Below, piece by piece: positions 1-64,000 of a stretch of 64,000 bases of DNA. This stretch comes from Dysidea avara (Eukaryota > Porifera > Demospongiae > Dictyoceratida > Dysideidae). The stretch is taken from NCBI RefSeq assembly GCF_963678975.1, contig NC_089277.1, forward strand, positions 22,351,440 through 22,415,439. Direction: 5' to 3'. Below the pieces are notes generated by a model, which was not told where the DNA came from, did not search any database, and saw only the letters and a list, made by a program, of their open reading frames with translations. Within the stretch, counting starts at the first letter, position 1; every line of letters begins with the position of its first letter. The translations under genes and the position numbers were made by a program.

Positions 1-1472
1 GCTGTTCCATTGGAGGAGCTAATATTCTTGATGATTCTAAGATTTGCTCTGCTGTTGGCCTTTCATAAGCACACAATGCAGCCGGTGATCGATGGCCAGA
101 TCTATCCTGTATCATTTTCTTTTTTATACAGAGATGTAACTCCTGTAGAACGTAGACTGTGGTTTGTTTTTCTACCATCGACCTGAGCTGCTTTGCACAT
201 CTGTTTTACAATAGCTGATAATTTATTTTTTCCAACTGGTTGATCAGCAGAAAATCATGGCATATTAGGATCTGCTGGGACTTCTGGTAGAGGTCACCAA
301 TAAAAAATACCATCGTGATTAGCTTTTGAACTCTCTGGAAGTTTTTCACAGTATTTATCTAGGATATACACATGATCGCGATAGCCAGCATCTGCATTTT
401 GATACTGATATACAATCTTGTTGTCTAGATGAAACTGTCGAAACCCACCAGCACGATTCTTTGATCTATGCTCTGTGTATGTGTAACGTACAACAACTTT
501 TTCTGCACTATAACTTCTTCACGCTTAATCTGAGATAGTTTAAGGCTTCTGTGTTCTTCACCACCTAGCAGACAAAAATTTTTGCCATTGTAATAATAAA
601 AGACACAGTTAAATAACCTACTGGGAGTGTCCACATTCAACACCCCACTCTCCCAAAGCCTACGCTCATCTTCTTCGTCCACAGTTTCAGTTTTTTTAAC
701 TACAGTACCCACTCCTTTCCGGTACAACCTTCAAAATTCATGATCACAAACATTTCGAAAGCCTTCAAATTGAGGATCTGAATTTAGATTAACAGCTTTA
801 GCAGCTGATTTGTGCAGACGAATCTCCCGCTGGAGCCCAACCATCAGTAAATACAGTGTCTTGGGAGTATATTCGCCTCCATCTCTTTTCCTAGTTTCTT
901 TCACAAATGCGCAAAGCCATTGTGATAGCTCACTAGCATTATCAGTAAATAGAATTTCTTTATAAGACTTACTAGTTTCGACGCTAGTATTCTTTTGTCT
1001 AGCTTGGACCCACTCAGAAAAGTTCTTAACAGCCCATTTATTGTTTGCCACAGTGTTCTTCGGTTGAAATGGTTTTGTAGCTTCCTGTAAGTCAGCATCA
1101 TTAATCCACCTCGCGATCCACGAGAGGTTCTTTATTCCTCTTGTTCTTACTGAGTGAAAGACTCTTCTTCTTTTCTTGGTCCATTTCACTGCTTACCAGT
1201 CCAAGGACACAACTTTCCTCACAATTTTCTTTATCACCAATGAAGCGCTCTTGTTGCATAGTGCGTGCTACACAAGACGCTACTTCTTTACCAAATACAG
1301 GCATCTCAATGGTTGGCACTGACATTGACTTCAGGTCTGGATAACAGTCACACCATCCTGGAGGAGCAAAGCAGGGAAGATGGTTAGCAGGACGCTTTCC
1401 TGAGTTCTCTACGCCGATGGTAATAATAGACTTGCTGACAATTGGCTCTTTCACCGACCTCATAACACACAC
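1..1472 (-). pseudogene. Crypton-type tyrosine recombinase (DUF3504) pseudogene, runs off the left edge
   Basis: Read on the minus strand, pieces in different frames line up into one protein of the DUF3504 family (the Crypton-derived domain found in ZMYM2/QRICH1/KCTD1-like proteins). At 1189-731 is the N-terminal helical domain (NNKWAVKNFSEW, then TPKTLYLLMVGLQREIRLH). At 727-425 is the middle part (ESGVLNVDTPSRLFNCVFYY, GGEEHRSLKLSQ), continuing after a frame change as EHRSKNRAGGFRQF. The catalytic C-terminus shows HSLRSTG (164-140), GHRS (97-78) and a tyrosine in AYERPTAEQ, matching the HxxR, H and Y of tyrosine recombinases. At least three frame changes and two in-frame stops (around 280 and 255) make it a pseudogene. 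The segment 1472-1101 is a plausible but unrecognised N-terminal extension. In Cryptons this protein would recombine circular DNA; this copy cannot. Confidence 0.82.
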
Positions 1473-1628
1473 ACTAAACGATTATAGTGTAACTGTGGTA
1501 GCTATCTACCCTAGAAACAGTACTACACTGCACAAAACAAGGTTAAACTATAAACTGAAAAGTTGGCGCTGGTTACCTACTGCTGGGCGCCTTTGGTCCG
1601 CGCACATACCATACCACAAATCAGTTAG

Positions 1629-1733
1629 AACACACCCATTCAGTTTGTATCTGATTCGTAAACACTCCACCCTCGGGCCTGCAGCCCTTGGGTGTTGTGT
1701 TTATAAATCAGATACAAACCTCATGGGTGTGTT
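1629..1733. repeat. Short palindromic MITE-like inverted repeat
   Basis: Arms beginning AACACACCCAT and ending ATGGGTGTGTT, with a second paired block (TTTGTATCTGATT / AATCAGATACAAA), surround a GC-rich centre containing CTCGGGCCTGCAGCCCTTGG. This can form a near-perfect ~45-bp stem. No coding potential. Probably a small non-autonomous DNA element. Confidence 0.6.
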
Positions 1734-2194
1734 ACAACTATTACCTAAAGCCCTTTAAGAACTAGTGCTTACATTTTGTCACCGTTTCTGAAATGCAAGT
1801 GAGATTTGCTGTGCTGTTCAATGATAGCCAGCCTTCTTAGCATCAAAATAAAAGTGCTCATGATTGATAACAACAATAATGAAATTGGAGGCGGGCGGGG
1901 ATGAGAAACAATTGATCAAGTTTAGCTGGCCTTACTGAGGCTGCCACATTGCCATCGTGTAAAAATTTTTTTTTACCTTAACTCTTGATGTTTTGTTTTG
2001 ATGTAGTTTTATTTGTTTACTTTTGTGTTGTATTTTATGTAGTTAGGTAATAAGTTAGCTAGTCATGTGTTTTTTGGCTGTTGTGTTTTTTGGCTGTTAA
2101 TATTTAGCCAGTCATTGCTATTTTCAAAAAAACTTAGAGAAAACGTGACACAAAAAGGTATAAAACACGAAGAAAACAAAGCATGATCTGACTG

Positions 2195-2275
2195 AGGCTC
2201 AAGCCCACACATCCAGGTTTGGAGTACCCACGCTCTACCACTGTACCAATGGTGATTGCTGGCTACCCCTCTTGT
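2195..2275 (-). repeat. tRNA-like sequence (tRNA-derived SINE or tRNA pseudogene)
   Basis: On the minus strand there is an A-box-like TGGTACAGTGGTAGAGC and a B-box-like GGGCTTGAGCCTC at normal spacing, with ACTCCAAA in the position of an anticodon loop (CCA possible, Trp-like). The B box deviates from GGTTCGANTCC and the acceptor arms do not pair, so it is not called as a functional tRNA. Confidence 0.45.
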
Positions 2276-2401
2276 TTTTGTACAATTTAAATGTCACAAA
2301 TATAAAATACTACATAGTCTAACCCATACCAGTGAAGAGCTGAACCCGACCCTAACCTAACCTGTTAAACAAATGATGACTTTCACTGTCTGTATAAAGA
2401 T

Positions 2402-2490
2402 AAGCTTTTGGGTGAGTTCGAGGTGAGCTAGGGTTGGTTCGGCTTCACTTGCTCCAACCCTAGCTCGCCTCGAACCCACCCAAAAACTTA
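2402..2490. repeat. Inverted repeat, related to 28165-28320
   Basis: The left arm (TTTTGGGTGAGTTCGAGGTG, then AGCTAGGGTTGG) and right arm (CCAACCCTAGCTCGCCTCGA, then ACCCACCCAAAA) are complementary around a short loop. The flank 2333-2400 (CTGAACCCGACCCTAACC) and this arm recur in opposite orientation at 28165-28320, so it is a dispersed element. Confidence 0.6.
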
Positions 2491-3107
2491 CCTTCATACA
2501 ACTAGTGTGTTTGATACTCAAGTTATAGGTGATACTTCCTAATGTCTATACAACAAACGACCAGCTAAATATATTTTTGAATGTTTGGCTGGTGACCGGC
2601 TAAATATCCACTTCATATTTTTTTGAGTGGTTGTAGTACTATTTTGTCACTTTTGTGTTATGTGTTTGTATGTATGTATGTGCAGGGCTCCACTGAAAAT
2701 CAGTTTTACAGAGTGGATTCCCTGAGTAAATATTACAATAGACACAATCCAAAACTACGTAATCATCATGGCAACAGCTTTCCGTCATTTTAAATGGGGC
2801 CAGTATCAATTATTACGATTGCGCTACATTGAAATCCGATGATGAATAATGCTCGAACTAGGGGGTATGTGTTGAACAATTGGTTGTGGAAGTCTTCAAG
2901 GTTGTAAATTGGATAGGGGCAGGTGGATATCAGGATTGAACAAGGCGCGAAGCATCGACAGCCCAAATTGCCTTGTTGGCCCACACAGGAAGCACTGCGA
3001 AGTAAATAGATAGTATTTTAGTATCGATTACTATGGTAAATTAATAGTGATAGTAACCGTTGTGTAGCGGCTGACCATCCAGGCGCTCCTTGTACAAGTA
3101 ACAGAGT

Positions 3108-3165
3108 GGCTATTCGCACGGTCACGTACTAACAGCTTCGTGCTATTCGCACGGCAGTCACGTGA
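3108..3165. repeat. Palindromic GCTATTCGCACG motif pair
   Basis: Two copies of a motif reading GGCTATTCGCACGGTCACGT and TGCTATTCGCACGGCAGTCACGTG lie here, and further copies in both orientations form a cluster at 4618-4745 within the same transposon. CACGTG/ACGTG cores are included. Confidence 0.5.
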
Positions 3166-3280
3166 TGTTATTATTTTACGGATAGTACATGGTTCATCCA
3201 TCTCCGAAAACTACACGTGGCTTTGAGCGGGATTTTTCTTTCTGAACCATTCTCTGTGGTCTTTTGTAACATGCCCGATG

Positions 3281-3500
3281 TTTTGTATAGGAGACGAGTT
3301 CGAGAGTTACGATGATCTTAAGGAGACAGTCTCTACCTTTGAAAGAACGGAATTCGTCCAATTAAATGTTCAACGATCAACATCGATCACGATCAATAGA
3401 TTCAGCAGCGAAACGTGCACCATCGAAGGTATACAATGAAGATTTGAGGTATAGAGAAATAAATTTTCTTTGTGCACACGGAGGAAAATGTTAAGGGTGA
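3281..3500 (+). pseudogene. Remnant resembling the N-terminus of a MULE/ZSWIM-type protein
   Basis: Two frames of the plus strand join into GDEFESYDDLKETVSTFE ... YNEDLRYREINFLCAHGG. The pattern of F-x-S/D-Y...F followed later by Y/R...F.C.HGG is typical of the N-terminal region of MULE-transposase/ZSWIM1-3-like proteins. A frameshift near 3430 and stop codons break it, and no DDE or SWIM region follows. It is either the decayed transposase of the surrounding element or a captured exon. Confidence 0.4.
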
Positions 3501-3782
3501 ACGGCCGTGGGAGATACAGGGTGGGGGCCAAGGTAGCATACCAAGATCGAGATACTCTAATACAACAGTCATAGTATTAGAACAGTGTGTAGTGAGCTCG
3601 AACTTCTTAAGGATTTTTATGTTCATTTTCAGGCAGTGATAAATGCATAGTTACATGTTAGGGTGGGCAGCGATATTGTCAGCAGGCTGTGACCTTTTTT
3701 CAGTGGTCTCACCTTACCAAACCAGACAATGTAGCATGCCATTTTGACCCCCTTTCCAAAAGTCTGCATGGTTCCGCCCCTG
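3500..3782 (-). mobile_element. hAT MITE, degenerate inverted copy of the 30563-30858 family
   Basis: The right end CCGCCCCTG is a CAGGGGCGG-type hAT terminus, and GGTCTCACCTTACCAAACC, CATTTTGACCCCC and the block CATACCAAGATCGAGATACT are reverse complements of matching segments of the MITE at 30563-30858. The left terminus is degraded. It is nested in the 2740-4988 element. Confidence 0.65.
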
Positions 3783-4617
3783 GTGTGTGTCACTTTTGCT
3801 ATCACATTTTAGGCTCAATTGTCTTGACATTGTGATTTGACAATTAATGCCCAGTGAATCCTGGTGCCGACTCTTGCTTGTCAGGTATTACAGAAAAATT
3901 TTCCAATTTTAGAATCAAATTCTGTTCATTGTCATGCTTCCTCAGAGTTGTAGACCCCCTATAGCCAAAGTTCAATAACTAAACAAGGGGATGCTACTTG
4001 TTCTACTGGAGAAACAGTGAAAGTGATGTATGTGATGGAATTAAGGTAAAATTCAGCCTTGTCTATGTTTCTATGCTAATGATAAATTTCTTTGTTACTG
4101 TAGGATGGCATCACTCTTGTGTTCGTATCACTTTGGAAGAGGCCAAGAGAATGAATGCTGTTGGAGAAATGTGATTTTGTAACTATAAGGGATGCGAGGA
4201 TGCATTTGTCAACTTGGACTGCATGACTCCTATTGGATTATTTTTATCTAATTAATCTGCTACTTTACAGTGTGAGGTATTTTGTAAATCTCTACTTATT
4301 ACCATATCAGTTTATATACTCTGACTAACTGATTATGAACTTCATGACAGCATGCATTTTACCATTCATGCATTTAGGTAGCTATAGGTGTGTCTAACAT
4401 AGAGACATGCTTGCATGTTTTACAACGATGGCTATACACAACCCATAGCTAGCAGTCCATAGCAGAGAAAATGCATGTGCATGCATGGTGTATCCTTGGA
4501 CTCACACGACCAAATTTGGTGACGTATCCATTATACTTCCCACATGCACGTACACACCCCAAAGATGTATGCCATAGTAAAGGATCTATGTGTACACACA
4601 TGCCAACTGCATCGCTT

Positions 4618-4745
4618 AGTAACCGTGCAAATAGCTCTGAGCGAGGCTCTGTGCTATTCGGACGGTCACGTTCGAATAGCTCCGTGCTATTTGCACGTGA
4701 CCGTGCGAATAGCTCTATGCTATTCACACGTGACCGTGCGAATAG
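4618..4745. repeat. Tandem palindromic array of ~35 bp units
   Basis: Units of the form ACCGTGCGAATAGCTCTGTGCTATTCGCACGGTCACG repeat about three times with small changes; each unit is itself palindromic (GTGCGAATAGC with GCTATTCGCAC). The same motif occurs at 3108-3165. Confidence 0.6.
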
Positions 4746-5006
4746 CAACTGCCTACAAGTAAACAAGGGATATAGCGTCATCAGCCCTTCGCGCCTTGTT
4801 CATCACCTGCCTTTAGCCAGAGCAAGGAATTTTCAGCATTGAAAGCTTCCATGGACTATTGTTTGACAATAACACTTAGTTTGAACTTTCTTCATCGCTG
4901 AATTTCAATGCAGTACAGTCAGTGACTATTGAAATTGGCCCCATTCAAAATGGCGTCCTAAAAGTGGGCGTGGCTTTGGATAGTGTCTATTACAATACAC
5001 GTATGG

Positions 5007-6553
5007 TAGGGTCCGCAACGCGAAAAATCGATATCCTCCAATCAACTACCTAACTATTGTCATGTGTTAAGCTAAGTGTAACTTGAATAACACCAGCGTG
5101 GCAGCCAAGTTTGTCACTTTCTTCTGGTAGAAAACGATACAAATGTCTTAAAATCACGTGATTTTTCGTTGCAGCAGTTAGTAGGGTTCTTCGTATGCCA
5201 CGATATTCACTCTCAACATTGTTCAAGTGGTCTATCATCAACTCAAAATATTAGTGGTTTGATTTTATTGGTCAGTTTCTGGTGGCAGCACGATCTGTGT
5301 GCCTTTTTGGCGACAGACAAAATGTTTCTTGCTCTGGAGCACAGGACAAGCAGAGCAGCAACTGCGCCGTGGGTCAGCAATGACCAGTACTAAGTAAAGT
5401 ACCTGCATGCGGAGTATGGTTATAATTGAAGCTTGTTAGCCATCTGGCTAAGCCATCTATATGCTGAAATTCGGCCAAAATGATGCGATTTTTGCAAACA
5501 AATACCAGAATGGTTGATACATCAGTGAGACAGTCTCAAACAGCAAGGATACGAAGCTTAAAAACACCTAACAATACGGCTATCCCGCCCAGTAAACGCA
5601 TAGAGCAATCCAATGCATGAAATAGGCACTCACGTGATCGAAATTCAAATCGCGGAAATACCTATAAAGTCGCTTTCATTTCTGAATAGGAACCATGCAG
5701 TGTGCTCCTTTTGTAAATATTTGCATTAATTGTTCACTCAGGCGTGGTCTGGGCCAGTGTAGGTGTGTTTTATGCTGCGATGGCATCAAGGGAGAGTCTC
5801 AGACTACTGGGCTAATCGAGATGTTGAACCTAATGCACACAAACTGATTGTCACTTGATTCTAAGTGATTTTAATGTAATTGGAATAGATTATGGTTGTA
5901 TTTTCCGAGATTTGAATATCGATCACGTGAGTACCTATTTCATGCATTGGATTGATCTATGCGTTTACTGGGCGAGATAGCCGTATTGTTAGGTGTTTAT
6001 AAGCTTCGTATCCTTGCTGTTGGAGACTGTCTCACTGATGTATCAACCATTCTGGTACTTGTTTGCAAAAATCGCATCATTTTGGCCGAATTTCAGCATA
6101 TAGATGGCTCAGCCAGATGGCTAACAAGCTTCAATTATAACCATACTCCGCATGCAGGTACTTTACCTAGTACTGGTCATTGCTGACCCACGGCGCAGTT
6201 GCTGCTCTGCTTGTCCTGTGCTCCAGATCAAGAAACATTTTGTCTGTCGCCAAAAAGGCACACAGATCGTGCTGCCACCAGAAACTGACCAATAAAATCA
6301 AACCACTAATACTTTGAGTTGATGATAGACCACTTGAACAATGTTGAGAGTGAATATCGTGGCATACGAAGAACCCTACGAACTGCTGCAACGAAAAATC
6401 ACGTGATTTTAAGACATTTGTATCGTTTTCTACCAGAAGAAAGTGACAAACTTGGCTGCCACGCTGGTGTTATTCAAGTTACACTTAGCCTAACACATGA
6501 CAATAGTTAGGTAGTTGATTGGAGGATATCGATTTTTCGCGTTGCGGACCCTA
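5007..6553. mobile_element. Long foldback transposon with ~650-bp arms
   Basis: The segment from 5007 to about 5665 is the near-identical reverse complement of about 5900-6553 (for example TAGGGTCCGCAACGCG at the left, CGCGTTGCGGACCCTA at the right). It is flanked by CGTATGG (5000-5006, 6554-6560; 8 bp if the shared A is counted), and copy B of the duplication at 31756-31763 has the site uninterrupted. The ~230-bp centre is unpaired. No transposase is present. Both arms contain the same short outward-facing reading frame (5241-5050 minus; 6319-6510 plus). The high arm identity suggests recent origin or arm-to-arm conversion. Confidence 0.88.
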
Positions 6554-6644
6554 CGTATGGTTCGAAGTTTATGCCGTGGAGTTGAGACTAGTGTGGCAGC
6601 GTCAGAACATGGAGTCACACCCCGAGTACAGAGGTGATTATTAT

Positions 6645-7043
6645 GCACCTATCAATGTTAAGCCCCACCCCCCCCCAGTACGGGGAGGGTGGGGATATAG
6701 TGGGGATTTGATCAAGTGGAAAGTCAAATTCCCCTACCTGGGGGTGAATTATCAGGTCAAATCCCCACATAGTCCCACCCTATGAGGTGGGGATAGGAAG
6801 GGGATTTGACAACCAACGTGTTGTAAAAACAGAAGCCACAGTGATAAAGTACACGAGGTGCTGCAGTTTTATCACGCAGTGTTCTCTCGCGCTTCACTTA
6901 TAAAACTACTGTAAAGGATCTATGCTACTATAGAGCGCTTGTTCAAATTCCCCACCCCTGGGGGCAAAATTTAAGTTCAAATCCCCTCCTAACGCCCCAC
7001 ATAGCCCGTACTGGGGGGGGTGGGGCTTGACATTGATAGGTGC
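6645..7043. mobile_element. 399-bp MITE with G-rich inverted termini and ATTAT duplication
   Basis: The left end GCACCTATCAATGTTAAGCC and right end GGCTTGACATTGATAGGTGC are inverted repeats, extended inward by C-runs/G-runs flanking AGTACGGG / CCCGTACT. ATTAT flanks it at 6640-6644 and 7044-7048, and copy B (around 33842) lacks the insertion. No coding potential. Confidence 0.8.
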
Positions 7044-7437
7044 ATTATGTATGCATGGTGGCAACATATACCCTATTACCTATGGTGGCAACTTGAACAC
7101 ATTCTCACAAAAAACTTACCTGCTATTTTTAAGTCTACTTCCGCCATATTTCAAGAGAGCAAGTTCGGTCTATCGGTGTTACAATCTTAAGTCACAATTG
7201 GCTAACTGGTAAAGCAGATGAACAAACAAACGCTACTTAATAAAATTTTCACACGCCTATTGTCTAGTTTTCTGAAGACGTCTCCCTCGTCTGATAAGCT
7301 GTGGTGCCGTGTTGAAATCTTATAGAGAACGGTACCCTTCAATATCTGATCATCACTTACTCTGTACGTTATATATATAAATTATTAATGAACACGTTTT
7401 AACAACACGTTGTTTTCTCTGTTCAACTTCGTATTAG

Positions 7438-8560
7438 GTGGACACTAATTGGAAATGCCGTTTAAGAGACCGAGTTGATGACTGGTGCTCAGACTGGGAG
7501 CACAGATTGTGTGCAAATATCAGCCAAAATAACTTACAGGTATTGGATGGTGGAACTGAGAATACTAATTGCCTTTCAGTTTCTATAGTCGTTGTCTTCC
7601 TGATGTACCAAAGGCCCTAGAAATGTATCAGATGTATTCCAAACTTGATTCCAAGTTTGAAAACAAATTTGATGGAGAATAAGCTTTACAAAGGGATTGG
7701 TCAACATGTTGTTAAGTGCTTTGAAGCAGCTAATTTGGCAGGTCTGGAAGTTACATGTAAAAAGTTACAAATCTTGGTTGAGGAACTTGCATCAAAAATT
7801 GGTCGTTTATCTCTTTCAAACAGCAACTTGCAGATGGAGATTGATAATTCTTCTGAATCTGTTACTGATTCATCTCCAATTGGACCTGCAACTATGTCTC
7901 CTCGTCCTAGTACCGCTATGGATATAATTGATCAGTTAGCTAGCTGATCGTGAAAGAAGGAAAAGGAATATAATTGTTTATAGTCTACCTGAGTCCTCTC
8001 CCAACAATAAGGGTGACAGTGATACATTTGCAGTGTTATGTTCTTCTGTGTACAATTCTTTGTTTACTATTACTAAATTTGTGCGTTTGGGAAAGAAAAT
8101 TCCTAACAAATGTTGACCATTATTATTATCCTTGCAAAAGGAAGAAGATAAACTTGAGCTACTTTCTCGCTCTTTCCTTCTACAACATAATGACTTTTAC
8201 AAGAATGTATTTTTAGCTCTAGACCGAACCAAGTTTGAAAGGGAGTAGCACAAGAAACTGGTTACAGAGCTCAGATACAGACGTTCGAAAGGTGAAACCG
8301 GTCTTGTAATTCATCATGGATCTATTATCACCAAAACCTCTACTAGAAATACCAATGTGTCACTTACCGGCAATGGTGCACCTGCGGATGCTCAGTCATC
8401 TGCTGCCAGGTACCGGATATACAAATGCTAAATGGCAAGACAGTTTTAAGAATGGACACCTATAAATTTTCCTCCACTATAAAGTTATGTGGAACTCCCT
8501 CCCCGCACTGTAATTAACTCCCCTACACTTTGTCAGTTTTGTAATATGATTGATACCTGT
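7438..8560 (+). pseudogene. Non-LTR retrotransposon remnant: ORF1-like protein plus RT tail (copy A)
   Basis: Frames join into a PHD-like segment (CSDWEHRLCANISQNN), a coiled-coil-like stretch (ASKIGRLSLSNSNLQMEID), then the ORF1 RNA-binding-like segment, and basic residues before STRNTNVS. It is followed near 8450 by MDTYKFSSTIKLWNS-like sequence typical of the C-terminus of CR1/L2-clade reverse transcriptases. Endonuclease and most of RT are absent, so it is an internally deleted element. The same structure with slightly better frames lies at 34236-35340. Several frameshifts; not functional. Confidence 0.62.
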
Positions 8561-9640
8561 GTGTTTACTGTGTTATCTCTCTCTCTGATTTCTGCACTGT
8601 ATTAAATATAATTATATTATATACCATATAGTAGAGGGGGAAATGTTGCAGTTTTTGGGGTTTCATTTATCCTTGAAATAGATGGAAATACACTCTAATA
8701 CATTTTGGGAGTGATTACAAAGCGAAAAAATTTTTAGCTTGAACATTGCTCAACCTCGATAAATTTACCCCTTGAAATATTTAGGCTATACACAAAATAC
8801 TCTAATACAGCAGTCACCTATAATAGAACAGTTACACGTGTATAGCTGTATGCTATAGCTAACAAAAACCAAATAATTTACAAATTAGGGATTCAAGCTG
8901 ATAAGGCCACTCAGGGTTATAGTTTTAGGATAGGGTTTAGCATTAAGGGGTTAGAAAATTGAAGAAAATTCATTGTTTCCCATTTCCGCCCACATGTAAA
9001 TCCTCTCCCACATGGTTTCATTCATTATTGCTTTTAACTGAACATTTTATTCATTATTTAGCTATGATATCAGTGATTTGTGTCAACAGTTGTACACAGG
9101 TAATAGCTAATATCTTACTGAGTCAGTAACCAGTGCAGCTTTTTTACTGTAATTCATGCTCTTAGTTTGTATTTGCTTGTCTCTTACAGCTACTTAGCTG
9201 GTGTGTGAGTCATATAAGTAAAAAAATTAGCAATAGTTAAAATGACTAATGAGCCACCCGCCTGCATGCATTTTTGAAATTAATCAGTGAAATGGGAAAC
9301 AGTGAATCAGCTTGGAGGTACCAATGTGGAATGATGGTAGCTAGTTATTACAGTATTACTATAATAGCTCGGTGGGAAAATCCCTTGAACAAACGGCTCT
9401 CATAGCAAAGATCATCAAATTGTAATAATAACATGCTAATGTAGGGATTTTCTCACAGAGCTGTGCTATAATACCATATCAGTCTAATGTACAGACCTCA
9501 AAATGATTGTAGTTTGTAACAGTATTAACTATAACTAGATTCTCATAAAATAACTGAGAGAGCACAAGCTACACAACAACTAGTACAAGCCTACTACAAC
9601 CACTGCTAAGGATTCATCACCTTTGTAGTATGCATCATGA
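8560..9640. other. Non-coding repeat-derived DNA in duplication copy A
   Basis: No gene seen. The segment 8790-9110 matches 35570-35890 of copy B, including ACTCTAATACAGCAGTCACC at 8801. The segment 9330-9475 resembles the foldback family seen at 27383-27616 (ATAGCTCGGTGGGAAAATCC ... GGGATTTTCTCACAGAGCTG) and is missing from copy B. Confidence 0.5.
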
Positions 9641-10440
9641 TCACTTAAGGAGGGAGATGTGCACATTAGGTTTGTATGTAATTTGTGTGATGTAACCACA
9701 TAATGTATGAATGTTTGTCCGTAATTGTTGATCGTTCACTTTCAACAAACCATATAGGAGGTCTATAGACACTCTTCCACTTCTAGTCTGAACTACAGAA
9801 AGGTTTTCATCTGAAACAGTAATAAAAGTTTCGTCAGGAATTTCTATTGGTGTTGGTATTGGATTGTCAACACTTGAAGCTGTTTCTTGATTGGCTAGAG
9901 GTGTCAAATCTCTTCTGTTTTGTCTGTAAAAATTGTAAGGTGTTTGGACCATGTAGGATCTGTGGGATAGTTTTTCTGTGATTACACCTTCTGTTTCAAT
10001 GTCTATTATCCAAACTGTCTCTCCTTTTTGCAAGGTCATTAAATCTTTCGCATGATGTCACTGATCAAGGCTATTTCTTTGTCTCTTTCTCCTTTTTCCT
10101 CGGTTTGTTGACATCAGGTAACTACATTCTCTAAAGGAGTAGAATGGTAAGCATGCAAGTATTACTAAATATAGGATATTACTTTTGTTTAACAGACCCT
10201 TTACTGTTCTGACAGCTCTTTCTGCTGCCCCGAGGCTTCAGGTAGTTTAGGCTGCTTGTAACATGTGTAAAACCGTATTGCTCAGAAAATTAATTGAACA
10301 ATGATGCTGAATATTGTGGACCATTATCTGAAATCACAGTTCCAGGAATGCCGTGACGAGCAAATATGTGTACTATGCTTTGTGATGTCATGGAAGGCAA
10401 CTTGGCAACCTCAAAGTAACAAGAGTAGTAATCAAAGGCA
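9641..10440 (-). pseudogene. Ty3/gypsy integrase fragment (copy A)
   Basis: On the minus strand from 10440: DYYSCYFEVAKLPSMTSQSI, then ISDNGPQYSASLFN (the D and DNGPQ regions of an integrase core), AERAVRTVKGLLNKS in another frame, and the C-terminal part KGETVWIIDIETEGVITEKL ... VQTRSGR. Frameshifts and a deletion (present in copy B around 36500) break it. It ends abruptly upstream at a hAT-like insertion (10441). Not related to the intact gypsy at 45409. Confidence 0.75.
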
Positions 10441-10690
10441 GGGGGACCATCCCCCCCCACTTTTATGGGCCAATGTTTGCAAGAAAAGATCGAGATACTC
10501 CAAGGCCAGGAAAACTTGATTAATTGTTTCTCATCCCCGCCCACATCCCTTTTTATCCCACCGCCTCTAATTTCATTATTGCTGTTATCAATCACGTGCA
10601 CACATATTTTGATGTTAAGAAGGCTGGCTATTTTTTTTTTTAATCAGCAGAACCCTCCAGGGGTATAGTGCTGATGTGCCAGTACAATTA
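10441..10690. mobile_element. Truncated hAT-like element end inserted in the integrase fragment (copy A)
   Basis: Directly after GTAGTAATC begins a G-rich end (AAAGGCAGGGGGACC), then GAGATACTCCAAGGCCAGG and a block (TTGTTTCTCATCCCCGCCCA) that is the reverse complement of 1865-1925. The equivalent in copy B is 36854-37075, where the whole insertion and its far end at 39279 are preserved. Confidence 0.5.
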
Positions 10691-10699
10691 CAATCAAAA

Positions 10700-11858
10700 A
10701 CAGTTAATAATTATTACATGATTAGTCCTAATTTTTGTTTAAATAATTCTACACAATTGGTTTCAATCGTATCATCACTCAGTTTATTCCATTTGGGTAC
10801 AGTTTTTAGTTAGTAAATTGTGTAGTATCTTATACAGTAAAACTAATCTTGCTTGTCTGTGATGTTCTTGAAGTGTTGGCCAATTTAATGATGTCAAAAT
10901 GTTGGTGATGCTATCTCTGTGGTCTCTTCTCCACGGTTTCAAAATGAGCAGCTCTATGCTGGACCATCTTAGTTGACTGATATAAGATTGGTGGTAAGGA
11001 TCCCATATTGGTGAACAGTACTCTAGAACAGGTATTACAAATTGTTTATATGCTAGTTCACGTAGGTGTTAGGGGCAGTGATGAAGATTTCTTTTTAAAA
11101 AGCCAATAGTTTTGTTTGCCTAATTACAAATGTAGTCTATGTGAGGTTTCCATGAGAGTTTGATGTAATTTGATTCCAAGATACAAGTGTTATTCTGTAA
11201 CTGCCAGTGGGATGCCATTCATTACATACGTGAACAAGCTCTTACTATGATGGTTTGAAACTTACATTACATTTGCTGATATTAAATGCTATTTGCCATT
11301 TGTCCGCCCATTTTGACAATGTTTTTAAGTCTTGCTGAAGTGATTGATGGTCAACTATACTATGGATAACTCTATAATTATATCAAGCAATCATCTGCAA
11401 AGAGTTTAATCTGGCTGCTAATACCTTCAGTTATGTGAACTTATGTCATTAATGTACAATAAAAAGAGGGTAGGACCCAAGACTGAACCTTGTGGTACTC
11501 CTTCACTAGGAGAAGAAAAGGAACCATTAATGACAACTTGTTGAGAACGATTGCTTTAAAAGGACTAACCATTTCAAAACCTTGCCTCAAATACCATAAA
11601 ATTCAATTTTAGCTGCTAGCAATCTTTTGTGCGGGACTTTATCGAAAGCCTTGGATAAATCTAGAATACCAACATCTACCTGGAGTTTGTTATTTAATGC
11701 TTTGGCAAAGTCATCAGTAACAGTAAGCAGCTGCGATTCGCAAGAATGCTTTGACCTAAAACCAAACTGACATGGAAGTATGGAACCAAAATGTCGTGTG
11801 TTTCCAAGTGCTTCATAATTTCACTTGTGAGCATATGTTCCATTACTCTGCAAATGAT
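10700..11858 (-). pseudogene. CR1-like reverse transcriptase fragment (copy A)
   Basis: Minus-strand frames carry MEHMLTSEIMKHLETHDILV, CESQLLL-like and LDLSKAFDKVPHKRLL-like sequence, FKPWRRDHRDSI and YSFLPRTVPLWNKLS-like C-terminal segments in the order expected for the RT domain and C-terminus of CR1/L2-clade elements. Many frameshifts. The upstream side is cut at 11858 by a deletion junction to the membrane-protein pseudogene. Partner: 37085-38920. Confidence 0.72.
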
Positions 11859-12621
11859 ACAATCTATGTAGTTCCAAGCACTTTCCAGCTTGTAATCTTC
11901 CAGGTGGATGAATTCTACCAAGGTAACGATAAGTGAACTGTAGAGCAAAATTTCTTCAAAAATTTGGGAATGTATTGGTATGGCTATGGTTGGACAACAC
12001 TTACAAAGTTTATTGCACAGTTCAGTAAATCCATCATTATTACCCCTTACATTAGTAAGTTCATCACTACGACCAAGAAATTGATTTATTCTTTGCCTAC
12101 AATCTCTTGCAAGCTGATAATTATCTTTAAGCAGCCAACAAGCACCAACTAAACCTTGCACAATTCCTATGATAAGGTAAACAGCAGCATTAGCCTTCCA
12201 ACCATCCTCAATAGTTTCTCTTATAAGATTATTGACAGAATAATTTGCCTGTACAACAAAAAAGCTAGAAGAGCTGTTTTGTATGCTATTCATAAACATA
12301 CATGTTCAGGCATTTCACTTAAGGAGAGATCTTCACAAGCATTTCTTATATTCTGTCTGATTGTTTTAATGTTCATTGATTTAGTGAAATTAGCCCTTCT
12401 TTCTGAATATTTGGATTAGCATTGAAATATTCATTACTGATTCCAGCAACTGCAGCAGTAGGGCTTTCCGGAAATCCAGCATCTGGAGCTTCAGGGATGC
12501 CCTCAATGTTCACTTCTGATGTTTGAAATCGTATAGATGGAAAATGAGGCAAAGTTACACTGGCTCTTCCACTGTGTGTATTTACTGAGACTACACTGCG
12601 AATACAACCTCTATTTGTCAT
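11859..12621 (-). pseudogene. 5' fragment of a multi-pass membrane protein gene (paralogue of 41433-42944)
   Basis: Residues 1-82 (12621-12373, starting MTNRGCIRSVVSV) and, after a frame change, residues about 115-248 of the intact gene are recognisable, with a few amino-acid changes. The coding sequence ends at ESAWNYIDC, where a ~3.6 kb deletion relative to copy B fuses it to reverse-transcriptase DNA; an open frame runs through the junction as IICRVMEHMLTSEIMKHLE. About 105 bp of upstream flank are conserved with the intact gene. The frameshift around 12370-12300 and loss of six membrane segments make it non-functional. Confidence 0.85.
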
Positions 12622-12727
12622 GCCTAACTCTTAATACTCTTTTATGTCTGTGATAAAATTAATGATGGAATTGCATTATATAGTAAATTTGTGTAAACAG
12701 TTGGTATTTCTCTGAATTGTAACACAT

Positions 12728-13168
12728 ACCCAACCTAACAAACAGGAACTAGAGACTTAAACGTTACTTAACCTACAGTAGCTAACAATAAAGTGAAACT
12801 GAACTGAACTCTCTAATAGAGTAAATAAAAGAAAAATCTGTAGCTGAACTCTCTAACCCTCTTTGTAGCTGAACTCTCTAATAAAGTAAATAAAAGAAAA
12901 ATCTGACATGTGGTCTAATAGTTAACCACATGATTTTTTATCCTATTAGACCACATGATTAATAATAAAAAATAATAAAAAATAATAAAAAATCATGTGG
13001 TCTAATCATCTGACATGTGTTCCCATTTTAAATAATTAAAAATAATAAAAATCTAATAATAATTTTATATACCCCAGGATTCAAACTGCAGGCTTTCCAA
13101 TATCTAATCATGCAGGTGCCACACTCAGCCTCCTACAGGAGGGATGGATTTTCTTCCAAGTATTTATT
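12728..13168. repeat. AT-rich repeats with ACATGTGGTCTAATAG hairpins
   Basis: Contains two early units of the downstream satellite (GTAGCTGAACTCTCTAA at about 12840 and 12865), a short inverted pair (CATGTGGTCTAATAG / CTATTAGACCACATG, 12907-12950) and AATAATAAAA tandem repeats. No gene seen. Confidence 0.5.
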
Positions 13169-13495
13169 ATCTAATCAAAAACAGCCAAGCTGTAAAAAAA
13201 AGGTGCGGCCCCCAAAAAGGCCATGGTGAAAAAAGATGTGAAATCCAAGGTGGCGGCCAAGAAATGGCTGTGATGGTAGGTTAATGGTAAAAATTTTAAT
13301 AACGACAATTCAGGTGAATTTGGTGCCAAGACCAAGTGGCACACAATTCACCTGAATTGTTGTTATTAAAATTTTTACCATTAACCTACCATCACAGCCA
13401 TTTCTTGGCCGCCACTTTGGATTTCACATCTTTTTTCACCATGGCCTTTTTGGGGGCCGCACCTTTTTTTACAGCTTGGCTGTTTTTGATTAGAT
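13169..13495. repeat. Near-perfect hairpin with ~150-bp arms
   Basis: 13169-13320 is the near-exact reverse complement of 13345-13495 (ATCTAATCAAAAACAGCCAA / TTGGCTGTTTTTGATTAGAT at the outside; GACAATTCAGGTGAATT / AATTCACCTGAATTGT inside), separated by a 24-bp loop. Transcription would give a long dsRNA stem. No terminal target-site duplication was found. Confidence 0.85.
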
Positions 13496-13709
13496 ATCAC
13501 TTCTTTTTGTATTTGTATACTGCAAAGCCGGCCTATGGCTGGCTTTGGGGCTTTTTTAACCCATGTGTTTTTTTATTTACCACAGGAAGAAGAAAAGAAC
13601 TTACAGAAGATTTTTAATACTTCAATTATTTTTGATTTTATTAGTAATTATACAAATTATATACATATATTTATTACATGCCCATTATTCCCCACGGGAT
13701 ATTTTTTAG

Positions 13710-15850
13710 CAGCTGATCTCTCTACTGGGTGACTTAAAATATAGCTGAACTATATACAGGATGGTTTCTTTGTAGCTGAACTCTCTACAAGGTGACCTCT
13801 TCTAGCTGATTTCTCTACAGGGTGATTTGTTTCTAGCTGAACTGTCTACAGGTTATTTGTTTGCAGCTAAACTCTCTACATCCATGGTGGTTTCTTTGTA
13901 GCTGAACTCTCTACATGATGGTTTCTTTTTAGCTGAACTCTCTACAAGGTGACTTCTTCTAGCTGAACTCTCCACAGGGTGATTTCTTTGTAGCTGAACT
14001 CTCTACATGATGGTTTCTTTGTAGCTGAACTCTCTACAAGGTGACTTCTTTTAGCTGATCCCGCTACAGGGTGATTTGTTTGCAGCTGAACTCTTTACGT
14101 GGTGATTTCTTTGTAGCTGAACTCTCTCCAAGGTGACCTCTTCTAGCTGATCTCTCTACAGGGTGATTTGTTTCTAGCTGAACTCTCTACATGTGATTTG
14201 TTTGCAGCTAAACTCTCTACATGGTGCTTTCTTTGTAGCTGAACTCTCTACATGATGGTTTCTTTGTAGCTGAACTCTCTACAAGGTAACTTCTTCTAGC
14301 TGATCCCTCTTACTGGGCGATTTGTTTGTAGTTGAAGTCTCTACATGGTAATTTGTTTGAGGCTGAACTCTCTACATGGCGGTTTCTTTGTAGCTGAACT
14401 CTCTACAAGGTGACTTTTTCTAGCTGAACTCTATACAGAGTGATTTGTTTGCAGCTGAACTCTCTGCATGATGGTTTCTTTGTAGCTGAACTCTCTATAA
14501 GGTGACCTCTTCTAGCTGAACTCTTTACATTGTGTCTAGTTTCTAGCTGATCTCTCTACAGGGTGATTTGTTTGCAGCTGAAATCTCTACAGGGTGATTT
14601 GCTTGTAGCTGAACTCCTTACATTGTGTCTAGTTTCTAGCTGATCTCTCTACAGGATGCTTTGTTTGTAGCTGATCTCTCTACAAGTTGATTTGTGTGTA
14701 GCTAATCTCTCTGCAGGTTAATTTGTTTGTAGCCGATCTCTCTACAGGGTAATTTGTTTGTAGCTGAACTATCTGTAAGGTGATTTGTTTGTATATACCC
14801 TGATCTCTCTGCAGGTTGATTTGTTTTAGCTGAACTTTCTACAGGGTGATTTGCTTGTAGCTGAACTCCTTACATTGTGTCTAGTTTCTAGCTGATCTCC
14901 ACAGGGTGATTTGTTTGTAGCTGATCTCTCTACAAGTTGATTTGTGTGTAGCTGATCTCTCTACAGGTTGATTTGTTTGTAACTGATCTCTCTACAGGGC
15001 AATTTGTTTGTAGCTGAACTCTCTATAAGGTGATTTGATCTCTCTGCAGGTTGATTTGTTTGTAGCTGAACTCTCTAAAGGGTGATTTGCTTGTAGCTGA
15101 ACTCCTTACATTGTGTCTAGTTTCTAGCTGATCTCTCTACAGGGTGATTTGTTTCTAGCTGATCTCTCTACAAGTTGATTTGTGTGTAGCTGATCTCTCT
15201 GCAAGTTGATTTGTTTGTAGTCGATCTCTCTACAGGGTAATTTGTTTGTAGCTGATCTCTCTGCAGGTTGATTTGTTTTAGCTGAACTCTCTACAGGGTG
15301 ATTTGTTTCTAGCTTATCTCTCTACAGGTTGATTTGTGTGTAACTGATCTCTCTACAAGCTGATTTGTTTGTAGCTGATCTCTCTGCAGGTTGATTTGTT
15401 TCTAGCTGATCTCTCTACAAGTTGATTTGTTTGTTGCTGATCACTCTAAAGATTGATTTGTTTGTAGCTGAACTCTCTGCAAAGTGTTTTGTTTGTAGCT
15501 GATCTCTCTACAGGGTAATTTGTTTGTAGCTGAACTCTCTGCACAGTGAGCTGAATTCTCTAGAGAGTGATTTAATTGTAGGTGAACTCTCTACAGGGTG
15601 CATGACTTGTTTATAGCTGAACTCTCTTCAGTGTGACTTGTAATGTTCTGAATCTCTACAGTGATATAATTGTAGCTTAACTCTCCACAGGGTGACTTGC
15701 TTCTTGCTGAACTGTCTATAAGATTAACTGTTTGCAGCTGAAGTCCCTACAGAATAACTTGTAATGTAATAGAATTCTATAATGGAGTAAATAAATTAGC
15801 TGAATGCTCTATTAGGGTGACTGTTCTATTAGAGTATCTCGATCTCGCAT
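13710..15850. repeat. 31-bp minisatellite (satellite array), about 2.1 kb
   Basis: Roughly 60-70 imperfect copies of GTAGCTGAACTCTCTACAGG plus GTGATTTGTTT. The left half has mostly GAACTCTCTACA; the right half is dominated by a GATCTCTCTACA variant and shows higher-order structure (the unit variant CTCCTTACATTGTGTCTAG recurs near 14610, 14862 and 15098). The array decays at its right end into TGACTGTTCTATTAGAGTAT, a motif dispersed through the window. Confidence 0.95.
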
Positions 15851-16640
15851 TTGCTACACGGAGTTGGCTTTCGAATCATAACTCAGTGGTTTGTAATCCA
15901 ATTCTTCTATACTACTGCAAGGACTTTCTATGAAGATTATTCCAGCTATGCACTGATTTTCAGCTCATTGCTCTTAGCGGTTTGCCTAGTAGGCGTAAAA
16001 ACTAATACTTTTTTATTACTAAAAATCGATCGCGTAATTGTGACACAGGTTGGGTTTTGTGTCATATCTCCGTGGTCTTAATCTCGATTCCTTTCAAACC
16101 ACCAAAAGGCACTCCTACGATGGTTACTCCATCTACATAGCAATTTTCAACTCATTCCATGAAGCGGTTTACCCTGTAGGCGTGACAACAAATTGATCTT
16201 TTGTTACGAGAATAATCGGTAATAACTCCTGAATCATTCATCGGATTTGCACCACATTTGATTCCAGGATTCGTCTTTGGACTTCCTTTCTGTGTGCCAA
16301 ATTTCAAGGCGATCGGAGCACGCGTTTGCGTTTTATAGCAATTTTTGCAAGTGTGCGAAAAGACGAATAAGAAAAAAAAAACGAAGAAAAAAAACGACAC
16401 TTTGGCCGCTCATATCTCGGAAATGGCTTGCGTGGTTTCCTTCAAATTTGGAATGTAGACTCCCCTAGCTGGCGGGCAACTCTGCAGCAAATTTGGTTTC
16501 AATCGGATAAGGTATCACCGAGATACAAAAGTGCGAAAATGACGTTTTCTTTCTTCCTGTTAATATACTCACGGTGTGGCGCGCCGGCTTCTTGGGCCAC
16601 ACGACACACTACCGTGTGTCTTGATTATGATTAGAGCTTT
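15851..16640. repeat. Dispersed repeat built of ~4 imperfect ~185-bp units
   Basis: Each unit starts with a CATAACTC / CATATCTC-like block and carries related downstream sequence (AGCGGTTTGCCTAGTAGGCG at 15975; AGCGGTTTACCCTGTAGGCG at 16162). The last ~480 bp recur at 24620-25450 (CTGTGTGCCAAATTTCAAGG, GCGTTTTATAGCAATTTTTG, CGACACACTACCGTGTGTCT). Translated ORFs here are by-products of the repeat. Confidence 0.75.
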
Positions 16641-18659
16641 ACAGTGACTAGCTCTGAATTATAACCAGCATGTATGTTGAGATATGTAAGTTTCTGCACA
16701 CACCTTTTCTTAAGTGTATATAGATAGAGGAGACTTGTACACATACCATCTATTCATGTGGTACTTTACTGCTTCATCTAAAGTTTCAATTGAGTAGTAG
16801 CTAATATTGCATTCTACTATAGTCATAACAAGTACACTGTAACTAAGGAGGTTGTGAACAAATACAATACCATTCATGACTCACATCACAACATTACTAA
16901 TGATTTGAGTAGCAGAATGCACTTCACAAACTTTAATTTGGTTGCAAAAAAAAATGACATATAGACACAACCCAACTGCATCATAACACTATAAAAAGCA
17001 ATTGACTATTTTGGTAACAGTTTGTGTATTTTCAAAAAAAAGCAGCCCTGTGTAGGGAATCTATAGCACATCATTTGCTTAGAATAGTACTGTGCACACT
17101 TCTTTACTACAATAACTCTCTGGCTAAGTAACAAGTTTCATCTGGTCTTTTTCATGTGGAGGACAAATTTTTGATGCATTGTGTGAGTAACTTTAATATT
17201 TCTATGAAGACAACAATCGTGCCTACGGTTTCATGGTGGATATAGCAATAGGATACAAAGATGAGCATCCCACAATAGTGTGGTAGGGAGATTGATTTGT
17301 AAAAGTCGATTTTCAAAAAAAATTCATATCTTAGCTAAGCCACCTTATTAAATTATACAACTACAATTAAAGTTGTTAAATTGAATTGAAGCAGGGTTCC
17401 AGCTACAAAAAGGAGTGAAACAAGAGAAATGAATTTAATTATGGTAGCTAATACAACATATTACGTGTCATATTACCAACATTTGTTCAATGCCAAAGTA
17501 GGGATTTCCAACTATCTATGTCATAATAGTTACCAGGGGCAGATCCAGGGTTTGGCAGGGGGGTGCACCATGACCAGGATAGTAAAAGATAAAAGGAAGG
17601 AAAACCTCAGAAGGCAGACTCTTGTCAGAACCAAAAAGGCACATACAGTCACATTCCACCAGTGAGTTTGTTATTGTGGCATGAAATGGTGGCTGTACAT
17701 GTGTGCTGCTTTATTTGGCATCTAGCCTTGTGACTGTGGTCAAACTGGCAAATCAGGTTCTGGTCATCTGTGAGTGTTTTCCTTTCCTACTCTGAATTTG
17801 ATGTTAGGTGGACTAAGACTACTCCGTAAAGGTGATTTTTGTCACAAATGATATTTCTAGGATATTTTTATGCCTGTATTTTGAGTTGTACCTGTATAGA
17901 GTGAATTAACCCTACTAACCAGCACTACTGTAGTTTGATATTATTATATAGCTGAAGATGCAAAAGTGAAAAAGAACCTAAAGTCGAATCTGATAATCTG
18001 TATTATAGTCTAGCTAGTAGACAAGATTGCAGCCATGAAAAATGTTAGCTATAAGTCAAAGTTTGGTATATATCATTTAAAGCATTCACTTTATTTTCAT
18101 GCAAAAGTTTAATTTTCAAAAATAATAATTATATGAGACCTGATTTTGGAAAATCTACGTTTTGGGAAATTTGTCAATTTTCTTAAGTCATCCATATCTC
18201 CTAGTGTGTGAAACTTCATATGTGGCAAGAAGGTTTCTAGAAGGGTTGTCTTGTACAAAAGTGCAAAACAAATTGCTCAAATTTTCAATTGAATTTTCCC
18301 ACAACTTTTGCTTGTGGCCAAATGGTAGGTTCTCAATGATCCAGTCATGCAATATAGTTCACTGTGTCAAGTGTAGTTACGGATTTTCAGAGTGGTAAGA
18401 ATAGAGAAATGAAAGGCTCTGGGCATGTCATCACTACTGCAGGGAAGAGTGGCATAGCTGATTGTGTGCATGGAGTTAAAACAATCACTTGTGATTAGTT
18501 AACACTAACGATTACCCAATGAACATGACCACAAAGCTGGATTAATGAGTGAGGAAACAGGTGGTGTGCTTAGGTGAGAGAATATAGGGAACAATACCTC
18601 ATAGATTGTAGTGGGTATAGTACAATGTGGAATATACAGAATTTCTTATCATATTTACA
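16641..18659. other. Intergenic DNA without recognisable genes
   Basis: Only repeat traces: a degraded foldback copy at 17385-17530 (GAGTGAAACAAG ... GCCAAAGTAGGGATT) and a single hAT-like terminus CAGGGGCAGATCCAGGG at 17536 with no matching partner end found. Nothing coding is supported. Confidence 0.5.
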
Positions 18660-19948
18660 AGGCCGGAGGAGACGGTCCGGTTGGTCAGGCCTGAGCCGGA
18701 CCAATAATCTGGAGTTGAACCAACTAGCTGACCAGCTCGAACTACATTACTCTCATGCAATCTTTGGACGATCACATATATACATGTAGCTACATACATT
18801 TTACAGATGTTATCGAAAATGCATGACACGAGTAGTCGCTTAGTTTCCCAGCCTATCTAAAGCACAGGACTACATATATAGTACCTCCAATTACCTTACA
18901 GTACAGCATAGCATTCGTATCATTTTGTACAGAAATGATTGTGGGTTCTACGTACAGTATCACGTGTACTGACAGTTGGCATTTATCACGTGAAAGGCAG
19001 GTGCCTTCTTTGATTCTAAACCAGCACACTTATAGGTCTATCACAATTCAATCTTCATAAAATAATCATTAGCATTCCTTGGCTTGTTTCTCTTGGCTTC
19101 TTTTACTGGGCGAAGGGCTGGCAGTGACAAACCAGATGACTCATTCCGCGGCAAGAAGCTGTACACCCATACATTACATGGTGGCCATCTGGATGAGATG
19201 TTGAGTAGAAATCACTCCTCTTCAACTACCCACTCGTCCTGTCGAGATACTGAGCAAACTCTCAGTCTCACCCACATCGCGCCATTTTCGAATACTGATT
19301 GGTCTCGTGACTGTCCACCAGTATATTTACGTAATGATCCGTTCACTTCATACAAACCAGTATAGTAGTATACTGTATTTTTGTAGCTGTGTAGCTTTTT
19401 ATTGTAGCTGTGTATAGTAATTATATCCTAGCTAAAGGGGGCCATACTGCATGGGTTCCCGGGGGGAAAGTTGCAAGTTGCTAGCTAGTTTTACTTAAAA
19501 ATTTAGCATCAATAAATTTTAATGCATTTTCAAGCCTTTAAATTGCAAAAATTCTGCAGCTCCCGGGGGTTGCACCCCCAGACCCCCATTGAACTTCTAA
19601 TTACTAGCTATAACTAAATGAACCATACAGCAAGTTTCATGCTGTGTCCCCTGTATGTCAGGTCTACAATTATACATAGTATAGAAAGTCTGAAGAACAA
19701 CAGATAGGCTTGAGCATATTTATATAGCTAGCTAGCAGTAAAATATCACTAAAAGTGCATATCTGAGTGTCTAATTTTCAAAAATTTCCTGTGGGGGCAT
19801 GCCCCCAGACCCCCTAGAATGCTCGTACTTCGCAGAGTGTGCTTCGCACACTGTGCAACAGCTCCTCTCTCATTGGCATGTATATAGTAGCATTTCAACA
19901 TTATAGTCAATGGCCTGACCAACTCAATTTTCCCTCCTCCGGCCCTGA
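18660..19948. mobile_element. Putative ~1.3-kb DNA element with GGCCGGAGGAG termini
   Basis: The left end AAGGCCGGAGGAG...GTTGGTCAGGCC and right end GGCCTGACCAACT...CTCCTCCGGCCCT are inverted. Internal blocks GGTTGCACCCCCAGACCCCC (19568) and GGGGCATGCCCCCAGACCCC (19793) are typical of MITE interiors. No target-site duplication is evident and no transposase is encoded. Confidence 0.55.
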
Positions 19949-20366
19949 TTTATTGCATCACAATACTTTACAATAACTATTATGCAACTCATCATGCACT
20001 CAGATGTGCTAACATCAATGACACTGATATAAACTCTTGCTGGAAACATTTGACTAGCACACTACATTGCAATCATTAATATCAAGAATATTGTACAATG
20101 ACACCATGAGCATAAATTTCTGTAAGGGGTTAGTAAATCTTGTACGTTAGGCCATACCAATTATTATTCATATGTTTCACAGATTGTTTTCCTTCTAGCA
20201 GTGATCTGGCAGGTCAAAAAAATAAAAATGTAAATAACTTCAGCTGCAATTTTATATGACTGCTCTATTAGAGTTTGACAGGTGCAAAAGCTAAAGTCCT
20301 TCCGAAAATAAAGTGATGGAACTCCATCTCCTTTCCTTTTGCTACTACACCTGTTATACTGCTTGC

Positions 20367-20813
20367 TAGGGACCCGCCGATTATGCTGGCATAATTATGA
20401 GCATAATAGGTGTCTGAAAGCATTGAGCATAATGCTAGCATAATAGGTAGAATATTTGTGTAATAATATGAATTCTTGCTTATCAAAATAGCTATCACAA
20501 AAAGATCGATATACTCTAATAGAACAGTCAGTAACTCTAATAGAACAATCATATAACTGACTGTTTATATTAGAGTATATCGATCTTTTCTGTGATATAC
20601 ATTTTGACAAGTAAGTTTGTGCTTCAGCCACTTATTATTTATCCATAAATTGGAAATTATTACTAGAGCATGGGAACTGAAGCATAAATAATTGGGCATA
20701 ATTTGAGCATAATGGGTAAGTATTGAGCATATATTTAAGCATAATAGGTAAATTTTTGAGCAGTGCAGCATAGCATAATAGGTAAAATTATGAGCATAAT
20801 CGGCGGGTCCCTA
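20367..20813. mobile_element. hAT MITE with 8-bp duplication CTGCTTGC
   Basis: Inverted termini TAGGGACCCGCCGATTATGC / GCATAATCGGCGGGTCCCTA, flanked by CTGCTTGC at 20359-20366 and 20814-20821. The interior is made of GAGCATAATAGGT-like subrepeats and a nested palindrome (20500-20600) with AAAGATCGATATACTCTAAT in both orientations. Confidence 0.92.
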
Positions 20814-21127
20814 CTGCTTGCACAATATTTAATAAAGAGACTACAGCCATATTAGCAATCTATTAAAGATTTTACGTGATTTTCATTTATTTTTGGGTTT
20901 TCCAAATCATTTCGCTACCACATAAGATTAATAATAGTCGTTATTGTTATTATCTACTTTACCAGTTAGGCACTATAGTCATGGCCTTGAGAGAATCTGT
21001 AAATCTTAAATCTCGAAATTGATCTGAGTTTCCAGTTATCTACATACTATTAATGAGATTGCCATTTTGCAACAATTTAATCTTCACTATAGCTATAAAT
21101 CTCTACGGATAGTGACATCATCACAGG

Positions 21128-21462
21128 GGCACACGGAGATGGGTTTCCAGGGGTTTCAGGAAACCCCTTTGGATTTTACACTGTACTTGAAACATTAAGA
21201 AATTGAAACATCAGGCAGCTAGAGTTCCAGAATCTGGAATCTGTCATGGAACAGGACAATTTTAAACTTTTATCTTAGTTAAATAACGGTTTTTCACATT
21301 ATAGAAACACTTATATATATAGCATTGTTCTGGATTATGATTTTGGTGAAAAGATTGAGATACTCTAATAAAAGCAGTCAGGCAATATAAACTACTTTAA
21401 TGTAACAGTCACTTAACTCTAGTGGAAACCCCTTTTCAAAATACCTGCATATGCCCTTGTCA
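21128..21462. mobile_element. Probable degraded hAT-like MITE
   Basis: Weakly inverted ends (CAGGGGCACACGG / TATGCCCTTG) enclose paired GGGTTTCCAGGGG and AACCCCTTTTC-type segments and two copies of the ACTCTAATA...CAGTCA motif. No convincing target-site duplication. Confidence 0.35.
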
Positions 21463-21744
21463 TCTCTTGCCATAAAAATGCTTATAGTATAATACAGAAT
21501 AATATATGTTTCGGCCCTAATAGGTAGCAATCAACAGTATATCATGCAGTGATAAATTTCTATGTACAGTATTAAATCGTGATTATATTATAATTGCTTT
21601 TATATCATACTATATATTATGATAATTAAAGTGCGGGGGAAAAATTTACTGATATTAAGTTTAGGTACAGTACAACAAAGTTTATTTTCTTCAATAGAGT
21701 AGGATAGGTGGGGCTATGTTGTATTGTATTGCTACTTTTGTGAT

Positions 21745-21845
21745 ATAGTTATATCCTGTGGTGATATCATAGTTATTACACATGTACAAGTCTGAGGTGA
21801 AGTTGAGGATGAGTGTAATAAAAATGATATCACACAAGTATAGGT
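21745..21845. repeat. Small inverted-repeat MITE, same family as 56060-56210
   Basis: GTGATATCATAGTTATTACA and TGTAATAAAAATGATATCAC are inverted around a loop containing GAGGTGAAGTTGAGGATGAG. The copy at 56060-56210 shows the same arrangement with ATGATATCATTGTTATTATA. Confidence 0.6.
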
Positions 21846-22756
21846 TGTTTCGTTAATATCCCAGAGCACATGAGTACATGACAGTTTATGGATAATGATA
21901 TTAATAAAGTAAGTTCTTGTTTGAGTCCTTTGTAAGTTTGCTCAAGATTTAGTCCTTGTAGTTACTATTATATACAGGCTATAAATTGTGGTGATGGTTA
22001 TTTTTACAAGAAACAGTGTCCAGAGATATGATTTGCCTTTGTCTAGACTGGTTTACATGGCATGCAAGGGCTAAAAAGTGGTGAAGATTACTCCCGAGAT
22101 AGCCTTGAAAGAATATCCATACACTGATCACGGGAGTGACTGAATAGACAGACTGTCTCTGTTTCTTGACATTTAATCCATTGCAATAGTACAGTATGCC
22201 AGAGTGTAAAACAATGCCATTCACAATTGATATGATGTCATAAACCAGTCTTTGGCTTGACCACAGGGTGATAAGTAAGTCATCACTGGGTGATAATGTA
22301 GTTGCTTTGCCTGGCTGTATGGTAGTTATTGCTTAGTGTGGCATTGACATTCCCACACACTGGGATTTAATGCTGATGTATATATCATATTTTACTGTAT
22401 TGAAAGTGTGCAATAATCATAGGTGATATGTGAAATATTGCACATCACTAATTGTAGACAATTTTTTGTTTGTTGCAGATCCCATTAAATTACTAAAACC
22501 CCATAAGATATTGCATGTATCAAATCATGAAAATTATACACATAAATTGACTTATGGTTGTAACATTCTTTATAATTATAATATATGCAAGCACATGCTG
22601 TTTGAGAATTCAACAATAATAGAAACACAATATAATCACAGCATGTACTTATATGTATATGTTACAACATATGTATTTCTGTCACATTAAAAAGCATAAT
22701 ATATAAAACAGTGATACATTGTATTCTGTATAATATTATTTTAGCCATTAATCTAA

Positions 22757-24492
22757 CTAAATTGAAAATAAGCAGCACCTTCCTTCATCAGTTTCAGGAT
22801 ATCCATAATTATACATGTGAAAATAGAGGAAGTGAAAACTTTTGAATAAACATTCAAATGTACTCTTTGCTAGTCCATGCTGAATAGTGTGTAGCCTATC
22901 AACATTTTCTTTCTTGGTGCAGACTAACAAATCAGTGACAAATTGTCTTTCTGGAGCATTTGTAATTATTATAGCACCAACACGAGCCACAGCTTTACCA
23001 TCCATTGTGTAGCTGTTAAAACTAAACAAGTCAGTTATGTTTCCATTGGTAGGATCTTCAACAACATAAGTAGTCACATAACTTGGTACAGATGGACATA
23101 AAAAGTAGTGTGAGAATTCTTCTTCACTTTGGAACACGTGATGAATTTCAAATTGTGAAGCATGTTGATTGGTAAGGATTAATGCTTTAGGAACATCTTT
23201 AAATACCATCTTTCTTAAGCCAGGTGTCTTGGGAGTATCATAGGGTAGAGCAGGATAGTGATATGTTTCATTATATGAAAAATAGTAATGCCATACAGTG
23301 AACACAACTATGGGTTTAATAATACATGGTTCACGATTTGGAAATACCAGTTCAGAAATCCCATCTTGTTTAGACACTCTTGTAATTTCTTTAAGCAACT
23401 CACTCATCATACGGGATACCAGATCACCCTTACAACCTGATAATTCATAGCTGAAGAACATAACTGGAAGAACAATTCCACCAAAACTAATAAGTTGTGG
23501 TGCATACAAAGCTATGGCTATTGTGTTCCCACTGAAGAAGCCTGCAATATAACTACTTTTATAGCTAGGGTGTGAACAGATCCACTGGAAGTCCTTTGTA
23601 GCATTTTTAAACTGCTTTGCATTTTCAGAATTTAGCCAAGTCCATTTGTGCCCTTTTGGTAACGGAAACAGATCTTCTCTTGTACGATCTTTTAATGGCT
23701 GTTCAATAGGACCTATTTCTTTCACTTCCTGTCCACGTAATACAACTGGCAGACTTTCCCATTTTACTACACCAGGAATGGATAAATGACTGATCGCTTG
23801 TGATTTAAGGTGAGATCTCTTCTTGCTCAATGTCAAGTGAGCATTATAAGCATGATCAACATCAATCCGCCACACAATGAACAATGATCCCACCATAATC
23901 TTATAGCATGTGAGCGTACCACTACCTGATTGGAGCAATTCAGTTTCTAAATAGAAGCGATGCTTGTGAAGCTCGGAAATTGTGTATTGTCTAGGATCTA
24001 CATCAAGCTGCTCCTCAATTAGAAGATGACTGAACTTCTTCAGAGATATCACAGGGACATATGCTGGTACTATTTCACTCAATTTCATACCATAAAAAGT
24101 TTTCTTGAAATTTTGTAATGTTTCATGTGCTGTAGGTATCATAGAAGCAGTTACCATGGCTTCCATCATTCTGGTATCTAAGAAGTTCCAATGTTGGGCT
24201 TTTGTCAAAGTGGTACAAAGAGTTTGAAATGAGTTTACTTCTTCAATTTTAGGTACAATTTCACCAGATATACAAGCTTTTGGTGATAAAGCCTTCTCTA
24301 AACATGCATCTTGAAGAATGTTGAACTTACAACCAGAATTTTCAATCATTGTTTTAATACCTGAAGAGAGCCTCGAGAATGCATAGTCAATGTCTTCCTC
24401 TGGGGAAAATGTTAAAACAGCTGGTATATATTTTGGTGGCAAAGCAACAGCTTGTGAACATGTACTTTTAGCAGACTGAGTTGACAATAAAC
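22757..24492 (-). CDS. Last exon of a Death-domain protein: unknown middle domain plus N-myristoyltransferase-like domain
   Basis: The exon begins at an AG acceptor (24494-24493) and joins the Death exon (25736-26032) in perfect phase: a lone G from that exon plus GT here makes a glycine codon. It stays open for 578 codons to the stop. Numbering residues from the in-frame ATG at 24502, about 70-258 form a domain I do not recognise (WNFLDTRMMEAMVTASMIP; HLSIPGVVKWESLP). Residues about 259-581 match N-myristoyltransferase: EIGPIEQPL...LPKGHKWTWL, SELLKEITRV, then TPKTPGLRKMVFKDVP, FQSEEEFSHYF, TTYVVEDPTNGNITDLFSF, and a C-terminus (YFHMYNYGYPETDEG...) ending where NMT ends. Canonical acyl-CoA features are missing: the acidic loop (YVEDDDxMFRF in family members) is deleted, and the NFLCVHKKLRSKRxAP block reads MFFSYELSGCKGDLVS. 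Likely an inactive or altered NMT fold used for binding; cytosolic, no signal peptide. Possibly Death-adaptor signalling (inference). Confidence 0.85.
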
Positions 24493-24619
24493 CTACATAC
24501 ATATAAAGTACATTTTAAGGAAGATAATTACATGTATTTCTATATTATGTATAAAATATTGCATAATTCCTGATGTACACCACAGTAGCAAATACTGTAC
24601 ATACGTACGTGTTGGTACA

Positions 24620-25450
24620 ACCCACCGATTTTCAGCTTCTTCCCATAAGCGGTTTACCCTGTAGGCGTGACAACATACTGGTGTTATTTTTCGTGAATAA
24701 TTGCTAATAACTCCTTCACTATTTATCGTATTTTCAGCCAAACATGGTATCAAGATGCGCCTTTATACTAGTGCTGAAACGATCATTCGGTTATTAGACT
24801 AATCGGTCGGCAAGACACTATTTGATTCGTTAACACACTATTCGAATAATCGTTAGCACTTTGTACACTGTATTCAGATGGAAAAGCCAGCCTTGAAACT
24901 TAAGATTGTGAATGAAGTGGTATTTTTATGCTGTAAAAATTCTATTTTAGAAAAGATAGAAATAGCTCTTAGGCTTTACCTTACTCCCTAACGAAAGATT
25001 ACAGTACTTATTCAATAGAAGTATAAGCTTAAAGAATAATCGAATATTCGGTCGTTTTGTTCACAACTATTCGAATAGTAAAAATTGCTATTCGTTTCAG
25101 CACTACTTTATACCCCCCTTCTGTGTGCCAAATTTCAAGGCAATCGAATATGGCATTTGCGTTTTATGGCAGTTTTTGTAAGTGTGCGAAAAGGAGAAGA
25201 AAATGAAGGGAAAAAAACACGATGAAATAAAGCCATTTTTTGAAGTCGCATATCTCAGAAACGCTTGAAGAGGTTTCACTCAAATTTGTTATGTGGAGTA
25301 CTGAAGTTGGCGGGCATGTCCACAGCAATAATTGTCTTGTTTCATAAAGGCAACACAGAGCTACAGAGGTGCGAAAATCACGTTTTCATATACTCATGGG
25401 TGTTGCGTGCTGGCTTCCTTGGCTGCACGACACACTACCGTGTGTCTTGA
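24620..25450. repeat. Second copy of the 15851-16640 repeat, inside the Death-NMT intron
   Basis: AAGCGGTTTACCCTGTAGGC, CTGTGTGCCAAATTTCAAGG, GCGTTTTATGGCAGTTTTTG and CGACACACTACCGTGTGTCT occur in the same order as at 16150-16625. It is split by the hAT MITE at 24769-25105 and lies in intron 24493-25735. Confidence 0.8.
24769..25105. mobile_element. 337-bp hAT MITE with 8-bp duplication CTTTATAC
   Basis: Inverted termini TAGTGCTGAAACGA / TCGTTTCAGCACTA, subterminal TTATTCGAATA-type repeats, flanked by CTTTATAC at 24761-24768 and 25106-25113. The repeat copy at 16260-16290 is uninterrupted at the equivalent place. Confidence 0.93.
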
Positions 25451-25735
25451 TCATTCATCTCTTGTTTCACTACTTTTCATTGTATAGATCCCTACTTCAT
25501 TTTTTAATTAACAACTTTTTAAAACACTATTACATCAACCCCTACTTCCTATTGAAATTTTTATTTTTTAATAGCTATATATAGCTACATGTACTGTAGT
25601 TAAATGATCTACAACACTTTATCTACCATTGATACTTTATAATATAAAAAGATGTTGATGTTTTGTGAAATATACATACAGGTGTAGGTAACTTAACTTT
25701 GCTACTAACAGACATTCCCTTAGTTACACACTTAC

Positions 25736-26032
25736 CTTCACTAATTGATTTCAGTTTTTGCTCAATTTCATTGGCAAGTCCATCCAATTCAATGCTAGGC
25801 TGCCTCAAAGCTTGTATCAGCTGATTCCATGATGCTGAGGGTTGTTTCTTAAGCCACAATTGAAACATTTGTGTACAACATGTACTCACATCCTTGGGAT
25901 TGTTGCTCTGGATTTCATCCAACTTGCCACAGTCGTCATCATCAAGTAGTTCAATTCCCAAATCATACCACTTTGAACTGACAGACTTCTTAACTAATCT
26001 GTTAAGTAGTTTGAGGGTGGGACTATTCTTTC
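25736..26032 (-). CDS. Exon encoding a Death domain
   Basis: An open frame of about 99 codons between a TATAG acceptor (26034-26033) and a G|GTAAGT donor (25735). It reads PTLKLLNRLVKKSVSSKWYD, LGIELLDDDDCGKLDEIQ, CTQMFQLWLKKQPSASWNQL and LIQALRQPSIELDGLA, the six-helix pattern of a Death domain (W-x-x-LG, then M-x-x-W, then SW-x-x-L-x-x-AL). It ends one base into a codon, which fits the downstream NMT-like exon exactly. Death domains mediate homotypic assembly of signalling complexes (established); partners here are unknown. An alternative acceptor (GGAAAG, start 26027) would give phase 0. Confidence 0.82.
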
Positions 26033-26529
26033 CTATAAAATCAATTTCATTGTAAATGTATTTTGAAAGTGAGATGATTGTTACCTATGATTTATATACA
26101 AATACGTGACATCATCAATTAAAGCACATGATAGTGTGTTGTGCGGCCAAAGAAAGACATGTAAACCAGTTTTTCTAAGCCTACACCGCAAACAAATAAT
26201 TCTATACAGTACTCTTGCTTATAACCAGTAGCTGTGTTGGTGATATATGTACTAACAGGATTGACTAAAATTGGTTCAGCCGGAGCAACTTTTGACTCAG
26301 ATCAAAGTTTTGCACTAGTGGACACTGCACTACATCAGCAAATCCTGCTTATGATTATGCCAATAGCTACATGTAGCTATTTACATCTGGCAGTATGATG
26401 AGAATTCTGAATGTTCAATTAGACTTTAACCAAATTGACTAAGCATGGTAGCATGCATATGGACATGTGTTGAAATATAACTAGGGCTTTTAGTGTATGT
26501 AGTCCTACTGCTTAATTGTGTATTTATGA

Positions 26530-26695
26530 AGTGGGGTTCCAGCAATAAAAAGTAGTGAAACAAGAGGTACGGTACAAATTGTGGTAGCTATTAAAACATA
26601 GCTGTTGGCATGCACCACCATAATATTATTGTATCTGTTCAATGCTAATGTAGGGATTTTCCCACACAGCTATGTTGTAACATCTAGCATCGTTC
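26530..26695. repeat. Foldback-family relic
   Basis: GCAATAAAAAGTAGTGAAAC at 26543 and GCTAATGTAGGGATTTTCCC at 26643 match the arms of the hairpin at 27383-27616, but the arms have diverged. The rest of 26040-26900 shows nothing recognisable. Confidence 0.5.
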
Positions 26696-26906
26696 CAGTT
26701 TTACAGGTATTGAAAACCTTGTAAAGTATGCTGAGATACTGCTGTATCCTAAACATAGTCAATATGAAAGGCAAGCACTAGGAAGTTTTATAATGCTTAC
26801 GTACTAAACCAAAACAGGTAATAAGATAAGTATTTTACATACTGCAGATGTTTTTCAGTCCAACAAAGTTCAGGGTAGTTACCAATGATAATTCCCAAGC
26901 ACTTAC

Positions 26907-27083
26907 TTTCTTCAAAAGATGCTTTTGTGGAGCCACAGCACTACAGGGTTTTGGTTTAAACTGCAAAACACTTGATTTGGCTATTTTCAACTGCATTCTA
27001 CATGATAAACATTGAGAGAGTAAACTCAAATCTTTGCATAGGAGTCTGCACACTTCAAAATAGTCTGTACCACTACAAATCAA
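26907..27083 (-). CDS. Tentative upstream exon of the Death-NMT gene
   Basis: An open minus-strand frame with SCRMQLKIAKSSVLQFKPK and APQKHLLKK ends at a good donor (AAA|GTAAGTG, 26906). It ends in phase 0, which fits the Death exon only if the alternative acceptor at 26027 is used. No domain is recognised and its start is undefined, so it may be a chance ORF. Confidence 0.25.
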
Positions 27084-27382
27084 GGCAGCTCCGTCAGCAT
27101 ATTAAAGTAATTGAATTTGTGATGGCATGTCACTCAAGTAAACAAAAAACAGTGGTGGGTCTGAGTGCACTTTCCTGAAGAATTCCACCATTCACTGCAC
27201 TCCATCCACTTAAATGGAAAATTCGCTTGCAATTTTATTGGGTGTTTGTATCAATAATTCAATTATGTTGTTATACGGAGATATTAAGCCACAAAGTCTA
27301 GTTAAATCACATTGTGACATAAGACAAAGAACTGGAAGTACTAAATGACTCTCCATAAAGTACTCCTTACCATAATAGTACT

Positions 27383-27616
27383 TTTAAAAAATGAAGTAGG
27401 GATCTACGTATGCAATAAAAAGTAGTGAAACAAGAAATCAATGATGGTATTACAGCATAGCTCAGTGGGAAAGTCCCTACTTTGGCATTGAGCAACATAA
27501 TTGTAGTTAATGTGCCAAAGTAGGGACTTTCCCATTGAGCTACGCTGTAACGCCATCATTCATCTATTGTTTCACTATCTTTTATTGCACAGATCCCTAC
27601 TTTATTTTTAAATTAA
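27383..27616. mobile_element. Foldback/hairpin MITE with ~100-bp arms
   Basis: The left arm (GAAGTAGGGATCT, GCAATAAAAAGTAGTGAAAC, TACAGCATAGCTCAGTGGGA) and right arm (TCCCATTGAGCTACGCTGTA, GTTTCACTATCTTTTATTGC, AGATCCCTACTTT) pair almost completely around a short loop. Relatives: 9330-9475, 17385-17530, 25450-25545 (half), 26530-26695 and 63082-63371. Confidence 0.85.
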
Positions 27617-28164
27617 CAATTTTTAAATAATACTAGTTTGTTTAGATTTTGTTGTAGCACAGCTAGCTACAATGTAACTTGTGACTGTTCTATTAGAATA
27701 TCATACATGCATGACTGTTGTATTAGAGTATATCTCGAGTCAGCCTGTGCAGCTAGCTAGACCAATAAGGGGTGAGGTCATCTTGTTTATTGTTAAGTAA
27801 ACAGCTAGATTGTTAAGAGGTGTGGTCCCCATACTCTATCGTTATTAGTCCACCTAGATCTTTAGTTGATGGGCGTGGTTGCGAACCTATCGCAAACGGG
27901 ATCCCAATCACGAAGTTGCAGATATCTAGCTAGTATATCTCTTATAGTAGCGCCGGGACTGAAGCGTTTCTAAAATCCAGCTCTGAAATTATTCTGTGCC
28001 GTCTAAATATGCTGCTGAAAGAAAGTGTTGATACACACCTCAATACGGTTTTGTTGGACCATGAAGTAAACATGAGTTACATGGTTATGAGTGTTCGGTT
28101 ACGTTGTGGTAAAATGTAACTTTATCAACATCATTTCTAAGCTTGAACATCCTTCTTGTTTAAT

Positions 28165-28320
28165 AGCATGGGTTGGCCCGGACGCTCGCTTTGCTCGCTC
28201 CAACCCTAGCTCACCTCGAACTTACCCAAAAACTTACCTTCATACAGACAGTGAAAGTCATCATTGTGCTTAACAGGCAAACGTCACATTAGCGTTAGGG
28301 TTGGGTTCAGCTTTGGTTTC
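28165..28320. repeat. Dispersed repeat, inverted relative of 2333-2490
   Basis: CTCCAACCCTAGCTCACCTC, ACTTACCCAAAAACTTACCT and GACAGTGAAAGTCATCATT reproduce, in the other orientation, the block 2333-2490. Confidence 0.6.
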
Positions 28321-28398
28321 TTCTTCACTGGGTATTCTTCTTATATAGGTTTCTTCTTGAATGACGTATATAAGGTAGAAACTAAGAGAGGTGGGTAG

Positions 28399-28480
28399 CT
28401 GGGAGCCACGTAGCACAGTAGTTATGATTCTTGCCTCACACACTGGGTTCGATTCCCGGACAGGCCATAATTTTAGTTGT
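28399..28480 (+). repeat. tRNA-like unit (Val-CAC-like, shortened), probably SINE head or tRNA pseudogene
   Basis: An A-box region GTAGCACAGTAGTTATGATT, an anticodon-loop-like TGCCTCACACA and a perfect B box GGTTCGATTCC (28446-28456) occur in tRNA order, followed by an oligo-T run at 28479. The variable region between the anticodon arm and the T arm is deleted and the acceptor ends do not pair fully, so a functional tRNA is unlikely. Confidence 0.55.
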
Positions 28481-28720
28481 TTTTTTTTCATTTGAGGATC
28501 CTCTTTTGTCTAATTTTTTTATTCACATGAACTGAATCACGTGGACCGAGCCAGACCATATGGCTGGACGAATAGCTTGGTAAAATCGGCATCCGGAACT
28601 GGACGAATAGCCACTATGAACAAATTACTTTCATGAAGAGGCGAATCCATTGATATATTATATATTTCAACTCAATTTTTTTCTTCACTGTTTACTGAAG
28701 GGATTAATAAAACATGCATA

Positions 28721-28908
28721 TAGTGGAACCTCAATTATCCGGACCCCACTTAGTTAACCAAGCTACGAAAACGACTGTTCTATTAGAGTAGTTGAAATAC
28801 TGATATATATATTTTTAAGTTTCTTTATGCTATTTTCAGAGATATGGACTTTTCAGACTTATGGACCACCCCTGGTCCCAAGGGGTTTGGATATCTGAGG
28901 TTCCACTG
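28721..28908. mobile_element. pogo/Tigger-like MITE
   Basis: Termini AGTGGAACCTCAATTATCCG / GATATCTGAGGTTCCACTG flanked by TA. The interior has GACTGTTCTATTAGAGTA. One of four related elements (also 40357, 50504, 61413). Confidence 0.8.
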
Positions 28909-29264
28909 TATGTAGCACAAGCTTTTTACCCAATAAAATCTCAATAGAATTTATCTCAAAAAACAGAATCATGCAAGTTTTTGCTTGGCGCTCACACTCA
29001 TATACTTTCCCAAACAGAAGAGTATAAAAAGTAGTCTTGGCATGAGACTAGTTTAATAGCATGATGTTTAAAGTTTCTTGACAAAACAAAGAGAAATTTT
29101 CACATTTTCGATGCTGACAGCAAAATTTTAGCCTTGAACTATTTATACCACTATACATAGCATCAGAATTAAAAATCCACAAAAAAATATTATTACATTG
29201 CTCAACGTTGAAAATATTACCCCTTGAAATTAAGCTATACATGGTATTGTACTTGGTATTGTAC

Positions 29265-29400
29265 AGAAAACCCTGAAAAAATCCAACTTCTTTTGCTTGT
29301 ATCTTTGATAGGAACTACCGATTGAGGCACTAAAATGATTCTAAAGGATAGCACAATATTTGCCATGACAAAGAACTCTATTTTGGTTGGAAGTCCCCTA
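29265..29400. repeat. Segment repeated in inverted orientation at 32345-32510
   Basis: CAACTTCTTTTGCTTGTATC, GATAGGAACTACC, CACTAAAATGA and ATAGCACAATATTTG are reverse complements of sequence at 32345-32510. Function unknown; probably pieces of one dispersed repeat. Confidence 0.55.
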
Positions 29401-29770
29401 CTTATAGGTGTCTAAAAAGAGTCGGCTGCACCAGGCACTGCAAATATCAGCAGCAGTAGTATTGCTTGTCTTTACATCAGATTTCTCCTCCTCACTTACA
29501 TTTTTTATTTTATTTTCAAAAGACAAAGCAGGTCATGCTAGCTGGAATATTAATCAACTCTTTGTCCCCAGAGTGTTTACCAATAATAGTGCAAGGAGTT
29601 TTATGGTGCAACCATCTTATGGAAGTGTTATGCACCTATCATTTGTAACAGCTAAGTAGGGAGATTATAGGGGGAGTTACGAACAAATTTGTCCCAGTAG
29701 TGGGGCTTTTGACTCTGAACTTTAATTTGATAAATGAGTACAGGCTCGTGTGCAGGCCACAGCCCACACT

Positions 29771-30182
29771 AGTCTAGTGCGGCCGCCCCTTCGCAAAAAG
29801 GAAGGGTCTGGTCACTCTAGCATTCAAAATTTGTAGTGTGTTACAGAAAACAGGTAACACCAATCAGATCGCGTTATTGTTAATTATTAAATTTTTGTGA
29901 CATTTCTTTTGAAGTTACCATAGTTACCATAGATTTGCGTAAATGTACGGAAGGGCTTGTAACGAAGTTTTGTTGAAGATGAAATAAGGATTGAGGCATA
30001 TGGGTATGTTAACAGTCGCTTGTTCTATTTCAAGAACTACTTACTTCTTGGTTGTTGCATGGACTTGCCATTCCTACTGCCATTAAAGTGACATCATTGT
30101 TTAATCGCTCCATCGTTACAACTCTGTAATGCTAGAGTGACCAGACCCTTCCTCTATGCAAAGGGGCGGGCGCCGCCAGACT
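29771..30182. mobile_element. 412-bp MITE with ~55-bp GC-rich termini
   Basis: Left AGTCTAGTGCGGCCGCCCC, then GGAAGGGTCTGGTCACTCTA; right TAGAGTGACCAGACCCTTCC, then GGGGCGGGCGCCGCCAGACT. The interior is non-coding. No clear target-site duplication. Confidence 0.75.
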
Positions 30183-30562
30183 ATGACAACACATGCTTGT
30201 ACACATAAAGTGAATTGCTAGTAAATTTTGGTGGGGATTTGGTATAGGATTAGACAACTGGCTATGCTTGGCTTTTGCTTTGCAAATTGTCAATCCCCAA
30301 CAAAAATTTAGATTTCCATGCGGGCAGGAGGTCATTTTTCATTATTCGTTATTAAAGATAATACTCCAAATCAAGCTGACTATATTTTATGAACAGTATT
30401 TACTAATCGTAAGATATTTTATTTATACTCAAATTTTTGTGAGTTTTACAATTATTAATCTAAGCCGTCTGTCATTATAAAGGTTAACTAAAACCCTTTC
30501 CTAGTGCTTACATTATGTCTGAAATGCAAGTGAGATTTGCTGTGCTGTACAATGATAGCCAG

Positions 30563-30858
30563 CAGGGGCGGATCCAGACTTAAGGAAAGGAGGGGGTCAA
30601 AATGAACTCTGAGACACTGTATTGTTTGGTTTGGTAAGGTGAGACCAAAAAAAAAAAAGTCATAGCCAGCTGAAAATAGCTACCCACCTCACCAACTCGG
30701 CATTTAATAAAGTACATAAAAATCCTTACATAGCTTGCTACACACTGCTCTAATACTGTGACTGCTTTATTAGAGTGACTGCTCTATTAGAGTATCTCGA
30801 TCTTGGTATACTAAAAAATTTTGGAGGGGGGTCAAGAGCCCCCCTGTATCCGCCCCTG
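30563..30858. mobile_element. 296-bp hAT MITE with 8-bp duplication ATAGCCAG
   Basis: Termini CAGGGGCGGATCCAGA / TGTATCCGCCCCTG, flanked by ATAGCCAG at 30555-30562 and 30859-30866. Copy A at 1815-1830 has a single ATAGCCAG with no insertion. The interior carries two copies of the CTCTATTAGAGT motif and CTCGATCTTGGTATAC. Confidence 0.96.
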
Positions 30859-31140
30859 ATAGCCAGCTTAGCGAGCCTTCTTAGCATCAAAATAAATGTG
30901 TAACAGCAATAATAAAATTAGAGGCAGTGGAGGTGGGCGGGGATGAGAAACAATTGATCAAATTTGCCTGGCCTTACTGAGGCTGCCATATTGCCATCAT
31001 GTAAAATTTTTTTACCTTAACTCTTGATGTTTTGTTTTGATGTAATAGTTTTATTTCCTTGCTTTTGTGTTGCATTTTATGTAGTTAGGTAATAAGTTAG
31101 CTAGTCATATTTTTTGAGTAGCTATAGTGTTATGTGTTTG

Positions 31141-31662
31141 CAGTGTAGGGACAGTTACTTTTTAAATGTAACTCGTTACATATTACATATTATTTACAAC
31201 TGAACTATTTAGTTACAGTTACATATTACCCATATAATAAAGTAACTATAATAATATTACATACATATTATATTACTTTGTGTCCACAGCCTTAAGCTGT
31301 CACGTGTGAAACTACCACTTTATCACGTGATATGATTGGGTTGTTGGACAATGTGAAAATCTAGGTTATAAGTAAGAAGCTGGTGAATAAGCTTCATTCA
31401 GTAGGCTTCGTTACTTCGTAGTGGCTAGGCGTTACTCAGTGGATTACTAACAAGATTAGTAACTTAGTTACTTAAAGTAATAATATTATGTAATACTAGA
31501 CTCGTTACAGTAGCTTCATTACTTAGGTAACGCATTACATTTGCAAGTAAATAACTCGAGTTATATTACCTGTTTTTACAGCATATTTCGATTATTGCTT
31601 TGTTATCACAAAAGTAATATTACGTAACGCGTCACTTATGTAACGCGTTACTCCCAACACTG
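31141..31662. mobile_element. 522-bp hAT-like element with 8-bp duplication TGTGTTTG
   Basis: Termini CAGTGTAGGGACAGTTACTT / GTAACGCGTTACTCCCAACACTG-type, with the interior full of GTTAC/GTAAC subterminal repeats. Flanked by TGTGTTTG (31133-31140, 31663-31670). Copy A has one TGTGTTTG at 2661-2668, the empty site. Confidence 0.95.
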
Positions 31663-31782
31663 TGTGTTTGTATGTACTGTATGTATGTGCAGGGATCCAC
31701 TGAAAATTAGTTTTACTGAGTGGATTCCCTGAGTAAATATTACAATTACAATACACGTATGGTTCGAAGTTTATGCCGTGGA

Positions 31783-33783
31783 CATATTAAGACATTTCGG
31801 AAATTTGCTGTACATTTGTTCTGTGGCAAAAATGACAGCTGTTACAGGCAGGTCCAATACATCCGCATCGGAAAAGCTATTTAAAATGAAACAAATTATT
31901 GTGTACCGCCTACCTCGAGTCAGATTAACAATTTTCACGGTGTGATACGTGTAGAGCAACTCTCTGCGAGTTAGAAGAATTCCAATTCACGGAAATTTTG
32001 GCACGTCAAAATGGCCTAAACTGACCCAGTGTAGCAAATTTCCCCATACATTTTGTATTGGGTGATTCGGGGTCATGTAATATATGGCATAATAACCCGT
32101 GACACGTGATAGATACATCAGATTCACGGCTAGATTTCGAAAGAGCAGTGAATGGCGATTTAAATGAGCTATAGTATAAGGTTTTCAGAGGAAATATCAC
32201 CCGTCATTTTAAGGTTGAAAATCACTTTCTTGTTCTATGGCAAAATGAATGGCGGATATTTGTAACGGAACGCTCCAGTGGCATTCCGATGTCTTGGCAC
32301 CCATTATTCCTCAGAACATTAGTGATTCAAAGTAGAGATTTCCAACTAAATTAAATAATTAACATTCCATGCATTCATTGGTATGACAAATATTGTGCTA
32401 TCTTTCAGGGTCATTTTAGTGCAAACCCCACCCCAATTGGTGGTTCCTATCAAAAGATATAAGCAAAAGAAGTTGACAGCGTGATGATTTTTGTGTACAG
32501 TATTTTCAATGCTTTTTACATATATTGCATGGCACCAAACACAATATTCAAAGTGTCATAAATCTAGATAGGAAACTAATAATGACATGAAATTTTCACC
32601 ACATAACTATTTTATGGAGAACAGCATATGAGCTAGGTAAAACCTCTCAAGAGTGACCATTTCTTTGTAGACTGACCACTCAGATTATTACATGAATAAA
32701 ACAAGTGATTCATAAATTAAATTGTGTGTACTATGTAATGCTAAGTATACACAGGTACCTAATGCATTTTAAAAGATAACTAACTAGAAAAATTAGTAAT
32801 ATTATGTAACATGGTAAGTAATAGCATCACAAGTCACAATTAACAAATACTTCAAAAACATGACAATCAGATAACAAAATGTAAGACCAATATTATTATT
32901 AAAATAGATTTGTTTGGACACTGTTCAGCTTTATTTGTCACATTGTAAACACTAACACAATGACATCACTATACTACAAAGAGAAATTATAAATAGTTTC
33001 TGACCAAAATTACAATCACTGAAGCTGCTATAAAATGGATCAAAACAGCAGTAAATACACCAGAATATAACATCAGGTAAGTATGTAAGGTTGGTATCAC
33101 ATGCCAGTCTCCACTTCTGAAAAGATTATGCTCAACCTTGAACCTTATATTATAATTCCGCGCAAGACAACAAACTGCTCACCTTCAAACTATACTTGCA
33201 TTGATGCAGAGGGATGCCTTGAAGCCCAGAGTGATTGTAATGCTGAGTTCTGAACAGTGTTAGATGGCGATTTACCTTTAAAAGGGCCATATTTTCGTCA
33301 TAATCCAATGTCAATCGTCCTCCAATCAAAAAACACTGAAAAATCGAAATCAGCATATACGGTTTGCCCAGGAACACTTTCTTCGTCCTCATCTGCCACA
33401 GATTCACACGGAAACACTCGGAAACTTTGGCTATCACCGGTGCCGTATTCTTCCAATTACGCAATTATTTGTATGGGATTCCTATGGGAATTTTTATTTC
33501 TCAAACTTTGATTTGACATATTTCAATAAAAACAGAATGGATTTTAATTCAGTAAAGTGCATTATGAAGTACGAAGCACTGACTACCATTAACTGGAACG
33601 GCAGTTTGTGAAACATTTATTGAAGGTGTGTAATTTAAGTAGCAAAAATGTGTGAAAAATTGGTTGGTTGGAAATCGCTATTCAAAGAAACAAAAGCATT
33701 GAGAAATCACTCTGCTGGTTGGTTTGTGAAATTCACAGTGTTATTTGTAAGGTAGTTGCTCAAATCGTATATTTCCTTTTTCA
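31783..33783. other. 2-kb segment present only in copy B
   Basis: Interrupts the homology between GTTTATGCCGTGG and CTAGTGTGGCAACGTCAG. No convincing terminal inverted repeats or target duplication were seen, and no coding domain is recognised. It includes the 32345-32510 repeat shared in inverse with 29265-29400. It is either an insertion in B or a deletion in A. Confidence 0.5.
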
Positions 33784-34235
33784 GCCTAGTGTGGCAACGT
33801 CAGAGCGTGGAGTCACACCCCAAGCGCAGAGGTGATTATTATATGCGTGGTGGCAACATAGATAATATACCCTATTATCTATGTTGGCACTGAACTTGAA
33901 CACATTCTCACAAAAAACTTACCTGCTATTTTTAAATCGACCCCCGCCATATTTCAAAAGAGCAAGTTCGGTCTATCGGTGTTACAATCTTAAGTCACAA
34001 TTGGCTAACTGGTAAAGCAGATGAACAAACCTACTTAATAAAATTTTCACACGCCTCAGTATTGTCTGAAGACGCTATGCTCTTACTCATGTTACTCGTG
34101 GTGGTGGTGGTGGTGGTGATAGTTTGATAAGCTGTGGTGCCGTGGTGAAATCTTATAGAGAACGGTACCCTTCAAGATTTGACCATCACTTACTCTGTAC
34201 GCTTGTTTTCTCTGTTCAACTTCGTATTGGGTGAG

Positions 34236-35340
34236 CACTAATTGGAAATGACGTTTAAAAGGCCCAGTTGTTGATGACTGTATGTGACTGGCGCTCAAAC
34301 TGGGAACACAGATTGTGTGCAAATATCAGCCAAAATAACTTACAGGTATTGGATGGTGGAACTGAGAATATTGCCTTTTTCTGTAGTCGTTGTCTTCCTG
34401 ATGTTCCAAAGGCCCTAGAAATGTATCGGATGTATTCCAAACTTGATTCCGAGTTTGAAAACAAATTTCAATTAATTAATGGAGAATAAGCTTTACAAAG
34501 GGATTGGTCAACATGTTTTGAAGCAGCTAATTTGGCAGGTCTGGAAGTTACATGTAAAAAGTTACTGACAAATCTTGCCGAGGAACTTACATCAAAAATT
34601 GGTAATTTATCTCTTTCAAACAGCAACTTGCAGATGGAGATTGATAATGCTTCTGAATCTCTTACTGATTCATCTCCAATTGGACCTGCAACTATGTTCC
34701 TCATCCTAGTACCGCTATGGATATAATTGATGAGTTAACTGATCGTGAAAGAAGGAAGAGGAATATAATCGTTTATAATCTATCTGAGTCCTCTCCCAAC
34801 AATAAGGCTGACAGTGATGCATTTGCAGTGTTGTGTTCTTCAGTGTACAATTCTTCGTTACTATTACTAAATCTGTGTGTTTGGGAAAGAAAAATCCTAA
34901 CAAACATTGACCATTATTATTATCCTTGCAAAAGGAAGAAGATAAACTTGAGCTACTTTCTCGCTCTTTCCTTCTACATTGTAATGACTTTTACAAGAAT
35001 GTATTTTAAGCTCCAGACCTAACCAAGTTTGAAAGGGAGAAGCACAAGAAATTGGTTACAGAGCTCAGTTACAGACATTCGAAAGGTGAAACCGGTCTTT
35101 TAGTTCATCGTGGATCTATTTTCACCTAAACCTCTACTAGAAATACCAATGTGTTGCTTGCCGGCAATGTTGCACCTGCGGGTGCTCAGTCATCCGCTGC
35201 CACATACCGGATATACAAATGCTAAATGGCAGGACAGCTTTAAGAATGGACTCCTATAAATTTCCCTCCACTGTTAAGTTATGGAACTCCCTCCCCCCAC
35301 TGTAATTGACTCCCCTACACTTCATCAGTAATATGATTGA
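34236..35340 (+). pseudogene. Non-LTR retrotransposon remnant: ORF1-like protein plus RT tail (copy B)
   Basis: Better preserved than copy A: WEHRLCANISQNNLQVLDGG then FFCSRCLPDVPKALEMY (PHD-like Cys/His pattern), a coiled-coil-like SKIGNLSLSNSNLQMEIDNA, then RERRKRNIIVYNLSESSP (start of the RNA-binding-like domain of CR1-type ORF1), and SKGETGLLVHRG. It ends with MDSYKFPSTVKLWNSLPP, an RT C-terminal motif. Endonuclease and RT core are missing. Frameshifts occur throughout. Confidence 0.65.
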
Positions 35341-35999
35341 TACTTGTGTTAAATCTCTTTGATTTCTGCACAGTAATAAATATATATTATATACTGTATA
35401 GCCTAAATATTTTGAGGGGGAATATGTTCACTGATTTTGTGGTTTTGGAGGTTTCATTTATCCTTGAAATATTTAATATTTACACTCTAAAACATTTTGC
35501 GAGTGTTTACAAATCCGCAAAAAAAAAATTTTTTTAGCCTGAACACTGCTCAACCTCGAAATATTTAGGCTATATATATACACAAGATACTCTAATACAG
35601 CAGTCACCTATAATAGGACAGTTACACATGTATATATAGCTGTGTGCTATAGCCAACAAAAACCAAACAATTACAAATTAGGGATCCAAACTGATAAGGC
35701 CACTCCAAGAAACAGGGTTAGGGTTTTAGGATAGGGCTAGGGGGTTAGAAAATTGAAGAAAAATCGTTTCCCACATGTAAATCCTCTCCCACATGGTTTC
35801 ATTCATTATTGCTTTTAACCGAACATTTTATTCATTATTATTATTATGATAGTGTCAGTGATTTGTGTCAACAGCTGGACACAGGTAATAGTATTAACTC
35901 TATCACTATAACTAGATTCTCATAAGATAACTGAGAGCACAAACTACACAACAACTAGTACAAGCCTACTACAATCACTGCTAAGGATTCATCACCTTT

Positions 36000-36853
36000 G
36001 TAGTATGTATCATACTCACTTAAGGAGGGAGATGTGCACATTAGGTTTGTATGTAATTGGTGTGATATGAATGTTTGTTCATGATTGTTGATCATTCACT
36101 TTCAACAAACCATATAGGAGGACTCTTCCACTTCTAGACTGAACTACAGAAAGGTTTTCATCTGAAACAGTAATAAAAGTTTCGTCAGGAATTTCTATTG
36201 GTGTTGGTATTGGATTGTCAACACTTGAAGCTGTTTCTTGATTGGCTAGAGGTATCATATCTCTTCTAAGGTGTTTGGACCATGTAGGATCTGTGGGATA
36301 GTTTTTCTGTGATTACACCTTCTGCTTCAATATCAATTATCAAAACTGTCTCTCCTTTTGGCAAGGTAATTAAATCTTTTGCACGGTGTCACTGATCAAA
36401 GCTACTTCTTTCTCATGGATTTCTCCTTTTTCCTTGGTTTGTTGACATCAGGTAACTATAACTTTAACTCCTTTGGGATGGCAGGAAAAGCAGCACATAG
36501 CTGTCTCCCCATCTGTAGTTCAGCTGGGCTATAACCATTCTCTAAAGGAGTAGAATGGTAAGCAAGCATTGCTAAATATAGGATATTACTTTTGTTTAAC
36601 AGACACTTTACTGTTCTGACAGCTCTTTCTGCTACATCATTGGCTTAGGGGTAGTTTGGGCTTCTTGTAACATGTGTAACCATATTGCTCAGAAAATTAC
36701 TTGAACAATGATGCTGAATATTGTGGACCATTATCTGAAATCACAGTTTCAGGAATGCCATGACGAGCAAATATTGACAGGAGATATTGTACTATGTTTT
36801 GTGATGTCATGGAAGGCAACTTGGTAACCTCAATGTAACAAAAGTACTAATCA
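36000..36853 (-). pseudogene. Ty3/gypsy integrase, C-terminal part (copy B)
   Basis: Minus strand: IEVTKLPSMTSQ, FARHGIPETVISDNGPQYSA, AYHSTPLENGYSPAELQMGR, then the C-terminal domain near 36390-36010. The reading breaks at 36853, exactly inside the conserved DYYSRY region, and resumes at 39280. Confidence 0.75.
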
Positions 36854-37084
36854 TAGGCGGTGGAGATGGGGGACCCCCCCCCCACTTTTATGAGCCAATG
36901 TTTGCAATGAGATACTCTAAGGCCAGCCAAACTCGATTAATTGTTTCTCATCTCCGCCTGCATCCCTTTTTACCCCACCACCTCTAATTTCATTATTACT
37001 GTTATCAATCACGTGCACACATATTTTGATGTTAAGAAGGCTGGCTATTTTTTTTTTTATCAGCCGAACCCTCCAGGGGTATAG

Positions 37085-38920
37085 TGCTGATGTACTAGTA
37101 CAATTACAATCAAAAATAGTTAATAATTATTACACAATTAGTTCTAATTTTTGTTTAAATAATTCTACACAGTTGGTTTCAATCATATATCATCACTCAG
37201 TTTATTCCATTAGGGTACAGTTCTTGGAAGGAAGGAGTATTTACATAAGTCAATTCTGGGTTGGTAAGGCACAAGTTTAAGATTGTGTGAAAAATGGGTC
37301 CTTGATACAGATGATCTTATTGGAAGATATCAGCAAGGTATAGTTGGTAAATTGTGCAGTATCTTATACAGTAAAACTAATCTTGCTTGTCTGCAACGTT
37401 CTTGAAGTGTTGGCCAATTTAATGATGTCAAGATGTTGGTGATACTATCTCTATGGTCTCTTCTCCACGGTTTCCCTGTCACAATACGAGCAGCTTTATG
37501 CTGGACCATCTCAAGTTGATTGATATAAGATTGGTAGTAAGGATCCCATATTGGTGAACACTGAACAGTACTCTAGAACAGGTATTACAAATTGTTTATA
37601 TGCTAGTTCACATAAGTGTTTGGGGCAGTGATGAAAATTTCTTTTTAAAAAGCCAATAGTTTTGTTTGCCTTATTACAAAAATAGTCTATGTGAGGTTTC
37701 CATGAGAGTTTGTGATGTAATTTGATTCCAAGATACAAGTGTTGTTTTGTAACTGCCAGTGGGATGACATTCATTACATACGTGAACAAGCTCTTACTAT
37801 GATGGTTCAAAACTTGCATTATCTTACATTTACTGATATTAAATGCCATTTGCCATATATTTTGTCTGCCCACTTTGACAATGTTGTTAAGTCTTGCTGA
37901 AGTGATTAATGGTCAACTGTACTATGGATAACTCTATAATATCAAACAATCATCTGCAAAGAGTTTAATCTGGCTACCAATACCTTCAGTTATGTCGTTA
38001 ATGTAAATAAAAAGAGGGTAGGACCCAAGACTGAACCTTGAGGTACTCCTGATACGACTTCACAAGGAGAAGAAAAGGAACCATTAATGAAAACTTGTTG
38101 AGAACAATTGCTTAAAAGGACTCTAATCATTTCAAAACCTTGCCTCCAATACCATAAAATTCAATTTTAGCTAGCATTCTTTTGTGTGGGACTTTATCGA
38201 AAGCCTTGGATAAATCTAATTATTATTATTATTATTATTAATTAACACTTTATATACAGTGACCAGCACTGAAGGTCTGACATCAACATGTGCTGCAGCC
38301 TTAGGATTACCTAACCTAATTGCAAGGACTTAGACTTAATGACTTGACTTGGTGACTTGACTTATTATACCAACATCTACTTGAAGTTTGTTATTTAATG
38401 CTTTGGCAAAGTCATCAGTAACAGTAAGCAGCTGCTATTCACAAGAATGCTTTGATCTAAAACCAAACTGACATGCATGGAACTAAAATGTCATGTGTTT
38501 CCAAGTGTTTCATAATTTCATTTGTGAGTATATGTTTCATTACTTTGCATATGATTGAAGTTAGTGATGCTGGTTGGTAATTTTGTGGGCTAGTTCTTTT
38601 GCCAGATTTAAAGATCGGAGTGACATATAAATAGTGCTGATTTCCACTATGATTGTTGAAAGAGATGGGTTAACATAGGAGTAACTTCAATAGCAACATG
38701 TTTAGAACATGTCCAGAGATATATAGCATCAGGGCTAGGAGATTTGTAAGGATTCAATTCAGATAAGAGTTTGAAAACACCATTTGGACAAATATCAATA
38801 TTATTTATAGATGGAAACGAGGATACTGGCATTTCAGGGATTCTTTCCAAATCTTCCCTTGTAAATACTGACTTAAACTGATTATTTTGCAGCACAGCAA
38901 ACATCTCTTGCACCTCAGAA
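37085..38920 (-). pseudogene. CR1-like reverse transcriptase (copy B)
   Basis: In order on the minus strand: NNQFKSVFTREDLERIPEMP, ELNPYKSPSPDAI, MKHLETHDILVP, SGVPQGSVLGPTLF (RT motif, around 38030), KWHLISVNVR/MAFNISKCKIMQ, then FLKRNFHHCPKHLCELAYKQ, LEYCSVF and YSFLPRTVPLWNKLSDD. This is the core and C-terminus of a CR1/L2-clade element, with many frameshifts and no endonuclease. Confidence 0.75.
38217..38365 (-). mobile_element. Short LINE/SINE 3' tail insertion (ATT repeat)
   Basis: Absent from copy A, where AAATCTAG runs straight into AATACCAACATC. It begins with eight ATT units (an AAT-type 3' tail on the minus strand), followed by ~120 bp including CTGCAGCCTTAGGATTACC. Consistent with a severely 5'-truncated retroposon inserted into the RT fragment. 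Confidence 0.6.
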
Positions 38921-39279
38921 ACGGTGGTAAAACATAAGTAATAGCGTGTAAAAGGCTTTAGCTAATCTTTATAGTAACAGACAGCCTGATTTAGAGCATT
39001 TTCTTTAATGAAAAATGACCTCCCGTCTGCATGGAAATCCGTGGATGAGAAACAAGTAGTCAAGTTTGCCTGCCTAATAGAACAGTCCGGATCTAGATAC
39101 TCTAATAGAGCAGTCACAGTATTCAGAGAAGCAGTGTAGCAAGCCACTTAGCTACGTATGTGTAGTTATAAATAAGGAGATATAGTTGGTGGAGGGCAGC
39201 TATTACCTTTTTTTTCTTTTGGTCTTCAGCTTACAGCTGGCCTGGCCCTCTTGCTCTTTGGCCTGCTCTGCCACCCCTG

Positions 39280-39600
39280 GTAGTAATCTATGACTAGTAA
39301 ATAGCATGTCAGTCCCTACCTTTTTCCATGATTGGTTTGGAAATGGTGATGGTGACAATGGCTCCACATGGTTCAACCTGTGTTTAGAGCAATCAATGCA
39401 TTGTGAAACCTTTCCCTCAATGTCCTTCTTTACGACGCTGAATCTTTAGCTCGCTGTTGGCATTCTGTGAAGCCTTGATGATCAGAATGTAATTTTTCAA
39501 TGACCTCAGGATTGAGAGAGGAAGGAATAATCAGTCGATTGCCTCTTAGGATAATGCCATTGTTAACACTCAGCTCATTTTAACAGGAATGTCGTACTTC
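39280..39600 (-). pseudogene. Ty3/gypsy integrase, zinc-binding N-terminal part
   Basis: Minus strand: GNRLIIPSSLNPEVIEKLHS, HQGFTECQQRAKDS, VKKDIEGKVSQCIDCS (HHCC zinc-binding pattern) and SWKKVGTD followed in frame by YLLVIDYY. It stops at the insertion boundary at 39279 and continues at 36853. Confidence 0.75.
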
Positions 39601-39649
39601 AGCATACCATGCCACTTAGGTCTTCCTAGTCGGCCATCCATTTTGACAG

Positions 39650-40017
39650 TATAGTTTAAGTTTCTGAAAGCCATGTAAACACAGTTGAGAAGTATCTGAT
39701 TAAAATATTTGTCTTCTTGTCATCTTTTAGTGTGGCTATGCCAATGTTCTCTTGTCTTCTGCTTTCAATGTAAGACCATAAAGGTTTATGATTACTGTCA
39801 TGCTCTGGACTAACAAGCTGCTGTAAGTATCGGTTATAAGCTTTGCAACTTTCGTTCTGCGATAACTTTTTGAGATTACGATAAGTTGACCACTCTGATG
39901 GAAGTCCAGTAGATCTTGCAATTGCTCTATTGTATGCTCATTTCTTCCTGTTTGAAATACACTAAATGTGAGCATTAATCCAAGAAGCTTTAAAATTGTT
40001 TTACTACTTACCAGCAC
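39650..40017 (-). pseudogene. Fragment of a second CR1-like element (endonuclease-RT linker)
   Basis: Frames read AYNRAIARSTGLPSEWSTYR, LKKLSQNESCKAYNRYLQ, KPLWSYIESRRQENIGIATL and YFSTVFTW, the segment preceding the RT core in CR1/jockey-type polyproteins. It overlaps in position-in-protein with 38913, so it is from a different element. Confidence 0.6.
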
Positions 40018-40356
40018 TAACTACATTTTTATCGCTTGGATCCCTGCTATACTTATTCATTTTTAGCATATAGCTAAAGCTTTATGCCAGTGGACAAAGA
40101 GTAGTGGCTCCTAAACCAAGGATAGAAAAGAATTAATCTGCTTATATTGTATGCAATTTACATCTGTTGTACTTGTAATTGCATAATTATGCTGGCTAGT
40201 AGCTATAAAAAAAGTAGCAAACAGTGTACTATATACTGAGCTATTATAATAATATTATACAACATGCAGCAATGTATATTGAAGAAGTTATATTGAACTG
40301 TATTGTATAGCAATACAATGAGTTTGAATAATAGGATTATACATGGTAACCAAGTA

Positions 40357-40576
40357 CAGTGGTCCCTCGATTATCCGAACTCATTGGACCCTGAGGGTGT
40401 TCAGATAATCGAAAAGTTTGGATAATAGAATCCCATTCATTTATATACAGAGCCCTGTACAAATACTCTAATAGAATATACACTTTTAGACAAAATGCTT
40501 TAATAGAACGGTCACCTCCATAGTTTGGATAATCGAAATTCGGATAATCAAAGGCCAGATAATTGAGGGACCACTG
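40357..40576. mobile_element. 220-bp pogo/Tigger-like MITE, TA duplication
   Basis: Perfectly inverted CAGTGGTCCCTCGATTATCC type left terminus and GATAATTGAGGGACCACTG-type right terminus, flanked by TA (40355-40356, 40577-40578). Internal ACTCTAATAGAAT and TTTAATAGAACGGTCAC. Confidence 0.93.
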
Positions 40577-40784
40577 TAACAAGGTAACTTACATTCAAAT
40601 ATTTTATCTATAAAGAAACAATCAGGTGCAATATGAGTAACTGAAAAATGAGCCAAAATGTTTCAAATTTTATGCCACAGTGGGAGCAGTACAAGTTTGG
40701 GTAGCACGATTATCTGTGGTAACCAAGCGACAAGGTAACTGCGCATGCCAGCCAAACGCATTGATTTATACAATAAAAAATACA

Positions 40785-40990
40785 TTTAGAGCTACCTTAC
40801 AGTTACTAAGTTAAGGCTATTGTGGGAGCTAAGAAATACATTTAGAGCTACCTTACAGTTACTAAGTTATGGCTATTGTGGGAGCAGTACAAATAAAATG
40901 ATTACATGTGGTAATTCCAAGTAACAAGGTAACTGCCAGCCAAATGTAGCGATTTGTCAGTTAACTAAAGAAAATGCATTTACAAGTTTA
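40785..40990. repeat. Local tandem duplication, ~65 bp
   Basis: TACATTTAGAGCTACCTTAC through GGCTATTGTGGGAGC occurs twice in succession (40790-40825 onward and 40845 onward), within a longer imperfect ~180-bp repeat marked by CAAGGTAACTG(CGCATG)CCAGCC. Confidence 0.7.
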
Positions 40991-41432
40991 TGCCACAGTA
41001 TTTAGAAGTAGTATGAGTTTGAGTAGCAAGATTATAATTATGTGGTAACCAAATAACAGGGCTTAACTGTTGTCTAATTGATTTCACATAGCTAGACCGC
41101 TATTTCAGCACAGTGACTAGCAACTTTTCAAATGTCTCAGTACTGTGTTAGTATTGTTCACTGATCATGAGTTTCTGTTTAACAACATGCTGCATAGCTA
41201 CTTGGCAAAGGGTCTTTGTTTGTCAGTTTGTCATTGTGTCTTGTATGACCAGACCACCATTTCAATGCAGAGGCTTACGGTATATATTGATTAGAAATTA
41301 TAAGTGCTTTGTGCTGAAAAGATGGGAACTCATAACCTGTTTTGTTCCTGGTTTTGCAACTTTCTATTCTGTATAATTATGGTACAAATAAGTGATTACA
41401 TAATTACACATACTACTTGCAACAATTGTTCA

Positions 41433-42944
41433 CTAATAATGCACTTCTTGTGCTTCCACTGCTTTAGTTGAAAATACCATATTTGTAATGTTTGTTTGAC
41501 AATACTTTAGCCTTCTATACCCTTTGACAAATGGCAAACAGCCAAGGCATGGCTGTACAATAATAAAGAGAATGAAAGCAATGGTTTGTATGTTTGCAGC
41601 TAGGAAAAGTATCAATGTCATACTGTAACAAGTGTAGTAGACTGCGCTCAAGGTTTTATCATCTGAAAGAGTATTGTCATAGTCAAATCCACTTGTAGTA
41701 ACAGCAAATGCAATAAATGTTAGGAACAAAGTAACCATTATTGTCCAAGCACTTGGATCAAATGCATATCCAATCCATTTATCTCTGTCTGTCATGCCTT
41801 CAACATCAACGTTTCTATGAGTATTTTGTGGGTCGCGATTTCTCAAATGTATTAGAGGCTGCCATATCCAATATTGATTAATGATAAAATATGTAGCGAC
41901 AGACAGAAAGGGGATTAAAATTCCACAGAATATAGCAACCCATGTGAAAGGATGAATTTGGTACTGCCTTCGTGTGTTATCTGCAATCAGTCTGAGTGTA
42001 ATGCATCCTATCATTGACATCTGCATCAAAACTAGAACTGTGGCAAATATAGGTGTTAGCCTCAACGGAGTGTAGTATCTATAAGTCTGCATTTGAGAAA
42101 CTTTTTTCAGCAAAATGTTTTTCCGACCTCTTAGCCATATAACATAATAGACTCTCGGGACAATTGCTTCTGTAATTACAGTGAAGCCCAGTATAACACA
42201 GTCTATGTAGTTCCAAGCACTTTCCAGCCTGTAATCTTCCAGGTGGATGAATTCTACCAAGGTAACGATAAGTGAACTGTAAAGCAAAATTTCTTCAAAA
42301 ATTCGGAAAAGTACTGGTATGGCTATGGTTGGACAACACTTACACATTTTATTGCACTGTTCAGTTAATCCATCATGGTTACCCCTTACGTTAGTAAGTT
42401 CATCACTACGACCAAGAAATTGATTTATTCCTTGCCTACAATCTCTTGCAAGCCGATAAGTATCTTTAAGCAGCCAACATGCACCAACTAAACCTAGCAC
42501 AATTCCTATGATAAGGTAAATAGCAGCATTAGCATTCCAACCATCCTCAATAGTTTCTCTTATAAGATTAATGATAGAATAGATTGCCTGTACAACAAAA
42601 AAAATTAGAAGAGCTGTTTTGTATGTTATTCGTGAACATATATGTTCAGGCATTTCACTTGAGAGATCTTCCCAAACATTTCTTATATCCTGTCTCATTG
42701 ATTTCAGTGAAATTAGCCCTTCTTTCTGAATATTTGGATTAGCATTGAAATGTTCATTACTGAAGCCACCAATTGCAGCAGTAGGGCTTTCCGGAAATCC
42801 AGCATCTGGAGCTTCAGGAATGCCCTCGATGTTCGCTTCTGATGTTTGAAATCGTATAGATGGAAAATGAGGCAAAGTTACACTGGCTCTTCCATTGTGT
42901 GTACTTACTGAGACTACACTGCGAATACTACTTCTATTTGTCAT
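41433..42944 (-). CDS. Intact single-exon multi-pass membrane protein, 503 residues, family unknown
   Basis: Starts at ATG 42944 (MTNRSSIRSVVSVSTHNG) and stays open to 41433. About 105 N-terminal residues are polar and Ser/Pro-rich, with no signal peptide. Hydrophobic segments lie near residues 109-127, 139-159, 209-231, 247-270, 294-319, 333-356, 398-418 and 436-465: about eight membrane spans, N-terminus probably cytoplasmic. Cys-rich CNKMCKCCP precedes span 3, and charged loops (LRGRKNILLKK, DVEGMTDRDKW) separate spans. No Walker, pore or receptor motif is recognised; a channel, transporter or receptor role would be guesswork. The upstream flank and first ~248 codons were duplicated at 11859-12727, where the copy decayed. 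Lack of introns could mean retroposition, but conserved flanks make segmental duplication the origin of the second copy. Confidence 0.85.
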   Translation of the reverse strand: MTNRSSIRSVVSVSTHNGRASVTLPHFPSIRFQTSEANIEGIPEAPDAGFPESPTAAIGGFSNEHFNANPNIQKEGLISLKSMRQDIRNVWEDLSSEMPEHICSRITYKTALLIFFVVQAIYSIINLIRETIEDGWNANAAIYLIIGIVLGLVGACWLLKDTYRLARDCRQGINQFLGRSDELTNVRGNHDGLTEQCNKMCKCCPTIAIPVLFRIFEEILLYSSLIVTLVEFIHLEDYRLESAWNYIDCVILGFTVITEAIVPRVYYVIWLRGRKNILLKKVSQMQTYRYYTPLRLTPIFATVLVLMQMSMIGCITLRLIADNTRRQYQIHPFTWVAIFCGILIPFLSVATYFIINQYWIWQPLIHLRNRDPQNTHRNVDVEGMTDRDKWIGYAFDPSAWTIMVTLFLTFIAFAVTTSGFDYDNTLSDDKTLSAVYYTCYSMTLILFLAANIQTIAFILFIIVQPCLGCLPFVKGYRRLKYCQTNITNMVFSTKAVEAQEVHY

Positions 42945-43052
42945 GCCTAACTCTTAATACTCTTCATATGTCTGTGATAAAAGTAATGATGGAATTGCAT
43001 TATATAGTAAACTGGTGTAAACAGTTGGTATTTCTCTGAATTGTAACACATG

Positions 43053-45138
43053 ATAATGATGAATGCCAAAGTTGTATTTGTGGTCTGCTCTTTAGAATTG
43101 AGTTTTAGGCTTACATAAATCAACAGTATAATATGGACACGTGCATGTATGTTTATAGTGCATAGTGTGTAGGTATTAGCAAGTATAATCACACATGCAG
43201 TTGTATGTAAATACCTCACTTAGTGCTAGCCTCCTAGGTTCAATTGAAACTATGTTATAATGCATACAGTCAAATATGATGGCTACTATAAGACAAATGT
43301 TGACAGAATATTATCAATGTACTAGCTACACGTACAGTGAAAGTATCCCCACAAATGCATACATGTACGTGTGCCATTACAAATTTGTGTTTGAACATGT
43401 TGTTTATCACAAAATCATAAATACACAGGCTATAGGGTGTGTCAGTTATATACATGTTGTTTACCACAGAGAGGGACTAGAAAATACCACAATGTCTACC
43501 AACATGGTTGATATTGGTTCCAGTAGTGTGTGTTGTTTTAACCTTTTGCATTAGAAAGCATGTGATTATCACATGTCATCACAGTGTATGGATGTTGCTT
43601 GTACACATCTACAGGATTGCCATAATTATCATCACTAAAATTAATAAGACATTTACTGTTATAGTAGCTTGTTCCTGTTGATGGTACTAAAACAACAATT
43701 TTATGTCATTATTTCCCTACACTGGTTGAATTTAACAAAGAACACATAGTGGTAGAAAAAGATATAAAATGTAGTATAAATTGCCTTCACAATTCAACTT
43801 TATCTTTACATGCTGATAGCTTTTAATATTACCATTTATTTTTTGTCATCCCTAGCTATAATTATTCTAAAGCACTTTTGATGACAATCATGAAAAGAGT
43901 ATTGATGACATGTAAAATGAGACACAGGGAGACAAGCTACACATCACTACTTAATATAGTAAGAAACAAACTGTATAATGTTTTTTTTTTTTAATGCAAA
44001 TGTGCTTTTCCTTAGACTTTTTTTTGTAAAATACTAGCTGCAAATTTTTTTTTGTTGTTGCAGAGAAGTTGAAGCCTCATTTCAATCACCTCTGTTAAGT
44101 TTTTTTGGCTCACCTACATGTGTGTGTTAGTTTTGAAGAACAGGTATTAACAAACAATACTAGAAACATACATATTGTGTAACTAGAAACAACTGCATGC
44201 ATTCCTGTTAGCTCCTTTGTTCTGTCTGCAGAGTTGCTTATGATAAGATTGTTTACAATGCATGATGTTTTCATAGGTTAATAACTCAATTCTGTTGGTT
44301 GTGATGTAACCTTGTTATGTATAGTCAAGAATGCTGGGGAACATATTCTCCAAGGGGAAGTACCTTATGTAATGTGTTGTTCACATTAGGTTGCTATACA
44401 CATGAAGTCACAAGGTTGATGTACCCACCAAGCAAAAAATAAAATAAATATACCACAACATGTACCTACTATACAGTACATATCACAAGTAGCAGTACTA
44501 TTGTCAACACTGTGAACACACACACACACACACACATATACCCTCTGAGGTACGTAGTATACAATCACTGGACTGAGCTTTTTAATTTTTTCATTCCACC
44601 AAATATTGGTCAAATAATGTAGTTAGACCACTCCCACTTCCACACACAAAAGAAAGTAGTGTAGCCATGCCAGTATGTCAGCTTTGTCCAGCTGCAGCTA
44701 TACAGGGTGTATGTATCGCCTACCGATGGATGGAATAGCAAGTCGCTTACTTTTGCTGACTCAGAAGACCATTACTTGCATTAGGATACATGGTTATTAT
44801 ATAGCTAACATGTTCTGCACTATTTATAGTACATGATAAGAATGGTAGCCATGTGTGACTCTCTGGAGATCATGCCATGAAAGAATTGTTTGACTGTAAA
44901 ACAGATGAGTATGTGACCAAATTAATTTTGGAAAATTACCCATATGGGCACATTTGACACCTATTTATAAACAACTTGCTATAACCTCCACAAGAGTGAT
45001 CATGTATTGTAAAACATTCATGAAAAAAAAGTTTGTTATACGACAATTTACACACTATGATACATCATGTATATTTGGGGTTGGGTGATAGTCAAGATAG
45101 CTAACAGTACAACACATAGACAAGTGGAGTTGCTTCCA
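43053..45138. other. Intergenic DNA without recognisable genes
   Basis: AT-rich; a short CA repeat lies at about 44516-44537. Several ORFs of 75-92 codons show no domain, codon pattern or splice context that I can support. Confidence 0.5.
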
Positions 45139-45391
45139 TTAACAGGACGAACTCTTAGCAATCTGAAACTGCAGCTGCAGTTTAGCGATGTTAGCATCCA
45201 GTATGGCGAGGTTGTTCCTGAACTCTACCTCACTAGCAGCTGTGAGGGAGGTGTGGTCACTTCTAGTGATCTTACTGGATGTATCACATGATGACTGGTC
45301 ACACCCACCAAGTGACTGAACCTCCTGAGGTAACTCACTGGAGGAGTGTGAGTGGACTAGGGAACAAGAGAGACCGTGTCCAGCTACTAGC
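45139..45391 (-). CDS. Last exon of an unidentified multi-exon gene (exons at 50269, 50784, 55165, 55929)
   Basis: Acceptor TTATCTAG at 45393-45392; open to TAA at 45139. The encoded C-terminus is Ser-rich (SLVHSHSSSELPQEVQSL) then helical, likely coiled coil (FRNNLAILDANIAKLQLQFQ). It takes one base to complete the arginine codon begun in exon 50269-50412. The five exons join without a frame conflict into about 227 residues (FRFEFLSLCSRFHPN ... GYQQCIASVVTNLVGNK ... KLSTTQIVDLTTDS ... IAKSSSC). I do not recognise the family. The preceding intron (45392-50268) contains the Ty3/gypsy element. Confidence 0.72.
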
Positions 45392-45408
45392 CTAGATAAA
45401 TATACACA

Positions 45409-45553
45409 TGTAACAATCTTTAATAACACTCTGAATAACACTCACACTAGTCACAAGCACGTGTATAGTCTCGAATGTTCCATACATATCTATTCTCTAA
45501 TTATAGATGCGAACTATTACAACTATTGGTGTGTGCATAATATCAGTACTACA
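45409..45553 (-). repeat. 3' LTR of the Ty3/gypsy element
   Basis: 145 bp, TG...CA ends. Upstream on the element strand no purine-rich tract is visible directly before the LTR (GACTTCAACCAAGTCCTG). Confidence 0.92.
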
Positions 45554-46343
45554 CAGGACTTGGTTGAAGTCTGTGGCGGAGTCTATTCACATGAACAACC
45601 TTGGATGCAGTACCATTAGAGATCTCCATAACAAGTGGTCCTTTCACTGCTGTTATAGTCCATTTACCATCCCAGCGAGGGTCTAACTTCCGTGCTGTGG
45701 GTACCGATAGCCACACATGATCTCCAACTGTAAAGTGCCGTGTTAGTGAGTGCTTGTTATAGTTAATTCTTTTTCTGCTGGCCGATTCTACAAGATTTGC
45801 TTCCACAAAATCACACATTTCAGCAAGTTTTGCTTGCAGGTGAGATGGATATGAAGCAGTATCAAAAGAGTTGAGCTGTTCAAAAGGAATTGACTTTGGG
45901 GCTCTTCCAAACATCAGCTCAAAGGGAGAATATCCAGTCGAAGAATGTATGGCTGTGCGGTACGCATATAGCACTAGTGGAAGGTATGTTTCCCATTCTT
46001 GCTTCACTTGAACATATGAGCGCAACATTTGTAATAATGATCAATTAAATCTTTCAACCACCCCATCACCATGCGGGTGGTACGCAGTAGTATGGGACTT
46101 GCTGGTTCCAAACGCATTGAGAGTTTCTCTGAAAAGAAGACTTTCAAAATTACACCCTTGGTCTGAGTGAAGGACCTCTGGGATGCCTAGTGTACAGAAT
46201 ATCTTGGTAACAGCTGAAACGATTCGAGCAGCAGTTTGATCTGGCATTGGAACTACTTCCACCCACTTTGTGAAATAGTCTTGTAAAACAAGGAGGTAGC
46301 GGTTATTGTTTAATGACACAGGTACCTCCAGAACAGCAACCAT
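45549..46343 (-). pseudogene. Ty3/gypsy integrase core and C-terminal domain
   Basis: 46343-46041: LQDYFTKWVEVVPMPDQTA, LHSDQGCNFES, HPHGDGVVERFN (D, D and E of the catalytic triad). A frame change follows, then 46028-45549: YLPLVLYAYRTAIHSSTGYS, FELMFGRAPKSIP and LDPRWDGKWTITAVKGPLVM (GPY/F-type C-terminal module), VNRLRHRLQPSPV. Confidence 0.9.
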
Positions 46344-47942
46344 TTGGAATACTAGTCATAGGTGCTTGAATTGGAGCAGGTGGTTTGGACTCATTGCACT
46401 TGACACATTCTCTACAATACTGCTCAACATCACGTGACATTGATACCCAAAAGGCTTCCTGGTGTAATTTATGGAGCGACTTTTCATAGCCTAGATGGCC
46501 TCCAGCAGGATCATCATGATACCGACGCAAAGCATTAGTTTGAAGGTTAGGAGGGAGGATTGGTACTGTAACCATGTTAGCTGAAGAGCTTGGGTGGTAC
46601 CATCTGCACACAACACCACTGACCAGATGTAACTGTGACCATAACTGCTTATATCGATGAAGTGGTGGGCATTGCCATTGCCTACCAGATGGTGGAACTG
46701 AGCTTGCCATCAGCGTGTTGTATATCTGAGTGATTGTAGGGTCACTCTGTTGGCTCTCCCTAAGCTGGTAAAATGATATTGATGCCATTGTGAGTGCTGC
46801 AACTTTTGTGATTGGCTGCTCCCTGCGGGACAGTGCATCTGCATTGGTATTCAAGGCACCTTTTCTATACAAAACATCAAAATCAAATTCTTGTATAGCT
46901 ATTGCCCAGCGTTGAAGCATACCTTCCATTTTCTGAGATCCCAACCATTGCAATGGAGCATTGTTGGTGACAAGATGAAATTTTCTGCCCAATAGGTAGT
47001 GCCGGAACTGCTTTAAAGCATAAACAATTGCTAGACATTCTCTTTGAATCACACTGTAGTTTTGTTCAGACTTTGAAAGCGTACGGCTAGCATAGGCAAT
47101 GACATGATTGTTCTGTTCAAGGACTGCACCGAGGCCATAAGCACTAGCATCTGTTTGCAATACAAAGGGGTTGGCATTACTACTAACATCAGGATATGCC
47201 AGAACAGGAGCATCATAAGGGCACATTTCAGCTGTTTGAAAGCTGTATCACAGCTTTCCATCCATTCATAAGTAACCCCTTTATGTGTTAAATTAGTCAG
47301 TGGTGCAGCGATAGTAGAAAACTGAGCAATATAACGCCTATAATATGATGCGAGTCCTAGAAATTTATGTAAGGATGAAGCATCGGTTGGAGCAGGCCAA
47401 CTGTTGATTGCTTGGACTTTGCTGTTGTCTGGAATTAAGCCCGATTTGGTGAACTGATGACCAAGATAATTCACCTGTGGCACTGCTATGGTGCACTTGC
47501 GACCCCGGAGAGTTAACCCTGCCTCACTAAGTCTATGGAATACTTGAGATTTATGGTCTTCCATATTCTTGTAATGCACCAATACATCATCAACATAGGT
47601 AGTAACAAAAGGAAGATCACGCATAACCTTATCCATGAGACGTTGGAAGGATCCTGGTGCTCCAGTGAGACTGAATGGCATCTGCTTGAATTGGTACAGT
47701 CCCATACCAGGGCCAGGACAGAAGACCGTCTTGTGAATATCTCCTGGATACACTGGTAACTGCCAATAGCCACACTGGAGATCTAAAGTAGTAAAGACTG
47801 AGCATCCTGCCAATTGATCCTGCACCTCATCTACAAGTGGGAGAGGATAAACATCTTTAACAGTACACTTATTTAACTCCCTAGAATCAACACATAGGCA
47901 TATTTCACCTGATTTCTTGGGCACGAATACTGCTGGTGCCAT
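46303..47942 (-). pseudogene. Ty3/gypsy reverse transcriptase, RNase H and integrase zinc-binding region
   Basis: RT (47942-47230): FVPKKSGEICLCVDSRELNK, TLDLQCGYWQLPV, TYVDDVLVHYKNM (the YVDD active site), YLGHQFTKSGL. RNase H (47226-46800, other frame): LQTDASAYGLGAVLEQ, QRECLAIVYALKQFRHYLLG. HHCC zinc finger: HDDPAGGHLGYEKSLHKLHQ ... CRECVKC. The frame change is near 47230-47050. Confidence 0.93.
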
Positions 47943-47972
47943 CCATGGACTGGAGCTTTCTTCTATAATGCC

Positions 47973-48840
47973 TTACTTCAACATCTGGTGGATCTGTTGT
48001 TCTATTGTGGCTTTGTAGTGCACTGGAATTCGATGTGGTGGGACACGTACTGGGGACCCTTTTGTGGGTATCTGATGACAGGCAAGAGTAGTAGACCCTG
48101 GAACAGTATGAAATAAATTATTGTACTCATTCACTACATCCATGAAAAATTCTGGGACATGTGAAGGATATTCATAGGAGGTGGGTCCCCCAAACAATGG
48201 AATGACAGCTTCATTAACAATGTTTACTGCAGGGTCCTCCACAGCTACTCCTGCAGAAAACTTAGCTCGCCTGAGTCGTTCCGCCTGTAAGAGTGGTTCC
48301 ACCTCTGCAGTAGTGTCAGGAGGATCTTCCAGGGACGTCGACTTAGACCTACTGAAGGAGAGTGTAGCAGGATTAGTGGAGAAGTCCAGGATAAGACTAT
48401 GTTCATGCAGGAAGTCAACCCCCAAAATAACTAGTGTGATTAGCTTATTCACAACACTGAACTGGTGAGTGATAGCTGATGTATTCACTCTGATAGATAA
48501 CTCTACACAATCTATCACTTGTAGGGGTTGGCCAGATGCAGTAACAAGATTGTGTGGTGGTAGTGGGAGGTGTTCATCAGCTGTCACAGTGGATGGTGTA
48601 TCTTGCCTGATAAGCGAAATAGTTGAGCCAGAGTCTAACATCGCTTCAACCAATTTACTACCAACAGTGATGTTTAGAATTGAATTATTATATCTTACTG
48701 CTGCAACTGTTATAGCATTGTGGTGGGACGCCTGGCGGCCTGGCCTGGCCAGACATCCCATTGAAATTTCCCTGGTTGATTTGCCAGCAATCTCTTTCAA
48801 TGTGGCCTATCTTGCCACAGTTGAAACAGCGACGGGGTGG
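47973..48840 (-). pseudogene. Ty3/gypsy second zinc knuckle and aspartic protease
   Basis: Begins with RRCFNCGKIGHIERDC in a neighbouring frame, then protease LVEAMLDSGSTISLIRQ (DSG active site) and LVILGVDFLHEHSLILDFS (ILG flap-side motif), leading into the RT linker. Confidence 0.88.
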
Positions 48841-49531
48841 TCATGTCTGAGACTGGTACACCGGACATTGACGCTGAATGTGACCAGGCTGGTTACAATA
48901 AAAGCAGCGTATAACTGGCTTCCTTGGGGTCTGGTTAACTCTAAGTGCAGCTACTTGATCAGTAAGCAGGGCCATCTGTTTACGCAAAACCGAGAGCTCT
49001 TTTGTTTGCTCCACCATTACGGCTGTTTGCTGAGGCTGGCAATTCTCCATCGTAAGTAATAAATGCGCTCATTCCATTACTTTATCCAAGCCGGAAGTTT
49101 CACCTGAGACACGTATTTGCATGCTAACTGGATTGGGTAAGCCCGCTAACAGCTGGTGAAGCAAAAGCTGATTACGCGCAGCTGTATCAAGTCCTGGCAT
49201 AGCCCCATTAAGCAGTTTCTTAAGATCATGTAAAAAAAAACAACAGATAATGACTCACCCGGTCGAAGTTTTCGTTGGTAAGATTCTTCGAGCAAAATAA
49301 AATTCCATTGGCATCATACTCTTACACAAGTGCTCCTTGGCCTTCTTATAATCTTTCTTGCCGTTGTCGCTCAACAGCCAAAGCCTCCCCTTCTAACAAT
49401 GTGGGTAGTTTCACAGCTTTGACTTCGTCATTCCAGGAGTGGGCGGTACAACATATTTCAAACCGCTGAAACCACTCCGTAACATCTCCAGTGGAGAACG
49501 GCTTCGGAATACTGATGTGTCTCTCTGCCAT
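48841..49531 (-). pseudogene. Ty3/gypsy gag
   Basis: ATG at 49531 (MAERHISIPKPFSTGDVTEW), matrix/capsid-like sequence continuing in other frames (RKLRPGESLSV, NQLLLHQLLAGLPNPVSMQI), and a CCHC knuckle CFYCNQPGHIQRQC at 48910-48870. At least two frame changes and a TGA near 49070 interrupt it. Confidence 0.85.
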
Positions 49532-49540
49532 TAGAACCGG

Positions 49541-49552
49541 CCTCTGCTACCA
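49541..49552 (-). promoter_or_regulatory. Primer-binding site, initiator-tRNA-Met type
   Basis: One base inside the 5' LTR the element strand reads TGGTAGCAGAGG, complementary to the 3' end of initiator methionine tRNA, the usual reverse-transcription primer of many Ty3/gypsy elements. Confidence 0.85.
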
Positions 49553-49553
49553 A

Positions 49554-49700
49554 TGTAACAATCTTTAATAACACTCTGAATAGCACTCACACTACAGTCA
49601 CAAGCACGTGTACAGTCTCAAATGTTCCATACATATCTATTCTCTAATTATAGATGCGAACTATTACAACTATTAGTGTGTGCATAATATCAGTACTACA
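49554..49700 (-). repeat. 5' LTR of the Ty3/gypsy element
   Basis: 147 bp, partner of 45409-45553; TG...CA ends, flanked by TACACA. Confidence 0.92.
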
Positions 49701-49756
49701 TACACATGATGGAATAGAGACATGAAAGGATATAACGAAAGCATGCTTAGGAGTCA

Positions 49757-49930
49757 CCTACCTGACATGGTCATTATAATGAGGTGGTCTTATTAAGGAG
49801 GTCATGAAGTACACATTAGCTATGCTTGGGAACTACTTGACATGGTCACTATAATGAGGTGGTCTTATTAATGAGGTCATGAAGTACACCTTAGGTCTGT
49901 ATTAACATGGCCGCTGTAATGGATATCCTC
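49757..49930. repeat. Tandem repeat, ~90-bp unit, two to three copies
   Basis: TGACATGGTCATTATAATGA then GGTGGTCTTATTAAGGAGGT and CATGAAGTACAC recur at about 49770, 49838 and (degraded) 49900, in intron DNA next to the gypsy insertion. Confidence 0.75.
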
Positions 49931-50268
49931 ATTGATTATGTTGTAACGTACACCTTTTGATTACATATGTTTGGAGCAGTAAACACCTAACTAAGTTTGG
50001 CTCAGAATTTAAACTCAAGAGATGACTGCTAAATGAGATTTAATGGTGTATCGTAACATCTATACAATAGACTATATACATAATGAAAGTTTTGGGAATG
50101 TTTACCAAGAGAACTTTTCACACTTACAAAATGCTTTAACATGTACTGTATGAAAGTTTATTACCAAACTGTACAGAACTCCTTTCAGTTAAGCTTTCTG
50201 TAAGGAGTCCCATAGATAAAGTTAGTTTCAAAGAAGCTACACATTCATTTAACTCAGGAATCACTTAC

Positions 50269-50412
50269 CGGTGATGATTAACTCCAGCGATGTGATCATT
50301 ACATATGGAACTGGTCCTACGAGGTGGAGTGAGTGTTAACTGTGTCACTCCTGTAAGGTCCTGTGAGTCTGTAGTAAGGTCCACTATTTGTGTAGTAGAT
50401 AACTTCAGAAAC
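50269..50412 (-). CDS. Internal exon of the five-exon gene
   Basis: Acceptor TCTCACAG, donor CG|GTAAGTG. It encodes FLKLSTTQIVDLTTDSQDL and TQLTLTPPRRTSSICNDH. One base in, two bases out: phases fit both neighbours. Confidence 0.75.
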
Positions 50413-50503
50413 CTGTGAGAATAGGATTACATGTCCAGGTCGAATTTAGTGGCCACATGCTTGGTATATATGTACAGTGTATGCACACTCCATTGTACAC
50501 ATA

Positions 50504-50683
50504 CAGTGCTCCCTCGATTATTCAAACCTCTGTTATCTGAATACTTGGTTATCCGAACAGTAGAAACAACTGCAAGACGTATGTTCTATTAGAGTATTTC
50601 TGTATGGACTTTGAATATTCAAACATTTTGATTATCTAAACATGTCTTGGTACCAAGGGAGTCAGATAATCAAGGGAGTACTG
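50504..50683. mobile_element. 180-bp pogo/Tigger-like MITE, TA duplication
   Basis: CAGTGCTCCCTCGATTATTC / GATAATCAAGGGAGTACTG termini between TA dinucleotides; internal GTTCTATTAGAGTATTTC. It lies in the intron between exons 50269-50412 and 50784-50918. Confidence 0.9.
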
Positions 50684-50783
50684 TAGAGGACATTAGTATT
50701 ACTACAGAACTACATACATAAACTAAATTATACTGTTATACTCTACACTATACACACACACTCATACAACATAACACACTCAC

Positions 50784-50918
50784 TTGTCAACATTTCCATC
50801 CTGGAGTAGTACCTGTAGTTGCTGCATGGTACCCTCATCCACTCGATAACCCACTCCTCCTGGTAGCTTGTTACCCACCAGGTTGGTAACCACACTGGCT
50901 ATACATTGTTGGTATCCC
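50784..50918 (-). CDS. Internal exon of the five-exon gene
   Basis: Acceptor TTACACCCACAG, donor ACAA|GTGAGTG. It encodes GYQQCIASVVTNLVGNKLPG, GVGYRVDEGTMQQLQVLLQD and GNVDK. Phases fit the exons at 55165 and 50269. Confidence 0.78.
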
Positions 50919-51035
50919 CTGTGGGTGTAATAAACAGTGTTAACATGTGTCACTATGATAAATGTGAGTCTGTAATTAACATGCCATCTTTGTGCAGTTT
51001 GACTTTGGTAATAAGATCAGTTCATAACTGAGGAT

Positions 51036-51700
51036 TTGGTCCTAGAGGTGGTTAACTGGAAAGGATATCTACAAAGACGTCTATTGTGTTCTTGTGGGAG
51101 GATCAAAGTGACGCCTTGCACTGTATTGTTTATACTGTACCGATTAGCTGCATACTATACTGTACGAGTCATACAGTACAGTTACGCAAAACAGTCATGT
51201 AAGCGAAAACAACCCCACTCAGACAGCACGATTGATCACATGAATGACATTGTAAATTGCTTACTCTAGCCAGACCATTCTTACTAGTTAGTTCTATGAC
51301 TAGAAGTAGATTACATGAACATTTATTGATGGAAATTCGAAGCAACAGCACTACAATGGATCATGTGCATCACTGTAACACTGTCAAATGCAAAAATAAT
51401 CCTACCAGTTTGTTGTTCTACAACTACAAACAGATTACATATGAAATTTACTGACCGAAAATTGAAGGTACTGAAGAAAATCACTCCGAGTAAGATGATC
51501 AGGAAGTACCATAAAAAACACTTAAAGCACTTTTGTGTGTATGAAAATTACAGCACTTGGGGGGGGGGGGGGTGTTGAGGCAAATACAGCACTTGGCTTT
51601 GCCTTGTGCTGTATTAGCCTATCAACACACACCCTTGTGCTGTATTTTCTGTGCATACATGTGGCTGGTGCTTTTAAGTATATTTTTGAAGCATTTTGTC
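51036..51700. repeat. Dispersed repeat, partner at 55270-55850
   Basis: GTGGGAGGATCAAAGTGA, CAGACAGCACGATTGATCAC, TGACATTGTAAATTGCT and GAGGCAAATACAGCACTTGG recur in the same order at 55270-55850. A G13 run lies at about 51559. Both copies lie in introns of the five-exon gene. Confidence 0.75.
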
Positions 51701-51782
51701 CATCCAAATATTGCTGAAAATCTACTGTACACAAAACTGCTGTTATGAAGCCTTCAGAAATTAGTTTCATCATATTCACTTG

Positions 51783-51785
<3 letters not shown>

Positions 51786-51872
<87 letters not shown>
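51786..51872. repeat. (CA)n microsatellite, ~43 units
   Basis: An uninterrupted CA run. The ORFs of poly-His-Thr or poly-Cys-Val across it are artefacts. Confidence 0.99.
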
Positions 51873-51876
<4 letters not shown>

Positions 51877-52497
51877 CTGTGTATTCGGTTGTGGGACACA
51901 CCTAGTAGACAAAAAAAAAATGGAACCCACATGTTGCACCATAACAATAGTAGGTAATTTTCAGAAGGTTTTAGTTTCAGATGTTTCAAAGAGGTCCTTC
52001 TACCTATTGGGTTCCTATAATTTTCTTTTAAGATTTAGACATGGATGTATCTTTAGTTTAGCTCAATATTAGTGGTGTTACAGTATAACATAGTAAGTAG
52101 GCATCTGATCCACAATAACCTTGATCTGTTTCCCACTATTACAATAAAGCTGGCAACATGAGAATAAACTCCACTCACATCAGCAAGTCAAGTCAGATAT
52201 TGGCTAGTATGCATGTAACCATATAATTTTCCGTTATGATTTCAAAGTATGCACTTTTCAAAATAATTTTTTTTTGTAATTCACATTTTGCCTCTTGTCA
52301 TAATTCTGTTTCAAAAATAACCTGCTACATCTCCTACATGGTAGTAAAGTAAAGACTTAGCAACAACATCTTAATTATAAGGATACATATGGGCTGATTC
52401 AAACAAGTGAGTTGAACAAGTGTTTCTGATCCTCAAGAACAGTTTAATAAGGACAATGGTCAGAGTGTCACATTAACAGGCTACACTGTGTACATAG

Positions 52498-53179
52498 TAG
52501 AGCTGTACCGATATACCGATACATATCATATCGGTGGCTGATATATAAAAACTTTAATAATATCAGTGGAAGGCAATATCACTGCTAACAACTGATACAA
52601 TATACCGATATACAACTGAACTATAACGAGGACATTGAGCAGTCATTACTCAGTGAACAAAGCTGGAAAACAGTGGTCATCTTGCTTGCCTGAAAGCACT
52701 ATGCTACACGAAGCCATATAAGTATACATATTTGGCTACTGTTTTACTGCTACAACACCTACCAATCATTCAACAAACAATCATAGGGTTTAGCCTGGGA
52801 AACACCTATAAGATGAAATAATGAGCACAACAAAAAACAACGTCTATCTTTACAAGCATTGAAATGCAGATTACATACAGACTATTCTTGGCAGGAGTAT
52901 GTATTAAAATATTCGTGGCCAATTGTGGGTGCCTTATTGTCTCAGTTGTTAATAGAGGCCACACCACCCTGGTTAAACAAGCTTAGCCAGTGATTATAAG
53001 TCTATCTTCAGCAGTTAAAATAAAGGTTGAACATTCCATATTTGGTAACTCCAATCTTAATGTGTCACACTTAAGTTATATCGGTATATCGGATCGGTAT
53101 CATATCAGTTTTAAAATAATTTATCTCATATTGGATCGGAATCGGATCCGTTTAGTTTACTTATGTTGGTACACCTCTA
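52498..53179. mobile_element. 682-bp hAT MITE with 8-bp duplication GTACATAG
   Basis: Termini TAGAGCTGTACCGATATACC / ATGTTGGTACACCTCTA, with subterminal CGATAT/ATATCGG repeats. GTACATAG flanks it at 52490-52497 and 53180-53187. No transposase. Confidence 0.94.
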
Positions 53180-53299
53180 GTACATAGTAATTTTAACTAT
53201 GCAGAATAGAACAGCTACCATCGTTTGTCAAGACCTCAGACCGCTCTGTTTGAATAATCTTTGTAAAACTTGTGAAGTATGACGTATAACTAATTGACG

Positions 53300-53890
53300 T
53301 AATATCTCATGTGCCTCAATCCATGCTAAGAAATTAGCATACACCGTATTTATTCGTTCCCAACTCGAATATGCTGCAACAGTGTGGGCACCCTGGCAGT
53401 CTACCTTAATATCCCGGTTAGAACAGATACAACGAAGAGCAGCCCGGTTTGTGACCAATACATACACACGTGACCATACTTTTAGCGTAACTAACCTTAT
53501 GGACCAGCTGGACTGGGAATCACTTGAAAGCAGACGATTAAAATTAAGATTATCCATGATGTACAAAATTATCCACAATGAAATTGATATCCCATTTGAT
53601 TTGTATACTAACTTTGCAACATATTCCAGTACAAGAAATTATCATCCTTTTAACCTCCTATCATTGCAAGCATCAAAGACCTCATATCAGTCCTCATTTT
53701 TTCCAGCAACAATTTCACTTTGGAATGATTTACCTAACCTAGCTAAAGACTCTAATTCACTTGAAGTATTTAAATCTATAATTAAATTATAATTTACTTA
53801 TTGTATTGAATTATTTTTTTGTGATTTGTCTATACATTTTTCTTCATTTCTGAAGTTATCAGTATAGGTAAATAAATAATAAAAATTGTG
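53300..53890 (+). pseudogene. 5'-truncated non-LTR retrotransposon: RT C-terminus
   Basis: An open frame of over 150 codons, with KKLAYTVFIRSQLEYAATVW, LEQIQRRAARFVTNTYTRDH, LESRRLKLRLSMMYKIIHNE and FPATISLWNDLPNLAKDS: the typical end of a jockey/CR1-type RT. It is followed by ~95 bp of AT-rich 3' UTR ending in AAATAAATAATAAAA. An intact frame suggests a recent, severely 5'-truncated insertion. Confidence 0.85.
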
Positions 53891-55164
53891 TGATTGGCTA
53901 CATCAGTTCACTAGCCACAATTTGAAACTACATCTCTGAATGTTTAATGAGTATATGAGAGTATCCGACTGGCAAATCTTATAAAGTGAAGAAGCTCCAG
54001 TTCACCTAGCCACCACCTCCTGCTGCTCCATATGTTTAAGTCTATGATTCAAAAATTATAGACCATTTCTTAGGATGGAAATCATCCTACAGAACCACAA
54101 GGCCTGCATAGTCAGTATTTTGACATGGAAGCAAAGTTAACAAAGCTATATTAATCTTGGGTATCACTGAGACACAAACACACTATAGTAATGGTAACAA
54201 CGTCCCCTGTATGATCTAAATGCCAGCTTTAGTGGTGACGGGTTTGAAACTGACAAGCTACATTTTGATCTATACAATACAGCGTTGTCATTAAATATAG
54301 TCTGTTACTAAACAGGACTTTGGAACATTTTGTTCACAAAGACCCATCCAAAAATTATTGTGAAATATTGAAATGAGTATCACGGAACTGGATACTTCAC
54401 CTTACCAACCAACAGGTATTTATATAGTAGCTTGAAAGTTTGATTGTGGAATTCAATACAAATGCAGTAGAAAGACAACAGGTTGTTCACTCAACAACCA
54501 TTTTCTTTGATGTGATTCACAACAAAGGTTATTGTAAGTTCATGAGTAGAACATAATGTCAATAATGGACATATCATTGTTCTCAGTGGTTGAAATATGT
54601 GTTAAGGCTATCCATAGCATCCAGTGATTGCATAAAATGTACAAAACCCTCAAAAAAATTGTATGACCACTTGAAGAAGAATCATAGTACTATTCATAGT
54701 AGTCAAGAATCATAGTACTATTCATAGTAGTCAAGAATCTTACCACTTGTCTACTAAGTCACTTGTGCAAGTAAAGTGCTTTAAATAGTACTTAAAGTAC
54801 TTTTACTAGTACACACACTACTCAAGTGAAGTATCTGTACTATAGGCTTGCAATTGACTGATACTTGTAATATTGGTACTGATATTGATACAATACCAGT
54901 ATCAGTACAGCACTAACAGTTTGGTCATAGTGTTGATACATGTTCTTAACAATACAGAACACATTATATTATGCTACTTCTAAATTTCATTATAACTAAA
55001 TAGGCAATAATCAACCATGTATTTATAATGTTATACAAGGTCTACAGTAGTAACAGTACTATAATCGAATATTTAAAATAATCCCACAATCAAACCTTTT
55101 AAGCTACAATATAAATATTAAGTGGATGATACGCTGATTTACTCACAAAACTCATATAGTTTAC
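53891..55164. other. Intron DNA without recognisable features
   Basis: Only a 28-bp perfect tandem duplication (CATAGTACTATTCATAGTAG, 54687-54735) and diverged ATACCGATA-like traces near 54870. It lies within the intron 50919-55164 of the five-exon gene. Confidence 0.5.
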
Positions 55165-55217
55165 CTAAAATTTTTGGACAGGCCTTGTGAACAGAATGTG
55201 GCAATGTCTTGACACAC
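55165..55217 (-). CDS. Small internal exon of the five-exon gene
   Basis: Strong acceptor TTTCTTCCCCAG and donor TTAG|GTAAAC. It encodes VCQDIATFCSQGLSKNF plus two bases, completed by the next exon to arginine. Short (53 nt), but both phases match. Confidence 0.68.
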
Positions 55218-55269
55218 CTGGGGAAGAAATAGTGTGATGCCACGCCCCTTTGCTATATATATATATTGT

Positions 55270-55850
55270 ACTTTGTGTGGGAGGATCAAAGTGATACTGT
55301 GTATTGTATTGTCTATACAGTACTAATTAGCTGCTTAACTGTACTGTATACTGTTTTGCAGAGAACTTATTTAAGGAATGTTACAAAAACAATCCCATGT
55401 GCATGATACTGTAAATTCCTAAAACCAGCCAAAATAATCCTACCACTTTGTTTTACGGCTAGAAACAGATTGTATAAACACTTACTGATCACGAAGCTAT
55501 TAAACACGACCACTAAGACAGCACGATTGATCACGTCCGTGACATTGTAAATTGCTAAAACTAGCCAAACTACGACTAGAATAGATTATATGAACACTTA
55601 ATGATATCCTGATCACCGAAAATTGCAACAATTTGAGTACTAGAGAAAATCGCTCTGAGCCAGATGACCAGGAAGACAACATACCACTCAAAGCACTGCC
55701 TATTCTTGCGTGTACGAAGAAAACAGTATTCGGGGAGTGCCTTGAGGCAAACACAGCACTTGGCTTCGCCTCGTGCTGTATTAGTCTCTCAACACACCCC
55801 CTCGTATTATATTTTCCATACAAACACACAGCGGTACTTTAACTATAGTG
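55270..55850. repeat. Dispersed repeat, partner of 51036-51700
   Basis: Same block order as the partner copy. It ends in the palindromic AGGCAAACACAGCACTTGG ... CTCGTGCTGTATTAGTCTCT. Confidence 0.75.
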
Positions 55851-55928
55851 TAAGGGTCTGGTGAAATACAGATTCTATATAAGGAATTCAGCTAAGAACC
55901 TGCATATTTATTTGATATCCAAACTTAC

Positions 55929-56027
55929 ATCCCAGTGCGATGCAGGGTCTCTCTTGTAGCCACAAAGTTGAATCTCCACACAATTCGGATGAAATCTTGA
56001 GCACAGTGACAGAAACTCAAACCGGAA
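55929..56027 (-). CDS. Most upstream exon found of the five-exon gene
   Basis: 33 codons: FRFEFLSLCSRFHPNCVEIQ, LCGYKRDPASHWD; donor GGAT|GTAAGT. The acceptor AAATTAAG is weak in pyrimidines, so the left border is less sure. Phase 0 in and out; no start codon, so more exons must lie upstream (none recognised to 57257). Confidence 0.62.
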
Positions 56028-56059
56028 CTTAATTTACTATCCGTAAACTTCTGCGCACT

Positions 56060-56210
56060 CCCGTACACTGGGATATAAAATAGCTATATCCCGTATACTC
56101 GGATGATATCATTGTTATTATACTCGTCCTCGACTCCGCCTCACACTCGTGTAATAACAATGATATCACCCTTGTAATGGGATATAACTACAGGGGGTGT
56201 ATAACATAGA
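56060..56210. repeat. Small palindromic MITE (family of 21745-21845)
   Basis: GGGATATAAAATAGCTATAT, ATGATATCATTGTTATTATA, then AATAACAATGATATCACCC and GGGATATAACTACAG: inverted arms around a loop containing CCTCGACTCCGCCTC. Confidence 0.65.
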
Positions 56211-57302
56211 ACCGGGCGATACATCGGTACGTATCGTAGAAGGTATGTTAAAGATACTGGTACTGCACCAGATGAGTTTAGAAAATACTGCCATACTGTC
56301 AACAGTTGATTCATAATGCCATCATCTTTCTGTTATCTCCTACCTTTACCAATGTGAAAGAGTACCTTCTAATTGCGTTACGACATAAAATGCGATGCAG
56401 GTAAGTCATCTTCATAGATCATTTGTTTCTACAACCTAGTACACAGATCAAGACCATTGGAACATTTTGTTCACAAGGTCCATCCAAAAATTACAAAAGA
56501 ATGTTGCATTAAATTGTTTACCGATTGGCTACATAAGATCACCATTCAAGTGTATTTATAAAGTAAGTTCAAATATCTGATTGTGGGATTTATTTGAATT
56601 ACATCTAAAGTGCAAATTTATTAGCCATAACTAAAGTACAAGTATTGGGATCAAATTTACACTTCGAGTGATTATCATCTTATTTTAGCGTTTTAGTAAT
56701 GGCATGTACAATTCCATATCATTCTTACACTTGTTAGCTAACCTTTTAGCAAAATAATTAGTGAACTTCTATAACACCACACCACATCAAAGAAAAGAAC
56801 AGCACAAGACCATTTTGGAATTATCGTATGGCAATACACACGTCCCCTACACTACGTAATTACATACTCATGAGCAGTGAAGTTGTTTTGCTTATACATG
56901 TTTAGCCCATTACACAGCCTCACATAAAGAGAATAGTACGTGAACCTGTCCTAAAACCATTCTGCTTATTTCGACTATTAGAGACGTGGGACAAAATTAC
57001 AAACCATTCCTGTTTTATTAATAAGGGAAAGCATTTACACACTAATGCACATATGAGCACCTTGCACTGTCGCGAGTGTCAGCACAAATCAAATTGTTGT
57101 TGATACTGTCTAATATGTTGACCATTGTGATACTTAGTATATTAAAACACAGGCTAAAATATAATGCTCATATGAAGGAATGTTCTTACAGTACATATTA
57201 TGATGGATATTAGCTACTGTAAACACAGTGTAATCAACTTGTTGATAATTTGGATATACAGTACTGCTAAAATGTAATGTTGTCTTGCAAGAGTGCAAGC
57301 GA

Positions 57303-57427
57303 TTAAAAAACTCACTAATTAAAGGGTATTGCACTAGTTTCACTCGCTAGTATTCATCCCCTTTCATTTGGGATGAATACTCGCAAGCAAAACGGGTGCC
57401 ACGTCCTTTAATTAGCAAGGTTTTAAT
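57303..57427. mobile_element. ~125-bp MITE nested in the left terminal repeat
   Basis: The sequence is absent from the right terminal repeat (where GCAAGCAATGGCACG is continuous). Inverted ends AAAACTCACTAATTAAAGG / CCTTTAATTAGCAAGGTTTT; an internal hairpin TATTCATCCC / GGGATGAATA; flanked by AT (or TTAA). Confidence 0.8.
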
Positions 57428-57504
57428 GGCACGTATTCATTACTCTAATGCGCATAATAGAAAATACGGTCGGAGGGGCATGTGCATTAAAAGAAATAAC
57501 TGTG

Positions 57505-57626
57505 ATGATGGAAAACCTCGTGGAAGACGACAAAAGGCTATCTAAAATGAAGGTTACGGAATTGAAGAACTGGCTCGCCAGCAGGGAAGCACCAACGAAG
57601 GGGAATAAGGCTGAGTTGATCGCCAG
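57505..57626 (+). CDS. Nuclease gene exon 1: SAP domain
   Basis: ATG at 57505 (MMENLVEDDKRLSKMKV), then TELKNWLASREAPTKGNKAE, a SAP motif (helix-extended loop-helix DNA-binding module). It ends AG|GTAAGA two bases into an arginine codon completed by exon 2. An upstream in-frame ATG at 57448 lies in the terminal repeat and is less likely. Confidence 0.78.
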
Positions 57627-57895
57627 GTAAGATATTCATAGGCTTATTTGTACGTGTTTGTAGTGGCATCCCCCACATACGCCTGTGGTGAGACCTGTGC
57701 TACAGCTATCCTGTATACGTAGGTTTTACAACTACGCTTAAACGAAGGTCTATTCCCGGGATCAACATCTGTTAGGGTATTTTTACACGAGAGCCTGCTT
57801 ATTACATGTAGGATATGTTGCTTAATGTTTGCATTAATATTTCATCTTATATTGTGTATGGAATAATTATTAGTGTCCATATATACATTACACAG

Positions 57896-59122
57896 GGTGA
57901 AGGCTTGTATTAAATATGGAATCAAGAACAAGATTGATTCTAAAGGAGTGGACATTAATAATCAAGCTGATTGTACCGACTTAGAATTCCCAGAAAGTGG
58001 ATGGGAAGAGTTCGTAAAGGCTCTTATGATCACCGACAAGTTCCATTTTACTTTTGGTGAAATAGTATCTTATTTTGTAAACCGATCTGTCTCTGATGGA
58101 CTTCCTGCTGATGATTTCAAAGCAATCAATTCATCTGCAGAGAACTTGTTTCGATGTGGACACATTCAAGGAATTCAGGTATGTGCTACAGAAGATAACC
58201 TGTTTTTAAAAGCCAAGTGCTTACCCGAGATGAGAAAAGACAGAGTGTACTTTCTCAAGATAGTGTTGAATGCGAATAGTTGTGATATCTTTTATGCTGA
58301 ATGTGGATGCCCTGCTGGAGTTGCACCACAAGGAAGTTGCAAGCACATTGGTGCCTTTTCCTATGCTTTAGCGGACTTTTGCAGAGTACGGTGTTTGCCA
58401 GAGTACATGACTTGCACAGACAAATTGCAGGAATGGAACCAGCCATGTGGGAAACGTGTAGAACCAATTCCAGTAGACCAACTTGGTGCTCGTTGTCGAG
58501 AATTAAAACCAGAACAATTTCGATCAAGAGGCTCGAAGGCGGTATTTGATCCTAGGCCATTGAAGTTTAGAACTCCTTGCCCACAAAGGCTAGAGGAACT
58601 CTGTTGCAATCTTTTGAAGCTTGAAAAGCTACCGAGTTTCTTGAATCTTTTGAAGCTTGAAAAGCTACCGAGTTTCATCATGGCATTGAAGCCACTCGGG
58701 CAGGATTTGTGGTACATCCAAGGAAATGCTGGCTTGGAGCTTCACCAGATGCATGGGTTACTGATCCATCTGTAACAAACCCACAGGGCATAGCTGAGTT
58801 CAAATGTCCATATTCTAAGGCATTTGTCCATCCTCGTGAGGCTTGTAAGAATGCTGACTTCTACTGCTCCATTATTGATGGACAGCTACACCTGAAAAGA
58901 ACACACAGTTATTATCACCAAATACAACTGCAGTTACATGTTTCACCCAAATCTAAGTGGTGTGATTTTTGCGTGTATACCACATGTGGCATTGCAATTG
59001 AAAGGATTTACCCTGACCCTTTATGGGAGGATTCTTTTTGTAGTCAACTTGACGATTACTACATGCAACATGTTTTACCCGAGCTTATATCCCCGGAACA
59101 CAAGCCCAGTTATTATTTATAG
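57896..59122 (+). pseudogene. Nuclease gene exon 2: SWIM zinc finger and YqaJ-like nuclease, one frameshift
   Basis: Acceptor ACACAG at 57895. SWIM: ECGCPAGVAPQGSCKHIGAF (CxC...CxH). After ~58640 the frame changes; upstream and downstream parts join as EKATEFHHGIEATRAGFV and then WLGASPDAWVTD, IAEFKCPYSK and YYHQIQLQLHV, the core of a YqaJ-type (lambda-exonuclease-like) fold: D, ExK and a YxQ-like motif. A 36-bp in-frame tandem duplication (NLLKLEKLPSF repeated, ~58610-58680) lies next to the frameshift in an A-run. Without the frameshift the nuclease would be full length; a sequencing error is possible. Confidence 0.82.
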
Positions 59123-59237
59123 AACATGCATTGTACATAGATATATAAGTTTCTTTTGTGCATAATTATGTAATATGTATAATATCATTACTATACAGGC
59201 TTTTAGAATATACGTAAACAATGTCAATAATTTACAT

Positions 59238-60665
59238 TTACTTACACAGAGGAGGTGAAAAATTTGCTAGAACGCAGCACACAAAAAAGATTCTATCTGC
59301 AATATCTGTCAGTGAGGAAGGTATGGTACGATCAAATATATGAAAATTCTTAATCCTTTCCATGGCTCTTTCAACATGTATCCGTAGGGATGCAATTCTT
59401 CTAGTGGACACTAATTCATTTTCTGATAGTTGCTTTTTACCACGTAAAAATGGAGGTATATTTAACCTCACTCCAATAAGCATCAGATCTTCTTCAATTT
59501 CAAAGCCTCTATCAGCCATAACTGAGTCCCCTTCTTCCAACAAATCAAGAATGCCACTCTTCCTTGTCAACTCTTTACCAGAAATACAGTCTGGATATAG
59601 TGAGGACACGAAAGTTATAGCACCATCTGGTGAAATACCAACTAATGCTTTGAAAGTGTTGTGATTTTTGTAGCTAGAAAATGTCATTTTTTGAAGCTCT
59701 GGTAACTGTGGTTGTTCCACAAATATTTCTGTGGCATCAATGATGACTCTGGTTGATGGGTACTTTTCTCGAAATTGTTTGGGCATGTTCATTTGTACTA
59801 GTTCTCTGGGTGGCCACAATGGAATGTCTTCAAGTTTTAGATACAAAAAATTTATCCAAGTGTAAACTATCCTGGATACTGTTGACTGACTAACTTGGAA
59901 TCGATTAGCAATGTCTTGCTCAAAAAGGCCAGCACGTAAACGCAGCATGGTCATAAAGAATTCTTCAAGTGGAGGTAGTGCTCTTGATCGACATCTCTTA
60001 ACTTGTTCGTCAGGAATGGGACCATCATGTGAATAACTCAGGTGATCCGCAGCCGGCCCAAGATAATCATAAAAACTCTTGAGGGCAAAGAATGAACTAA
60101 ACCGTGTATAATAACATACTTGAGAGTCATTGTTTTTAATGTTTTCTAATTGAAACAGTTTGCTGTTTGCACTAGCAAGCTCCTCCAATAACCTAGTGTT
60201 CTTTTGCTTTTCTTCACGAAGCAAACGCTCTAGTTCCTCTATGCTTGGCCCTTCCCTTTGACTACTCTCACACTTACTACACACTGACACGTTTGTAGCA
60301 TCACTTTCTGTAGAGCTCGAGGTTGGGATCCCCACTTCTGGGCTGCAGCTGCTAGTGTGCCTGGGCTGTGGCTCGACAAAGGGGCGATCTTTAGGGGTTT
60401 TTTGAGTAGCAGTTTTATCGCCTGTGCTTCTCACCGGAAGGTGAAGAGATGGAACTTCGTCTGGCCTTAACAAACGCCCAGCTGCATTCACGAAATGAAT
60501 ACTGCAAACACGAGTACTGCCATTTATCGGTAGATTTGTCCTCCTGATCACATGAATCCATTGCTTCAAAATGGCTTTTCTGTTTAACGGCCACTTAAAA
60601 TAAGAAAGACCTGTTTCTCTGTCCGATCGATTTGAGCAACCTGGCACACAGCAGGAGTGAGTCAT
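59238..60665 (-). CDS. THAP-domain DDE transposase (HARBI1/DDE_Tnp_4-like), 475 residues, intact
   Basis: ATG 60665. Residues ~5-77: THAP zinc finger (CCVPGCSNRSDRETGLSYF, RVCSIHF, LRPDEVPSLHLP: C2CH plus AVPTIF-like end). Residues ~145-180: coiled coil (EELERLLREEKQKNTRLLEE). Residues ~235-285: helix-turn-helix (FEQDIANRFQVSQSTVSRIV). Catalytic DDE core: D in VIIDATEIFVEQ, D in DSVMADRGFEIEED, E in RIHVERAMERIKNF. It ends ANFSPPLCK. A full-length open frame with all three acidic residues suggests a potentially active cut-and-paste transposase. Confidence 0.94.
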   Translation of the reverse strand: MTHSCCVPGCSNRSDRETGLSYFKWPLNRKAILKQWIHVIRRTNLPINGSTRVCSIHFVNAAGRLLRPDEVPSLHLPVRSTGDKTATQKTPKDRPFVEPQPRHTSSCSPEVGIPTSSSTESDATNVSVCSKCESSQREGPSIEELERLLREEKQKNTRLLEELASANSKLFQLENIKNNDSQVCYYTRFSSFFALKSFYDYLGPAADHLSYSHDGPIPDEQVKRCRSRALPPLEEFFMTMLRLRAGLFEQDIANRFQVSQSTVSRIVYTWINFLYLKLEDIPLWPPRELVQMNMPKQFREKYPSTRVIIDATEIFVEQPQLPELQKMTFSSYKNHNTFKALVGISPDGAITFVSSLYPDCISGKELTRKSGILDLLEEGDSVMADRGFEIEEDLMLIGVRLNIPPFLRGKKQLSENELVSTRRIASLRIHVERAMERIKNFHIFDRTIPSSLTDIADRIFFVCCVLANFSPPLCK

Positions 60666-61019
60666 TACTAGGAGTTATTCCAAATAATACGCATGCCCCT
60701 CCGACCGTATTTTCTAATTATGCGCATTAGAGTAATGAATACGTGCCATTGCTTGCACTCTCGCAAGACAACATTACATTTGAGCAGCACTGTATAATAT
60801 CAAAGCAGCAATATCGTACTGTGAATGAAATACTGAAAGATTGGATTGCGCGTATGTCTAAAGATACATGCCAGAATTTAGTAGTGAAAAAATCATTCCT
60901 ATAGCCTTAGCCATTATTGAGTCATACCTGTCCGAAGACATCAAACAGTTAGTCAATCAGTTAGTCAGTAGAAATTCACTAAACAAAAAAGAAAAAAAAA
61001 AAATTTCATAGAACTAGTC

Positions 61020-61385
61020 TCATGCTTGGACCACTTTTTGTTCTTTTTGTGTGGGGGTAGAGAAAAAAGGTCTGGTGGATCTCCAATAGAATTTTTGTGC
61101 AGCCAGATCTATACTTTGATTAGCATTTATGAATAGCAAAGGCCTGTCAATGAAGCCACAATGGGAAATACGGTTTGCGTGCCCTTGGATGCAGACTTGC
61201 CAAACAAACGTTTACCATTTTCCTATTATCGCTTCGTTAACAGGCCCTTGCTATTCATTACCACTAATCAACAATCCCCAAAAGTTATAGATCCGGCTGC
61301 ACAAAAATTGTATTGGAGATCAGCCAGACCCTTTTCTCTCTGCCCCCACACAAAAAGAAAAAAAAGCAGTCTGGGCACAAGATGA
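61020..61385. mobile_element. 366-bp foldback MITE
   Basis: Outer arms CTTGGACCACTTTTTGTTCT / CAGTCTGGGCACAAG; GTGTGGGGGTAGAGAAAAAA pairs with TTTTCTCTCTGCCCCCACAC; TTTTTGTGCAGCCAGATCTA with TAGATCCGGCTGCACAAAAA. Loop ~90 bp. Confidence 0.82.
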
Positions 61386-61412
61386 TTGCACCAAAGTGCT
61401 GTGAAGGAATTA

Positions 61413-61613
61413 CAGTGGTGCCTCCATTATCTGGTCATTATCTGAATGTGCTGTTATCTCAAGCGTAGAAGTGACTGCTCTATTAGAGAATTTACCTAAA
61501 GTGTATGGTCTATTAGAGTATTTTAACTTAGCTATATACATACGTAAATGTATGGACTTCACTTTTCAAACACACCTAGGGCCCAGTGAAATCGGATAAT
61601 GGAGGAACCACTG
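61413..61613. mobile_element. 201-bp pogo/Tigger-like MITE, TA duplication
   Basis: CAGTGGTGCCTCCATTATCT / CGGATAATGGAGGAACCACTG-type ends between TA. Internal GACTGCTCTATTAGAGAAT and GGTCTATTAGAGTATT. Confidence 0.92.
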
Positions 61614-62760
61614 TATGAAGCTGGTTTCTGCCCAGTAATATTTCATGGGAAGATGCAAACCTTCAAATTCCTAACATACAGTACTACCATTTTGAGCCTA
61701 CAAGCACGTTGAGCTCTGGTACAGTGTAGGAATAATAAACCATATACACACAACACTTCACAATACACAGACTATACACATTGTATATATACCACCAATG
61801 CTGTACTACAGGTATTAGAAAATTTGCAAGACAATAGTTTCATGGACCTATTTACATAAACTTTATTGATGTAGAACTGATAAAATGTGTCTGTAAACTG
61901 TGTAAACAACATTATTTTTGGACGAACAAACAAACAAACAAAATGCTAATGTGTACAGTGGTGGCTTGTTGAGAGTTGATGCTATAGATATAAAGCTGAT
62001 TGCAGAAGCATGTGAAAATTGTCACTTTACATGAAATCTTTGGTGTATCATACAGTACGATAGTACTGTATATTAGGGACATCAAAGGTGTGGGGGCGAT
62101 CCATGATATAATATAACCCAAAAACCTGCCACGATTTTTCCTCACAACGACATGACAGTATTGGTTGGGTAAAACCAAGCCCAAAAGTGTCTTCAGATCA
62201 ACCCGAAACGTTTCCGTCAAGTTGCTACAGAATTTAAAAAAAAATTTTAGTCAATGGAATTTTCTACTGCCTGCCTACCTGCCTGACGCCTTCAGTCAAG
62301 CGTAGCGGAAAACTGGCTACAGCTACAGCCCTAATTCTTTCGCAGAAACGTTTCTAGATCGCTTAAGAAAAAACCTTTGGTATATTGATAAACATACAAT
62401 GCTTGCGCTATTGTCTTACCTTTTATCCTCTTTTATCCTTCTTTACCATGGCCATCGGTCAAGGTTCTACTGCAGAGTGTTAATAGATTACAGTATGGCT
62501 TCCATACCAGTGTATATTGCATCAAACTATTCGAATACTCGTGGTCGCCGGTTGTACCAAAAACACACGCGTACGTCAGACTCGCTGTTGATATCGATCA
62601 GAGAGAGCAACTCACGGCAAACTATATAGCAATGTGTAAGTCAATAAATATAGTTTAATTAGTAACAATGTTAAACCGAGTTGGGTCATCCAGGTCCTGC
62701 TTTACAGATTATTCGGGTCTGACCCTACGTGCTAAATTAAATGTGGATGTGTTACCACAT
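61614..62760. other. Intergenic DNA without a supported gene
   Basis: A minus-strand frame at 62220-62070 (TETFRVDLKTLLGLVLP ... GRFLGYII) looks protein-like but lacks splice or domain support. CTGCCTGCCTACCTGCCTG at 62268 is a short low-complexity tract. Confidence 0.4.
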
Positions 62761-62764
62761 GTCA

Positions 62765-62985
62765 TGGCGTAGCTCTACTTCTTTTGTGAGCCACGCCCAC
62801 TTACGTAAATTACAGTCTGTAGACATATGGTAGCCACGTCCATTCATCAGTGTGTAGGTATGCACGAATCCACGCCCACTTACGTAAATTAATGTCTGTA
62901 GACATATGGTAGCCACGCCCATGTAGATATGCACGAATCCACGTCCATTATTGTCTACAGGCTTATGTAGAGCCACGCCCACTGA
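62765..62985. repeat. Tandem repeat (~60-90 bp units) rich in CCACGCCCA
   Basis: GCCACGCCCACTTACGTAAA, TGTCTGTAGACATATGGTAG and ATGCACGAATCCACG recur about 2.5 times. CCACGCCC/CCACGTCC occurs seven times, a GT-box-like (KLF/Sp-type) core. Confidence 0.75.
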
Positions 62986-63081
62986 TTAGTTGTTATTGTA
63001 TGAGTCATAATCTAGCATAATATGTGAGTAACCCAGCAGATATTTAGTGGTCATGAGCTTGCAAAAAAAATTTCACAAACA

Positions 63082-63371
63082 AGTATAAGAAAAAATTGGG
63101 AATTTTAAATTAGATTAGGGACAATGTATAATGCTGCAATAAAAAGTAGTGAAACAAGCTGGATCGGAGTAGTACGTAATGTCCAAATACTGTATAACAA
63201 TAAGAAGTGAGTATCCCTACTGTACACTCAATGCACAGTAGGGATACTCACTTCTTATTGTTTTACGGTATTTGGACATTACGTACTACTCCGATCCAGC
63301 TTGTTTCAGTACTTTTTATTGCAGCATTATACATTGTCCCTAATCTACAATTCCCAATTTTTTCTTATACT
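63082..63371. mobile_element. 290-bp foldback element with ~135-bp arms
   Basis: The left arm (AGTATAAGAAAAAATTGGGA, TAGGGACAATGTATAATGCT, GCAATAAAAAGTAGTGAAAC, CGGAGTAGTACGTAATGTCC) is the near-perfect reverse complement of the right arm. The loop is about 10 bp. The AATAAAAAGTAGTGAAACAAG block is shared with the 27383-27616 hairpin, but the inner arms are unrelated. Confidence 0.9.
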
Positions 63372-63865
63372 CGTTAAAGATAGCAATGCAGGGGGCAATG
63401 ATAACCCATGACAAGTATGGTACAAACAATGCCAGCAGATTTTAAAAGGAGCCAAAAGCCGCTTTATCATCGACAGGCAGTACAAAAAGTTATTAACATG
63501 TCACCCTGTGCCTTCTACTGCCTGTACTACAAATCACTTATATTACAAAACAACAGAGAACTCCCTCAATAGCATATAATACCATAATAAACTGACGAAT
63601 ATACATTCTCTAGTATACCATCTTAAAAACTATTGATGACGTGTACTGCCAGTTTTTGTGCAAACAACACAAACTCGATACATTTCTTCTACCTGACTTA
63701 CTTTTAGAGTGTTTTTTGTAATAAGTTTCACAAAATGACAACAAATTGCTTCTTGTTGTAGAGCTCTGACCTTTAACACGCAAAGTGGCCATTCAGTATT
63801 ATGTAAAGACTAATCACATGATGCGTAGCCTTATCTGTAGTCAAGTTATGCTTGGTTGGAGGTAT

Positions 63866-63890
63866 CGGTCAGTCAGTCAGTCAGTCAGTT
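63866..63890. repeat. (GTCA)n short tetranucleotide repeat
   Basis: GGTCAGTCAGTCAGTCAGTC; the following TTCTTCATAGAAACTTGTC resembles 60960-61020. Confidence 0.8.
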
Positions 63891-64000
63891 AGCAGAAAAT
63901 TCTTCATAGAAACTTGTCAGAGGGGTTATGGACTGCTCTGAAGACATTTATGGGCTTGCTTATAGCTGCTATGAAGAAGAAGCAAAACAAAAACTGCCAG

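Follow-up and report, generated by a model that had tools for sequence, protein, structure and literature searches.

A Death domain joined to an apparently inactive N-myristoyltransferase fold in a gene family of the sponge Dysidea avara

A gene in the Dysidea avara DNA analysed here (64,000 nucleotides, called the window, on contig C6 of the 551-Mb assembly searched) encoded a protein with an N-terminal Death domain, followed by a death-fold-like bundle and an alpha/beta unit, and by a C-terminal domain of the N-myristoyltransferase (NMT) fold. Judged from its sequence, the protein has apparently lost the acceptor and cofactor elements for myristoyl transfer. The gene belongs to an expanded sponge family. 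We tentatively propose, at close to an even chance, that its product is a death-fold signalling protein whose pseudo-NMT serves for interaction or sensing. The features on which the analysis was based are as follows.

33923..33950, minus strand: exon 1 of the Death-NMT gene, with the start codon, nine codons in all (MAGVDLKIA) plus 1 base, and the donor GTAAG
25736..26032, minus strand: exon 2, the Death domain (Pfam PF00531 on the joined protein)
25848..25889, minus strand: in-frame 42-nt GT...AG stretch inside the Death exon, omitted in NCBI isoform X2
22757..24492, minus strand: exon 3, with 2 bases, 577 codons and a stop in a single open frame, containing the six-helix bundle, the alpha/beta unit and the NMT-like domain
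24086..24391, minus strand: six-helix bundle (exon 3 residues 34-135), death-fold-like (DED-like) by structure only
23777..24043, minus strand: beta-alpha-beta-beta-alpha-beta unit (exon 3 residues 150-238), from the secondary structure of the model
22760..23776, minus strand: NMT-fold (pseudo-NMT) domain (exon 3 residues 239-577)
7108..7135, minus strand: second copy of exon 1 (MAEVDLKIA...), within a segmental duplication

Gene structure and the linkage of Death and NMT-like exons

The exons at 26032-25736 and 24492-22757 were both open, and a canonical donor and acceptor connect them in frame. The first-pass annotation, made from the sequence alone, had claimed that a Death exon splices to the NMT-like exon in exact phase. 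This was borne out by the open frames, by the canonical sites and by the product, which matched the NCBI model P0001. Exon 1 had been overlooked; it sits 7.9 kb upstream of exon 2 and matches the N-terminus of P0001. The three-exon join gave 686 aa. P0001 (Dysidea avara, NCBI isoform X2, 672 aa) lacks the 42-nt stretch and is otherwise identical. Its omission removes 14 Death-domain residues, and in P0001 Pfam did not detect a Death domain (E up to 1). Since loss of the stretch would break the Death domain, the skip could be either a regulatory splice or a gene-model artefact. The phase-1 junction (GAAG/GTAAG with TAG/GTT) was found at the same position in the paralogous loci L001, L007, L008 and L009, and L016, the fifth locus compared with them, had phase-compatible splice sites.

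The Death domain assigned to exon 2 was confirmed by the profile search of the joined exons. PF00531 scored 25.8 bits in the full-length joined protein against a gathering cut-off of 22.6. Among other D. avara models, P0005 had a Death domain before its NMT-like exon above the cut-off (26.5 bits), and P0009 had the second half of such a domain in the same place, below the cut-off (16.0 bits). P0014 begins in the second half of the Death domain and showed tblastn similarity to Death exons with no Pfam match. A protein search with the Death part matched only P0001 and P0005.

The first-pass annotation had also overlooked that the gene is one of dozens of related loci in D. avara. The genome search gave 77 matches, of which 38 rows and 3 merged pairs made up 41 loci with the middle region (bundle and alpha/beta unit) and NMT; 26 rows without NMT were counted apart, and 7 fragment or NMT-only rows were excluded from the count of nearby Death exons. 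Many of the 41 loci were clustered on contigs C3, C4, C6 and C9. In-frame stops were present in five of them (L014, L015, L027 and two merged pairs) and a late start in two (L021 and C8:10390769). Most database relatives were predictions starting inside exon 3, and no named source other than Dysidea avara appeared among the 120 of 166 protein matches listed. Bacterial and archaeal contigs gave 166 pattern matches and viral contigs 47, none of them a relative.

Death exons homologous to exon 2 stood upstream of the NMT-like exon in most close paralogues. Counted over the best 150 of 854 Death candidates in the genome, a same-strand Death exon was present no more than 30 kb upstream in at least 19 of the 41 loci. 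As controls over this distance, these 150 candidates gave a same-strand exon downstream in at least 4 of 41 loci, and an opposite-strand exon upstream in 0 of 41 and downstream in at least 2 of 41. Within 15 kb, the same candidates gave at least 16 loci, against 2, 0 and 0 in the controls. For middle-region exons without NMT, the best 150 of 854 gave an upstream Death exon in at least 10 of 26 cases within 30 kb and at least 16 of 26 within 50 kb, and none of 26 in each of the three controls.

These counts bear on whether the Death exon and the NMT-like exon come from neighbouring genes and were united as a gene-model artefact. The exon join is known here from genomic sequence and gene models, and P0004, the NCBI model of paralogue L003, starts without a Death domain. 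However, the phase and the splice sites fit, the same-strand order within 30 kb recurred in at least 18 of the 19 loci closest to the window (best 150 of 854 candidates), and P0001 and P0005 place Death before NMT. We regard such an artefact as very improbable.

Exon 1 is carried by a segmental duplication (7066-12727 and 33865-43051; 85-92% identity, in pieces). The second exon 1 copy may begin a neighbouring gene that extends beyond the window. The duplication also includes a piece of an ORF for a multi-pass membrane protein (41433-42953 and 11694-12305), TRP-like by eye, with no Pfam match. Elsewhere in the window, an inverted repeat of about 657 bp (5006-5661 and 5898-6554; 97.7% identical, spacer 236 bp) is perhaps a recent foldback element, and self-comparison gave a tandem satellite-like array of about 2 kb at 13701-15753. 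Pfam matches were found to a QRICH1-domain ORF (734-1192), to reverse transcriptase, RNase H and integrase zinc-binding domains (46306-47972), to a YqaJ-like domain (58661-59119) and to a THAP/DDE transposase (59241-60674). Rfam (gathering threshold) and tRNA scans of the 64-kb window found nothing.

The NMT-like domain and its enzymatic elements

A profile match gave sequence homology to NMT, and the predicted structure of exon 3 gave the NMT double-GNAT fold, in agreement with the first-pass reading. The window protein shares this fold with glycylpeptide N-tetradecanoyltransferase (NMT, PF01233 and PF02799) and is collinear with it in sequence nearly to the C-terminus. It differs from NMT in lacking the Ab loop, the acceptor loop and the RSKR..AP block and in having the Death domain and the middle region in addition. 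Its NMT-like part occupies one exon, whereas the canonical D. avara gene has several.

Residues were counted in 119 aligned proteins in HsNMT1 numbering, with NMT2 letters as reference. The loop columns of this alignment are insert columns, where gap counts are more reliable than letter counts; the Ab loop residues 180-186 were missing in at least 113 of the 119 homologues and the acceptor loop 308-321 in all. The YVEDDD positions 180-185 were missing in the window protein, and each was missing in at least 117 of 119. The RSKR..AP block (255-261), which we take to contact the CoA phosphates, reads L V S R M M S in the window protein; across the 119, R255 was retained in 3, S256 in 18, K257 in none, R258 in 11, A260 in 8 and P261 in none. 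The loss of the YVEDDD loop and the RSKR..AP block described earlier for the one protein held across these homologues.

Loop 308-321, Y420, D471 and G472 are presumably the acceptor-peptide elements of NMT. Y420 was retained in 11, D471 in 7 and G472 in 7 of the 119, and the window protein has R, F and H at these positions. T282 was retained in 7 and N480 in 117. The last residue of exon 3, 577, aligned with Q496 of HsNMT1, a position where we assume the free C-terminal carboxylate to be a functional element. Several paralogues (P0076 and L016-L019) had extra residues beyond the NMT end, which fits poorly with a C-terminal carboxylate catalyst. The first-pass annotation had suggested binding of N-terminal glycine or myristoylated peptides. 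The peptide- and CoA-facing loops and residues are precisely those that were lost, so that such a ligand is without support.

The canonical NMT is a separate multi-exon gene at C3:773913-775676 (in L042), whose exons carry the motifs KLVDIQFSHIPRNMT, SYYNLPST, NALDLMENK and DGHLHYYLYNF. In addition, a single-exon copy of 681 aa was found on contig C1 (L041:516-2558, around 63389142-63391157). It gave the strongest NMT match among the copies scanned (NMT_C 102.5 bits, NMT 96.2 bits), keeps VHKKYGGKR and part of the acceptor loop, and is long-branched in the tree. By these sequence features it is the most enzyme-like member and useful as an intermediate.

The tree was built from 28 D. avara proteins, comprising 26 loci (of 30) with frames of at least 540 codons together with L041 and L043. 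The clade of the window protein had 17 rows (support 100/100), 16 of them Death-linked members, and its sister clade had 10 rows (support 100/99). The motif H.KY..KR at the CoA-phosphate loop was absent from all 17 rows of the window's clade and from all 120 listed homologues, those nearest to the window. It was kept in 8 of 10 sister-clade rows, as in L041. From this distribution, the copies seem to have lost the acceptor elements and the Death-linked clade the CoA motif also, in an order that we infer.

A regulatory pseudoenzyme would bind canonical NMT, its partners or acyl-CoA and couple the state of lipidation or acyl-CoA to Death signalling. It is consistent with the separate canonical gene and with the motif kept in the sister clade and in L041. 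However, the motif is missing in precisely the window's clade and the nearest homologues, and we consider this role improbable for the window protein.

Conservation of the middle region and selection on the family

The exon 3 AlphaFold2 model had a mean pLDDT of 87.8. Residues 20-235 showed 60% mean pairwise identity, against 34% for the NMT N half and 51% for the other NMT half. On these alignments the best conserved part of the family is the bundle with the alpha/beta unit, not NMT. The middle region was also found without an NMT match in at least 26 genome places; the first-pass annotation had overlooked both points. In L037, L038, L039 and L040 it stood without NMT beside CARD-like or coiled-coil frames. 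The predicted bundle resembles the FADD DED in fold. A Pfam search of 11 members, run with HMMER's filters and E up to 10, gave no DED, CARD or PYD match. The middle region has no Pfam family. Foldseek with this region alone gave no significant match, the alpha/beta unit being of low confidence in that model. A search of short proteins with the middle region gave 61 matches, all close relatives by identity, with no new architecture.

Selection was estimated on 26 loci with frames of at least 540 codons, and 3 pairs with dS under 0.1 were excluded from the summary. Omega was 0.21-0.52 (median 0.38) in all 40 pairs with dS 0.1-0.9. The family is under purifying selection, and no positive selection was found in the 40 pairs. 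By region, median omega was 0.27 for the bundle, 0.33 for the alpha/beta unit and 0.42 for each NMT half, and both NMT halves stayed under 0.73 across the 40 pairs. The 40 pairs are not independent; in 31 of them the NMT N half had a higher omega than the bundle. Median dN was similar in the bundle (0.28) and the NMT halves (0.27 and 0.28), and in some C9 pairs the bundle was the part that changed more. Both observations speak against our favoured reading, and the similar dN makes special variability of the NMT domain less likely. In the mosaic pair L001/L003, dS was 0.10 for the bundle and 1.2-1.4 for the NMT halves; for pairs among L020, L022, L023 and L025 it was 0.09-0.14 for the alpha/beta unit and 0.25-0.85 for the remaining parts. 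We read these mosaics as probable gene conversion.

The NMT fold might be no more than an inherited scaffold that has no ligand and, for instance, helps a Death adaptor to dimerise. This is compatible with a middle region that is best conserved and also present without NMT, with the low identity of the NMT N half and with D. avara pairs in which dN is no greater for the NMT halves than for the bundle. The omega of the NMT halves argues against it, indicating a constrained domain, and we judge a scaffold unlikely.

Proposed function and relation to known systems

In the signalling role that we favour, the Death domain, assigned by family, and the bundle, assigned by fold only, would act as assembly modules, and the pseudo-NMT as the interaction or sensor part. 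A ligand or partner at the pseudo-NMT would lead to clustering or release of the Death and death-fold-like domains, which may then recruit downstream adaptors or caspases. Control of assembly by the pseudo-NMT is modelled on other sensors with a death-fold N-terminus. A relay of the Death domain through death-fold assembly can reasonably be supposed. In its paralogue clusters, conserved middle, little conserved NMT N half and dS mosaics, the family is similar to multigene families of the immune type. The use that we prefer, as a guess, is to sense microbes or self damage.

FADD and other Death-domain adaptors and DED, CARD and PYD proteins share with the window protein a Death domain above the Pfam cut-off or a fold like that of its bundle. 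They differ from it in that the window protein has a C-terminal pseudo-NMT and a bundle with no DED, CARD or PYD sequence match. The sponge NOD-like receptors described in the available text of PMC12909245 (NLRD: DEATH-NACHT-LRR) come from the same sponge, have an N-terminal Death domain and form an expanded multigene family. Unlike them, the joined protein matched neither NACHT nor LRR; a Pfam search at E up to 1 gave only NMT_C and Death. The available text of this D. avara genome paper counts 128 DEATH genes and does not describe the present class, and a term search did not find 'myristoyl' in the main text. The family might form a receptor or adaptor system parallel to NLRs, in which the dead NMT fold recognises and the tandem of Death and death-fold-like domains is the output. 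Older copies could bind acyl-CoA, and the emptied pocket of the Death-linked clade would have turned to other ligands. We consider this possible but doubtful.

The pseudo-NMT could also be a decoy or guard, in line with the first-pass suggestion of a sensor of attacks on lipidation. It would imitate NMT, or a complex containing it, and microbial factors that act on lipidation would trigger the Death domain by touching it. In favour, the NMT fold is under purifying selection although the catalytic elements were lost. In the available text of PMC11229196, the level of a D. avara transcript labelled glycylpeptide N-tetradecanoyltransferase, 5 h after exposure, was lower with A. aerophoba symbionts than with seawater microbes. 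This transcript may come from a family member. However, it could also come from the canonical enzyme; with the Ab loop and the acceptor loop gone, the substrate site is not what is mimicked, and no effector is known here. A decoy seems more improbable still than a regulatory pseudoenzyme.

No Death-NMT protein or NMT pseudoenzyme was found in the available text of the open-licence literature searched. We know of no earlier NMT pseudoenzyme family, and the Death-NMT family would be the first.

Should the signalling role hold, death-domain signalling in an early animal lineage would gain a sensor fold. Sponge transcripts labelled 'glycylpeptide N-tetradecanoyltransferase' may stand for signalling proteins, not the enzyme: of the 48 NMT_C places found in this genome, 46 are not part of the canonical gene. 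With paralogues that carry the CoA-loop motif and others that lack it, the steps by which an enzyme turns into a pseudoenzyme would be accessible to testing.
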